Assembly: GCA_963920635.1 (NCBI GenBank)
Contig: OY987302.1
Coordinates: 43,837,500 to 43,901,499, forward strand
DNA: 64,000 nt
Origin: Pseudeuparius sepicola
Taxonomy: Eukaryota; Arthropoda; Insecta; Coleoptera; Anthribidae
Direction of reading: 5' to 3'
The notes under the pieces are model-generated. The model had not been told where the DNA came from and searched no databases. It worked only from the letters and a program-made list of their open reading frames with translations. Of this stretch, positions 1-64,000 are shown in pieces (the stretch's first letter is position 1; every line of letters starts with the position of its first letter). The translations under genes were made by a program, and so were the position numbers.

Positions 1-2990
1 TATACTTACGTAAACAATATCGCAATATTAAAAAATGAAACGCTCTCACAAGGATATTACAATTTGAATTTTTTAATAGATACCGGTAGATGAGCATAGC
101 TACGCGCATCGATACATCTTGGGATGTCGTCATGGTAAGTCAAACAGATTACAGGTGCAGAAAAATGAAGTTATTATGTCGTCACTGTTGACGAGCCCAA
201 AAATCCACAACTAACTACACTTATGTGATCACGTAAACGCTCTGTGGGAGCAATTGAAACTGACACAAGTGACAACGCCATTACAAAATATATTTTTTAC
301 CCGACCGATATATTCCACAACTTTATTAACACATCATAAACTAAACTTTGTACTTTGGTGGTGATACAATAACCTTATAGGTACAGTAAGATTCATAATA
401 TCTAATATTACAATGGTGTATGAATGAACCCGGTGGCCTCCTTCAGGATGGTAGAGTTAGAGTATTATTTCTTCCAACGGTTTCACGTGAAAGAATCGTT
501 CATCCGGATTTTCAGAATAGTTGCCAATTTTGGTTTAGACAATTCATTTAAAAGCAAATAGTTAAAAATTGAATTCTGTATTATATTTACAGTCCCAGGC
601 TATATGTGTATGGGTAACGTTTAATTTAAACACATAAATGTCAGGATAAAATACGGGACTTAAATGGCATTACATTTCGAATTCAAATAAAAGTTATTTA
701 CGGAAACCGTTCTATGTTTCGACACTGGCGTAGGTATTAATTCGTATTAATTGGACAAAAATATCGTGTTTCGAACAAATTTTTAGATATTTCAATGCAA
801 TAAAAAACATTTATTTAATTTGACTACCCCGACTACACCTTGGATGTTAGTTATAAAGTTCCTGTATTAGTAGAGAGCAGTGGAAGTCTATTTTTACATT
901 TGATCCCTCAGATCGTTGGTGAATATAAAAACTATTTAGGGAATCTCCCCTATTCTAATCGGCTGCCCTTTTCTTTGAACAATTGGAAACAATATATGTT
1001 CTGAAGTCAGCTGAACCTTCAGCTCCACAGTTATATGTATCTCCTAAAATAAAGAAACATTCACCTTACAAGGGTTAAGTAATATTTAGAATAGAACAAA
1101 CAGAAGGAATAATAGTGGTATTCTTTCGTAATGATCCTACTGATCCATCAGATCCAGTTTATTTATCCCTTGTTCTTTCAATCGAGATCACTTCCCCCAA
1201 CACTTAATTTAAACTGATCCGATGGGCCTCCCCCCAGCCTTCCAGCTTCTAGAAATTTTGGGATCAGTTGGCTCAGTTTGCTATTTTAAAACAGTGCCAA
1301 AATTCAACTTCTTGGTCTCAAAAACATAAAAAATAACATATCAATCACCACTTATGATAAAGTCAAAAATACTACTCTCTTCACACAATCTTGACGTTTC
1401 GGATTGCTTTTAGGCAAAATAGCTCCATGGAAAGGGGTGGAAATGATGGGAATGCAGACGTTTATATTATTTTAGGATCTCTAAGAAATATTGAAAGTTA
1501 TTATTACATAATCAGCTTAATAGAAAAGTGATGTGGAAGTAAAGATTCCATCTACAGCAGTTTTTTACTTTAATGTAGAAAATTAAGGGACACAAATTAT
1601 AAATATTTCAAAATCTAATTAAAAACAGGCAAAATTTTGATTGTAATATTATGTGTTCTAAATTACATCTGAATTGTCATAAATAAATAATACCTACATA
1701 CATACTAAATGGTTTCAATTTACAGTAGATGATAGGTGCCGCGTCATAAATTTCAGCAGGCCACTCCTGAACAATAATTGCAATATATTTCATTTATTAC
1801 AAACAGTAGAACTAATTTCAATAATTTTTGCTTTGAAATTTTTAGGTAAGTGTGAGATTTCCTTAGTGTCGTTTTCCTAGAAGCTATTATGAATGTTTAT
1901 TTTTCACAATTGTGAAAAGTATGATCAATTTCCATTAATTTTTATTTATCCGCCGTAATGTAAGTCCCATGAACAATTTCCTTGGAGAATGCCGAATTCT
2001 CGATAAAAATATGACTGCACCATCTAGCTTGGGTATTTCCATACGGAGGGATTCCCTCGAGAAGCTCGATAGGATTTCTTACAATTTCAAAAGAATTCGG
2101 TTGAATTTCAGTAGACCACTTGGAATGCATTAAAAATGATTTCCGCTTCGAAGATTTTCGTTTAACGTGAAAAATTGAATTTAAAATCCCTCTTACGCTA
2201 AGAAAATCTTTCCTTTATCTGTTATAACTATTAGATAGCATTCATGCTACTAGAAATTGTCTATTTTGTTGTTCTATACAAAAACCAAAATAATTTTAAA
2301 TTTCGATATCCAGGATACGTAAAACATTGAACAGCAAATTTTATACGGAATATAAGTTTCAAACGCTCTTAATGATTTAACTTACAAAATTCCAAAGCAG
2401 GTTTAACTTTAAACCCGTTTTTTTAACCGCTGCTTTCAGCGATAAAATAATAAGAGTACTTATCTATTGTATGTGAAATTGAATGGAGAATAAGTCTGTC
2501 TAGTTAAAAATTACATACAGTGCGACACAAAAAAGTTATGGTTATTTAAATCCAGGTACCTACAACACTGTAGGTGGCGCCCTTTAACATTAAACAAAAA
2601 ACTAAGCAATTATTTGAGTTTCTCATCATCAATACTCCTAGAATCCCGAATTTCGTCAAATTGCCATGTTAGTCAACAAAAATAGAATAAAAAAAAACTA
2701 ATAATTTTTTTTATCTCAAGAACCAAGCCTTTGCGGGCCTATGTTCATGTGAACTTTTTAACTCAAAATTAGTCAAAGGTTCATCCGTTAAAGTTTGTAC
2801 AAGTACAATTTTACTGAGCGCAATAAAAGGGAAAAAAGCTTACCTAATTTAATCATACTAATTACATACAGTTACAAAATCCAAAAAAGAATTGCCACGA
2901 ATTTGGTCATTTCAATATTCACACAAAATCCTACGTTTTCCACTACCTAAATGCAATGAAGCTATAGTCCAGGAATTACAGGCTGTGGGC
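1..2990. other. AT-rich stretch without recognisable gene
   Basis: I see no conserved coding sequence or complete mobile element here. A 62-codon minus-strand frame at 1942-2130 is open but matches no family I know. A sequence near 2519 (ACAGTGCGACACAAAAAAG) looks like the terminus of a MITE, but I could not find its partner. Confidence 0.5.
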
Positions 2991-2994
2991 TGGA

Positions 2995-4990
2995 AAAATT
3001 ATATCACACCTTCTGAAGGTTGTTTTAGGTTCACTAGACCTTGCTCTATAACATATCTGGAGTCACCACTTGTGCTCGATGCATACTTATCGATGTCATG
3101 TGTTTTATATCCATGTGATTAATTTTGATGTACTGAATCCCGAAAAATATTGCGGTACGTCCAAATTACCAGTTATAAGACCGTAACTGTCGAAAATTTG
3201 TCACAAAACATGGGAAAATTGAGCGAAATGAAGGCTGTTATTGGATTATGTGTATGTTCGTGCGGATCTGTGCGACCGTGCGCGGGTATGCGTTCATGCG
3301 TACGTACGCGTTGACATGGTTTGTAAGAGAGATGTGTGGTTCTGCACTTATAGAGAGTTTTAGGATCGAAATGAAACCACCATTTAAATATTGCCAGTTT
3401 AAATTTGCAAATGTAATAAATTACGCAGTGGAACTCAAACTATTTTTAGGTACACGTCAGATCACATACCTATAACAGAAATAACACAAAAAATACAATA
3501 ACATCTGAAATTACTTTTGAAAATTTAACTTATGGTAGTTCAAGCATCAGGCAAGTAACAATAATATGCTTTTATAGCTAGGTTTAATTAAAATGTAATC
3601 TTAAGTAGGCGATTCCGTAGAAAAGCACTTGCTATGAAGAAAACAAGTGTGAATGAATGGTAAGGCGTAAGGCTTATCATATTTTCATAAAGTAAGCCCT
3701 TGGTGCAGCCACCATCTGATCTGATTAAGCGGAGCAGCCTCTCAGGTGCAGATGGGGTTTTCGCAAGGGATAGGCACCAGACGATTGCCAAGTCGCTTCC
3801 AGCCGTATACAACAGCGGATCCAATACCTAGCGCTGATATTCCTGCACCAGTTTATAGCCAATTAACCAAAGTAATTAACTAGATATGTAACTGAAATTG
3901 CGCAGGTCTCATTACATTCTGAATGTCAACCAACCTCACGATAAACACGAAGAATGTGTGGCTTTGCAGTTGTCTTGGTATATAAGTGGGAGAGACTAAA
4001 TTGCGTCTTCAGGTTCTTGTTTGCATTTTGACGACTGTATAATATGTCATACCGAAGTCGGTCAAACGTTCTTTCCGTATTTCCATTGTACAATGCCCGT
4101 ATGACTCTTTCTCCCACCTTCAGCAATTCCTCGTCATCCACGCCAGGTAAGTTAAAATTTTTAACGTCTTCTTTTAGTCGTTCGTCAATTTGGATAAGTT
4201 TCAGGAGAGAGGCTTTCCCTTTGCCATAAAATGTAGGCGTTTAATCAGAGCCGGACATAGCATGGACGAACAGGATCACATCCTTGACCGCACTGAGTGA
4301 CTGCTGCACCTTCTCCATATTGTGCACTTTCGATGGCCTTCCGCAAGTGCCAGGCATTCACATGGGCATATTGCTCCCTGGAGGACATTGTTGGGAAAGT
4401 ACAGCCAAGATGTCCATGTCCGTAGCTGCCACCACAACCGGAGCATTTATTTGTTTCATTTCGTACATTTGCAAATTTAAACTGGTAATATCTATAAATG
4501 GTGGTTTCGTTTGCTACAAACTTCGATTTTAAAACCCTCCATAAGTGTACACCCATGCAGAACCACACACCTTACAAACCATGTCAACGCGTACGTACGC
4601 ACGCGCGCACCTTTGAGCTAACGCACGCGCGCACGTTTGCGCAGGCACGCACTCACATACACATAATATTCCAACAGCCTCCGCTCAATTTTTCCATGTT
4701 TTGTGACAAAATTTTGACAATTAAGGCCTTATAACTGCTAATTTACACCTGCCGCGACATTTTTCGGGATTCAGTACATCAAAATAAATCATGCGGACAT
4801 AAATTAACATCGATGAAAACCAGAACATGACGAGAAACAAAAAACGTAAATATTCAATATTTTCCACTAAAATTACGAAAACTTTGACAGCACTATATAC
4901 GCATCGAGCACAAGGGGGATTTTTGGTGACCCGAAATATATGTTGTAGTGTAAAGAACCGAAAACAACCTTCAGAAGATGTGATTTATTT
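2995..4990. mobile_element. Imperfect inverted-repeat element, about 2 kb
   Basis: The left arm (about 2999-3425) is matched in reverse complement by the right arm (about 4460-4990). Landmarks are TACTGAATCCCG near 3131 against CGGGATTCAGTA near 4767, and GCGTACGTACGC in both arms. The arms differ by many substitutions and by a CG-rich dinucleotide expansion in the right arm, so the element is old. The roughly 1-kb middle carries a decayed minus-strand coding fragment, listed separately. I cannot assign a superfamily because no clean target duplication is visible. Confidence 0.65.
3640..4240 (-). pseudogene. Decayed fragment of a TE-associated insect protein
   Basis: Minus-strand frames at 3926-4141 and 3588-3824 together resemble the C-terminal half of a multi-copy uncharacterised insect protein that I recall from transposable-element contexts. 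The first ends in a segment of the type 'TTAKPHILRVYREV' and the second carries 'APERLLRLIRSDGGC'; both recur in that family. The two pieces lie in different frames with stops between them, so the gene is broken. It sits between the arms of the inverted-repeat element at 2995-4990 and is probably its remnant cargo. The family match is from memory, not from a search. Confidence 0.35.
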
Positions 4991-5835
4991 TTTTATCATA
5001 TTTCTTTGAAAACACCTAATTTTCATCTGTATTAGTAATAATGTAAAATAGGCTTTTTCAAGCTACCGGATGGAAACAGCGCACGGAAAAAGTTTTCCCG
5101 ATAAATGTACAAATTAATATAAATTTAAGAAAGTCTATATGCTATCTGATATTGAGCAAGTGTTTGAATTTTTAAATACAGTTCTGTAATATTTTTTGAC
5201 GTTTTATCCACCTTATCTGGCATGGACTAATTATTTAAAACATCATATCACCATGGAAATAATTTGAGAGTACCTGACCATGGAAACGCACCACACATAC
5301 CAAACACTGTATTGTCGGCGTTATTTATTTTAAAAATGTTCCTTTCGTTTTATCTCTTCGCTTTCAAAGAAGTATAATAAAAATTATCTTTCAATGCACG
5401 TCCAGAAATAGATTTTCCGAGTTCCGCTTCTCTTCACACGAGAATTTGTCACACGCACACGGAAAAAATCCTTATTTCCAGGCTGGTAATGAAATATACT
5501 ATTTCCGGGTTTGGGGTTGATATGGACGTCAAGATGTCTAAAGTATGCGAGAAAGTCACGATGTCAAATAAGACGTCACTTGAATAGTTTCAAAATTCTA
5601 CCATTTTACGTCTTCTTAAAATATGTTAAACGTAGTAGATGAAGCTGTATCAGCTATGGATTATAGTAAGGTCACTGCTCAATGGCTGATCTAATATAAA
5701 GATAAATAATGCCCGCAATAATGCAATTCCTCCAACAGATAAATATGGGGATATTCATGGCGTTTTAGTAGCCACTCCTTTGTCCACCGGGATCGACGAT
5801 TTCTTTACTATCAATTCTGGGGCCTTTCTTTTTTA
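4991..5835. other. No recognisable feature
   Basis: AT-rich sequence with no coding signal, palindrome or repeat boundary that I can support. Confidence 0.5.
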
Positions 5836-6036
5836 TCTATAGTAATATTATAAAGAGAAAAGATTGGTATTTTTGTTTGTAATGAATAAACTCAAAAACT
5901 ACTGGACCGATTTTAAAAATTCTTTCACTAATAGAATGCTACATTATCACTGAGTAACATAGGCTATATTGTTAATCGAGTTAAATTAGGGATATAAATA
6001 AATGTTTACCCGTGCGAAGCCGGGACAGGCCGCTAG
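5836..6036 (+). mobile_element. Short non-autonomous Helitron, 201 bp
   Basis: It starts with TC (TCTATAGTAATATTATAAAG) directly after an A and ends in CTAG directly before a T, as expected for Helitron insertion between A and T. The 3' end carries the GC-rich signature CCCGTGCGAAGCCGGG, whose CCCG/CGGG ends can pair in a small hairpin 15 bases before CTAG. The internal text (AAACTCAAAAACTACTGGAC) is familiar from widespread arthropod Helitrons. It has no coding capacity and must have been moved by a RepHel protein encoded elsewhere. Confidence 0.85.
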
Positions 6037-6741
6037 TTTTTTATACTTTTAATGTGTAACAGTCGCACTGAATGCAATGCTGGTCTATAATTTCTAGTTT
6101 CAGTGGTCTTGAAGCAAGGCTTATTGATAAATCCAAATAAGTAATCATTTATTATCATTGGTAAAAACATCAAGTAGAATTACCGAGCAAGATGTTTTTA
6201 AAGTTAAAATTGTGTTGAAGTGAGGCTGCCAGGAATGGTAGAAACTTGGGTTTCTACATTGATAATAATCTGAGTTTCGTCTCGCATATATTGGAATATG
6301 GAAGATAGACGATGTTGTTTGTTTCATGAGGTGGTTGTTGACATGACCTAATAACCTATCTAGGTATTTAATAGCAATTTCGAGATTTAAGTAGTACAAT
6401 TCCAACCATCTAATAAAAGCATTTAATTATTGTTGGTCTGCAGCAAATATAAGATTCACATCTGGTGGCATTTTCCTTTTTAATCCCAAAAGCAAGGAAA
6501 CAGGAACCAAAGTGCTCATATAAGATGGATTCGGTAAAAACAAACAATTCCAAAGTAAAGTTTTTGATTCGGTACTTGACACTGTTGCCAACAAGTGCAA
6601 TTTCTTTGTTCTCTGAGCTAATTCTAATTGTGAAGTATACTTGAGCAATTGAAATTTTTCCGAATCATAATGTTTTAGATAAACTTCATGGTAAGCTTGC
6701 ATAAAAGGTAAATATAAAAACCTAACGTTGTATAAAAAAGG
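6037..6741. other. No assigned feature; open minus frame downstream of the exon-like block
   Basis: The minus-strand frame that contains the RRM-like exon stays open for about 100 more codons to 6427. That extension does not look like RRM sequence and I recognise nothing in it. It is probably intron read in frame, or a sequence fused to the exon by chance. Confidence 0.35.
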
Positions 6742-6831
6742 ATATTCCACCATTGCCTGCACTCCATTTTTCTTGAATATAACTATTCGTAGCACTTGTC
6801 CACTGGACTGGCAGATTGTGTGCAGAACGTC
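6742..6831 (-). CDS. Exon-like fragment of an hnRNP L / smooth-type RRM protein
   Basis: Thirty codons on the minus strand read as the start of the second RNA-recognition motif of hnRNP L-family proteins (Drosophila smooth). They begin DVLHTICQSSGQ and continue RIVIFKKNGVQAMVE, which covers the helix and the RNP1-like strand typical of that RRM. The block starts exactly after a pyrimidine-rich tract and CAG (6832-6834), a good 3' splice site, so this is not an intronless processed copy. The downstream end is less clear: GT dinucleotides at 6750 and 6721 (minus strand) are candidate donors. I found no other RRM exon in the window. It may be a real exon of a gene with very large introns, or a duplicated exon stranded among repeats. 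RRM proteins of this family bind CA-rich RNA and act in nuclear RNA processing. Confidence 0.6.
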
Positions 6832-6850
6832 CTGAAAAAGAAATAATATA
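6832..6850 (-). other. 3' splice acceptor of the hnRNP L-like exon
   Basis: Reading the minus strand, TTATTTCTTTTTCAG directly precedes the first RRM codon (GAC). Tract and AG agree with the insect acceptor consensus. Confidence 0.6.
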
Positions 6851-7273
6851 TCAGGCATTCAATCAAATTACTCTAACTTCTGTATATTATTATTTTTTGT
6901 TTCGGGCTCAGTCTCTGGTAGTCATAAGAAAACAAAACAAAAATTAATTAATGAACAGGTATAATTTGCCAGAATTTTATTTGCATTCGAGTTTTATTCA
7001 AGGTTTTAGCACCTAGTACTTTGGTCAAGGTCAAATGCGTGTAAATATTTTTGTAAAGTTAGTTAAAGGAAATATAATAGTATAAACTGTTTTCTTTTTA
7101 AGAACTTATGATATACTTGTGTGCGTACAAATGCACCATTTTGTATGCTTTTCCTTTTCCCAATTCAGCTTGGAATAGAGGGATATTAATAGTTATTTAC
7201 ATTGCTAGATGTGTAAGTGCATATTATTTGTGGCCGAGGAGATTCACCGAGAGATTGACCGAAGCCTCGGTCA

Positions 7274-7314
7274 CATCTCGCCAAGGCCTACTTATTGAAA
7301 AAATCTTACAATAA
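7274..7314. repeat. Dispersed repeat, copy 1
   Basis: About 40 bases, including CGCCAAGGCCTACTTATT and TACAATAATG, recur in the same orientation at 9992-10034 with few differences. Confidence 0.55.
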
Positions 7315-9435
7315 TGGCGAGTGTTTTGAGGCTTTTTAATGACGATTAAAAAAACAAACGAAAGTACTCTTTAAAATTAAAGGGGCTTTTGTAACAATGG
7401 AAACATTGACTAAAAAATATTGTGGCATAAGTTCCTACAATTTTAACGGATACATACTTTAGTGCGATTATGAAATTTGAGCAACCTCATATTAGACAAT
7501 CATAAATAATAACCAGAAAAACAATTTACCTAGGTGGTCCTTTCATTTGTACGGTAAGCACGTTGTTACTGTGATATAATTAGTTGCTCCTGTAGGGAAA
7601 TTATGATTGAATAAATTATACACTTGTATAATAAACATAATTAACAAAAACTAGACAAGTAAAATTAGATTTTAGTCTACGTTGGGTATTACTTTCTCAG
7701 GTCGTGTATTTATTATAGAAATCAGGTGAACATTATTACTATAAACACATACATATTCACGCACGAGACAGGACGTCATCTGTTCGCTCACCATGTTGCT
7801 CTAGATCTATTAATTTGCAACAAAGAAAATAATACTACGCAATTTTCTTTCTTTGTAGATATAATCCCAGTCCAATTGGAATTGGGAGGAATTGAGAACG
7901 AGAACGATAATATTCTTAAAATTTTCATTCGTTCATTTTCTACAGTTGTTATTGTACTGAAATTGGTTCATAATAATTCCAAAATATTTCTAAGGGGGGG
8001 GGGATTAGAGATACCTCTACAGTTACAAAGAAAGTACCTACTTATTTTTACGAAAGCTAGACTACATTTGTGTACAATTTCAGTGAAGTCGAGAACATTT
8101 TACAGTAATAACCTATTGATTGAAAATGAACGTTTGAGGCCACCCCGCAAATAAAAGCGTGATACATTTATTTTTACTGAAGTACCTACCAGCTATTTTT
8201 GCCTTTTGAATAATTCATCTTTATAAATGACGCATGACAAAGCCAATTAGTTTGTGATATTCAGTTCTGATGAGAAACTTGGACGACCTACTTCTGTTTT
8301 GCTAGAAAAAATGAAAAAAGGCAAAACAATTTTTTGTTCGCAATTAAAATACCTGCTCGCTATACTGACACTAACGACGAACACAATAAACGTAAATACA
8401 TTATGTTGGTAAGAACACTCATTTGTTTACAGTCTCTTTGGCATACTAAAATATTACGACTGCAGTCAGTTTAAGTAAAAAAATTTAATCTAATTCGAAG
8501 TATAATTCTTCCCATCTCAACAAATAATGCTACCACCAGCATAAAAAATATAATTAAAAAATCGTAATCTTCACACACAGTTAGTTCTTGCTAATGCCAA
8601 TGTTATGGAACCTGATATTTATGTACGGAATGGTCCCAGATTTTGTGCCGGAAGGGGATGCTAATGCTAATTCGATAATTTCCCAAAATGTTACCTAACT
8701 TATCACTAATATAAATTAGTTCTCAGATAACTTTAAAAAAGCAAAAAATATGCCACAGATACAGTTTTTGAATTTCTAATAATCTTTAATTTCCTTCAAG
8801 GCTTCACTGTCTTTTAATCACACAATGAGGAAGATCCACTAAAAAGGAAAATGTGAAAAACATTTTTTGGCGGAGTTTAAGATGTGTGACAATTCAAGAA
8901 TAATTCGACGCACCTGGTTCCAAGGAAACATAGGGTGAGCGATGTTGTCGTGTTCAGTGTTCAACCTTATTATTGAAAGTTAATCTGAATGAATAAATAT
9001 CTACTTATGTATTATTGGCAGTATCGAGGTTGTTAGACATGATTCTTCAAATGGCAAGCGTTATAGCACTTGGAACACTTTGAGAAAATGTATTCACAGC
9101 ACAATCACTTGCATTTACGACTTTCTACACCCACAATAATTCGCATAGTGTTTAAATTACACGAGAACATTTCTACCACTAGCTCTGTCAAACTCTAGCG
9201 GTGCGTATCCGGTTGGATCGTTTTTCCTGTTTGTTTTTGGTAGACCACTAAACTACTGATCAGTGCACTGGCCGCTAGTGGCACTCTCTAGACCGTTGTT
9301 ACAGATTTCTGTAGGTATACGCCAGGGAGACAAGTTCTGTCTGCAACGCTTGATAGATGGCGCTGGTGTCACAGATTGTATTTTAATAGGCTGTACCTAG
9401 TTGTTTTTAAAAACGTGTAATTAATCGGTAATAAA
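7315..9435. other. No recognisable gene
   Basis: A 142-codon plus-strand frame at 7726-8154 is open, but its composition is AT-rich filler with no family resemblance, and I do not call it a gene. The region around 9160-9400 shares short words (TACACGAGAA, AAGTTCTG) with 18220-18340 and may be a diverged copy of the same element. Confidence 0.4.
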
Positions 9436-9490
9436 TTAACTGAGACCATGATGTTTTATCATCACATCAGAAAACTGTTTCCCACAAAAT
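9436..9490. repeat. Dispersed repeat, direct copy of 18488-18545
   Basis: The segment around AGACCATGATGTTTTATC recurs in the same orientation at 18497 as AGACCATGATTTTTTTATC, followed in both by similar text. With the inverted match at 10130-10260, this suggests two decayed copies of one older element. Confidence 0.4.
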
Positions 9491-9632
9491 TTAAAAACTC
9501 CAGTAAACGTTATCGAACTTTTAGTTTTCTCTCAATATTAATTGAATTAATATGTTAGTGCAATTGGCAATTGCGCGCCGGGAATTGCCGGCCTCTATAA
9601 AGGGTGATTTAGTCACGATGTAATAGTTATTT

Positions 9633-9721
9633 ATGTACCAAGGCACTGAAGTTCAGAGCCAGAGGCCTCGGCAACTAAATTCCACATGAGTCATAAAAAG
9701 AACTTCAGTGCCGAGGTACAT
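9633..9721. repeat. Hairpin repeat, 22-bp arms
   Basis: ATGTACCAAGGCACTGAAGT opens the unit and its reverse complement closes it with one mismatch (9700-9721). The loop contains CTCGGCAACTAAATTCC. The loop and right arm recur at 25672-25734, so this is a dispersed family. Confidence 0.65.
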
Positions 9722-9991
9722 ATTATATTTCTTTTGAAATCGGAAAAAAAAAGTTTTATTAGGCAAGAAAATAATAATAAGGGATCACCCGTCCATGAAC
9801 CGACCATGCGCGGAGTTGCTTGACTTTGACGATCGCCCTACCTACTAAAATATGTATACTGAAGGATTGCGCTTCTATAGGAAACAATTTCGCAATGTGC
9901 ACGAAAAGTTAAATGGGCCTTTATCGGCCGGGTTTTGAATATTTGGTCACTTTTGACGGGCGATTTCTACGCGTCTGACGTTTGATGTTTA

Positions 9992-10034
9992 CATCACGCC
10001 AAGGCCTACTTATTAAAAAAATCGTACAATAATG
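9992..10034. repeat. Dispersed repeat, copy 2
   Basis: Second copy of the repeat at 7274-7314. Confidence 0.55.
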
Positions 10035-10129
10035 TAGCCCATTACTGTACGATTTCTGTGCTTTTAATGAAGATTTTGGGAAACGTCACTGCCGATTTGA
10101 AGAAAAAAAATTTAATCACGGTGGGAAAA

Positions 10130-10260
10130 AATAGCTTAATACGAATTCGAAATAAAAAAAAATCAAGTCAACCAAAAAAAAGTGTATTAAAACCCCTCGT
10201 TAATGGCGTTCACCAGATCAGCTGTTAAGCTCGCGCGTCGAGATTAGATACCGACCCCGT
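10130..10260. repeat. Inverted partner of 18585-18720
   Basis: The text around GTATTAAAACCCCTCGTTAA and the CGCGCGTCG stretch is matched in reverse complement near 18590-18715 (AAGGGGTTTTAATAC, GACGCGCGCG). The match is imperfect. Confidence 0.45.
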
Positions 10261-12065
10261 GGCGCGGAGTTGCCAGTTGCAATTTAACAAATGTGATACA
10301 AATGTGTGTGCGGAAATTCGGGAAAAGCCTTTAAGCAAATACTGGTGCTTATGATGTAAATACAACATTTTCTTATGATGTTTGAAATGTTATAACGCTT
10401 GCCCTTTGTAGAATCAAGACTGAGTACACCAAAAATGCAGATGAAAGGTATAGGTAATTCTTATTTCTTCAGTTTCACCTTCAGCAAATAAAATGATTGA
10501 AATTTGGCAACATTGTGAAATGAAATTTAATCTTTTGGAGTTCAGGAAGCAAACTTGTTTGGAAAGAAAAACTGAGAAGGTTTGTAAAATTTCAAAAGTC
10601 TATAGACCTACTAGTTTGATATTTTTCTGATCAAAAACTTTTGAAATTTTTCGCACATATTCAGTTTTTCGTCATAAACAAGTTTCCTCAATAAGATTCT
10701 GAAGTGAAAGCTACAGAAAGGACACTTTCTAAAAAAAGTTGGGAAAGACTAAAAATTAAAGCAAGCTTAGACTATTGAAATTTCACGAACCTAGCCCCAT
10801 CAAGCCCCCACTTAGAACCGCATACTTATGCCTGTTCAAACAAAATGAAAAATAGTATACAGGAAATTTTGACAGGTAACTTTTTAAGTTTTTCATTCAT
10901 AGACAAAGTTGAATTAAAAACTTTTGGGATACCAACTCCACAATTATATCTCAACAAGATAAAGTTGCAAGTCTAAACTATTATACGACAATAACAAGTC
11001 GATATGTGGATGCGACAAATCAAATGCACTGTTTTGTTTTCCCTGTTTACTCTTCTATAAAGGAGTGGAAAAGACATGCGCTAGAAGAGGATTAAAATGT
11101 TTTAAAAAGGAAGACTCTCAAAATCCTGGTAATTTTCTGCAATTAATCGATTTTACATCGGAGTTAGATTCTAGTATGAAAGAACATTAAAAAGTTCTAC
11201 AGTATTCAAGAGTTCATCAAAAACGGTGCAAAATTTAGAACAGCATGCTAGAAGTTTGTCGCAACCAATTCGAGAGGAAATAAATAAAAAGACCTTTTGA
11301 TCATACATTTCGAATCATTGTCAAATAGTATTGATATTTAATAGATATTTACATGAAGGAAATGTTTTTCGTTACTAACTTCTTAAAAAACGCGAGAAAA
11401 AAGGGAATTATTGTTTTATGCACTTTTTATATTAATTATGCAAAATTACGTTATTACTACTAAAACAAATTAATTGACCACGAGTGTGTTCTTTTTTCTT
11501 TTCAAAACGTAGCTCCTCCTGTGCATTAACTCACGAGCCGCCACTGCCAAGTACTGAAAGTAGCAGGGTGGTGGGGGATAAAGAAGCGATTGAATTGACA
11601 TTATAATATATTGACTAAAAGTGGTCCTCCTTCCAATAAATGTAGACGCGCGTCGGGGATTTTTAAAATGTATTTTCATTGCCGAAACATTCAGGGTGGC
11701 TAGTTTTCAAATGAGCACACTGTGCACATCCATTTATTTTTGAATAGAAATAATTTTTTAATTGAAGTTATGTTTTAAGTTAGCGTTCCAAGTTTCATTC
11801 TTTTAAGATTAAGCATTTATGAATTTTCAAAGTTAAATCTGAACTAACCACTAACAAAGCGCCAGAGCTTGTTTTAGCAGTGTTTTTCTGGCAACTTGAA
11901 GTTGTGCTTTAGTCACTTTGTTTCGGGTGAAAAACCCAACTAAAATTAAATTGATCTATTTGTGCCACAAAAAAATTTACAACAATATAGGTACTGTTAT
12001 ATATTATATTTTATATTATTATATATCGGCCAACCGTATATGTTTCTGTGTATACAATATGATGT
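10261..12065. other. No recognisable gene
   Basis: AT-rich sequence without coding or repeat boundaries that I can support. Short frames at 11470-11679 (minus) and 11962-12180 (plus) look like chance; the latter runs into the MITE at 12066. Confidence 0.45.
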
Positions 12066-12996
12066 GTTCTGGGTGATCCAAACTCGACGCCCCAGGCCTA
12101 CAGCGGGAACACGAAAACTCAAAATAAAATTTCGAAAAGGGGTTCTTAAATGGGACATACTAAGGTCCAATTTTGACTGAAAATTAGCTTTTGTGATGTT
12201 TGGGAAAATAGCCGCTGTGACGTCATCGATATTATTTTCCCAAAAACATGCCAGTTTTTCTCTATATATTAAAAGTCCTTATCATTCTCAACAACTTTTG
12301 TAGGGAAAGATTTTCTGTATCTTTGATTGTTCAAAATATACAGGGTCAAATACGACGTCAAATATGTAAAAAAAACATGGAATTTTTTCTAATCATTTTT
12401 CGAAATCTAGATACCTAGCTACGAAAACAATCGATAGTTAGAAATTATTTAAGAGTATGTTAGGGTGCCTTGCACACCTTTAAATTTATTCAACTGGAAT
12501 ATTTATTAAATTTCTGAATTATGTTTGTTACTAACTTGTTTGATACCTATTATTGTTTGTTATAAAAAAAAATTAAAAATATTCCAGTTGAATAAATTTA
12601 AGGGTGCGCAAGGCACCCTAACATACTCTTAAATAATTTCTGACTATCAATTGTTTCCATAGCTATCTAGATTTCGAAAAATGATTAGAAAAATTCCATG
12701 TTTTTTTACATATCTGACCCTGTATATTTTGAACAATAAAAGATACAGAAAATCTTTCCCTACAAAAGTTGTTGAGAATTATAAGGACTTTCAATATATA
12801 GAGAAAAACTGGTATGTTTCTGGGAAAATAATATCAATGACGTCACAGCGGCCATTTTCCCAAACATCAAAAAAGCTAATTTTCGGTCTTAATTGGACCT
12901 TAGTATGTCCCATTTAAGAACCCCTTTTCAAAATTTTATTTTGAGTTTTCGTGTTCCCCCTGTAGGCCTGGGGCGTCGAGTTTGGATCACCTTGTA
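12066..12996. mobile_element. Long-hairpin MITE, about 930 bp
   Basis: Two arms of about 440 bp (from GGTGATCCAAACTCGACGCC at 12072 to the reverse complement ending at 12991) flank a loop of about 70 bp near 12506-12574. The arms match closely and would form a long RNA hairpin if transcribed. Each arm contains TGACGTCA beside GCGGCCATTTTCCC or a close variant. There is no coding capacity. The termini resemble the CAGGGTG-ended MITEs elsewhere in this window. Confidence 0.8.
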
Positions 12997-14122
12997 CATG
13001 CGTAATGGAGTGCCTACATTATGTAATAAAAACGGCAATAAAAATAAATTGTTGTCAAAAAATATGTTATAATATGCTATATTCAGGGTGTATCTGCAAG
13101 CATTTCCCAGCTCTAGAAACCAGATTGATTGTGTGGACGAAAATAAAATAATGACCTAAGTAAGTTAACTAATAAGAAATAAGTTCCATTCAAAAATATG
13201 CCGTAAATACTAGTCGTATATGAATTTGTATTTTGGAAAAAAGATCGATGTTGAAGAAACTATTAATTTGATGCGAAGTAATTTTGATAAGGGGTGTTGT
13301 TCTCGTACGGGATGAGAAAGGGAAATTGAGTCGTCGAGATGAGCAATACAGCTTGCGAACTGACTTCAATAAAAGTGGTGGGTTAGGTCAGTTACAACAG
13401 AACACAATGCATTTAACCGGAGTTTAAACCTCACGACAAGATCAAATTCATATTTTTTGTAATAAACGAGTATGTTCACGTCAACTTAAATCAAATTCCT
13501 GTAACGTCCCCACAAAGTAATCAAGAAATCGCGCGAAAACAGTATAATATTTTATGTAAACATTTTATTACTCGTTTAGCTATAGTTGAGTGGTAATTAT
13601 TGTCTGTTTGAAAATGTCTGGCAAATGTTTTCTAGAATGAAATATGTGTTGCCGCATCTCCGGGTGTGTTCCCTGCCAAAAAAACAAAGATAAAAGCTAA
13701 CCCAACATACTTCAATAATGTATTCATAAATTCATTCAATGGGAAAAACTACGAGGCGGGTTCGTAATTTAAAACGAGCTTAAGAAATGCGGTGCCTAAT
13801 AAAACAATTTCATTATGGGAGTTTTGCATTATTCGAGTAAAATGCAGCAAAGAAAACCAATTAACACACGCATTACACACGATATTTTATCTACAACCGT
13901 GTAGTATCTTTTTAAATATTAAAATTTAATTTTATTTAAAATATATAATAATACGTCCCTTTCCTAGTGATGGTAATACTGTACGAGTACGTGTCATTAA
14001 GATGAAGTCACCTGCCATTACATCAGGGAGGGCGGAAATTTACTATTACCGCGCGGCGTGCAGTAATGTGAGACTTACCACACTATAGGCAGTATGTGTA
14101 ATCCTTATATTGTAGATAATAG

Positions 14123-14161
14123 CACAGACATATATAGCTTCGCTAGCTGTATATGTCTGTG
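14123..14161. repeat. Short perfect-like hairpin
   Basis: CACAGACATATATAGCT and its reverse complement (one mismatch) surround a 5-base loop. It could be a solo MITE core or a structured RNA; nothing else supports a function. Confidence 0.5.
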
Positions 14162-15522
14162 ATAATAGTATATACAAAATATAGAGTGACTGGCAGAACG
14201 GGCGCAACAAATAGGATTTTTTTATTTTGCACCTAAATAAAAAAAAATGACTAATAGGACCCGAAAAACTTCATGCAGATATCGCGGTATACGAGGGGGG
14301 GGGTCAAAAACTTAAACGCGGCACCTTCCCTTATTCTGAGTCGTAGAGAAAAATAGTATAAGACAAAGTTGTTTGCAATGAAAAAATTTATAGGTATAAG
14401 TAGGTACAAAATCATGGCCTTCTATTTAAAAAATATTTTTTAATTTTTTTAGTCGCAGAAGGAAATGTTATTTATTTTTTATTTTTATTATTCAATCCTT
14501 TCGCGTTCGCGCGAAATAGGGTATTGGCATTTATACTGACCGTGGCTAATTAATTGGAAATATGAAAAATCCCACAGAATAGTAGTATTTCCTGTCTAAA
14601 AGTAATGCATCACTGTATAAAAATGAACATTGACGATATTGAATCGTGTTCCAAGTGAGTTTATTTATATTTTACCAGGGTAGCTCGAGAACAGGCGCCT
14701 CGGCAATAAAATATGAGACAAAACACTTTTTTAACCATATTAAACCGCACCTGGTATTAGTAGTAAAAAGAGATGATGGAGGCAGAGAAGATATATATTG
14801 TAGTATAGTAAAAACAAGTGACTGCATGCTCGCCTAATATAATATCACCAATTCTTGCATGGGTTACACTGTTATATCTTGGATAATTTTTTTCAGAAAA
14901 AATCAAAAGGGTCGAAAATAATCTGAGGTAGGTGCAAATCCAACCAACTTCATCAATATCTATTTGACAATGTTTTTACGTTTAATATTCCACAATCCAA
15001 TAGCAGTAATATAGTCATACTGTTATTACAAGTATGTACTAACATCATCGAATTTCTTGACAAAAAAGCCTCTAGGAAGGTGTAAATAAACGTAGAAACA
15101 TCGGCAATTTTGCTATCTTCCGCTATCTGAAGTAGAAAGACCTTGAGTAAGTCCCCAACGGGCGATAGATATTTTGCTGGGTCAAGAAAAAAGGATCCGG
15201 GATCCCAGTTGGGCTACTGGTATCATATACTGTGATGCTAGCCCGAGGAGCATGCGAGTCATTTGCAGACATAATTTTCACAGGTTCCCAAGGAATGCAA
15301 CTTTGTTGACGACAAGCGAAGGCCGCCCACAATATGTTTTTCTGATAAAACAATGATAAAACATTTTCTTTTCTGTCCGCGATTTTTTCTGATAAAGATC
15401 AGACAAGATTATATTAAATGAGCCACTTGAAATTGGCACCCTGTGTATACGACTTGAAACAGAAGTACACCGGTTATCTTGATTATATACATAAGTATTT
15501 CACGTATACTGTAACAGCAAAA

Positions 15523-15552
15523 TACGGGCCAGCCCAATTTGGCTGGCCCGTA
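15523..15552. repeat. GC-rich 12-bp stem hairpin
   Basis: TACGGGCCAGCC, a 6-base loop CAATTT, and GGCTGGCCCGTA form a perfect stem in otherwise AT-rich DNA. A weak extension (CAAAA before, CTTTTG after) suggests the centre of a decayed palindromic element. Confidence 0.55.
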
Positions 15553-16738
15553 CTTTTGTTTGTCTATTGCATTCCATGAGTACACAATTTTCGCAGCGTC
15601 CACTTCACAGGTTTTCATTTCCATTTTTAGTTGGTTGGAAACTTTTCTATTTCTAGCTTTCATGATGAGTTGTTTGGTAGATTGCGCAAGGGCAATAAGT
15701 GAAAAAGTAAAATCTACAGCGCAAAGTCAGGCTCACCCAGCCAGCATTGAAACTTTTTCAGAATAAAGAAACTTGTATAATATTCGGAAAGTGTTCTCAA
15801 GAGTTAGCCCATAATAACAGAGTTAAATAGACCTTATAAGCACCGAAAGTTAAGAAATTTAAAAATCTAACAGCTCTAGGGTGTTTCACTTTTCTTTAAT
15901 ACCTATCGATCTCGATGGAATAAAAATACTTTTTCCCCTCCGCGCTTTTTCATAAACAAGACGTTTAAATTTTATGAAAGAATAAAATTAATATTTGAAA
16001 AAATAATAATGATTCATTGAATTTTTAATTAAATTATCTTTGTGTCACAAGAAAAACTCCAACAATATTTAATAATATTGATTTTTTACATATTATCATA
16101 TTTCACCTATTCTGTGAACTCAATTTTATATGAAATTCTGAAAAATTATTTTATTTAAGTATGTAATCCCTAAATGTTTAGACGAAAACTCCCGCGAAAT
16201 CTATAGACTTAAAATTATCAGTATTAAAAGTGAATCGCCCTTTGTATTTTATAACCATCAACGTCACTTGATGTTTCAGCATTGAGTGAAAGATATGGAA
16301 AAAGAAACAACGGCTGTTGAACAAATTCTACAACACATAGGCATGGGTGGTCTAAATATTAAATCAGTCAACAATATAATTTTAATAATTGGATATGATT
16401 TTTTAGTCACCAGTGTTTTTCATATTAACTGTCGTATTTATCCATCTTTCCAGTGTGAATCAAAATACCTATTAGGTACCCAATAAAACTTTATAAAATT
16501 GGATATGTACCATGTACCTAATTATTAAAATCGTTTATTGGAATAGTGAAATAAGAACATGTTGGTAAACATCAGTAAAGCTGTAGCCTAAATTAAATAG
16601 GACTGGCCTCTTCCCATTTTCTTTACACAGGATGATTCAGTCTAAAAAGGAGAATGCGAAAAAAAATTGTTTGCAGAAGTCCAAAAACATGGGCAAATCA
16701 ATCTAAGTACCCGAATAACTCGTCGCTCCGGTATTCTA

Positions 16739-18035
16739 CAGGGTGTCTCATTTTGATCTGGAACACCCCTGTAAAATTTGAATTGGCTTACTGATTTTAA
16801 TGAATTTTTTTTGTATACAGGGCCCTCCTAGGCGTACTTATCAAACACTTTTCAATGACCATACGATTAGTCCAGTGCCGGATTAAAAAAAAATTTCGAC
16901 CCAAATTTTCGAGTTAAGGTATCAGCGATTTTTTATCGGAAATCTGATAACGTTTCATTAATCAGCGCCCCTGAGAACCCCCAGATTCCAAATTTCAAGA
17001 AATTATTCCCACAAATTATACTTTTTACACTGCATCACAATTGCAAAAAATCAAAATTTCAATTTGAGTTCAGCTATTAACGTGCCTATGGAAACAGGTG
17101 AAAATGGTAAAAAGAGGTCCACAGGGGACAATAGTAATAAACCTAATCGGAAACTGTACTCGGTTTCTCTTTTCATTATTGCTGTACAGTACAAATTTTA
17201 TGCCATTTTGAGACGCAAGACAGCTCGCTGTCGTCGCAGGCAGTCGTGCAAGTGCAAACACTTTGCGAAACGTTAATTTTTACATTTTTTTGTTACAAAT
17301 AATAAAGTATAAGATTATACACTACAAAGTAGGTACTTATTTGAAGAATGTAATTAAAAGCAGCAATATTGTAAACGGCAGAAATGTATTGACGAATCGA
17401 TTAGAAATTACATTTTATACCCACTAAATTATTTTTAACACCTAAATTATTTTAGCAACATCAACCCCTGAATAACATTTGTTGTAAATGCATAAACTGA
17501 CATTTCTGCAAGCCATTGTTTTTCCACGGCTGCCTGCGACGGCAGCGAGCTCTCTTGCGTCTCAAATGGCATAAAATTTGTACTGTACAGCAATAATGAA
17601 AAGAGAAACCGAGTACAGTTTCCGTTCAGGTTTATTACTATTGTCCCCTGTGGACCTCTTTTTACCATTTTCACTTGTTTCCATAGCCACCTTAATAGCT
17701 GAATTCAAATTGAAATTTTGATTTTTTGCAATTGTGATGCAGTGTAAAAAGTATAATTTGTGGGAATAATTTCTTGAAATTTGGAATCTGGGGGTTTTCA
17801 GGGGCGCTGATTAACGGCACTTTATCAGATTTCCGATAAAAAAATCGCTGATACCTTAACTCGAAAATTTGGGTCAAAAAATTTTTTTAATCCGGCCCTG
17901 GAATAATCGTATGGTCATTGAAAAGTGTTTGATAAGTACGTCTAGGAGGGCCCTGTATACAAAAAAAAATTCGTTAAAATCCGTAAGCCAGTTCAAATTT
18001 TACAGGGGTGTTCCAGATCAAAATGAGACACCCTG
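16739..18035. mobile_element. Long-hairpin MITE, about 1.3 kb, TA target duplication
   Basis: Begins CAGGGTGTCTCATTTTGATC and ends in the reverse complement, flanked on both sides by TA (16737-16738 and 18036-18037). Arms of about 530 bp (to roughly 17270 and from roughly 17500) match with scattered differences. Mirror-image short frames at 17064-17276 and 17447-17674 are by-products of the palindrome. The central 200 bp is not repeated. Confidence 0.85.
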
Positions 18036-18487
18036 TATGTTGCCGCTTGTGCGCACCGCGCACTTACGGCGTAGGTACCTATTATAACCAGCCCGCTTTC
18101 CACCGCCAGCTGTTCGGGCGAACGACCTCTGGACCGCCAGCGGCAAATCACCACTAGCCAGTTCTATACCCTGGTCTATACCATACCACATACCTCGGTA
18201 CAGCGCAAGTAGAATCTGCCTGCTACACGAGAAAATTACTAGCGGTACAATGTTATAGAAATATCTTAGTGTGGCTTATTACTGTAGCATAACAGATCTC
18301 TTATTCGCTCTATAGGGGGTGCTAAGTTCTGACGTTCACGAACAGTAGTGCCAGGTAGTGCGTTTTGGTGCTTTTGTAAATTCTGTGTGCAGTTTGAATT
18401 GATGCTCGACACATTTTTGAACATTACGTTGATATTTACAAAAGAATAGAAAATGATTTAGATTGGGAAATCAAAAAGGTAAGAAAA

Positions 18488-18720
18488 TAACTTAGACCAT
18501 GATTTTTTTATCGTCACAACAGAAAGATATTTTCTAAAAATGTATAAACCACAATTTGTTTACATGTTTTGAGATTTCTGCGCAACAGCCTTGACGCGCG
18601 CGCTTATACCAACTGACTAGGAAAGCGCCGTTAAGAAGGGGTTTTAATACAATTCTTAAAATATTTTTTGTTGACTTTAGAATTAGTTTTATTTCAGATT
18701 CGTATCAAGCTGTTTTTCCA
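18488..18720. repeat. Decayed copy of the 9.4-10.3 kb element
   Basis: Contains the direct match to 9436-9490 and, at 18585-18720, the inverted match to 10130-10260. A donor-like AAAAAGGTAAGAAAAT at about 18474 follows an open stretch and might be the remains of a spliced element gene. Confidence 0.4.
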
Positions 18721-21215
18721 CCTGCGTTTAAAATTTTTTATATCATGACTGAATCACCCAGTATACCACAGGTCAAAGACCAATTTAAAGTTGAAGATCA
18801 TCAAGTGCTGACAGCAAGAAAATTACAATGATGCTCGAAAAAAACTATTCCCAATATAGAGTGCGCGTGACTGAGAGATTACATCACTTTGTAACTGCCG
18901 AACGGGCTGAAAAGAAAACGAGTCGAGGTGGGTCGCGCAAACGAGTTTTTAAGTAAACGGGAGAAAAATTCAGATCGCAGTATAAAGGAACAACGGGTTT
19001 TGATTGCTCTGAACCCAACATTTACTTACGAAACAACTTTCATTTTGCACTTTAGATACACGTTTACTCACTACCACATGTGCTGTGTTTTATAATTGAA
19101 AATACATATGGTGCATGCTAGAAATAAATAAATCTAGATTAGCAGACTTCAAATCATTTTACTTTTCTAAATTACCAAACACAAAGGGCGATGTCTAGTA
19201 CAAATTTAAATCCAGTTGAACCTACCTATTTTTAAATTAAATTCGTTTGTTACTTATATATTTATGAGTGAAGGTCTGTATAGAATTAAGCATACAGAAT
19301 TATTTTCCCATGATACTACTCGTTTAATAACTAATAAGGTAGGATCACTTGTGGAGCAAATTTTGAGCCGATTCGCGCATGCCGTCATGGCGTGACAAAA
19401 TGTTATATTTAAACCGAGAACGATTGAAGAGCCTCAGGACCGCCGTACTTGCTCCCTTCTAGGCGTCGTGGTCTCGCGGGGCCTGCTGATGTTCGATATG
19501 AAAGGCGATAATCAAAAGCAGAAATTTGTTCCTTTTCCATAATGTGTGAACAGCCCATAACAACTCAATAAACCATATTAAAAATTATGTATCATGGTAC
19601 AACGCGGGAAAGGTTTTATTTGGCCAGAAAATGCATCATATTCTGAATATCACCTCTGACCGGTCCCAAACAATTCGCTGTTCCAACAATTTGTTATAGA
19701 TTGAATATAAGCCGATTTCTCTGGTCTAGCACCATATTCCTTCCTTTGCAGATAACTCACACTTACATAAAGATACCTAAGACCGTCATTTATGGCACTT
19801 CCATTTTAACTTCGCTGGAGCACATTTAATTAGGTACAAGCCGGTATTTTTTTGTGATATCGGGTTGCCTATGGGTTGACTCCCAAAGTCTTAAGACTTA
19901 TTGTCAATGTTCTGTTTCACGTTATAGTTGCCCAGCTACAACTTTTACAATTCAATATACGAGCAATTCAACAATGCTATATCTCTATAATTTAACTGTC
20001 ACTCCTACATGCGTTAAGTTGTTTTGGCTTCTTGCCCGCCCTATGCAATACGTCTCAACATCGCACAGTTACATTTTTATGAAATGAGTCAATCTGCCTG
20101 ATGTATACATCTTCGTTCTTGCCCTTAACTGATGTCAGCTAAATCATTCTATTATGCCAGTCTTGAGGTAATTGTAAGACTAGTTCGGCTTTCAGTGTAA
20201 ATAAAACCATGTAGTACTGCAATATTGCAATTATCTATTTTGTATATCATAGGATAATTTTAATATATCTGGAAATATACACTCCAACTTTAAGACCTAC
20301 CAGACTTGACAAACTGAGGGGAACTTGTTTCCTGCGAGGTTTACTACAAAGAGTACAAAAACAGCTAGAGCAAACCGTGGGCAAAGTTTGGTGATGTTTA
20401 ATCTTGTTTTAAAATTGGAGATGGCAAAGAATAAATAAAGCCTGCAGTACAAAAATTGTGCGTGGAACCGGCATTTCCACCCAAGTTTAAAAATTTTGAA
20501 ATTCAGTTTAAAAGCCGCGTTTTGGCAACGAGATGTATTTACATTTTGCATCGTTGATGTAGGTACACTAAGGATGATTCATTTGCTCTGAAAAGTGTAA
20601 ATCAAGTTCTGAGTATTTCATCAAAAGGGAACATTAAGATGATTTATTCCTTTGTGGCAAGTTTAAACGCAATAGGTACCTATATAGGTACCGATAAACA
20701 GACGATAATTAAATTCGATAAAATTGTTACAATATCGGTTAAAAGGTAGGTATCAGTTATTACACGTGGATCTGATAATGAGTTCCGCTTTTATAAACAA
20801 ATAAACTCGCCAATAACTATTCGGCCTTTGGTATCTCATTTGGTATGCAGGGTGGAACTGAATCATCTCTTTTTCCCTTGTTTTTGAGATACAATTTAGA
20901 AATTTGGCATGTTACTTTATAAATGTCACTATTTGACGAATAAATGCATTTTTTCCGCTTCCGGTTTTACCAGAAGTGACATTCACTTTCGTTTTTTAAA
21001 TGGAACACTTTGAATATTATTTAAGTTCTGGATTCTTCTTGATATACTGACACCAACGATGCCTCAGACATTTTGACTGACAGAAAGTGGTTTTTCTTTA
21101 AGTTATTTGGATTTGTGATAATAAACTAACGGTGGCTATGAAATTTTAACAACAGAAAACATTTATTGAAGAACAATGTTAACACAAACAAATGGTAACT
21201 CTACACGGAGATTTA
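18721..21215. other. No recognisable gene
   Basis: AT-rich; short frames only. GCAGGGTGGAACTGAATC near 20848 looks like a MITE terminus; no clean partner was found. Confidence 0.4.
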
Positions 21216-21480
21216 TTACCATAGTAAGTGTTCGAAATGCCTGCCATTCACTTGAATGCATTTTCGCATTCTTCGTTCCAAATTTCGGATTGCCTTCCAA
21301 AGTTCTCGTCGAGTTATGGCTTAAATTGCTTGCCTAACCCTTTGTTCCAGATCTTGTGCAGTTGTAGGAGGTGAAGAAATAATCAACATTTTTTTAAATA
21401 TCCCCAAATAAAAAGAGTCAAATCAGGAGGCCTTGGAGGCTACCTTCTCAGACTTGCGTTCCGATCCACTCGTCCCCAAA
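21216..21480 (-). pseudogene. C-terminal fragment of a mariner/Tc1-type transposase
   Basis: The minus strand reads through the end of a DDE transposase. A PPRPPDLT segment, which stands for the usual PPRSPDLTPLDFFLWG signature, is followed by IWGYLK, a 'TTAQDLEQRV' helix and a terminal NGRHFEHL motif. The catalytic domain upstream is missing, two in-frame stops interrupt the fragment, and a short deletion removes residues after PPDLT. It is a dead relic. Family knowledge: such proteins cut and paste TA-flanked elements. The order and wording of the motifs make the assignment fairly safe although I could not search. Confidence 0.75.
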
Positions 21481-21539
21481 AGTGACAGATCTAATGATAA
21501 AATTTGTAAGAAAATGTACGAGTTCTTTAGAAAAAAATA

Positions 21540-21650
21540 ATGAAGGAAGTTTGATTTTTCAATTCCATGATATTGATTCTGGCGCGAAGTATAAGGACAA
21601 ATTTCTTGAAAATGGTAAAAAAAAGTTGGTTCTGACGAGCCTACCAGAGA
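21540..21650. repeat. Dispersed repeat, partner at 24745-24855
   Basis: The text TTTGATTTTTCAATT...GATATTGATTCTGG...ACAAATTTCTTGAAAA is repeated in the same orientation at about 24760 with modest divergence. Confidence 0.55.
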
Positions 21651-22164
21651 TGATTTAAATCAGTTTAAAGCGATTTTTTTTAATAAAATCATTATTACAA
21701 TCAGGATACTTAAAAATATATCTATTCATAGAAGGGAAACTTTAAAATCGTTTTGGATACAAAAACAAAACCGAAAACTTGTTATAACAATATTTATTAT
21801 AATACTTGAAAAGGGATTTAGCAGCTTTTCACAAAAATGCAACTGTCCAAAAATCCTTCTAAAAAGAAACAGAGAGCCTAATCTGAAAATAAAAACTGAA
21901 TATTGTTTAACTTTATTGTGGTTTATTGTGGGTAAAATGACTTGTGAAGTGTATAAGAAATAAGAAGTACCTATACTTTACTGATCCGAGTGTTTTTTTA
22001 TTCATGCTTGAAAATATTTTTTCGTTTGACGAAACAAGATATAAACAGTTAAAAATATGCATGTTGAAAATAACTAGCCAACATTAATTTAAAAAACAAA
22101 ATAAAAAAAAAAACAGGATATTTTTAAAAAGATCGTTGATTTTTTTTAATCATGATTTTCATCA

Positions 22165-22680
22165 ACCCTGCTACCAACCATTTTTATTTATAATAGAAAT
22201 TGCATCACAATACAATATTAAAAAATTATGAGTAGAATTATCTCTGATGAGCAGTCTAACAAACGCCCTGTATAAGGAACCTAAAAACTTATAAAACCCG
22301 GTTATTTGCCGCACTTATCATCGTAGATGTAAAAAATTTCGATGCAATATGTTGCTTACTTTTAGAAATACGACAAAAATTTAATTTAAAAAATTGAATT
22401 TATCTCTCTGCAAACTAAAGCCGATAGGTCAACAGCTCATAGGGTCCTTTTTTACATTCTACCTGCCGTAATTATTGCTGCAATTTTCTGAAACATAATA
22501 ACAATTCTCACTCTTACGATACCTATCCAGAAGCAACCAAATGGTTGTTTGGAGGAGGAGTGGTACTTAATGTAATTATTCGAGCAATTACTATTATTTT
22601 ATCTTCATTGCCTTGCCAGTTACGGCTAGGGCCGACTTTCTCGATAATAGTATTATGGGATAACATTCGCTCCAGTATGT
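22165..22680. repeat. About 0.5-kb dispersed repeat, uninterrupted copy
   Basis: It recurs in direct orientation at 24840-25650. Shared landmarks are TTTTTATTTATAATAGAAAT, TAAAACCCGGTTATTTGCCG and TATGGGATAACATTCGCTC. This copy lacks the 377-bp MITE present in the other and so shows the empty site (CATCGTAGATG, TA at 22324-22325). Confidence 0.75.
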
Positions 22681-22779
22681 ACCTACTTTAAAAAATTGAA
22701 AGGACCTTATTGACAAAACAGGTTATTCGAAATGTCCGTGAAGTCAGGTCCTAGAATATTCCAATGGACCAATAATAAT

Positions 22780-23650
22780 ACAATATTATCGTAATCGAGG
22801 ACACAAGGGAAGTGATGGTGTATAAAAAACTGAGGGGTATAGGAGTATAGAAAAAAACTGTAAGGGTGTCGTCGACAGTAGTGTCGCAAGAAATTCTAAA
22901 GAATATTCTGACTGTTTTGTGCAAATCAATCTTGACATCAAAAATATTTGTAGGCGACTCGTAGGGGATGTAGGGGTATAGAAGAAAACCTATAGTGGTG
23001 TTCGGCAAAACGACAGTGGCGTCACAAAAAAATCCCAAGAAGAAAGTACTGATTTTTTGTGTAAATCAAAACGGGAATATTTCCTCCTGTATCGTCTCAA
23101 TCTCAAAGATATTGTGGGGAACGCGTGGGGGATGTAAGAGCAGAAAAAACCTGTAGGGTGCCGTGAGAAACGGCAGTGGCGACGCAAAAAAAAATCCAAA
23201 TAAAGAAATTTATATTTTTTGTGTAAATCAATCTCAATCTTAAATATATTTGTGGGAGACTCGCAGGGAATGAGTATATAGAAAAATCCTGCAGGGGTGC
23301 CGTGATAAACGACAGTGGGGTCGGAAAAAAATTCCAAAGAAAAAAATGCCGAATTGCTTGGTGTTAATCAATTTCAATCTCAGATATCTTTGTGGGAACT
23401 TGTAGGGAATGTAGGAGTATATAAAAAACCTGTCTCAAGCATATTTGTGGGAGATCCGTAGGGGATGTAGAAGTATAGAAAAAAATCTGTAGGGGTGTAG
23501 TGACAAACGACAGTGGCGTTGATTTTTTCTGTGTAAATCAATCTCAAAGATATATTTGTGGGGTACGCGCGTAGGGGATGTAGGAGTATAGAAAAAACTT
23601 GTAGAGGTGCTGTGACAAACGACAGTGGCATGGCAAAAAATCCGTATAGA
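22780..23650. repeat. Satellite-like tandem array, about six units
   Basis: Units of roughly 110-200 bp (mostly about 140) share GTAGGGGATGTAGGAGTATA, then GACAGTGGCGTC, a poly-A run, and GTGTAAATCAATCTCAA. GACAGTGGC-type landmarks lie near 22875, 23011, 23171, 23311, 23508 and 23620. One unit near 23400 is internally deleted. The similar minus-strand frames across the array are by-products of the repetition and are not called as genes. Confidence 0.8.
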
Positions 23651-24639
23651 CGTTTATAATTTTTAAAGCCGATTACTACCAAAAAAGGGCTCATAACTAA
23701 AAAATAGCACGGTTGGATGATAGACAAGCAATTCTAAAGTCAATTATGACACACCGAAAAAAATTAATTTTTTTAGGTTTTAGTTTGAGATTTTTTAAAA
23801 TATCCAAAATGTGTCATTGTGGAAATTTTTAACTGAAAATTTGCATATAGGGGTAAAATCAATTTCGAAGGAACTTTCTAAATACATTTTTGGAGAAAAT
23901 AACAAATAAAGCCTATTTTGGCGAAATGTCACTTTTGACAGGTATGTCAAATGACGTCACGACGTTCAATGGTCTCATTTCGAATCTTTTAGAACGCAGA
24001 GATGATCGCCCCAGAGTAGTTTCATGTTAGTAAACTTTTTGGCGAGCACTGTATATATTTTTATTCATTTATAAGTACACTGTCTTACAGAAAAGAAGCC
24101 AATTACAAGACGGGTATATATTCAAGATCTTCTCGGTCTCTTTTAATCCACCATCGGCATGGCCTTTTTCGTCGAGGTACTACACATTTTATGACGTCCT
24201 TCTGTTCTTCTGTTGGTGCCTATGGGTAGAAACAGAGCTCAACCGTTCACCGTTTCACTGACTGCCATTTCTATGCATACAATTAAATTTAATCAAAAAC
24301 AATTTGATAAAAAAGGACACACACGTTATTGCGTTATAGTGTGATGCAATAAAAGTATACATAGACAGCTATAACTGAATTTTATAAGCAGGAATAAATG
24401 TTGGGTTCATTGCTTTTTCGATGTTTACATCCTAGTTTAAATTTAGATAATTTTTGTTATCTAGCTTCTGGCTTGATTAGTTGGACTCATTTATACTTTG
24501 CAATTGAATGATAAACACAATAATATTTAAACACTTCTTATCTTTGTAAGTACTCAGCGCACAGAAACCAAATAAAATAAGTAGGTATATGTTTGATAGT
24601 CGCGATTTGATGGAAATGCATAATATGTGGGCCGGAGCA

Positions 24640-25650
24640 AGGTGTACAGGGTATTTCGGAAAAACGTAACAAGAACTCTACGGCAGGTAGAACGAAAAAT
24701 ATTTTTTCCTATGGGCTATAGTTTTCGGGATGCAAGGTGTTAATCAATGAGGGAACTTTGATTTTTCAATTTCAGGATAATGATTTTGGGGCAAAGTAAA
24801 ATGACAAATTTCTTAAAAACGGTAAAATATGGGTTCTGACGACAGTTCCAACCATTTTTATTTATAATAGAAATTGCATCACAATATACGCTACTAAAAA
24901 AGTTGAGTGAAAATATCCTTGGAGAGCAGTCTGTATAAAACTTATAAAACCCGGTTATTTGCCGCCCTTAGCATCATATAGTCTATCCAAGATACAGCGG
25001 CAGTAGATATAAATAAAGTCACATGACCGCCTTGCGATCGATTACCAGGGTCGGACTAATATGAGATTCCCAGTGGCATGTAATTCTCAACTAATTCTTT
25101 TAGAATTTCTAAAATGTGTGTTTCTGCCTTTCGTGGATCTTTATAAATTTCCTTAAATTAAGTAGCAAAATTAATTTACAGAATATACTGCTCGCGATCC
25201 GATCTAAAATATGCAGAAAACTCGACTGAGGGCCGGCCCTGCATTCTGCTCGCCGCGTAAACACTTGACATTTTTATGACGGCCAGACCAATAAGAGAAT
25301 AGGTCACGTGGTGGCCAATGTTTTGATCCACTGCCACTGTATCTTGGATAGACTTTAGATTTCCAAATTTCAATACAACATGTTGCTTACTTTGAGACAT
25401 ACAACCAAAACTGATTTTATCACTCTGCAAATTAAAGTCTGAAACATGATAATAATAAGAATTGTCACTCTTACAATACTTCAAATTAAAGAGTACCTAC
25501 ACCAGAAGCAACCAAAATGCTTGCTTAAGGGAGGGGTGGCAATTATTCGAACAATTACTATTATTTTATCTTCATTGCCATTTACGGCTATAGGGCTGAC
25601 TTTCTCGATAGAAGTAATATGGGATAACATTCGCTCAAGTACTTCGGAAA
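24640..25650. repeat. Second copy of the 22.2-kb repeat, split by a MITE
   Basis: 24840-24978 and 25356-25650 align with 22165-22680. The extra 377 bp between them is the MITE listed next. The upstream part 24745-24855 matches 21540-21650. Confidence 0.7.
24979..25355. mobile_element. 377-bp MITE with 26-bp terminal inverted repeats and TA duplication
   Basis: The terminal repeats begin AGTCTATCCAAGATACAG on the left, with the reverse complement on the right (one mismatch in that stretch). TA flanks both sides (24977-24978, 25356-25357). The paralogous copy at 22165-22680 shows a single TA at the matching site, which defines the insertion precisely. The interior is more GC-rich than its surroundings and has no coding signal. 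Confidence 0.85.
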
Positions 25651-25671
25651 AACATAGAAAACCGTAGGCCA

Positions 25672-25734
25672 GCGGCCTCGGCAACTAAATTCCACATGAG
25701 TCATAAAAAGTTGAACTTCAGTGCCTTGGTACAT
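25672..25734. repeat. Fragment of the 9.63-kb hairpin repeat
   Basis: Shares CTCGGCAACTAAATTCCACA and the right hairpin arm with 9661-9721. Confidence 0.65.
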
Positions 25735-25955
25735 AAAACATAAATAACTATTAAAAAGGTTTTTTATTTATTATTTTATTTTATGCTTTCTAGTTAGTAC
25801 CTACGTCTTAATCCATGCACTTCTGATAACGTATCATTATCACAAAGCCTTTTTCCTGTGAGTTTTGAGCTACCATCTTGTAGCCATACTGAAGTTAGAA
25901 TGGCGTCAGTCCCGTGTTATGCTTGGCAAACTTTTTCATTTGGTTTTGATATCTA

Positions 25956-26853
25956 CAGTGTGTCCCAGGATTAGCGAATTTATAGGTGTAAATGACAAAA
26001 AAATTTCGAGTTGAAAATTGAGCTTCTGGGGTTCCGCCCTGCTTAGTTTGAAACTAATTTTTGACATAATTTTACTTTCGAAAAATCAAGTACGCCTGGG
26101 AAATTTTGAAAATACCGATTTTGTACACTAGTAAAGTGCTCCCCCTGTAGCTTTTACGACAAAATGTTATTAAAGAAAGTTGTTCAGAATGAAAAACTGA
26201 GTATCTGTGCAAAATTTCAAAATCCTAGGCCTCCTTTGATTTTTGTCCCTTTTTTATTGGAAAAGTGGGAAAAAGTGACGTTTTGGTAAAATATACTAAA
26301 AAATATTATTAAAGAAAGTTGTTTAGAATTGAAAATTGTGTACCTATGCATTAAAATAACTTTGACAGTAACTCTACCTACACAGACAATATAAAAACCA
26401 AGCACACAATGATAAAATAACAGTCAAAAAAGTAATGTAGCTGATTATTACTAAATTTAGCATACATACACAATTTTCAATTCTGAACAACTTTCTTTAA
26501 TAATATTTTGTAATATCTTTTCCCAAAACGTCACTTTTTCCCACTTTTCCAATAAAAAAGGAATAAAAATCAAAGGAGGCCTAGGATTTTTAAATTTTGC
26601 ACAGATACTCAGTTTTTCATTCTGAACAACTTTCTTTAATAACATTTTGTCGTAAAAGCTACAGAGGGGGCACTTTACAAGTGTACAAAATCGGAATTTT
26701 CAAAATTTCCAAAGCGTACTTGATTTTTCGAAAGTAAAATTATGTCAAAAATTAGTTTCAAACTAAGCAGGGCGGAACCTCAGAAGCTCAATTTTCCACA
26801 CGAAATTCTTTTGTCATTTATACCTATAAACTCGCTAATCCTGGGACACACTG
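25956..26853. mobile_element. Long-hairpin MITE, 898 bp, TA target duplication
   Basis: Starts CAGTGTGTCCCAGGATTAGC and ends in the reverse complement (CTAATCCTGGGACACACTG), with TA on both sides (25954-25955, 26854-26855). Arms of roughly 380 bp are closely matched. The mirrored minus-strand frames at 26217-26405 and 26457-26645 are palindrome by-products. A terminal fragment of the same family lies at 54165-54303. Confidence 0.85.
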
Positions 26854-26863
26854 TACATATATG

Positions 26864-27594
26864 CAGGGTGAGTCACATCCTCGGTCACATCTAAAGGCAG
26901 AGCCGAAAAAACAAGGTAGAATTCTCTAAAATAAGCACATATGCTTAATAAACATTAGCTCAAAAACGCTTGGTTCTCCATATACAGCGTGTTGAAATTT
27001 TTCCAAAAATAACATATATATTTTTAATTTCTTTCGAGTCCGTTTAGGAATTCCAGCGAAATTTGGTACATATTGTCTATGTCTGCAATAATTTGGCCCT
27101 GTTCAGATGACCAGCGGCATAGATACAAATAATTTTATTTTAAATGCTAGCATAATCGCCTTAGCACTAGTTTAAAAAATCCGAAATTACGAAGAAACTA
27201 TACCAGATATAAAAAAATACCAAGAGGCGCTTTTTGTTCCAAACTGAATGGGCTATCCAAAAAAGGCAACAATTTTGCTTTTTCACAGAACCGTACTAAT
27301 TTTTTTTACAATTATTTACAGTAACTATTTGTATCTACGCCGCTGGTCATCTGAACGGGGTCAAATTGTTGCACAAAATGACAACTCCCCAATGCATAAT
27401 GTGTACCAAATTTGGTTGGAATTCCTAAATGGGCTCGAGAGAAATTTAAAAAATATGTTATTTTTGGACAAATTTCAACACGCTGTACATTGAGAACCAA
27501 GCGTTTTTGAGCTAATGTTTATTAACCATATGTGCTTATTTTAGCGAGTTCTACCTTGTGTTTTCGGCTCTGCCTTTAGATGTGACTCACCCTG
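26864..27594. mobile_element. Long-hairpin MITE, about 730 bp
   Basis: Ends are CAGGGTGAGTCACATC and GATGTGACTCACCCTG. TATATG occurs on both sides (26858-26863 and 27595-27600), a possible 6-bp duplication or a chance extension of TA. Inside each arm is a second terminus-like word, ACAGCGTGTTGAAAT, so it may be a composite of two families. Confidence 0.8.
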
Positions 27595-27716
27595 TATATG
27601 TCGAGGTTGTGATATTCATCAAGGGGGTTGTAAAGAAAAAAAGGTAATCCGCCACCTTGGAGCGGCGGCTATGTTGAACAAATTGCAATATTGATTGAGT
27701 ATACTAGATAGTATTG

Positions 27717-28316
27717 TACAGCGTGTTGAAATTTGTCCAAAAATAACATATTTTTTAAATTTCTCTCGAGCCCATTTAGGAATTCTAACCAAATTTGGTA
27801 CACATTATACACTGGACGGTTGCCATTTTGTGGAATAATTTGACCCCGTTCCGATCACCAGCGGCGTAGGTACAAATAGTTACTGTAAATAATTGTAGAA
27901 AAAGTAGTACGGCCCTGTGCAAAACCAAAAATTTTACCTTTTTTGGATAGCCCATTTAATTTGGAACAAAAAGTGCCTCTTGGCATTTTTTTATTTCTGG
28001 TACAGTTTCTTCGTAATTTCGGATTTTTTAAACTAGTGTCAAGGTGATTATGCTGGCATTTAAAATAAAATTATTTGTATCTACGCCGCTGCTCATCTGA
28101 ACAGGGCCAAATTATTGCACAAAATGACAACCCATAATATGTATAAAATAATTCCTAAACGGGCTAGAAAAAAATTAAAAAATATTTGGAAAAGTTTCAA
28201 CACTCTGTATATGGAGAACCAAGCGTTTTTGAGCTAATGTTTATTAAGCATATGTGCTTATTTTAGCGAATTCTACCTTGTGTTTTCGGCTCTGCCTTTA
28301 GATGTGACTCACCCTG
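27717..28316. mobile_element. Truncated second copy of the 26.86-kb MITE
   Basis: It begins at the inner word TACAGCGTGTTGAAA and ends with the outer terminus (GACTCACCCTG), so about 130 bp of the left arm is missing. The remaining text follows the first copy with moderate divergence. Confidence 0.75.
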
Positions 28317-28397
28317 TATATCGTTAGAGATAACAATATAAAATTGTATATGGTTGGAATTGGGAAAACAAAAGGAACTTAAAAAATCCAAAATATA

Positions 28398-28683
28398 CAG
28401 GTTGTCTCAAAAATCTGACGAAGTGATGCTCACTCCCGGTAACCGGAAGTCAGAAAGGAAAACCGACACTTATTCGTTACTCCTCGTATACTCATTACTA
28501 GCATTTAGTGTTAAAATAAAATGTTTGAAATAAATTTTTAACACTACCCGGCATATTAAGTTTGACGTCACATTCGAATTCCTCGGCAAATTCTAACCAA
28601 GACTGGTTTTCGAACCATGAATTTATCTTCAAAAAATTATCGAGTAAATTGGGTTTGTCATGCACGTAATCTGGGACACCCTG
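28398..28683. mobile_element. 286-bp TA-flanked MITE
   Basis: CAGGTTGTCTCA at the left and TGGGACACCCTG at the right form short imperfect terminal repeats flanked by TA (28396-28397, 28684-28685). Unlike its neighbours it is not a long palindrome. Confidence 0.6.
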
Positions 28684-28685
28684 TA

Positions 28686-29332
28686 CTCCGCTATAGGTAC
28701 TTTGAACGCCCAGCTAACAGATTTAGCCACAGTTTTGCACCAGCTGACAGTTATTTACTTACACGATTTTCATATCGCAATTAATTATATAAATAATTTT
28801 TAGCTTTGTAGAAATCATCGGGATTTTTTTCAACTTTCTTACATGCGCTAACAAGTTTTGCCCCCCACCGCAGGCAGCTGATACATTTTTTTCCATGGAA
28901 TCACCATAAACAAATAATCCTCAAATTTCCCGCTTTGCGAAAATGACCCGAAAAATATTTTTTTACTAGATTCGTAGTCCCCTAGTACCTACCCTTTTGC
29001 CACGGGGGTGCTCCAGCTGACACTAACCTTACTTATTTATTAAGTAAAAACTACCGTACAGAATGAAGAAAAATTATGCTGAAATGACCCATGAAATTTT
29101 GACGCCAGCCCCCTGACTATATTTGTTACTATTTTAGGTAGGTATAATATTTTCGATTTAATTTTCATCTAGCTATTTTTTAAAATATTCCGTTGAGAAA
29201 TTTTCCAAAAGGTTATCGTGATAATTATCCATAATGTCTACCGTATCTTGTTTCGCAAAATGGTAAGTGGTGTTCCCATGTTATAAGCAGTTGCTCATAT
29301 TTTTCATTAAGTAATTGAAAACAATCGATTGG
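28686..29332. other. No recognisable gene
   Basis: AT-rich flank of the Gypsy element. No coding signal seen. Confidence 0.5.
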
Positions 29333-29336
29333 CGTT
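29333..29336. repeat. Gypsy target-site duplication, left (CGTT)
   Basis: CGTT lies directly before the left LTR and again directly after the right LTR (52238-52241). Four bases is the usual duplication length for Gypsy elements. Confidence 0.9.
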
Positions 29337-29550
29337 AGTTACAGGAGCTAATATTGCCTAGAAAGCACGAGAGACTATTTTGCCGACTCAACACCAACCG
29401 AGGTTATATATTCTCGCGCTGGCCCGCCTTAAGTCAGTCTTGACATTTTTATTGTATCGTAATTATCTTACAACCCTTATAAATTTTGTTAGGTTTTATC
29501 CAATGAAATCTGTTTTTAAAAACGGGTTGTTTCGGCCACAGATCCTAACT
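29337..29550 (+). repeat. 5' LTR of Gypsy element
   Basis: 214 bp, starting AGTTACAGGAGC and ending CAGATCCTAACT. TATATA lies at 29405-29410. Compared with the 3' LTR it has three substitutions. One changes the expected poly(A) signal to AATGAA, where the 3' LTR reads AATAAA. Confidence 0.95.
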
Positions 29551-29575
29551 GGCGCAGTCTTGCTGGTAGGATCGT
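29551..29575 (+). other. Primer-binding site, tRNA-Ser-like
   Basis: GGCGCAGTC directly follows the LTR, with GGTAGGATC close behind. Known insect Gypsy elements of the 17.6/297 type use a site starting TGGCGCAGTC for tRNA-Ser priming; here the leading T is the last LTR base. The few bases between the two words look like a small insertion. Confidence 0.65.
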
Positions 29576-29763
29576 GAAAGAGTCCGCGACGGGATACTCT
29601 TCGTTTTTAAACGTTAATTCGCGATCGGACCGCTCAAAAACTCTTAATTCGTGGTTCCATTGGAGGCAGCACTTGGACGCTCACCCCCAGAACTTGGATT
29701 AGCTTTTCAAGAAAGCAGAAGACGGAATGCAATTGGGCATAATCATCTTACTGTGAGTATTTC

Positions 29764-30885
29764 ATGTCAGACTCCTCTGTTCCTTATCCTTTGTCGGACC
29801 CAAGTGCAGAGTTAGGCTTAAGCGAACTCCTCAGCAACTTGCAAATTTGCTCGAATTCAGAAGATTCATCAGAAGAAAATATGGCTAGACCACAATTCGA
29901 TTTCAAAGTTCTTACCATTCTCCCGAATTTCGATGGAAATCCCAACGAACTTCACGACTTTATAAACGTATCTAATGTATCTACCACATTATTAAATCAT
30001 TATTTCGACTTCGCACCGGCAAATGTTAACTGTATTCAAAATAAATTGCTTCTACACGGTATTACAAGCAAACTTACAGGACGCGCAAAAGAAGTTATCT
30101 CCATTCACGGATGTCAATCCTGGGACAGCATAAAAAACACCCTTATTCAAAATTTCGGTGACCAACGTGACGAAAATTCTTTAACCAGAGACTTAGTTAA
30201 TTTACGACAAGCTCCAAAAGAAGCTCCAATCAGTTTTTATGAACGTTGTATGGGACTGTTAAATACAATCTGCAATTATATCGATATTCATAACAACATA
30301 GAAAATATCAGGAATAACAAAAAGGACTTTTTCAGAAAACAAACACTAACAACCTTCTTAGCAGGACTTCGTGAACCTCTCGGTTCAACAATAAGAGCTA
30401 TGCGACCAACTACACTCGCACTCGCTATGCAGTACATTCAAGAAGAAAATAATATTCGTTATCTTCAAAGAAATTACTCGCCCCAAGTACAAGTTCCAAG
30501 AAAACCCCAATCTCAACTTCAACCAAAAATGCAATGGCATTCTCAAAACACGTCTCAAAACCAAAATTATCAACAAGCACACTTCTCGCAAGCACCTCAA
30601 AATCATTCACAGCAATATCAAAATTATTATCAACAGGCACCCCAAAAATTTCCAACAGGACCTATACCTGTAACGCCTAAACCAAACTTGCAACCTCAAA
30701 AATTTTTCATTAACCAACAAGTTTTTGGAAAGCCACCTCAGAATGTATGGGCACCAAAAAATACCCCTTCTGGCTTACTTCCAAAACCAACTCCCATGAG
30801 CACAACTTCGAGATATACTCAAAGTCAACAGAATAAAAAAACCATTTGCGACACCATCGTACAAAGCTCTACTTTACAATATTGA
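29764..30885 (+). CDS. Gag polyprotein of Gypsy element
   Basis: 373 codons, intact from ATG to TGA. An acidic N-terminus precedes the conserved gag core, with FDGNPNELHDFI at about residue 58. The last 150 residues are rich in glutamine, asparagine and proline. No CCHC zinc knuckle is present, as in many errantiviruses. Gag packages the element RNA in cytoplasmic particles. The start is chosen because it is the first ATG after the leader that keeps the whole gag core in frame. pol begins in another frame at the gag end. The shift needed is to the +1 position relative to gag, not the usual -1, so either an indel has occurred or the junction is unusual. Confidence 0.9.
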   Translation: MSDSSVPYPLSDPSAELGLSELLSNLQICSNSEDSSEENMARPQFDFKVLTILPNFDGNPNELHDFINVSNVSTTLLNHYFDFAPANVNCIQNKLLLHGITSKLTGRAKEVISIHGCQSWDSIKNTLIQNFGDQRDENSLTRDLVNLRQAPKEAPISFYERCMGLLNTICNYIDIHNNIENIRNNKKDFFRKQTLTTFLAGLREPLGSTIRAMRPTTLALAMQYIQEENNIRYLQRNYSPQVQVPRKPQSQLQPKMQWHSQNTSQNQNYQQAHFSQAPQNHSQQYQNYYQQAPQKFPTGPIPVTPKPNLQPQKFFINQQVFGKPPQNVWAPKNTPSGLLPKPTPMSTTSRYTQSQQNKKTICDTIVQSSTLQY

Positions 30886-31404
30886 ACAGCAAGAGCAATC
30901 TTATCACCATGCCGAAGAGAATTTGGAAAATCCTTACTACGAGGAAACCCCACAAGAAGAATTTTTGACAGAACCCCAATATGAAAACACGACCGAAGAG
31001 GAAGTAAATTTTCCTACAGAGGCCTACTTCCACGAAGCAACATAATTGAACTTAATAATTTAGAAGACAAAAAAGAGTTACCCTATATTGTCATAAAAAA
31101 ACCCACCTCTCAAATTACTTATTGATAACGGATCGTCAAAATCCTTTATAAATCCCGACATCGCTTTTCAAAATTTCCAAAAATATATCCAAAACGAACC
31201 CTTTATCGTAACTTCTGTATTCCAAAATTATTCCCAAGAATATTCAGCAGAAATTCCTAGTTTTAACGAATTTAATCACCCAAAATTATTCCTAAAATTT
31301 TACCTATTCAAATTTCATAAGACCACATCGTTTATTGACTTCAAAAGCCATATTACCCCTCGAATCATACGAAACAAACAAAGCGCATTTTTATCACATC
31401 CAAC

Positions 31405-33315
31405 TTGAGCCCTCACACAGTAACAAAGGTTAAGTTACCAGTAACACAAGAACATGGATCCGTAATGTTATCCCAACAGAATATTCAAGGCGCAATTCTT
31501 AGAAACACGTTGTCGACAGCAAATAAAAGTTTAGCGTGGGCAGAACTTATCAACAACACTGACAAACTTATTCAGATTACAGTAACCCACCCAGTAATTG
31601 CGACTGAATTTAATTTACACGAACATCATCTTTATTCAGCGGAAATATATCCAGTCCCCGTTTCCCAAGAAGACATAGATATAAAAAATCTGATACGTAC
31701 AGATCATATGAATGCTGAAGAAAAAGAACAAGTAGAAAGACTATGCGAAAAATTCTCAGATATTTTCCACCGACCTAATATGCCATTAACTTTCACCAAT
31801 CAAGTCAAACACCGAATTAAAACTAAGGACGAAATACCACTGTACACAAAATCTTGCCGGTACCCACATGTCCACAAACCAGAAGTACAAAACCAAATTT
31901 CATCAATGCTACATCAGGGCATAATAAGACCGAGTGATTCCCCATGGTCATCGCCAATTTGGGTAGTCCCAAAAAAACCAGACGCATCTGGAAAAATTAA
32001 GTGGAGAATAGTAGTCGACTACCGAAAGGTAAATGAGAAAACCATCCACGATAAGTATCCTCTCCCCAACATCTCAGACGTATTAGACAAATTAGAACGA
32101 TGCCAATACTTTACTACATTGGACCTTGCCAGTGGCTTCCATCAAATAGAAATGGCAAAAGAAGATATACCTAAAACTGCATTTAACGTGGAACATGGAC
32201 ATTTTGAATATGTCCGAATGCCATTCGGCCTTAAGAACGCTCCTGCCACTTTCCAAAGGGTTATGGATAGTGTGCTAAAAGGACTACAAGGACATATCTG
32301 CTTGGTTTACATGGATGATATTATTATCTATTCAACTTCCCTACAAGAACACATCGTTAATCTCACAAAAGTCTTAAAACGACTTCGAGAGACCAACTTG
32401 AAAATCCAACTTGATAAGTCAGAATTTTTGCAAAAACAAGTTTCATTTTTAGGTCACATCATCACACCAGAGGGAATAAGACCCAATCCCGACAAAATTC
32501 AGGCAATTTTAAAATACCCTATTCCTAAGACAGCACGAGAAATTAAAGGATTTTTAGGACTTTTGGGATACTACCGTAAATTCATCAAAGATTTTGCTAA
32601 AATTACCAAACCGTTAACCTCGTGTCTCAAAAAAGATGCAAAAATAGAACATACGCCAAAATTTATTCAATGTTTCGAAATTTGTAAGAATCTACTTACA
32701 AATGAGCCTTTACTACAGTATCCAGACTTTGACCAACCCTTCAATCTCACAACAGATGCTAGCAATTTTGCAATTGGTGCTATCCTATCTCAAGTACCGA
32801 TTGGGAAAGACAAGCCAATAGCATATGCTTCAAGGACACTCAATGACTCTGAACAAAATTACTCGACTATAGAGAAAGAAATGCTTGCAATCATTTATGG
32901 TACCAAGTATTTCAGGCCGTACTTGTTTGGCAGAAAATTCACAATTCTTTCGGATCATCGACCTCTACAATGGCTCTTCTCATTAAAGGACCCAAATTCA
33001 AAATTAATTCGATGGAGACTAAAATTAGAGGAACACACCTACGACATCGTGTATAAAAAAGGAAAAAGTAACACCAATGCCGATGCCCTCTCAAGGATAG
33101 AAATTCATACAAAAGAAACTTTCGACCTTTTTGACTATATGAAAGATTTTAATAAACAGCTCGAAAACAACGACGTTGAAAATGCTTCGCTGTACAATAA
33201 CCCGCCTGATGACAGAACGGACGATTTCTCAGAAATTACCGCTCCTGTTCAACCTTCAACCCAAAATATAAGACGAGAGAGCAACGAAACTTCCACAACA
33301 GAAACAGCTGACTGA
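31405..33315 (+). CDS. Reverse transcriptase / RNase H portion of pol
   Basis: A 636-codon open stretch. The RT fingers and palm carry FGLKNAPATFQRVMD (about residue 272), and the catalytic YMDD lies at residues 302-305. The connection segment has FLGLLGYYRKFIKDFAK. RNase H begins with LTTDASNFAIGAIL at about residue 448, then TIEKEMLAI and ILSDHRPLQWL, and ends near NADALSR at about 558. This enzyme copies element RNA into DNA and degrades the template. All catalytic motifs look intact, so inactivation of pol is by frame breaks outside this block. The true polyprotein would not start at this ATG. Confidence 0.95.
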   Translation: MSPHTVTKVKLPVTQEHGSVMLSQQNIQGAILRNTLSTANKSLAWAELINNTDKLIQITVTHPVIATEFNLHEHHLYSAEIYPVPVSQEDIDIKNLIRTDHMNAEEKEQVERLCEKFSDIFHRPNMPLTFTNQVKHRIKTKDEIPLYTKSCRYPHVHKPEVQNQISSMLHQGIIRPSDSPWSSPIWVVPKKPDASGKIKWRIVVDYRKVNEKTIHDKYPLPNISDVLDKLERCQYFTTLDLASGFHQIEMAKEDIPKTAFNVEHGHFEYVRMPFGLKNAPATFQRVMDSVLKGLQGHICLVYMDDIIIYSTSLQEHIVNLTKVLKRLRETNLKIQLDKSEFLQKQVSFLGHIITPEGIRPNPDKIQAILKYPIPKTAREIKGFLGLLGYYRKFIKDFAKITKPLTSCLKKDAKIEHTPKFIQCFEICKNLLTNEPLLQYPDFDQPFNLTTDASNFAIGAILSQVPIGKDKPIAYASRTLNDSEQNYSTIEKEMLAIIYGTKYFRPYLFGRKFTILSDHRPLQWLFSLKDPNSKLIRWRLKLEEHTYDIVYKKGKSNTNADALSRIEIHTKETFDLFDYMKDFNKQLENNDVENASLYNNPPDDRTDDFSEITAPVQPSTQNIRRESNETSTTETAD

Positions 33316-33605
33316 TCTCCCGATGATCACGAAACTGTTCACACAAACCAAGAAGAACCTATATTTAGTTTTCCAATTTCAGAAAAACCCTTAAATTACT
33401 ATAATAATCAAATAAGACTAAGTTTTGTCAATCACAGTGCAGCCAGACCAATCATAGAACAATGTTTTCTAAACAAAAAAAGATATCATGTTCAAATTGG
33501 CTTAGATAACACAGAACAAAATATAATTAATTTTTTCAAAGAATATGTCCGACCTAAAGTGAAGTACGCAGTACTTTTTGAACCCGAAAACAATTACCAA
33601 CCAAC

Positions 33606-34452
33606 ATGCGAATTTCTTCAAAAACTTTTAAAAATACAGCCTTCGACCTTGTCAAATGCAACCAAATTTTGGAAGACGTCAACAACACCGAGCGTCAACA
33701 AGAAACCATAAAAAACTATCATGAAGGAAAGACCAACCACCGAGGAATAAACGAGACAGAAATTCAAATCAGAAGACGCTATTATTGGACAACTTTAAAG
33801 ACTGACATCGAGGAATATATTAAACTTTGCGACACTTGTCAAACCAACAAATACGACAGAAATCCACCAAAACCAAAATTTATGATAACACCGACCCCAA
33901 CTAAACCATTAGAAATTATTCACTTGGACACATTTCAAGCTAACGGACAAAAGTTTTTAACAATAATAGACGCATTCTCAAAATATGGACAGGCATACCC
34001 AATTGATGGATCCAATGCAGTCAGCGTACTCAATGCCTTATTGATTTTTATAACACACCATGGTTTTCCCCACATGTTAGTTTCGGACAACGGAACCGAA
34101 TTCAAAAACGGACTTATGCAAGAATTTGTCGATACACAAAATTTCAATTCATTATACAACTCCAGAAAATCCACAATCAAATGGAATGATCGAACGTTTT
34201 CATTCAACTATCATAGAACATCTCCGCATTCTAAAAGAAAAGAAAAAACCGTTTAATATAAAAGAAGAAATGCCCTACGCAATTTTAGGATACAATCACT
34301 CTGTAGACTCCGTGACGAAACAAAGACCAATCGACGTATTAAATGGACATCTAGACCCGAGCGACCCTTTCGATATTGATATAAATCGTACTTTGGTTAA
34401 TAACTACATCGAAAATCACAGAGAAAAAACAAAACGATATATTCTGAACTAA
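33606..34452 (+). pseudogene. Integrase portion of pol, frameshifted
   Basis: The N-terminal zinc-binding H-H-C-C module is visible as YHEGKTNHRG followed by KLCDTCQTNK. Two acidic residues of the catalytic triad appear in HLDTF (about residue 106 of the first frame) and VSDNGTEF (about 160). The third, in NPQSNGMIERFH, is in the second frame, which starts at 34126. The break lies near 34130-34190, between the second and third acidic residues. Integrase inserts the cDNA into the genome and explains the 4-bp duplication. Confidence 0.9.
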
Positions 34453-34695
34453 ATAAAAAATCTATTCAAACAAAAGAACGTATTATCGAAAACAGAAACA
34501 AAAAACGACAAGTACCAGTGACATATAAGGCAAACACTAAAATTTACACCAAAACTACAACAAAAAGAAATAAAATGTTGCCTAGATTTACTGCCACTAA
34601 AGTAAAATCAAATAATAAAGTCACAGTAAACCTCCCTAATACAACCATCCATAAGAAAAATATTAAACATACACCCAAATTGAAACAACAAAAAT

Positions 34696-35532
34696 TTGAC
34701 ACAGGTACTTCATTACAGATGGACCCTCGCCATGGGCCAGGAAGTGAAAATAAAAGACCTGAAAGACAATCCAGGGATACTTCCCCTAAACCTGGGACAA
34801 GCAAGGATTCAAACTAGTACACACGATTTTATACATTATTATAACTTGACACCGATCGCCCAAGAGATCGACCACTTACAAAAACATTTCCAAGAACTTT
34901 CAAAATGTATGCCTACTCTAATTGGATACGGAAACGAAAACTTAAAAAACTTCAACAAAATTCTACAATATCAAATACAAGTAGTTCATCGAAAATTTGA
35001 AACAATTTACCCAATTCACAGAACCAAAAGAGGACTAATAAATGCCTTAGGCAGCATTATTAAAACGATATCTGGAAATTTAGACAACGCAGATGCTGAA
35101 CGCTATAACAAGGCAATTTCGACCTTACAGAAAAATCAAAAAAATGTTATTCGAGAAGTAAACCAACATATTTCCTTAACTAAAAAACTAATCAATAATT
35201 TTAATACTACGACAACAATGGTAAAACATAACCAAAATATCCTGGCAAAAGAAATAAACACGTTAAAAAATGAACTTCAACAGAATATTTATGAAACATC
35301 CCAGTACATAAGAATACACAGTATCATGGACCAGCTGAGTTTATCGCTACAGATTGTATTACATCTTTTAACTGACCTAGAAAACGCAATCACGTTTGCA
35401 AAGGTAAATACCCTACATAATAGTATAGTAAAAATAGATGAAATGGAAACCATAATCGAAACAATGTTAGAAAGTCATTTAAAAGAACAGCTGCTTTACG
35501 TCAAAGAACAAGATTTGACTGCATGTTATGAC
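34696..35532 (+). pseudogene. Gypsy env gene, 5' part (split by palindromic element)
   Basis: 279 codons of an insect errantivirus-type envelope protein up to the insertion point. A short basic R-T-K-R site near residue 109, followed by a hydrophobic glycine-rich stretch, resembles the cleavage and fusion region of this class. After it comes a long helical, coiled-coil-like region. In relatives env is translated from a spliced mRNA, so the first ATG here may not be the natural start. The frame runs straight into the inserted element and stops at 35566-35568. The 3' part lies at 51188-52048 in the matching frame; the gene is not functional in this copy. Confidence 0.85.
35527..35532. repeat. 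Target-site duplication of palindromic element, left (TATGAC)
   Basis: TATGAC lies directly before the AG start of the palindrome and again directly after its CT end (51182-51187). Six bases is the length made by Polinton/Maverick elements. Confidence 0.85.
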
Positions 35533-35557
35533 AGTAGTATAGCAAAGGGTACTCCAG

Positions 35558-36343
35558 GGCGGAAGTGACGTCACAAGATGGCCGCCAAGGCGGGAAATTT
35601 GAAAATGGCCTTGACCTGCGGGTTCAATGAACTTTAAGGGGTCACGTTCAGTTAACCTTGACCTGAAGGTTATCTAGAGGCCAAGGGGTTACCAGATCGA
35701 TAACCTTTAAGGGGTCATTGACCCGCGGGTTAACCTTGAAGGGGTCACGTTCAGTTAACCTTGACCTGAAGGTTATCTAGAGGTCAAGGGGTTACCAGAT
35801 CGATAACCTTTAAGGGATCATTGACCCGCGGGTTCAATGAACTTTAATAGGTCACCTTGTTACCTTGACCGGTCAATGAACTTTAAGAGGTTACCTTGAC
35901 ACGTGGCACTTGGGTTCTACCTTGAAAAATTGAACTTTGCTCACAGTTCTGGGAACGGAAGTGACGTCAATGGTCGCCAAGGCGGGAAATTTGAAAATGA
36001 CCTTGACCTGCGGGTTCAATGAACTTTAAGGGGTCACCTTGTTAACCTTGACCGGTCAATGAACTTTAAGAGGTCACCTTATTAACCTTGACCTGAAGGT
36101 CAATGAACTTTAAGAGGTCACCTTTTAACCTGAAGGTCAATGAACTTTAAGGGGTCACCTTGACACGTGGCACTTTTTCTGGGAACGGAAGTGACGTCAA
36201 TATGGCCACCAAGGCGGGAAATTTGAAAATAACCTTGACCTGCGGGTTCAATGAACTTTAAGGGGTCACGTTCCATTAACCTTGACCTGAAGCTAGAGGT
36301 CAAGTGGTTACCAGATCGATAACCTTTAAGGGGTCATTGACCC
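35558..36343. promoter_or_regulatory. Terminal array: ETS/CRE/E2F blocks and EcRE-like IR-1 sites (left)
   Basis: Three blocks carry GGAAGTGACGTCA then GGCGGGAAATTTGAAAAT (35561-35605, 35957-35999, 36187-36230). Between them are eight one-base-spaced inverted repeats of the type GGGTTCAATGAACTT or AGGTCAATGAACTT (35620, 35830, 35871, 36012, 36054, 36097, 36134, 36244). There are also three of the type GGGTCATTGACCC (35712, 35815 with one mismatch, 36331). The known ecdysone receptor consensus is RGKTCANTGAMCYY. CRE is TGACGTCA and the E2F site is TTTCCCGCC on the other strand. Whether any factor binds here is inference; the units may also be binding sites for the element's own replication proteins. 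The first gene begins 14 bp after the last site. Confidence 0.6.
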
Positions 36344-36356
36344 GCGATATTGAAAT

Positions 36357-36659
36357 ATGTCTTTTCTGAAACAGTTGAACGAAAATAACTTCGTAAAAGA
36401 AATTGTGAGTGCAAGAGAGTTAGTGGTTGGTGAAAAACATAAAATTTTATCTTTTAGAAGAATTGAAACAAGGTACGGGGAGAAAGTGTTCGTCGAATTT
36501 GAAAATTTTCAAACTGCGCTACCTGCACGGTTCGTAAAAGAATTTACGTCTGAACGCATCGAAGACATAAACCGGGAAATCACCAACGGAAAGAAGATCT
36601 TCTTGACGAGTCTGGGCCTCATTGGTAGGACAACGAATATTAAATTTGAGGAAGAATGA
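36357..36659 (+). CDS. Small OB-like protein of the palindromic element (left copy)
   Basis: 100 codons, intact and identical in the right arm (50055-50357). The sequence has a strand-rich middle (KHKILSFRR, then RYGEKVFVEFENF, then ALPARF) and ends with SLGLIGRTTNIKFEEE. I recall similar short proteins in many copies in insect genomes with a layout like a single OB-fold, which would suit single-stranded DNA binding. That is inference; no search was possible. The ATG is preceded by the terminal regulatory array, which probably holds its promoter. Its stop overlaps the ATG of the next small gene (ATGA). It is not known from core Polinton gene sets under this form. Confidence 0.6.
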   Translation: MSFLKQLNENNFVKEIVSARELVVGEKHKILSFRRIETRYGEKVFVEFENFQTALPARFVKEFTSERIEDINREITNGKKIFLTSLGLIGRTTNIKFEEE

Positions 36660-36766
36660 ATCCCACTGACAAGAGGCGACGCAGACAACACTACAAAAGA
36701 AGATTGGAATTTTATCTAAGATCTCTTCAAAATTTGAAATATGAAATTCAAATTGAAATAAATTAA
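36656..36766 (+). CDS. 36-residue very basic peptide, ATGA overlap (left copy)
   Basis: Starts at the ATG overlapping the previous stop codon and reads MNPTDKRRRRQHYKRR, then a short amphipathic tail ending IQIEIN. It is identical in the right arm (49948-50058). Arginine/lysine clusters suggest nucleic-acid binding or nuclear targeting. Adenovirus-like genomes and Polinton relatives often encode tiny basic core proteins, but I have no homology to claim. It could be chance, though the overlap and the charge pattern argue for coding. Confidence 0.45.
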   Translation: MNPTDKRRRRQHYKRRLEFYLRSLQNLKYEIQIEIN

Positions 36767-37399
36767 AAGTTCAAAAACATAAATTTAGAAAATTGTAAAA
36801 AATAAAATATGAAATCTAGTCTATCTTTTATTTACCCCTACAAAATTGAAACTCAAATCTGAATGTTCCGATTGCTTCTGAGCGCAGAACATATAAATAC
36901 GTCCAAGTGCATTTGACAGGATTCATTGACACTTGATAGACTATATTAATAACAATTTTGGGTGCGGTTACTTTAATTCCTAGTATATTTTTGGACATTT
37001 TCGTTCATTTTATTTACAAAATTATTCTTCCTTATTTTTTATAAGATTATAAGTTGGCTGAAGTAGCCGCATTAATGTTAAGAAATCTAAAAAACGTTGA
37101 AAAGTTATAAGTCTAAAGGAATAGCTCTGGATATTCTTATCTATTAATAAAAGTATTTCATTTTCTGACACGTCAGGTCAACAATCTACCGAACAGCGAA
37201 ATTATACGCTGATTTCTTGACGCAGCAGGTCAATAATCGACTCACATTGTAAACTGCAACATCAGCTAAATATATGCTAACGCCGCAGGTCAACAACCAT
37301 GCTATGTCATCAGATTGTTTTCTGCCGAATAGCATGAAATTTGAAACCGGAAATGAAACATGATACCACGGTGTCAGATTACAAAGGTGTCAAGGCAAA

Positions 37400-37580
37400 A
37401 ATTGCGTTACGGAGAAACAATTTTTAGTGGAAGAATTAGTAGAAGTACATCTGGAAATTAGCAGAGGACAAAAATTGCTTGGGTCTGAGAACAACAAATA
37501 TTGAATTTTGCGAAGAGGCTGCATCTTATAAGAAAAAGTTACAATCTGAACTAAGAATGTTGATAAATAAAATGTAGTCA
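37400..37580 (+). pseudogene. Relic second copy of the OB-like gene (left arm)
   Basis: In shifting frames this stretch reads RYGETIF and then LGLRTTNIEFCEE followed by a basic tail. These parallel RYGEKVF and LGLIGRTTNIKFEEE of the gene at 36357-36659. The spacing is shortened and stops intervene, so it looks like an old tandem duplicate, now dead. The mirrored copy is at 49134-49314. Confidence 0.4.
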
Positions 37581-38084
37581 TTGTCAAAAAATTCCACAGC
37601 CGTGTAGTATCCAACTTGACTCTCACTTCTCTACGGTATAGGTATGCACAGACGTGTTTCCGGGAACACATCTATACAGGGTGTCTCACAACTGTTGGAA
37701 ACAAATTTAACTAGAGATTCTTTGGCTAAAAATAAGACTTTTTCCCTATAAACATATGTTCTATCTACCTTCGTTTTTGGACATACAGGTTGAAAATTAA
37801 AAAAAAACGATTTTTTTAAAGTTTATTTCTAAACAAATTCTATCGCTTTGAAATTTGGTACGTATTAGCAGTTTAGTCACCATTGTGAACAGTATGAGCT
37901 CCAAACTTCCCTCAGTGGCGTAGATACGAGGTTTCAGCTTTTTCTTTAAAAATTGTGCTTAGATTACAACGAAATCTTTGTACAAGTAGAAAAAGCGACT
38001 CGAAGCGACTATGAAAAACGACTAGACTTCTCGAAAAGCGTCTAAACGACTCGAAAAGAGACTCGAAGCGACTCGAAAAGCGAC

Positions 38085-38204
38085 ATACCATGGAATACCA
38101 TCAAAGACCATGGAATACCATCGAATACCATGGAATACCATGGAATACCATCGAATACCATCAAAGACCATGGAATACTATCGAAAACCATGGAATACCA
38201 TAAA
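38085..38204. repeat. Decamer tandem array (left arm)
   Basis: About twelve 10-bp units of the type ATACCATGGA / ATACCATCGA / ATACCATCAA. They are preceded (37985-38084) by degenerate GCGACTCGAA repeats. The array is mirrored at 48510-48629 with the same unit order, so it existed before the palindrome formed. Confidence 0.85.
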
Positions 38205-38336
38205 TAGTCTTGGATACCCCTATGAAAAATTTGTCAAGGGGCAAGCATAAAAGGAAATCATTATCGACATCGTGATCGATGCCCTGTGATCGAGAGATAT
38301 ATAAGTCTTTTATAATACAATCACGCTCAGTTAGAC

Positions 38337-38873
38337 ATGTCTCTGTCACTTGAGATTGAACCTAGGAGTTATGGTATCCAACACACCAATGACGGATTAG
38401 TCATGGGACAAATACCAGTAACCGTTGAAGATAACGTATTATGTATTGGAGATGAAAAAATTACCCTTACACCAGGTCTGTCTCAACTTCTATTGAAGAA
38501 CAAACCACAAGGTTTTAATGACACTGACCTAAAAATATATAAGGAATTGTTGATCATTACTAATGCTCACAAAAGACGATATGGGAACGCATTACGACTA
38601 AACCCTAGCAAAACGTGGAAATATATCAACATTATATCAAAGTTATTTCCATCTAGAAATAAAGCTCCAACCAGCTTTTCACGAGAGTTGCATTTAATGG
38701 AGTCTCCAACAACTTCCAACATGCCAATACTTAAATGGGATAAAAATACCAATCCGAATGACATCGTTGATATGTATAGGAATGCTCTACAAAAGGGGGA
38801 AGAAACAGATATATATATCAACACCCTAGTAGCTATGAATGTTATTAGAGATCCAAGAAATAAAAATGTTTAA
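38337..38873 (+). CDS. DUF8207-like protein of the palindromic element (left copy)
   Basis: 178 codons, intact and identical in the right arm (47841-48377). The core reads KITLTPGLSQLLLKNKP, then DLKIYKELLIITNAHKRRYG, then KYINIISKLFPS. I recall this order (TPGL..LL, DL..YK..L..TNAH, KY..II..LFP) in a large family of uncharacterised insect proteins catalogued as DUF8207, which are typically multi-copy. The function is unknown; a link to Polinton or adintovirus-type elements is plausible but from memory. No transmembrane segment or signal peptide is seen. A tandem decamer array and AT-rich leader lie upstream. Confidence 0.6.
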   Translation: MSLSLEIEPRSYGIQHTNDGLVMGQIPVTVEDNVLCIGDEKITLTPGLSQLLLKNKPQGFNDTDLKIYKELLIITNAHKRRYGNALRLNPSKTWKYINIISKLFPSRNKAPTSFSRELHLMESPTTSNMPILKWDKNTNPNDIVDMYRNALQKGEETDIYINTLVAMNVIRDPRNKNV

Positions 38874-38909
38874 ATAAGTGTTTGTTTCTCTATACATACC
38901 TACTCTTGA

Positions 38910-41300
38910 ATCACATCAGATAACAAACTATGGATTTGTCCTAACTGTGATGATCTCAACAAGAAGTTTAACCTAAAACTAAATTCTAATCATCAACCAT
39001 TTTGTAAAGAGTGTCCAGTTCTTGTGAAGAAACTTGATAATGCAAGGAATAACCAATATCAATTAAGTACTATTACAAACAAAAATGGGGGTAGCATTTA
39101 TATTTTAAATTGTCAAGGATTAAGGAGTCATTTCAATGAAGTATCATTTTTTGTTGCAAAACATTTACCACGTATTCTATGTTTAATAGAGACTCATATT
39201 ACAAGTGAGGCTGAAGATTTTGAAATTAATTTAGATAATGTTACCATAATAATAAGACTAAATTCTAATAGTAATCAGACAGGGGGTGTTATTTTTTTAT
39301 GTTAGACATGATATCTATTTTAAAGTTTTTTTCAAACAATAAACTTATACAGTGTTTAGTTTTAACCAATCCAAATATTTCTGACCATAATATGCTTCAA
39401 ATTACTCTTGAAAATTATTCTTATTTTGATTCAATTTTTGTAGAAAAAAATGCTTGATGATAATTTAATGAAAACAGCATTAACTCAATTAAATCATAGT
39501 TATGACCCTCAAATGAATATTGAAATAATTAAGAGTACAAATTTCCAAGCTAATATTTGCAAATATTTGATACTTACATGCCAAAAGTTGAAATTAAAAT
39601 AAAACCTGGTCATCATTGGTTCAACGATAATAATCTTAAGGCAATTAAATATAGGGAAGACTATTACAAGTTATATCACTTTAGAGAAACTTATGTTGTA
39701 TGTAATATTTATGAGGTGACAGAAATTTCAATAGCTTTTATATTAAGAGCATCTATGAAATTGCATCCAAAATTCCTGTAGGTAACTAAAAAGAGTTTTG
39801 ATTTTGATTTTGAAAAAATATATTTTTGGAATTAATTTGAAAAACTAAGTCTAGCTAAAATTAGGGAAATAGTTTTTAATTTACCAAATAAGACAAGTCC
39901 TGACGAAATCGACATAAGTTTTATAAAGAAATATTTTAATGAAATTGGGAAAATGTTATTAGATCAAATCAATGATTCTTTAGAGTTAGGTATTGTCTCA
40001 AAAAAATTTAAAAATATCAACTATTATACCTGTGAGAAAAATAAATAATTCTAACCGAGCTGAAGATTTTAGACCCATTAATATGTTAGTTGCAATTGAA
40101 CAAATTTTAGAGTGTATTGTACATGAACAGTTGACAGAATATATTGAGAAAAATAATATTTTATCAAAATTTCAGTCGGGATTCCGAAAAAAAAAACATG
40201 ATACAATATGTAATAAATTAATGGAAAATGACCACAGATGAAAATAAGATTGTAGGTATTGTTTATTTGGATTTAAAAAGAGCATTTGAAACTGTTGATC
40301 GGTCTAAATTATTAAAGAAATTAGAAAAATATGGTTTAGGCGGAGTAGTTCTTAATTGGTTTCGAAATTATTTATATGATAGAAAACAAATAGTAAAGTG
40401 TCTAAATTTCAAGTCAAATGAATCATTTGTAGAAATTGGTGTACCACAAGGGAGTGTACTAGATCCCTTATTATTTGTTTTATTTTTAAATGACTTGACA
40501 TATATTTTTCAAAATTGTAAATATCATTTTTTTGCAGATGACACACTTATTTATTTTTATAGTGAAAATTACAGAAATTTAGAGTTAAAGTTAAATAGCG
40601 AGTTATTAAGTGTATATAATTGGATGTGCGCTAATAAATTACAAATAAATATAGCAAAAACAAAATTTATGATATTAGGTTCACCAAAACTTTGTAAATT
40701 ATTTGTAGAAGAAAAACTATTTTTTTTATTAATAATTGTGCCATTGAAAGAGTGAATGAATATAAATATTTGAGTGTAATCGTAAGTTCAGATTTAAAAT
40801 TTAAGGAGCATGTAAATTATATATGTAAGAAGATTTCAAGAAAAATTTGTGTGCTAGGTAGAGTGAGTGACAATTTAAATATGTTTGGAAGAATAACTGT
40901 CTATAATACTATTATAATTCCTCTTTTCACTTTTTGTAGCTCAGTTCTATATATGACTTCACAAAATGATAAGCACCGATTACAAGTATTACAGATTACA
41001 GAACATAGCTATGAGAATAATTTTAAAATGTAATATGTTTACTAGTATTATAGACATGTTAATTAAGTTAGGTTGGATGAATGTTGAAAATTATTTAAAG
41101 TTTATGAGCTTAATATTTATCCACAAAATTATCTTAAATGTATGTCCACATTATTATAAAAACTACATGACAAAATTTGAGCATGTTCATAACTATGACA
41201 CAAGAAAAAAGAGAACTTTTTGTTAGATCACAAGTATTTTATATTGTCCCAAAATTCGATTTTTTTCAAGGTTTATTGGAGTATAATAACATTGGTAGTG
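38910..41300 (+). pseudogene. Non-LTR retrotransposon (CR1/Jockey-like), left arm copy
   Basis: Open pieces in several frames follow LINE order. A Cys-rich start (CPNC...CKEC) is followed by an APE-type endonuclease N-terminus (YILNCQGLRSHFNEV, LIETHI). A 30-bp deletion near 39333 removes sequence before the ISDH motif. The reverse transcriptase includes PINMLVAIEQILE, YLDLKRAFETVD and IGVPQGSVLDPLLFVLFLND, with the catalytic FADD near 40537, and a thumb segment follows. Frameshifts at about 39305, 39990, 40235 and 40750 and a stop at 41034 kill it, and the same breaks occur in the right arm. It inserted into the parent element before the palindrome formed. Confidence 0.85.
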
Positions 41301-42234
41301 AAATAAGGAACATAAAATATATAAATAAGTGATAAGCTTAAGAAATGATATGTTGTTAAAAATCAAATTTTATAAAGGAGAAAATGCAAAAATTCCATAT
41401 CGCACATTGGTGATGATCGTGTGAGATCAAAATGCAACTATGCAAGATTGCAAGAATATAACACCGGATCTAAATCGATCGAGGTAAAAAATCTATGCTG
41501 CAATTTCTTAGGTCGTCACTCTGATGCGTCAGCTAGATTGAAAAATGCGACTCGACAAAAAAATCGGAAGTAAAATCGAAATATGAGAAAATGGCGCACA
41601 TAAGAATCAAATTTTTGAAATCTTAACGTGATTGTACCACGGCATGACAGTACGATACCAATCATTTTTATTTACGTTCAACTAGCATCTTAAAACCACT
41701 TAACTGAAAGTTCTGCAAAGTTTAACTTTCGAGTAGGTGGCTGTGAATTCATATTTGACATTGTATTGAGATTCCAAACAACTTTTCTTAGTGTCATTCT
41801 GCTGTAGTTCTAAAAATAAGGGTACTTTACTCTTGAGGAATTTTCATATTTTTCAACCTTCCCTGTATACGAATAGAAATTTCAAAATTTTTATGGATGG
41901 GTTTTGAGTTTAAGCACAAGCAACAACTTTTATCAAGAATAATTTTTTTAGGAAACTTCAACTAAAGAAAAATCCCATTTGTGTTCAACTTTCTGGCAGA
42001 CACTGTATGTTAAAAATTATGATGTCAAAGTAATCTTTAAAATATACACAACGTTTTTCAGTATTTCATCAATACTCTTCATTCCGTCGTACACTCTCTT
42101 ACCTGGCACTGAAACTTATGGAAATTAACATTAAGAAGTTCCAGATAATCATATATACCAAAAATCTATATAACAGGTTTGAAAATGGTTGCAAAGTTCA
42201 AAATCTCGTTGCAAAAATCATCCCACAGATGTTA

Positions 42235-42522
42235 TCAATGACGTCGGAACCTATAGACAGGTTTGTTTTGATAAACGCTTGACGCCCAGAACTGATCACA
42301 ATCTAAGCGCTCCATTAAATTATTCCGAAAGTGTCGCGAGATTGTCAGAAATTGCCCCTTTTTGTCGAGCCGTAGAGAACTTATTTCGACTCTGGGCTCG
42401 GAGGCTGGCGTCGTTAGATCATCCCCCGAGTCTTCAGGTGAGGTTCCGATGCTTCCGGCGTCCCAAAACAAGAAAAAACATGCGATATCTAAGTGTGATT
42501 CTGGAGGAACTATAACCGGGAA
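42235..42522 (-). other. Unrecognised open frame near palindrome centre (left copy)
   Basis: About 95 codons open between stops, without an internal ATG start: acidic and serine-rich (SPEDSGDDLTTPASEPRVE) then GQFLTISRHFRNNLMERLD. It is identical in the right arm at 44450-44737 on the other strand. The composition is less AT-biased than the surroundings, which suggests former coding. I do not recognise the family. Confidence 0.3.
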
Positions 42523-43358
42523 TCACCGGGTGTATAGTTGGTTGATGGTTGACTTTCTGTCTTTGTTTGTAGCATGTTTTTAGAGTAGTATGGATATATT
42601 TAATCTTGGAGTCAAAATAAAGGGCATTTTAACAATGGGGCACCACGTCTATAGGTTTTGACGTCGTTGGATGTTATAAATAAATGGAAACGTAACTTTC
42701 TGGAATGTAGAACTTAATATTTTTATTGGAACGTAGTTTGGTGACAGGCTACTTCAACACCACTGATCTGTCAAATTTGACGGCAGTATAAAAATTCTCG
42801 TAGGTAATATTCTTGTCATATATAGCTTGTTAAGTTGTGAGTCCTCCATGCCAAGATACTTATATGAATAAAAAGGAATGAACTGTTGTAAGCATGTCAA
42901 CAGAATTACTACATTTAAATGAATGTTTCCTTAAAGGAGCATATAAAAGCAGCTAGTGTAGTTTTTAATCGTTTATTTAACCCAAGCAACAATGAACTGC
43001 AGTTCGTAGATGTTTATTTTAGAAGTGTACTTTTAATTTCTTAATATTTTTGTAAACCATTGTCGTTCAGTAGTCTCTGAATAATTCTAATATTCAATTT
43101 CACAATCAATAATGAAGAACATTTTGTTATATAGTAGATCATAGATTTTTAATGGTGAACTATTCCGTGTCAGAAAACGGACGATTTTTAAGTATCATTC
43201 TAATTTTATAGCATGCAAAACTTCTGAATAAATTTAGCATCGGGTACATGGGCGAAAGGAATCCATTTTATACAACACAAATTGTAAATTCTATTACATA
43301 GATGTAATTTACACAAATAAGCAACTGATTATTTCGGAGATATTCGAATGAACTTTTT

Positions 43359-43613
43359 GAAGTAATTCCATGGCATAATTCACCCACCTTTAAAATTCCT
43401 CTTTTGCTTAAATTTGGCACCTTGTAGAATGTAACTCCCGGTATATTTTTGACTAAAATTTGGTATATTGGATGTTCCGATTAACACCGTGATGTCAGAT
43501 TTTAAATAAAAAATTCGCTAAATGGTTTGAATGCGAGAACGAGGATATAAAAATCCCTGGATTGGCATTTTCAAAACGGTAGCAAAAAGAAGCGGTTTTA
43601 TAAGACCTTTAAA
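43359..43613. other. Central spacer of giant palindrome
   Basis: The only unpaired part of the element, 255 bp. It holds no open frame of note and no similarity to the arms. It is too short to hold any Polinton core gene. Confidence 0.8.
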
Positions 43614-44449
43614 AAAAAGTTCATTCGAATATCTCCGAAATAATCAGTTGCTTATTTGTGTAAATTACATCTATGTAATAGAATTTACAATTTGTGTTGT
43701 ATAAAATGGATTCCTTTCGCCCATGTACCCGATGCTAAATTTATTCAGAAGTTTTGCATGCTATAAAATTAGAATGATACTTAAAAATCGTCCGTTTTCT
43801 GACACGGAATAGTTCACCATTAAAAATCTATGATCTACTATATAACAAAATGTTCTTCATTATTGATTGTGAAATTGAATATTAGAATTATTCAGAGACT
43901 ACTGAACGACAATGGTTTACAAAAATATTAAGAAATTAAAAGTACACTTCTAAAATAAACATCTACGAACTGCAGTTCATTGTTGCTTGGGTTAAATAAA
44001 CGATTAAAAACTACACTAGCTGCTTTTATATGCTCCTTTAAGGAAACATTCATTTAAATGTAGTAATTCTGTTGACATGCTTACAACAGTTCCTTCCTTT
44101 TTATTCATATAAGTATCTTGGCATGGAGGACTCACAACTTAACAAGCTATATATGACAAGAATATTACCTACGAGAATTTTTATACTGCCGTCAAATTTG
44201 ACAGATCAGTGGTGTTGAAGTAGCCTGTCACCAAACTACGTTCCAATAAAAATATTAAGTTCTACATTCCAGAAAGTTACGTTTCCATTTATTTATAACA
44301 TCCAACGACGTCAAAACCTATAGACGTGGTGCCCCATTGTTAAAATGCCCTTTATTTTGACTCCAAGATTAAATATATCCATACTACTCTAAAAACATGC
44401 TACAAACAAAGACAGAAAGTCAACCATCAACCAACTATACACCCGGTGA

Positions 44450-44737
44450 TTCCCGGTTATAGTTCCTCCAGAATCACACTTAGATATCGCATGTTTTTTC
44501 TTGTTTTGGGACGCCGGAAGCATCGGAACCTCACCTGAAGACTCGGGGGATGATCTAACGACGCCAGCCTCCGAGCCCAGAGTCGAAATAAGTTCTCTAC
44601 GGCTCGACAAAAAGGGGCAATTTCTGACAATCTCGCGACACTTTCGGAATAATTTAATGGAGCGCTTAGATTGTGATCAGTTCTGGGCGTCAAGCGTTTA
44701 TCAAAACAAACCTGTCTATAGGTTCCGACGTCATTGA
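44450..44737 (+). other. Unrecognised open frame near palindrome centre (right copy)
   Basis: Inverted copy of 42235-42522, same peptide. Confidence 0.3.
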
Positions 44738-45383
44738 TAACATCTGTGGGATGATTTTTGCAACGAGATTTTGAACTTTGCAACCATTTTCAAACATTTT
44801 GAAATTTCTATTCGTATACAGGGAAGGTTGAAAAATATGAAAATTCCTCAAGAGTAAAGTACCCTTATTTTTAGAACTACAGCAGAATGACACTAAGAAA
44901 AGTTGTTTGGAATCTCAATACAATGTCAAATATGAATTCACAGCCACCTACTCGAAAGTTAAACTTTGCAGAACTTTCAGTTAAGTGGTTTTAAGATGCT
45001 AGTTGAACGTAAATAAAAATGATTGGTATCGTACTGTCATGCCGTGGTACAATCACGTTAAGATTTCAAAAATTTGATTCTTATGTGCGCCATTTTCTCA
45101 TATTTCGATTTTACTTCCGATTTTTTTGTCGAGTCGCATTTTTCAATCTAGCTGACGCATCAGAGTGACGACCTAAGAAATTGCAGCATAGATTTTTTAC
45201 CTCGATCGATTTAGATCCGGTGTTATATTCTTGCAATCTTGCATAGTTGCATTTTGATCTCACACGATCATCACCAATGTGCGATATGGAATTTTTGCAT
45301 TTTCTCCTTTATAAAATTTGATTTTTAACAACATATCATTTCTTAAGCTTATCACTTATTTATATATTTTATGTTCCTTATTT

Positions 45384-47804
45384 CACTACCAATGTTATTA
45401 TACTCCAATAAACCTTGAAAAAAATCGAATTTTGGGACAATTTAAAATACTTGTGATCTAACAAAAAGTTCTCTTTTTTCTTGTGTCATAGTTATGAACA
45501 TGCTCAAATTTTGTCATGTAGTTTTTATAATAATGTGGACATACATTTAAGATAATTTTGTGGATAAATATTAAGCTCATAAACTTTAAATAATTTTCAA
45601 CATTCATCCAACCTAACTTAATTAACATGTCTATAATACTAGTAAACATATTACATTTTAAAATTATTCTCATAGCTATGTTCTGTAATCTGTAATACTT
45701 GTAATCGGTGCTTATCATTTTGTGAAGTCATATATAGAACTGAGCTACAAAAAGTGAAAAGAGGAATTATAATAGTATTATAGACAGTTATTCTTCCAAA
45801 CATATTTAAATTGTCACTCACTCTACCTAGCACACAAATTTTCCTTGAAATCTTCTTACATATATAATTTACATGCTCCTTAAATTTTAAATCTGAACTT
45901 ACGATTACACTCAAATATTTATATTCATTCACTCTTTCAATGGCACAATTATTAATAAAAAAAATAGTTTTTCTTCTACAAATAATTTACAAAGTTTTGG
46001 TGAACCTAATATCATAAATTTTGTTTTTGCTATATTTATTTGTAATTTATTAGCGCACATCCAATTATATACACTTAATAACTCGCTATTTAACTTTAAC
46101 TCTAAATTTCTGTAATTTTCACTATAAAAATAAATAAGTGTGTCATCTGCAAAAAAATGATATTTACAATTTTGAAAAATATATGTCAAGTCATTTAAAA
46201 ATAAAACAAATAATAAGGGATCTAGTACACTCCCTTGTGGTACACCAATTTCTACAAATGATTCATTTGACTTGAAATTTAGACACTTTACTATTTGTTT
46301 TCTATCATATAAATAATTTCGAAACCAATTAAGAACTACTCCGCCTAAACCATATTTTTCTAATTTCTTTAATAATTTAGACCGATCAACAGTTTCAAAT
46401 GCTCTTTTTAAATCCAAATAAACAATACCTACAATCTTATTTTCATCTGTGGTCATTTTCCATTAATTTATTACATATTGTATCATGTTTTTTTTTTCGG
46501 AATCCCGACTGAAATTTTGATAAAATATTATTTTTCTCAATATATTCTGTCAACTGTTCATGTACAATACACTCTAAAATTTGTTCAATTGCAACTAACA
46601 TATTAATGGGTCTAAAATCTTCAGCTCGGTTAGAATTATTTATTTTTCTCACAGGTATAATAGTTGATATTTTTAAATTTTTTTGAGACAATACCTAACT
46701 CTAAAGAATCATTGATTTGATCTAATAACATTTTCCCAATTTCATTAAAATATTTCTTTATAAAACTTATGTCGATTTCGTCAGGACTTGTCTTATTTGG
46801 TAAATTAAAAACTATTTCCCTAATTTTAGCTAGACTTAGTTTTTCAAATTAATTCCAAAAATATATTTTTTCAAAATCAAAATCAAAACTCTTTTTAGTT
46901 ACCTACAGGAATTTTGGATGCAATTTCATAGATGCTCTTAATATAAAAGCTATTGAAATTTCTGTCACCTCATAAATATTACATACAACATAAGTTTCTC
47001 TAAAGTGATATAACTTGTAATAGTCTTCCCTATATTTAATTGCCTTAAGATTATTATCGTTGAACCAATGATGACCAGGTTTTATTTTAATTTCAACTTT
47101 TGGCATGTAAGTATCAAATATTTGCAAATATTAGCTTGGAAATTTGTACTCTTAATTATTTCAATATTCATTTGAGGGTCATAACTATGATTTAATTGAG
47201 TTAATGCTGTTTTCATTAAATTATCATCAAGCATTTTTTTCTACAAAAATTGAATCAAAATAAGAATAATTTTCAAGAGTAATTTGAAGCATATTATGGT
47301 CAGAAATATTTGGATTGGTTAAAACTAAACACTGTATAAGTTTATTGTTTGAAATTACCAAATCAATTAAAGTTTTTCCACTCCAAAACTTTAAAATAGA
47401 TATCATGTCTAACATAAAAAAATAACACCCCCTGTCTGATTACTATTAGAATTTAGTCTTATTATTATGGTAACATTATCTAAATTAATTTCAAAATCTT
47501 CAGCCTCACTTGTAATATGAGTCTCTATTAAACATAGAATACGTGGTAAATGTTTTGCAACAAAAAATGATACTTCATTGAAATGACTCCTTAATCCTTG
47601 ACAATTTAAAATATAAATGCTACCCCCATTTTTGTTTGTAATAGTACTTAATTGATATTGGTTATTCCTTGCATTATCAAGTTTCTTCACAAGAACTGGA
47701 CACTCTTTACAAAATGGTTGATGATTAGAATTTAGTTTTAGGTTAAACTTCTTGTTGAGATCATCACAGTTAGGACAAATCCATAGTTTGTTATCTGATG
47801 TGAT
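45384..47804 (-). pseudogene. Non-LTR retrotransposon (CR1/Jockey-like), right arm copy
   Basis: Same element as in the left arm, inverted. Here the 30 bp missing on the left are present, so the frame 47227-47415 keeps the endonuclease text TLIDLVISNNK and PNISDHNMLQ with the catalytic SDH motif. All other frame breaks are shared with the left copy. This arm therefore preserves the ancestral state at that point. Confidence 0.85.
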
Positions 47805-47840
47805 TCAAGAGTAGGTATGTATAGAGAAACAAACACTTAT

Positions 47841-48377
47841 TTAAACATTTTTATTTCTTGGATCTCTAATAACATTCATAGCTACTAGGGTGTTGATATA
47901 TATATCTGTTTCTTCCCCCTTTTGTAGAGCATTCCTATACATATCAACGATGTCATTCGGATTGGTATTTTTATCCCATTTAAGTATTGGCATGTTGGAA
48001 GTTGTTGGAGACTCCATTAAATGCAACTCTCGTGAAAAGCTGGTTGGAGCTTTATTTCTAGATGGAAATAACTTTGATATAATGTTGATATATTTCCACG
48101 TTTTGCTAGGGTTTAGTCGTAATGCGTTCCCATATCGTCTTTTGTGAGCATTAGTAATGATCAACAATTCCTTATATATTTTTAGGTCAGTGTCATTAAA
48201 ACCTTGTGGTTTGTTCTTCAATAGAAGTTGAGACAGACCTGGTGTAAGGGTAATTTTTTCATCTCCAATACATAATACGTTATCTTCAACGGTTACTGGT
48301 ATTTGTCCCATGACTAATCCGTCATTGGTGTGTTGGATACCATAACTCCTAGGTTCAATCTCAAGTGACAGAGACAT
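47841..48377 (-). CDS. DUF8207-like protein of the palindromic element (right copy)
   Basis: Exact inverted copy of 38337-38873, with the same 178 codons. Both copies point inward from the element ends, and both are intact after the element moved. Confidence 0.6.
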   Translation of the reverse strand: MSLSLEIEPRSYGIQHTNDGLVMGQIPVTVEDNVLCIGDEKITLTPGLSQLLLKNKPQGFNDTDLKIYKELLIITNAHKRRYGNALRLNPSKTWKYINIISKLFPSRNKAPTSFSRELHLMESPTTSNMPILKWDKNTNPNDIVDMYRNALQKGEETDIYINTLVAMNVIRDPRNKNV

Positions 48378-48509
48378 GTCTAACTGAGCGTGATTGTATT
48401 ATAAAAGACTTATATATCTCTCGATCACAGGGCATCGATCACGATGTCGATAATGATTTCCTTTTATGCTTGCCCCTTGACAAATTTTTCATAGGGGTAT
48501 CCAAGACTA

Positions 48510-48629
48510 TTTATGGTATTCCATGGTTTTCGATAGTATTCCATGGTCTTTGATGGTATTCGATGGTATTCCATGGTATTCCATGGTATTCGATGGTATT
48601 CCATGGTCTTTGATGGTATTCCATGGTAT
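48510..48629. repeat. Decamer tandem array (right arm)
   Basis: Mirror of 38085-38204. Confidence 0.85.
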
Positions 48630-49133
48630 GTCGCTTTTCGAGTCGCTTCGAGTCTCTTTTCGAGTCGTTTAGACGCTTTTCGAGAAGTCTAGTCGTTTTT
48701 CATAGTCGCTTCGAGTCGCTTCTTCTACTTGTACAAAGATTTCGTTGTAATCTAAGCACAATTTTTAAAGAAAAAGCTGAAACCTCGTATCTACGCCACT
48801 GAGGGAAGTTTGGAGCTCATACTGTTCACAATGGTGACTAAACTGCTAATACGTACCAAATTTCAAAGCGATAGAATTTGTTTAGAAATAAACTTTAAAA
48901 AAATCGTTTTTTTTTAATTTTCAACCTGTATGTCCAAAAACGAAGGTAGATAGAACATATGTTTATAGGGAAAAAGTCTTATTTTTAGCCAAAGAATCTC
49001 TAGTTAAATTTGTTTCCAACAGTTGTGAGACACCCTGTATAGATGTGCTCCCGGAAACACGTCTGTGCATACCTATACCGTAGAGAAGTGAGAGTCAAGT
49101 TGGATACTACACGGCTGTGGAATTTTTTGACAA

Positions 49134-49314
49134 TGATTACATTTTATTTATCAACATTCTTAGTTCAGATTGTAACTTTTTCTTATAAGATGCAGCCTCT
49201 TCGCAAAATTCAATATTTGTTGTTCTCAGACCCAAGCAATTTTTGTCCTCTGCTAATTTCCAGATGTACTTCTACTAATTCTTCCACTAAAAATTGTTTC
49301 TCCGTAACGCAATT
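49134..49314 (-). pseudogene. Relic second copy of the OB-like gene (right arm)
   Basis: Mirror of 37400-37580. It contains one of the few arm differences (an A/G change near 49137, left 37573-37577). Confidence 0.4.
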
Positions 49315-49947
49315 TTTGCCTTGACACCTTTGTAATCTGACACCGTGGTATCATGTTTCATTTCCGGTTTCAAATTTCATGCTATTCGGCAGAAAACAAT
49401 CTGATGACATAGCATGGTTGTTGACCTGCGGCGTTAGCATATATTTAGCTGATGTTGCAGTTTACAATGTGAGTCGATTATTGACCTGCTGCGTCAAGAA
49501 ATCAGCGTATAATTTCGCTGTTCGGTAGATTGTTGACCTGACGTGTCAGAAAATGAAATACTTTTATTAATAGATAAGAATATCCAGAGCTATTCCTTTA
49601 GACTTATAACTTTTCAACGTTTTTTAGATTTCTTAACATTAATGCGGCTACTTCAGCCAACTTATAATCTTATAAAAAATAAGGAAGAATAATTTTGTAA
49701 ATAAAATGAACGAAAATGTCCAAAAATATACTAGGAATTAAAGTAACCGCACCCAAAATTGTTATTAATATAGTCTATCAAGTGTCAATGAATCCTGTCA
49801 AATGCACTTGGACGTATTTATATGTTCTGCGCTCAGAAGCAATCGGAACATTCAGATTTGAGTTTCAATTTTGTAGGGGTAAATAAAAGATAGACTAGAT
49901 TTCATATTTTATTTTTTACAATTTTCTAAATTTATGTTTTTGAACTT

Positions 49948-50058
49948 TTAATTTATTTCAATTTGAATTTCATATTTCAAATTTTGAAGAGATCTTAGAT
50001 AAAATTCCAATCTTCTTTTGTAGTGTTGTCTGCGTCGCCTCTTGTCAGTGGGATTCAT
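49948..50058 (-). CDS. 36-residue very basic peptide (right copy)
   Basis: Exact inverted copy of 36656-36766, with the same ATGA overlap with the OB-like gene. Confidence 0.45.
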   Translation of the reverse strand: MNPTDKRRRRQHYKRRLEFYLRSLQNLKYEIQIEIN

Positions 50059-50357
50059 TCTTCCTCAAATTTAATATTCGTTGTCCTACCAATGAGGCCC
50101 AGACTCGTCAAGAAGATCTTCTTTCCGTTGGTGATTTCCCGGTTTATGTCTTCGATGCGTTCAGACGTAAATTCTTTTACGAACCGTGCAGGTAGCGCAG
50201 TTTGAAAATTTTCAAATTCGACGAACACTTTCTCCCCGTACCTTGTTTCAATTCTTCTAAAAGATAAAATTTTATGTTTTTCACCAACCACTAACTCTCT
50301 TGCACTCACAATTTCTTTTACGAAGTTATTTTCGTTCAACTGTTTCAGAAAAGACAT
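50055..50357 (-). CDS. Small OB-like protein of the palindromic element (right copy)
   Basis: Exact inverted copy of 36357-36659. Transcription would run inward from the right terminal array. Confidence 0.6.
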   Translation of the reverse strand: MSFLKQLNENNFVKEIVSARELVVGEKHKILSFRRIETRYGEKVFVEFENFQTALPARFVKEFTSERIEDINREITNGKKIFLTSLGLIGRTTNIKFEEE

Positions 50358-50370
50358 ATTTCAATATCGC

Positions 50371-51156
50371 GGGTCAATGACCCCTTAAAGGTTATCGATC
50401 TGGTAACCACTTGACCTCTAGCTTCAGGTCAAGGTTAATGGAACGTGACCCCTTAAAGTTCATTGAACCCGCAGGTCAAGGTTATTTTCAAATTTCCCGC
50501 CTTGGTGGCCATATTGACGTCACTTCCGTTCCCAGAAAAAGTGCCACGTGTCAAGGTGACCCCTTAAAGTTCATTGACCTTCAGGTTAAAAGGTGACCTC
50601 TTAAAGTTCATTGACCTTCAGGTCAAGGTTAATAAGGTGACCTCTTAAAGTTCATTGACCGGTCAAGGTTAACAAGGTGACCCCTTAAAGTTCATTGAAC
50701 CCGCAGGTCAAGGTCATTTTCAAATTTCCCGCCTTGGCGACCATTGACGTCACTTCCGTTCCCAGAACTGTGAGCAAAGTTCAATTTTTCAAGGTAGAAC
50801 CCAAGTGCCACGTGTCAAGGTAACCTCTTAAAGTTCATTGACCGGTCAAGGTAACAAGGTGACCTATTAAAGTTCATTGAACCCGCGGGTCAATGATCCC
50901 TTAAAGGTTATCGATCTGGTAACCCCTTGACCTCTAGATAACCTTCAGGTCAAGGTTAACTGAACGTGACCCCTTCAAGGTTAACCCGCGGGTCAATGAC
51001 CCCTTAAAGGTTATCGATCTGGTAACCCCTTGGCCTCTAGATAACCTTCAGGTCAAGGTTAACTGAACGTGACCCCTTAAAGTTCATTGAACCCGCAGGT
51101 CAAGGCCATTTTCAAATTTCCCGCCTTGGCGGCCATCTTGTGACGTCACTTCCGCC
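50371..51156. promoter_or_regulatory. Terminal array: ETS/CRE/E2F blocks and EcRE-like IR-1 sites (right)
   Basis: Mirror of 35558-36343 with the same three CRE/E2F-type blocks and eleven IR-1 sites. I saw no differences from the left end in the parts I compared. Confidence 0.6.
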
Positions 51157-51181
51157 CTGGAGTACCCTTTGCTATACTACT

Positions 51182-51187
51182 TATGAC
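51182..51187. repeat. Target-site duplication of palindromic element, right (TATGAC)
   Basis: Second copy of the 6-bp duplication; env sequence resumes here. Confidence 0.85.
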
Positions 51188-52048
51188 GTCATATCAGTAG
51201 ACGCCTACTACTCGAACCAGATGATAGTCTTTATTCTGCACTTTCCTCTCCTACACCCTCAAGTTTTTACACATTATCATCTCTATTCAATCCCCACTAG
51301 TAATTTTACCACAATTATTCCACCTTTGCCTTATCTGACCATGAATACTGCACTTTACCAATACTCAAATGTACCATGTCGAAAAATTCAATCAATTTAT
51401 TTATGCCCTACTCGATCTTTACAACTCCACGACAACTCGGACGATTGCATCGTAGAAATATTTCGCCTCACCGATCGAGAAGCCCGTTGCCACTACATTC
51501 CAGTTGTTGCGAACAGCACCCTTATTGAAGAATTAACAAAATCAAGTTATATTGGAATTTTCCCGAAGCCAACCAAAGTCTATCTACAGTGTACGACTTC
51601 AAGCATCGCAGACCTTCACGGTACCTACCTCATCGAGTTACCCCTAGGCTGCAACTTCAAAACTCCGACAGAGAACTTCATCAACTCCGATGACTCATCC
51701 AAAGAACAACCCTTGCTGTTACCGAAAATCAAGACAACCCAAATTAATCGGAAAGAAATCAGAAGGCCGATTAAATTGGATAAAATACCTTTAGACGAGT
51801 TGCATAAAATTCAACAAGAAGAACAACTCCAATCATTAGTCTACGAAGACGCCATCGACTACACCCATTTTTGGACCACACCGCTGTACTTACTTGTGAC
51901 AGTGATTTTCGCATTTGTCTGCTACAAATGCCTGCACCGACTTAGACTCAAGAAGCACCAGGAAGAAGAAGCCAAAAATAAAGTTTTGTTCGTCCCTTAC
52001 AAAACTTCTTCAGAGGATGGAGAAGTTACAGGAGCTAATATTGCCTAG
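51188..52048 (+). pseudogene. Gypsy env gene, 3' part
   Basis: 286 codons after the insertion, in the frame that matches the 5' part. It carries several cysteines and, about 60 residues before the end, a hydrophobic membrane-spanning stretch (LYLLVTVIFAFVCY) followed by a basic cytoplasmic tail. The frame ends inside the 3' LTR (stop at 52046-52048), a typical errantivirus arrangement. The open ATG at 51140 lies within the palindrome and is not the natural start. Confidence 0.85.
52012..52023 (+). other. Polypurine tract
   Basis: AGAGGATGGAGA lies directly before the 3' LTR, the expected plus-strand primer. Confidence 0.75.
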
Positions 52049-52237
52049 AAAGCACGAGAGACTATTTTGCCGACTCAACACCAACCGAGGTTATATATTC
52101 TCGCGCTGGCCCGCCTTAAGTCAGTCTTGACATTTTTATTGTATCGTAATTATCTTACAACCCTTATAAATTTTTTTAGGTTTTATCGAATAAAATCTGT
52201 TTTTAAAAACGGGTTGTTTCGGCCACAGATCCTAACT
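52024..52237 (+). repeat. 3' LTR of Gypsy element
   Basis: 214 bp; AGTTACAGGAGC to CAGATCCTAACT. Carries AATAAA near 52189. Three substitutions against the 5' LTR. Confidence 0.95.
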
Positions 52238-52241
52238 CGTT
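52238..52241. repeat. Gypsy target-site duplication, right (CGTT)
   Basis: Matches 29333-29336. Confidence 0.9.
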
Positions 52242-53786
52242 CCTTATTAATAATTCTGTAACGAAATCATGCTCATTATATGCTGAAAATACGGGGACTC
52301 GTTTGATACGATACAAATAGTTTACCCTTTAACTAAAACTAAAATTACTATTTTAAATCATCTAGTAACTTATAATAAATTATCCCCTTTACATAATAGC
52401 CAAAGTACATCTGTTAATTTGCAGTGTCGGTGTTCATGTTTATAAATTGGGATTTATTTACCAAGCGTGAATCACCACCAAAATTAAGAAATTCGGTTAA
52501 AACTAAGAATAAATTTATATCAACACGACAATGTTAATATTCAAAAATGCAGCGAATAGTAATTGTATAGGTCCCTCATTCGATGTGGCGAGGTATTTAT
52601 TCAGCCTAATTATTCGATCACGATCACTCCCGCAAGTCCCGCAGTAGCGAACAAAACACAAGACTTCTCACAAAAAGTGTAAACACGCACCAAAACCAAG
52701 ATGGCATCATCAACCTCACTCGACGTTCATTGTCTCCTCCGATTTCTTCGCGAATCACCAAACGTTCGTACGGGCACCGTCGCAATAACACAATGAAACT
52801 CAAAAAAAGTTTTAAAACACAATGTAGTAACGTAGCGCCATTTGTATCTATCCGGCATTTGTTTTGCATCCACACAAACGACACAATGTAAATTGTTTAC
52901 GTTCATATTTTGTTTTTCTTGGTTTAAAGAATATTTGTTGTTTGCGATATAGGTAGTAACTAGTAATAAATAAAAACTAGTAACTAGTAATAAATGGTGG
53001 AATACATGATCTTGTTTAGTGTTTATTAAATTTGACAGTATTGCCAGGTGTACAGCTCAGGACCCGTGAAAATATACGAAAAAACTTGAATACAAAAGTT
53101 GTAAGGTTCGCAGTGGACGTAACCTCTCTTTTATTTTCACATATACAGGGCGATTCGTATTTGCAGGACAAAAATAAAATATTTAGATTTTGACAATTGC
53201 ATTAATCCTTTGGAATATTTGCATTCTCCATGAAATTTGCTACAGAACCGTTTTTTTGTTTTGTATTTTGGATGCAGCGTTGCCAAGATATGGAATTTTT
53301 CTTGGAATTTAGGGACTTCGTGGAGGTTATGGAATCTGAATGCTGTATCTTTATTTTAATAGATATCAAAGATATATTTTAGCCGAAGTATGACAGCACA
53401 ACCGTGTGTGGTGTGGTATGTATAAATTGGTTTTTGCATATACAGTGTGTTCATAACAGGCTCTCAAATACAGATAATTTCAAACAGCAATAACTTATTT
53501 TTTTCAAATGGAATGACCCATATTTCTATAGTTTGTTGGATGCCGGCGTCCAAGCCCCACATTTTATGTAAATAACATTCTATACCAAAAACTACCCGTT
53601 TCCGAGATATTTAGTATTTAAGAAAATTTCTTTGCAGGTGAGAAGGTTTTATCAAGCAAGCCATAATTATTTTTCCAGACAGTGGCAGAAATAATTGTCA
53701 TTTTAGATAATACGGGAAATAAAATTCCTATACCCGTATACAGCTTGTCACACTATAAAGGTCGCTTTCTTTACATTACATAGTGA
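52242..53786. other. No recognisable gene; MITE termini only
   Basis: 52620-52800 is richer in CG and has an open minus frame, but nothing identifies it. ACAGGGCGATTCGTATTT near 53146 and ACAGTGTGTTCATAAC near 53446 look like MITE ends. Text near 53500-53520 (TTTTTCAAATGGAATGACCC) resembles the end of the 57.25-kb MITE. Confidence 0.4.
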
Positions 53787-54080
53787 TTAGGATATGATCA
53801 TCAGCTGCGGTACATCCTTAAACTTATAAGTAGTGTTATGTCTTGCAACATGTCCTTTCATTTGGGTCCATGTAAGCATTAGTCTATAATAATGATAACT
53901 TGCATTATTCATTACAAGTATGGAATTATTTGGTATCCGCTCTATCATTTGCTGAAAATATTCTTCAAATACATCGGCCGTCATTTCATCGTGGTAATCT
54001 TTAGTAGAACTGGATTGAAAGTCTAACCTCGAGTCTAACAAACCTCCATCTAGAAATCCATCTTCGCTTCCATATGTGTT
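53787..54080 (-). pseudogene. DDE transposase fragment (Tc1/IS630-like), catalytic Asp changed
   Basis: The minus strand reads NTYGSEDGFLDGGLLDS, then DYHDEMTADVFEEYFQQMIE, then NNSILVMNNASYHYYRL. In the insect family I recall, the last motif is normally VMDNAPYHS/VMDNASYHS, with a catalytic aspartate; here it is asparagine. Only the middle of the catalytic domain is present, and the stop follows soon after. An old, dead piece. A fragment from the N-terminus of a similar protein is at 63133. Confidence 0.7.
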
Positions 54081-54164
54081 ATTATTAACCTACACCTTTT
54101 CTAGACCGAGGGAGGGTTTATACCTCTTGACTATCCTTCCATAAAAGCTTGCCGAGACCTTTAA

Positions 54165-54303
54165 ATATTAGTAATTATATCAGAAATTTCTTTCAAACCA
54201 AGCAGGGCTGATCCGAGGACTGATCCCCAAAAGCTCAAATTTCAACTCGAATTTTTTTGTTTTTTACAAGAGTCGTTTCACCTCTCCGGGGATACACTGT
54301 ATA
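54165..54303. repeat. Terminal fragment of the 25.96-kb MITE family
   Basis: The reverse complement matches the first about 130 bp of 25956-26853: terminus CAGTGTATCCCCGG, then AATTCGAGTTGAAATTTGAG, then CAGCCCTGCTTGGTTTGAAA. Confidence 0.65.
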
Positions 54304-54529
54304 ATTATTGCGCAGAAACATGAATTTATGACAAATAGTTGCTAATACTTTGGTGTCACTTAGGTGAGACTGTTTCGTTTTTTACATTTTTTTCCACCAT
54401 TGAGATCAGAAAGAAAAGCATCGTTGTGTCAAACTTGCTTCTGGCCCAGGTTCTGCCTTTGACTCTTTAGTCGGTACTTCCGGAATTTATAATATTCGTA
54501 GTACATATTTAATAATTCAAGACTGATAT

Positions 54530-54838
54530 CGTTGAGTGAGGAATAATAAGAGGCGCAACGCCCATATAAAATTGCGTGCCGGTTTTCGTGTGCTTACCCA
54601 GAAGCACCCCGTTGCCCCCACTCGCTATAGTCGCCAAGCCACCACGGATTTTTATGTTTTCGAGAACACCAATCCCTCTAAAACGGGCTAACGGTACAAT
54701 TTTATGTATTTTTTATTTTACTGGAAGGATATGTATTTTTTTGTCTCGGACGCTTTTTATCTCGGACGCTTTTCGGGCCGCGTTTTCGGCTACGCTACGT
54801 CCCGTAAGGTTGCGCCTCTTATTATTCCTCACTCAACG
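54530..54838. mobile_element. 309-bp MITE, 30-bp terminal repeats, 7-bp duplication
   Basis: Thirty perfect terminal bases, beginning CGTTGAGTGAGGAATAATAA and continuing GAGGCGCAAC, are inverted at the right end. CTGATAT flanks both sides (54523-54529, 54839-54845). The interior is CG-rich for this window (for example CTCGGACGCTTTT twice). No coding capacity. The duplication length does not single out a superfamily. Confidence 0.9.
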
Positions 54839-54944
54839 CTGATATTTACCTTTTTGCGGATCGCTCCTCTTAGTAGTACATAAATAATGTTCACTCTACA
54901 TTCACACCATGCAATTTTATTATCTGTGCCGGCTGAATTTTTTC

Positions 54945-55030
54945 CTATACGCCACACGAGAAGCGTCGGAGTCTGGTTATAAACGCCACTTGCCATGCCA
55001 AAACACCCGGGCTATACAGCACCGCAAATT
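54945..55030. repeat. Inverted repeat pair, left member
   Basis: GTTATAAACGCCACTTGCCA and neighbouring text (CGTCGGAGTC before, AAACACCCGGG after) recur inverted at 56320-56450, about 1.3 kb away, with other MITEs between. Confidence 0.65.
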
Positions 55031-55366
55031 TGCGACTGAGCTACAATCGAATGACCGTCGGAGTCTGACTGACACCACGGTCGCTTTTAAAGTTGAAGCG
55101 TTGACTGTTGACTGACGTATTAATAAAGACCGCTTACGGCTGTCACGTCTGACACGTCTTTGACTCATCATGTGCTTTCCAGAAACAAAATACAATGCAA
55201 AATACATTGCAAGATTTTTTTAAAGATTTGATATCTTTGTAGTAAAAAATATGTTTTAATACAACAACGTGTAGGATTATTTTCACCCTCCTTCAGAAAA
55301 AATCATCCTTTTTACAAAACACGACGGGAAGTATACTCGCTGAATGAAGTAAGTAAAATTTATTCT

Positions 55367-55630
55367 TTAATAAGTGTCTGATATTTCAGAGAACGATTCC
55401 TCAGGTATTTTTTAAGATAAAAAGTTCATAAAACCATGGTTCCGCAAGGCCTTCATTTTTGGCATACAGGGTGTTAAAGATTCACCTGTAGGTAGGGCCC
55501 TCTACAATAATTATTAAAGGCCACACTAAGATCAAATCTGAGTTATGTTATAAAAACCCAATGTTTATATGAACTTTTTATCTTAAAAATACATGAGGAA
55601 TCGTCCTCTGAAATATCGGACATTTATTAA
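55367..55630. mobile_element. Small imperfect palindrome, 264 bp
   Basis: TTAATAAGTGTCTGATATTT at the left is matched by the inverted copy ending CATTTATTAA. Arms are about 63 bp. The centre contains ACAGGGTGTTAAAGATTC. The next MITE sits at its right-hand TTAA. Confidence 0.6.
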
Positions 55631-55974
55631 TAGGGGGTTGCTGACAGCGAAAGTGACGTTAGATTTCGTATTTTTTTAAGTTGTATAGCATAAAATCTAA
55701 TAACATTTTTTTTACCTGGCAAAAATTTAGTACAAACATCCCTGTCTTCATTTTAATCATAAGATCTTACAAGCAATGTTTTGTTTTAGAGGATATGAAG
55801 ACCTTGGGAAAAATAATAATTCCAGTGCATATATGCTTTTAAGATCTTATGATTAAAATGAAGACAGAGATGGTTGTACTAAATTTTTGCCAAGTAAAAT
55901 GTTAATAGATTTTATGCTATACAACTTAAAAAAATAAGAAATCTAACGTCACTTTCGCTGTCGGCAACCCTCTC
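55631..55974. mobile_element. TTAA-flanked palindromic MITE, piggyBac-like
   Basis: TTAA lies on both sides (55627-55630, 55975-55978). The inverted arms begin GGGTTGCTGACAGCGAAAGT and extend to near the centre at about 55803. The outermost bases are mismatched between ends. TTAA duplication is the piggyBac hallmark, but no transposase-type sequence is present. Confidence 0.6.
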
Positions 55975-56005
55975 TTAAGTACAAAGTTATTTTGTTTCCT
56001 ACTTA

Positions 56006-56293
56006 CAGGGAGTACAGGAAGAGTCAGTCCCGTAAGTCATGGATCAAACGGCTCTGGGTGACAGGGGAGACCATTTGAGACAAGAAAAACCGCACCTGTT
56101 GTTGTCCAATTATTGTTAACCGTTTCCAAATTAGGGGTGTTGAATAGTAATACAAATTGATTTTTTCGTGATAATTTCAACACCCCATATCTTGAAAACG
56201 GTTAACCATTGGATAACAACATGTGGGGTTTTTCTTGTCGCAAATTGCCTCCCCAGAGCCTTTTCATCCGACTTACGGGACACGGGACACCCT
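56006..56293. mobile_element. Palindromic MITE, about 288 bp
   Basis: CAGGGAGTACAGG at the left and GACACCCTA at the right. Arms share CCCGTAAGT, GGCTCTGGG-like and AACCGTTTTCAAG-like text in inverted order. TA precedes the left end. Confidence 0.65.
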
Positions 56294-56319
56294 ATATTTT
56301 ACAAACTACGCGGAAGGGT

Positions 56320-56450
56320 AGTTGCGATAACGTGTGCTGTTTAGGCCCGGTGTTTCGGCATCGCAAGTGGCGTTTATAACCCGACTCCGACGTTCCTCGG
56401 CATGAGCCGATTCGAGATCATGTGTTGTGTGGCATATAGGAAAATGCATC
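56320..56450. repeat. Inverted repeat pair, right member
   Basis: Reverse complement of 54945-55030 with an extra CG-rich insert (CTCGGCATGAGCCGATTCGA region). Confidence 0.65.
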
Positions 56451-57028
56451 CCGCATAGCAGCGTATTTGTTTTAGTCAAATATGGCACGGCACGGTGTCA
56501 TCGAGGGTGTAATGGCAGCGTTAAAATAAACTGCAGCTAATTCCTGCAGTATCGTAATTTTTTTAACACATCAATCTCAAGATGCAGTGCAGATGTAATC
56601 TCTTGACGTGGCTGACCTTTTATGTTTCGAAATCTTCTCCGACAATAGTGAATTTATTGTATATAGGCGGATGATTGAACCCATCAATCCTGATCAAGAA
56701 TCAAAACGAGAAACTTGAACTAAAATCGTGAGATTGGCGTTTGTGCTTCGCCGAGACCTCACCATATTTCATTGTTTGGGTTTTTTATCTCCACACTAGA
56801 TCTGATCAGCGGTTCTATCCGGCAAGAAAAAAATCTTACGAGAAATACTCTCGTTATTTTTTCGTTGATGGACTTCGGTGTGCGAGAAAAGATATTCCAT
56901 ATCATATATACAACGTGTCCATTTACTATTCCCTTCTTCGATTGTGGCTATACTTTTAAGGATAAAAAAAATCGGTTCGGAGGATCCAAATAAGGGAAGA
57001 TGGAGCACATTTTAAAATTAGTTTGGTA
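56451..57028. other. No recognisable gene
   Basis: Short overlapping frames only. The end (CGATTGTGGCTATACTTTTA near 56939) is matched inverted at about 57914-57935, just beyond the two MITEs listed next. Confidence 0.4.
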
Positions 57029-57030
57029 TA

Positions 57031-57249
57031 CAGGGTGATTCACGTAAGTGGTTCATTAGAAGTTTACGGGGAAGGAGTGCGAATTTTGATTTGAAATTTT
57101 AGTTACTTATATAAGAGGTTGTAAACTTTCTTTCTAAAATATTTTCAACAATCATTTACAACTTGTTATATAAGTAACCAAAATTTCAAATTAAAATTCG
57201 CACTCCTTCCCCGTAAACTTCTAATGAACCACTTACGTGAATCACACTG
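57031..57249. mobile_element. 219-bp palindromic MITE, TA-flanked
   Basis: CAGGGTGATTCACGTAAGTG at the left and the inverted copy ending CACACTG at the right; arms of about 100 bp. TA on both sides. Confidence 0.85.
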
Positions 57250-57253
57250 TATA

Positions 57254-57899
57254 CAGGGAGTTCCAAAAAAGTGTGGCGACAAATTTTTTTTTTAAATGGA
57301 ATGACCCGATTTTTTATCGCAAATGAAGCCTATCAAAGTATAGTATACATACCTAAATTATTTCCGCTTTCATCTGCGACGTTGCCAAGTTATAATTTTT
57401 TTAAAGTATTTTTTGCTAAATAGGTACCAACCCTTCATTAATATTGCTATATTTTTCTTGGGGCTTGATTTTTTCTCTTGAAACTTTGGTTGTGGATTTA
57501 CACTTAACCATTTTATTAATGACTAAGAACCAAGTTGAAAATTTTTGTACAGGATGTTTCACTTTTTCGAAGTTTTGGCGGAAAAAGTGAAATATCCTGT
57601 ACAATTTTAAACTTGGTTCTTAGTCATTAATAAAATGAAAATGGTTAAGTGTCAATCCACAACCAAAGTTTCAAGAGAAAAAATCTAGCCGCAAGAAAGA
57701 AAAATATAGCAATATTAATGAAGGTATTTAGCAAAAAATACTTTAAAAATTTATAACTTGGCAACGCCGCAGATGGAAGCGGAAATAATTTAGGGATGTA
57801 TACTATAATTTGATAGGCTTCATTTGCGATAAAAAAATCGGGTCATTCCATTTAAAAAAAAATATTTTTTTTGTCGCCACACTTTTTTGGAACACCCTG
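57254..57899. mobile_element. 646-bp palindromic MITE, TA-flanked
   Basis: CAGGGAGTTCCAAAAAAGTG at the left and the inverted copy ending GGAACACCCTG at the right; arms of about 300 bp meet near 57575. It lies only four bases (TATA) from the previous MITE, so one inserted into the TA flank of the other. The minus frame at 57416-57604 is a palindrome by-product. Confidence 0.85.
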
Positions 57900-57901
57900 T
57901 A

Positions 57902-59675
57902 TATACCATTATCCTGAAAAGTATAGCCACAATCTAAGAAACATACTGAAAGGCAATAAATATACAAGTATGGTCAAAAACTTAATATCGTAGTGAGTTT
58001 TCTTCGAGGTTTTCTTTAAGGTATGGAGAATGGCCGAAATGAGTTTTGTTAGAAAGTACATGGTAAAATTCACTGTTTTCTCGCATGGCAAAAGCATCAC
58101 GGAGAAACTCTACTTAAAATACGATTTTTCCATTTTCAGAGTCACAAAGGTAAAAACCGAGGTAAACACCCAAGTATAATCACCCAAAGAAGAACCCAAC
58201 AATACTAATATTACATCTTTAAAAGTATCAAGCTACTCCTATAGCATTGATTCCAAAAGATGGGTTATCGTACTCTGTGCCTATACTTAGTAAATTTATG
58301 TTCCATATTAGATACAAAGATAACTTTAAAATGCACTACTTACAACTGTGATGGGATACATTGGATTTATTATTGTGAAGAGTAGTACGTGATTAGGTCT
58401 GGTCTCGTCAGGTCTTTTCCGCCTGGGTTCCTCGGTAGAAGCATTGTATGTGGCATGGCCCTGAAAAATTAAAAAAAAATTAAAACGGATGATAAATTTA
58501 ATGTTCTAAAATCGGGTAATATATTGGATGTGCTACTTTATTTAAAGATCAAACTTTAATTAGCGACCTAATAAGGTTTCCTAGTTACCGAAACGGCTTC
58601 ATAAAAACGATACAGGACTTTCAAATTTTATTTTTTACTACCTTTTGCTACGTAACATCTCAGAAATTACGAACCAAGAGCCAAAATTCGGTCTTAAAAG
58701 AATAAAACTATGGGTCTCAACTCGGGTCTCAACAATCGTACGAAGCCAAGATCCAGGTCATTATCGTAAAGTTCTGGTTTTCGGGGATGCAACTCTATAC
58801 CTACTAGTTTTATGGCACAATGAGAGCAAACATTTTTATTCCAAATTGAATGAACGATATAATGAAATCCTCGATGAAATCTAATGAATATAGAGTGGAT
58901 TTTTTTTTGTTTCTTTATGCCCTTTGTAATACAAGTACAATTCGAAGTATAATCTGTATGTGAAACATTGAAAGTTACTATTGCAAAATGGTGATAACTT
59001 TATGTACTTAACGATAAACGAGATGATAAATAAAAAATAAATAAATACCGATTTTTGTGTAAATCTGAGAAGATAAAAGTTACTGGTTCTTCTCTTATTT
59101 ATTTATTTAAAATATCACTTTCTATCAGTACCTAACAAAAATACCGGATTTTTTTCAATAACATTGTTTTAACTTTTTCAAATTTCAATAAAAATCGGTA
59201 TTTATACGTTTGAGTTGATTATGAACAAGCTCTTCTTATAAACTATCCCGACAAAAAATATTTTGAACAAGATTTCTATAGAAATAGCACCTCGAAAAGG
59301 GCAATAGGGTCAACAGATTCAGTTTGTGTCGCCCGTCACACACAAAAAGTTTTTGAAAATCGGACAGCAAATACCATTTACATTTTTTAAAGTAGCCCTA
59401 AATATTTTTTTTATTTAAATGTTTCTGAATGTACGAAACGAAAAAGTATTCCCTACCTTGTTGGGAAACAGCAAAATAAGAAAGTGACAGAAATGACACC
59501 CGCCTACTATGTTTTTATGCTCGTTTTTATGTAATCGTGAGTGTTAATAATAATTATTGTTATTTAAATATAGGGAACAAAAAGTTAATGAAAAAATAAC
59601 AAGAGTAAAAAAGTTTCTAAATTAATTGGACTACAGAATATGAATTTTTCTTTTTAAATAAACTAACAAAAAAAT
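57902..59675. other. No recognisable gene
   Basis: A 79-codon frame at 58645-58884 is unrecognised. The rest is AT-rich. Confidence 0.45.
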
Positions 59676-59677
59676 TA

Positions 59678-60481
59678 TAGATGGCAAATGTTCGAGCATT
59701 TGTGATTTTGAGCAGGACACTTTTAAAAATGTCCGCCGAGGCCTCGAGCATTTATGGACATTTTTGAAAATGGTGCCATTCGATTGCTTGTGAAAAGACC
59801 TTTAAAACAAGACCTTATATGTATGACTTTTGATTAAAAAAGTATAAAGTAAAACAAAAATAAAATGTAAAATTTAAAAAAAAATTTTCTAGTTACAGAC
59901 TGAAGTCAGATTTAGAAGACCCAACGCGTAGGTACATGTAGGATGTAGGTTAGTTAGAAATACTTTGTACATTTTTGTTACTAAATCTAAATAACTTCTT
60001 TATCTGTACTGGAGCCTTTGAACATTGAATTAAATGTTTTCTCATTCTTCCTGCATGGACATTTTGCCCAGCTTTACAAAATTCACAAATAGCATATTTT
60101 AATTTTTGGTCACTTCTTTTCTTGAAGTAATTCTAGACTACTGAATTTTGTTTGACCATTTTGCAAAGTAGGAACACAATTCGCAATATTCTAGGTTAGA
60201 ATTAGAAATGGTTTTGTAGTTTTATAGGTTAGAAATGGAGAGATTTTTTTTTATAAATGATCATAAATGTTTATAAATGCTCATAAATGACCATAAATGC
60301 TCACACGTGACCAGAAATTCTCATTAATTCTCTAACTGACGACATTTATATAAATGATCATAAATGCTCCAAAACTGCCGGGCAGTGACGAAAAATGGCA
60401 AGACACCTTTAAAAATGTCCTGCTCATAAATGCTCATAAAATTCTCAAAATGCTTCTGATCAGAAATGCTCCAGCCATCTA
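59678..60481. mobile_element. 804-bp MITE with TAGATGGC ends and subterminal ATAAATG repeats
   Basis: TAGATGGC begins the left end and its reverse complement closes the right, flanked by TA (59676-59677, 60482-60483). Inverted subterminal text is GAGCAGGACA...TTTAAA. Near 60255-60375 are about seven spaced copies of ATAAATGNTC. No coding capacity. Confidence 0.75.
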
Positions 60482-60483
60482 TA

Positions 60484-63132
60484 AAAAAACTATTGAGAAG
60501 CTAAGTATAGGTTTGCAACTTTTACAATAAATACCTTCCAATTCTACAGCATCCTGTAGTTTGCTTCTGATACAGAGGGTGACATTTACACTGTTACCGA
60601 TTAAGTAGGTACTTTATAGACTTGTCTAGATAAGTAGTAGTAGGTAGGAATATCAAATCAAGCGTTTGCAACAAGAATTAGACCAGGTGCAATAATAATC
60701 AAAAATTACCTACTCCTAATGCAATTCCATTTGAAAATCATTTCGTTTACTTAAAATAATAGTTACTTCAAAGTAAAGTAAAGAGTCCAAAAAAGATGAG
60801 AAATAGGAAAAACTCCAATTTTCCGCGAAAGGGAGGGAGAAAAAAATTAAAGAGATATTTTTTGTTCCATATTGTATTGTTTATTCAACAAGATAATAAA
60901 TTTTAGTATTGTACAGGGCCGTAGTATTTTTTTTGTTTAATTAATGGTACTGATTACCCAGACCTCCACCACTGGTTACTTTGGAGACCTGATATTAACA
61001 TGTGTTTTGTCACCCTATGAGGGTATTATTGTGTACCAAGTTTGGTTTAAATATTCTTATTGGTTTGGAAGGTATAAACAAAAATCGATATTTTTTTGAA
61101 ATCTTAATCACCCTGTATCTTCGTAACGAAGCGTTTTTGGATCCATATTGATATGAACTTTTCGTCTTATTTTAACGAGTAAATTACGCCCCTGAAAGGG
61201 TGCCGCATAGTTTTGAATCACCCTGTATAACACGTAAAGGTAGTAATTGTTTAAAGGTAGAGAAGCATTTTTATTCCTTGTGTTTTCCCCGAGGTTTTCC
61301 CTCGGTTTTTCCAATTAGAGTTAGATCATTGTGATCGAATACATATTCCTTGGTTTAGGTAAATACAGGCGCGGCCTCATAAATGTTTCCTTTCACTAGG
61401 CACGAGAAATGAACAAGAAATCAAAATTTTCGGGTAAGTGCGGCAACGTTGCGCCAATTCCACGGCTTCTCAAATCAACAACTTCCCCTACATTCCTTCG
61501 TACCTCTCCGCTCTTCCCCGTAGAAAATAAAAATTGGGGTGACTACGTTTTCATACGACAGTCAACGAAAATAGGTTAAATCGCTGCATTATTACTGGTA
61601 TTATTATTATAATAATTTATAAGTGGAAATAAATCTTACACTGTTCCTGTGTTCTGATATTCACGTAACGTGAAATTACGCGGATTTCTTTGATTGTCAA
61701 AGTGGTATTAGTTAAATAAGGTATATATAAGTATGATTGTGTTATTATCTCGGTTATTATAGAAGAATCTAGTAGTGGTTTTTTACATTAGTTTAAGATT
61801 TTCAACTATGTATTATTCAGGCAATCTATTAGTTCAGTCAAAGGGTAGTTTAAAGTGGAAAGTTTTGGTATAATTGTTTTAGTAGTTTATTTTGTTTTTT
61901 GGGGTGCTGAACACGAATCTGAAGTTTCGAACGAATTTTCGCGGCAAATATGAGAAATCATCAATAAAACCACTAAAAATAGTGTTTTTAGTGGTTTTTC
62001 ACCTTATAACGGGCAACGCAAGCTACTTACGCAAAAAGAGATTCTGTAGTAAAATAAAGAGAAGAAAATTATCTACAATTTAACTCTCTAAACATTTTTT
62101 GTAAGTCGTATGGTTTCCACGCAAAAGAGTAGATATTGAAACATAGAGGAACTTCAGTAATTCTTTTAAAACAGCAAAAAAACACCATTAATTTATAATT
62201 TTTGTTTCTTGTAGGTAAATATTATTCTATAGGCAAATAAAAGACGTGAATTTCTGTACAATTTTTATGTATTTGTGTATACGAGCCCTCTTAGACACGG
62301 CTTCCATGCAATGATGCGAGTGGCGAATATTTCAATTCGAACTTTGCAATATATTGAGAATATTTTGGAAATATTCAGTTCCGGAAAAACGAATATTCAT
62401 TTATTTTATATTTCCCGGAAATTTTGTGAGAAAGTTCGCAATTTTCAGCCCGAAAATTCATATCGAATATACAGGGTATCCCACAACTTATACGCCAGAG
62501 GGCAACAGGTGGTACTAGACGTCAAAATATACCGTGTGAGCCAAAAATGCCTTAGTAAAATGTTGCTCGTTTAAAAGATACAGGGCTCGATACAGGGTGT
62601 TGGAAATGAAACTTGATTTTCGAAAAATTGCAATAATTTCGAAGGTGAGAAATCCGAATTAATTTATTATTAATTAGGAAAAATTCAACAAGCGAACGAT
62701 AATATTAAAAATTCGGAAAATACCTTCCCGAATGTGAGGCCTCATTTAATAAAGAGCATAAAGAAGTGACTTGAGGTTAAACGGAGGACATTTTCAATAT
62801 ATATACCATATATAAGTCCACCTTACCGGAGAATACGAGCCTCAAGAATGCGAGTAAAAAATTTCGAATGTTGCCAAACTTTCAAATATAATTCTCTTTA
62901 GGAAATATAATAAACCAAAGCCATTACGCTAGTGCACCAGAATTGTACAGGTTTTTTGCGATCCGGCAACGCCTAGCAAGCCCAGTAAAGATTCATCCTG
63001 CAATCAGTATCCCAAGCTGAATATTTCTTAGAGCGACTGGCGGTCGTAAATATCACGTACACTAGTCTTCGCCTCATAGCCGTGCGCGAAGGGAGACAAT
63101 TTGAGTTTTGCGGTGTTAGTAGTGGTTGTATA
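60484..63132. other. No recognisable gene; several solo MITE ends
   Basis: CACCCTGTATCTTCG (61107 region), CACCCTGTATAAC (61222 region), ACAGGGTATCCCACAAC (62471 region) and ACAGGGTGTTGGAAATG (62593 region) are MITE-type termini without clear partners. Short frames look like chance. Confidence 0.4.
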
Positions 63133-63250
63133 ATGACCAGTGTCCGTGGAAAGACCATACATAGCCAAGCCAGGGAAATTATCGCAAACGTAATAAGGGT
63201 TTGCGATGAGGAGGCAACTAATAACGCTTTCAAATTACTTATTTTATCAG
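63133..63250 (+). pseudogene. N-terminal fragment of a Tc1/IS630-like transposase
   Basis: From ATG at 63133: MTSVRGKTIHSQAREIIANV followed by IRVCDEEATNN. I recall GKxIHSQxREII...V..FxxEEA as the start of a common insect transposase family, just before its helix-turn-helix. The similarity stops after about 36 residues and the following text is unrelated, so only the first exon or a truncated piece remains. Confidence 0.55.
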
Positions 63251-64000
63251 ACTCCTCAACTGACTACCAAAATTTTCACCGCCGTTATTACCGACGCCTG
63301 TGGCGGCAGCAATTTTATGGCCTATTCCCGCGTTTTTTATTTTACTTCCCCTCTGCGTCTCTAGCGTTCTCTCCTATGTTTTATGTTTCACTCTCGGTTT
63401 TACTATACCTGTTGAAGTGAATTTCAAAAAACATTTTGTATTTTGAATAAAGTGCGTTGTATTTTCGAAATTTGGATTTTTTCGGTGTTTCTACATTCAT
63501 AGACGAATATCTCGCAAACTGCTTGCGATATTGATATTGACCAAGAAAGAGTATGTTTTATACGTGGAAATGATGACGTCTCGAAGTCAAAACATTCCAG
63601 ATTCACAGGGTAAAATATTATTTCATCACGAAGTTATAATCGAGTTAAAGGGAAAGTTGCACTTTTATTTATTTATTTTTTTGCTATTTGCCAAAAACTA
63701 CTTACCTATTTCCCTATTTCTATCATTTCAACACTCTTTTGCGAGGAACACATAAGACGTACAAAAAAATTTTAAGACAGTGAAATTGTAGATAATTTTC
63801 TCCTGTTTATTTTACTATAGGGCCACTTTTTGCGTAAATAACTTGCTTTGCAAGCTATAAGCTGTAAACGAGGCTGTAAATCAGCACCTCAAAGAACATG
63901 AAATAAACCACTAAAAACAATTACACCAGAACTTTCCACTTCGCACCCTTCTTGTGTACCATTTGACTGAACTAAATTTACTGTTAGGCAATGTAAGCCC
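63251..64000. other. No recognisable gene
   Basis: Low-complexity, AT-rich sequence to the window end; nothing supportable. Confidence 0.45.

Follow-up and report, generated by a model that had tools for sequence, protein, structure and literature searches.

A 15.6-kb palindrome with Polinton/Maverick-type ends within a Gypsy env gene in the beetle Pseudeuparius sepicola

Introduction

How does a palindrome of more than 15 kb come to interrupt the env gene of a retrotransposon, and did it arrive there as one unit? The locus lies in a stretch of 64,000 nucleotides from Pseudeuparius sepicola (GCA_963920635.1, contig OY987302.1, positions 43,837,500 to 43,901,499), referred to below as the window, whose coordinates are used throughout. 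The original prediction took the palindrome for a non-autonomous foldback derivative of one Polinton-type end, duplicated in inverted form and mobilised in trans. Mavericks are regarded as integrated viruses, and their particles have not been observed (PMC8097293). We asked what the palindrome is made of, how it sits in its target and which known kind of element it resembles.

Results

The region 35533-51181 is a near-perfect palindrome of 15,649 bp in total, with two inverted arms and a unique spacer of 255 bp. Its parts are as follows.

35533-43358, plus strand: left arm, 7,826 bp, starting with AGTAGT (self-BLAST, MAFFT)
43359-43613, no strand: unique spacer, 255 bp (MAFFT)
43614-51181, minus strand: right arm, 7,568 bp, finishing with ACTACT (self-BLAST, MAFFT)
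41889-42176, plus strand: 288 bp confined to the left arm, the right arm being without them (MAFFT)
47355-47384, minus strand: 30 bp confined to the right arm, absent from the left at 39329/39330 (MAFFT)

Self-BLAST returned three inverted matches between the arms: 35533-39329/51181-47385 (99.92%), 39330-41892/47354-44792 (99.88%) and 42177-43358/44795-43614 (99.92%). These contain seven mismatches in total, of which the seventh lies at the edge of an indel and is not counted on MAFFT realignment. MAFFT aligned 7,538 columns of the two arms, with mismatches at 6 of them (left-arm positions 37577, 37666, 37992, 40841, 41242 and 42879), and placed two indels. The 30-bp indel is likely a deletion in the left arm, because the right-arm frame across 47355-47384 extends further, and the 288-bp indel is likely a deletion in the right arm, because no clear duplication is seen around 41889-42176. 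The right edge of the spacer belongs to an A tract adjoining the arm end, and a TTTTT at the spacer edge faces this tract. Self-BLAST found no second copy of the palindrome within the 64-kb window.

The palindrome lies within a larger element, and a short direct repeat marks its borders.

29337-52237, plus strand: host Gypsy/errantivirus element, env broken by the palindrome (LTRs, Pfam, duplication)
35527-35532, plus strand: target-site duplication TATGAC, left copy (sequence comparison)
51182-51187, plus strand: target-site duplication TATGAC, right copy (sequence comparison)

The LTRs of the host Gypsy (29337-29550 and 52024-52237) differ at 3 of 214 sites and have the ends AGTTAC...TAACT; its own target duplication is CGTT, 4 bp. 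Both flanks of the palindrome match the Pfam Baculo_F profile (cut-off 24.1 bits), the left flank over profile positions 44-276 (25.4 bits) and the right flank over 290-503 (39.6 bits). The palindrome and one copy of the duplication together measure 15,655 bp, which by arithmetic leaves the right env frame in phase with the left. Arm identity ends exactly at the TATGAC copies, and a 6-bp match between flanks is expected by chance with a probability of about 4e-4, given the base composition. These observations support a single clean insertion into a Baculo_F-type env of a Gypsy element, accompanied by a 6-bp target duplication. Across 29337-52237, Rfam gave no family at the gathering score, and no tRNA was found within the window. 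Thus the structural part of the original prediction (arms of 7.8 and 7.6 kb, a 255-bp spacer, AG...CT ends, the TATGAC duplication and a site inside a Gypsy env) is borne out at exact coordinates.

The same observations bear on whether the palindrome is an assembly artefact, in which the first half of an asymmetric element was entered again, in reverse complement, in place of the second. Palindromes trouble assemblers and hairpin reads; the arms are of very high identity, and the analysis covered the assembled sequence. However, a hairpin would return into the left flank, whereas here what follows the duplication on the right is the remaining half of env, in phase. The arms also differ from each other (6 substitutions, a 30-bp and a 288-bp indel) and have a unique spacer between them. 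We regard an artefact as very unlikely.

The termini of the palindrome, AGTAGT at 35533 and ACTACT at 51176, have the form (AGT)2//(ACT)2, a closer match to a known motif than the AG...CT first proposed. In a survey, vertebrate Mavericks were recognised by (AGT)2//(ACT)2 or (AG)3//(CT)3 ends together with a 6-bp duplication (PMC8097293), and Polinton duplications are given as 6 bp (PMC10045372). The palindrome shows both features, its end motif being one that the literature consulted documents for vertebrate Mavericks and not for insect ones. From base composition, an AGTAGT or AGAGAG end is expected by chance at about 5e-4. Because of the (AGT)2//(ACT)2 ends and the 6-bp duplication, the best reading of the sequence is that the palindrome was integrated in the Polinton/Maverick manner. 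This reading rests on one known copy.

Inside the termini lie subterminal repeats.

35533-36350, plus strand: left subterminal repeats (repeat comparison, base composition)
50364-51181, minus strand: right subterminal repeats, mirror copy (coordinates by arm arithmetic)

The left region contains GGCGGGAAATTTGAAAAT three times and TGACGTCA three times, and its GC content is 46%, against 34-35% in the flanks. A long repetitive subterminal region of this kind favours the Maverick-type reading. Neither the terminal nor the subterminal 19-mer had a match in viral contigs; the subterminal 19-mer had six in prokaryote contigs, which we took as chance.

Two other sources of the mobilising enzyme were weighed against these ends. 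The LTR ends of the host Gypsy resemble those of the palindrome (AGTTAC...TAACT and AGTAGT...ACTACT), as they would if an integrase of its type had mobilised it, but the Gypsy duplication of 4 bp set against 6 bp for the palindrome makes this highly improbable. Alternatively, the palindrome could be a foldback of another superfamily whose transposase also makes 6-bp duplications, its Maverick-like end being coincidental. IS3EU/GingerRoot duplications are likewise 6 bp, yet the ends of those elements are TA..TA, occasionally TG..CA (PMC10045372), and Tetris, placed in Mutator by its authors, has duplications of 8-10 bp (PMC4079207). Ginger1 and Ginger2 have 4-5 bp duplications and TGT ends. The six-base motif would then have arisen by chance, at the odds given above, and we consider such an origin quite unlikely, even with the result described next, which speaks for it.

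No Polinton gene was recognised in the scanned ORFs of the palindrome. Pfam found polymerase B, integrase, capsid and protease families in none of the 38 ORFs of the left arm and spacer, a scan of stop-to-stop ORFs of at least 55 codons, which shorter remnants or genes outside Pfam's reach would escape. The only family above cut-off was a reverse transcriptase, RVT_1, and no transposase or recombinase family was matched in these 38 ORFs. In the scanned ORFs Pfam thus matches no family of the Polinton/Maverick gene set (protein-primed polymerase B, retroviral-type integrase, capsid, protease and ATPase). Terminal repeats of intact vertebrate Mavericks measure 46-1,447 bp (PMC8097293), whereas the arms are 7.6-7.8 kb and all but 255 bp of the palindrome is repeat. 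In contrast, the palindrome agrees with foldback elements in that long, internally repetitive inverted repeats make up most of it and in that the 38 ORFs include no transposase family of its own; the 8-10 bp duplication of Mutator-type foldbacks such as Tetris is replaced here by one of 6 bp. If the palindrome moved, it therefore did so in trans, since no recombinase family was matched in the scanned frames. As to the original prediction, the insertion, duplication and Maverick-type ends of a non-autonomous Polinton-end foldback stand, a Polinton gene is not recognised, and mobilisation in trans follows on condition that the palindrome moved.

Apart from this reverse transcriptase, the arms hold two small orphan ORFs.

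36357-36659, plus strand: ORF1, 100 aa, orphan (open frame with start codon)
50055-50357, minus strand: ORF1, mirror copy (by arithmetic)
38337-38873, plus strand: ORF2, 178 aa, orphan (open frame)
47841-48377, minus strand: ORF2, mirror copy (open frame)

Two candidate relatives shared words with ORF1, none matching at E 0.1, and the searches with ORF1 gave just weak matches below the cut-off; 51 shared words with ORF2, none at E 0.001 or better. In viral contigs, 36 stretches fitted a pattern for ORF1, none upheld by tblastn, and no stretch fitted that for ORF2. Single-sequence models were poor (mean pLDDT 57.0 for ORF1 and 39.5 for ORF2). An OB-like order of strands and helices in ORF1 was dropped, as Foldseek had no hit at E 0.001 among PDB structures or viral models. 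Two candidate identities for ORF2 were rejected: (i) the arthropod family DUF8207, for which Pfam gave no match of that name up to E 10 in a search where the HMMER filters discard most weak matches (the term was also not found in open-licence literature), and (ii) a bacterial pilin, whose whole-chain E of 4e-5 in the PDB comes from adding up two near-identical domains that each reach E 1.3. An arm without its retrotransposon measures about 5.4 kb and holds these two small ORFs, which counts against the Maverick-type reading.

The reverse transcriptase belongs to a decayed passenger present in both arms.

38881-41331, plus strand: decayed non-LTR retrotransposon (RVT_1 match, frame lists)
45353-47833, minus strand: decayed non-LTR retrotransposon, right arm (coordinates by arm arithmetic)

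The passenger matches RVT_1 at E 1.2e-21 and, below cut-off, exonuclease III at E 0.014. A candidate 10-bp duplication, TAAATAAGTG, lies at 38871-38880 and 41322-41331; the chance of such a repeat is 0.13. Nine of its 10 left-arm frames recur in the right-arm list, and the tenth differs by a single substitution that adds a stop in the right arm. Because the damage to the frames is common to both arms, the arms were duplicated after the passenger had decayed. The parent of the palindrome was therefore probably a long-resident chromosomal copy and not a fresh viral genome. Over 2.3 kb of the passenger we counted 9 disablements, compared with 5 over 3.7 kb of Gypsy pol (p = 0.056; 8 vs 5 gives p = 0.094 and 9 vs 4 gives p = 0.041), counts that were read off frame lists, not from alignment to an intact relative, and to which sequencing indels may contribute. 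This is only suggestive of a passenger older than the Gypsy insertion.

The arms are less diverged than the Gypsy LTRs (6/7,538 vs 3/214, Fisher p = 0.0015); the palindrome thus formed late or is homogenised. Late formation could also have occurred in place: an element with short terminal inverted repeats (TIRs) in env would have broken, one repeat would have invaded the other, with copying of 7 kb from the opposite arm, and the palindrome itself would never have moved. The terminal repeats would supply the homology, and the six arm mismatches are compatible with this, as the outer 2 kb are not significantly depleted of them (probability 0.15). It has been proposed that foldbacks can arise when TIRs lengthen after the transposase is lost (PMC4079207), and in Galileo of Drosophila mojavensis internal sequence was recruited into the terminal repeats, the copies with the longest repeats being without a transposase ORF (PMC3573991). 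However, the longest of those repeats are 1,260 bp (PMC3573991), whereas here everything but 255 bp is repeat, and extension in place supposes that a recent insertion was followed by a further event. We consider it unlikely.

Discussion

We propose, with a probability of roughly 55%, that the palindrome represents a non-autonomous foldback element, bearing termini of the Polinton/Maverick type, that was copied by folding back and inserted in trans. The inferred order of events would be as follows. A longer parent with AGTAGT-type ends would have been resident long enough to gain a non-LTR retrotransposon, which decayed. While one end was being copied, the growing strand may have turned back on itself at the A/T tract, using its own arm as template; the tract at the spacer edge makes such a snap-back origin plausible. 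The product would have been a unit whose ends were identical, with a long arm on either side of a 255-bp loop. Integrase provided in trans, most probably by an autonomous Polinton-like element elsewhere, would then have inserted this unit through its identical AGTAGT ends at a staggered 6-bp cut in the Gypsy env, after which the arms would have acquired 6 substitutions and two deletions.

In its duplication and ends the palindrome is like Polintons/Mavericks (PMC8097293, PMC10045372). Its 15,649 bp fall within the 12,723-24,620 bp of intact vertebrate Mavericks, which unlike it have seven or eight conserved genes (PMC8097293), and come close to the size of three Drosophila-associated adintoviruses, 13.3-14.6 kb (PMC8363768). 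With Tetris and Galileo it shares two long, internally repetitive inverted repeats, a short middle and the lack of a transposase (PMC4079207, PMC3573991); it differs in arm length (Galileo repeats reach at most 1.26 kb in D. mojavensis, against 7.6-7.8 kb; PMC3573991) and in duplicating 6 bp, against 7 in Galileo (PMC3573991) and 8-10 in Tetris (PMC4079207). Among the matches listed in a search of open-licence literature (titles and starts of abstracts, with subscription papers mostly outside), there was no Maverick foldback or non-autonomous Polinton, which is weak evidence of absence.

Self-complementary genomes made from one end, symmetric or asymmetric, are described as snapback genomes of adeno-associated virus (PMC8235507). 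This virus is a parvovirus and is not protein-primed, so that it is likened here in mechanism only. Palindromic defective adenovirus genomes would be a nearer parallel. Integrated invertron plasmids of the pAL2-1 type in fungal mitochondria are protein-primed linear elements with terminal inverted repeats, but there the long inverted repeats are flanking mitochondrial DNA, whereas here the element itself supplies them and its flanks show no inversion. A more specific and doubtful proposal is that an insect Polinton-type virus left the palindrome behind as an integrated, defective snap-back genome, with one end copied back on itself to roughly unit length. Such a genome would be able to replicate from two identical origins and to integrate with helper enzymes, and hence would be a natural interfering parasite of its helper.

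The Mu killer locus of maize is a partial inverted duplication of a transposon with two copies of the terminal-repeat region, and its hairpin RNA is proposed to silence the parent (PMC3440606). The palindrome differs in spanning whole arms and in having its own target duplication; by analogy, its two inward-facing copies could give a hairpin RNA that silences the parent.

We know of no report of Maverick replication intermediates. On the strength, at present, of one copy, the proposed origin would have several implications. If it is correct, a snap-back form frozen in the genome would be physical evidence of how Mavericks copy themselves, a Maverick-type integrase would accept a unit with two identical ends, and the Maverick type would join the superfamilies that gave rise to foldback elements. 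If transcribed, the palindrome would readily supply double-stranded RNA directed against its parent.

An insertion in the env gene of a Gypsy element

The palindrome is clear-cut, with no marginal evidence, and is an insertion that splits a Gypsy-type env gene into two halves. Self-BLAST and realignment of the arms place it at 35533-51181 and bear out the inverted arms of 7.8 and 7.6 kb with a 255-bp spacer described in the original prediction. In the realignment, the arms differ by 6 mismatches in 7,538 aligned columns; one 288-bp stretch is confined to the left arm and one 30-bp stretch to the right.

Features of the palindrome and of the Gypsy element that hosts it
29337-29550 and 52024-52237: LTRs of the host Gypsy, differing at 3 of 214 sites
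Left arm: 7,826 bp (self-BLAST, arm realignment)
Unique spacer: 255 bp, between the arms
Right arm: 7,568 bp (self-BLAST, arm realignment)
38085-38201 and 48513-48629: minisatellite of 10 to 20 bp, unit ATACCATGGA, one per arm, between the two ORFs
36357-36659 (+): ORF1, 100 codons
38337-38873 (+), mirror copy 47841-48377 (-): ORF2, 178 codons

The 6-bp direct repeat TATGAC lies exactly where arm identity ends. The env frame to the left matches positions 44-276 of Pfam Baculo_F and the frame to the right positions 290-503, and the insert plus one duplication measures 15,655 bp, which leaves the right frame in phase with the left. The predicted env insertion with a TATGAC duplication is thus confirmed. 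The site itself (51182-51193, TATGACGTCATA) is a perfect 12-bp palindrome containing the 8-mer TGACGTCA. Each subterminal repeat of the inserted palindrome has three copies of this 8-mer as well, and the whole window has 11; from this one case, a target preference or a coincidence is possible.

The host Gypsy has its own 4-bp duplication, CGTT. Its LTRs start AGTTAC and end TAACT, giving AGT..ACT as in the palindrome, yet with a duplication of 4 bp. It carries a gag frame with a weak match (21.2 bits, below the cut-off of 24.1), an RT-RNaseH frame and pieces of an integrase. Among 7,947 scored candidates, 6,169 were relatives of the RT frame at E 1e-10 or better; among the 120 listed, the three with an organism in their name are Trichoplusia ni TED virus, Manduca sexta and Diaphorina citri, which suggests an insect host. 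Since the pol region of this copy is interrupted by a stop and by frame changes, the host Gypsy was not a pristine provirus.

A foldback element with Maverick-type ends

The palindrome starts with AGTAGT and finishes with ACTACT, and its first 0.8 kb consists of GC-richer tandem repeats (46% GC). One survey of vertebrate Mavericks recognised them by (AG)3//(CT)3 or (AGT)2//(ACT)2 ends together with perfect 6-bp duplications (PMC8097293). According to a 2023 paper that deals with a related group of transposons, duplications are 6 bp long in Polinton and 4-5 bp in Ginger1/2; IS3EU/GingerRoot, the other group with 6 bp, has TA..TA ends or occasionally TG..CA (PMC10045372). Among the superfamilies compared in that paper, only the Polinton/Maverick signature fits both the ends and the duplication.

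Gene content was assessed by a Pfam scan of all 38 stop-to-stop frames of at least 55 codons in the left arm and spacer (limit E 0.1; E 1 for one batch of 8 frames). RVT_1 was the sole family above its cut-off (frame 40222-40752, 77.8 bits versus 29.6); no Polinton-type family was found among these frames, and the few other Pfam matches were all below cut-off. For ORF1 and ORF2, queried without the first Met, searches gave no relatives among 5.8 billion proteins and none in viral contigs, no match in PHROGs and nothing above cut-off in NCBIfam. Markov shuffles of a 2.5-kb segment produced an ORF of at least 177 codons in 1 of 500 cases and one of at least 99 codons in 76 of 500, which makes ORF2 a probable gene or gene remnant; ORF1 could be a chance open frame. 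The inner arm also holds overlapping open frames of 95-110 codons (42183-42583), with no match in Pfam up to E 1 (3 frames) or PHROGs up to E 0.1 (2 of these 3).

The palindrome shares the integration features of Polinton/Maverick but departs from them in gene content and in the length of its terminal repeats. For this reason we class it as a foldback element bearing Maverick-type ends rather than as a Maverick. It behaves as foldbacks do, and the best, though unproven, explanation of its movement is an integrase of the Maverick type.

Foldback-like repeats of other types abound in the window. Smaller self-palindromic repeats lie at 12072-12991, 16737-18037, 25949-26860, 26884-28308, 55627-55978, 57026-57254 and 57250-57903, with arm identities of 83-95%; some start with TACAGGG or TATACAGGG. 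No duplication was established for any of them.

Origin of the palindrome and order of events

At the spacer junctions, the last bases of the left arm are ...GAACTTTTT; on the other side, the spacer runs through CTTTAAA into the first bases of the right arm, AAAAAGTTC.... If a growing strand had extended through the arm and the spacer and stopped in the A tract, it could have annealed to its own T tract and been elongated back along the arm. Such fold-back copying, for which adenovirus offers a comparison, would leave the same end at both termini and a loop of 255 bp, as observed, and judging from this one junction it could be the origin of the palindrome. Alternatively, short terminal repeats may have been extended in place, for which Galileo provides a precedent (PMC3573991), as does a general account of foldbacks (PMC4079207).

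The RVT_1 frame is part of a degraded non-LTR retrotransposon lying at about 38.9-41.3 kb, a passenger in both arms whose reading frame seems to shift about eight times. Ten frames were listed for its left-arm copy, and nine of them recur in the list for the right arm; the tenth has a stop in the right arm, from the substitution at 41242. The 10-bp sequence TAAATAAGTG, found at both 38871 and 41322, is a candidate for the passenger's duplication; such a repeat is expected by chance in 13% of comparable stretch pairs. By our count, disabling changes are more closely spaced in the passenger than in the Gypsy pol region (p = 0.04 to 0.09, according to the treatment of two doubtful changes).

Because both arms carry the same frame changes, the passenger's decay preceded the duplication of the arms, barring inter-arm conversion or sequencing indels as the cause of the match. 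The arms diverge less from each other than the host Gypsy's two LTRs do (6/7,538 versus 3/214, p = 0.0015), so the duplication was recent or the arms have been kept alike by conversion. Together, decay before duplication and low arm divergence indicate that the parent of the palindrome had probably long resided in the chromosome and that the palindrome is its late product.
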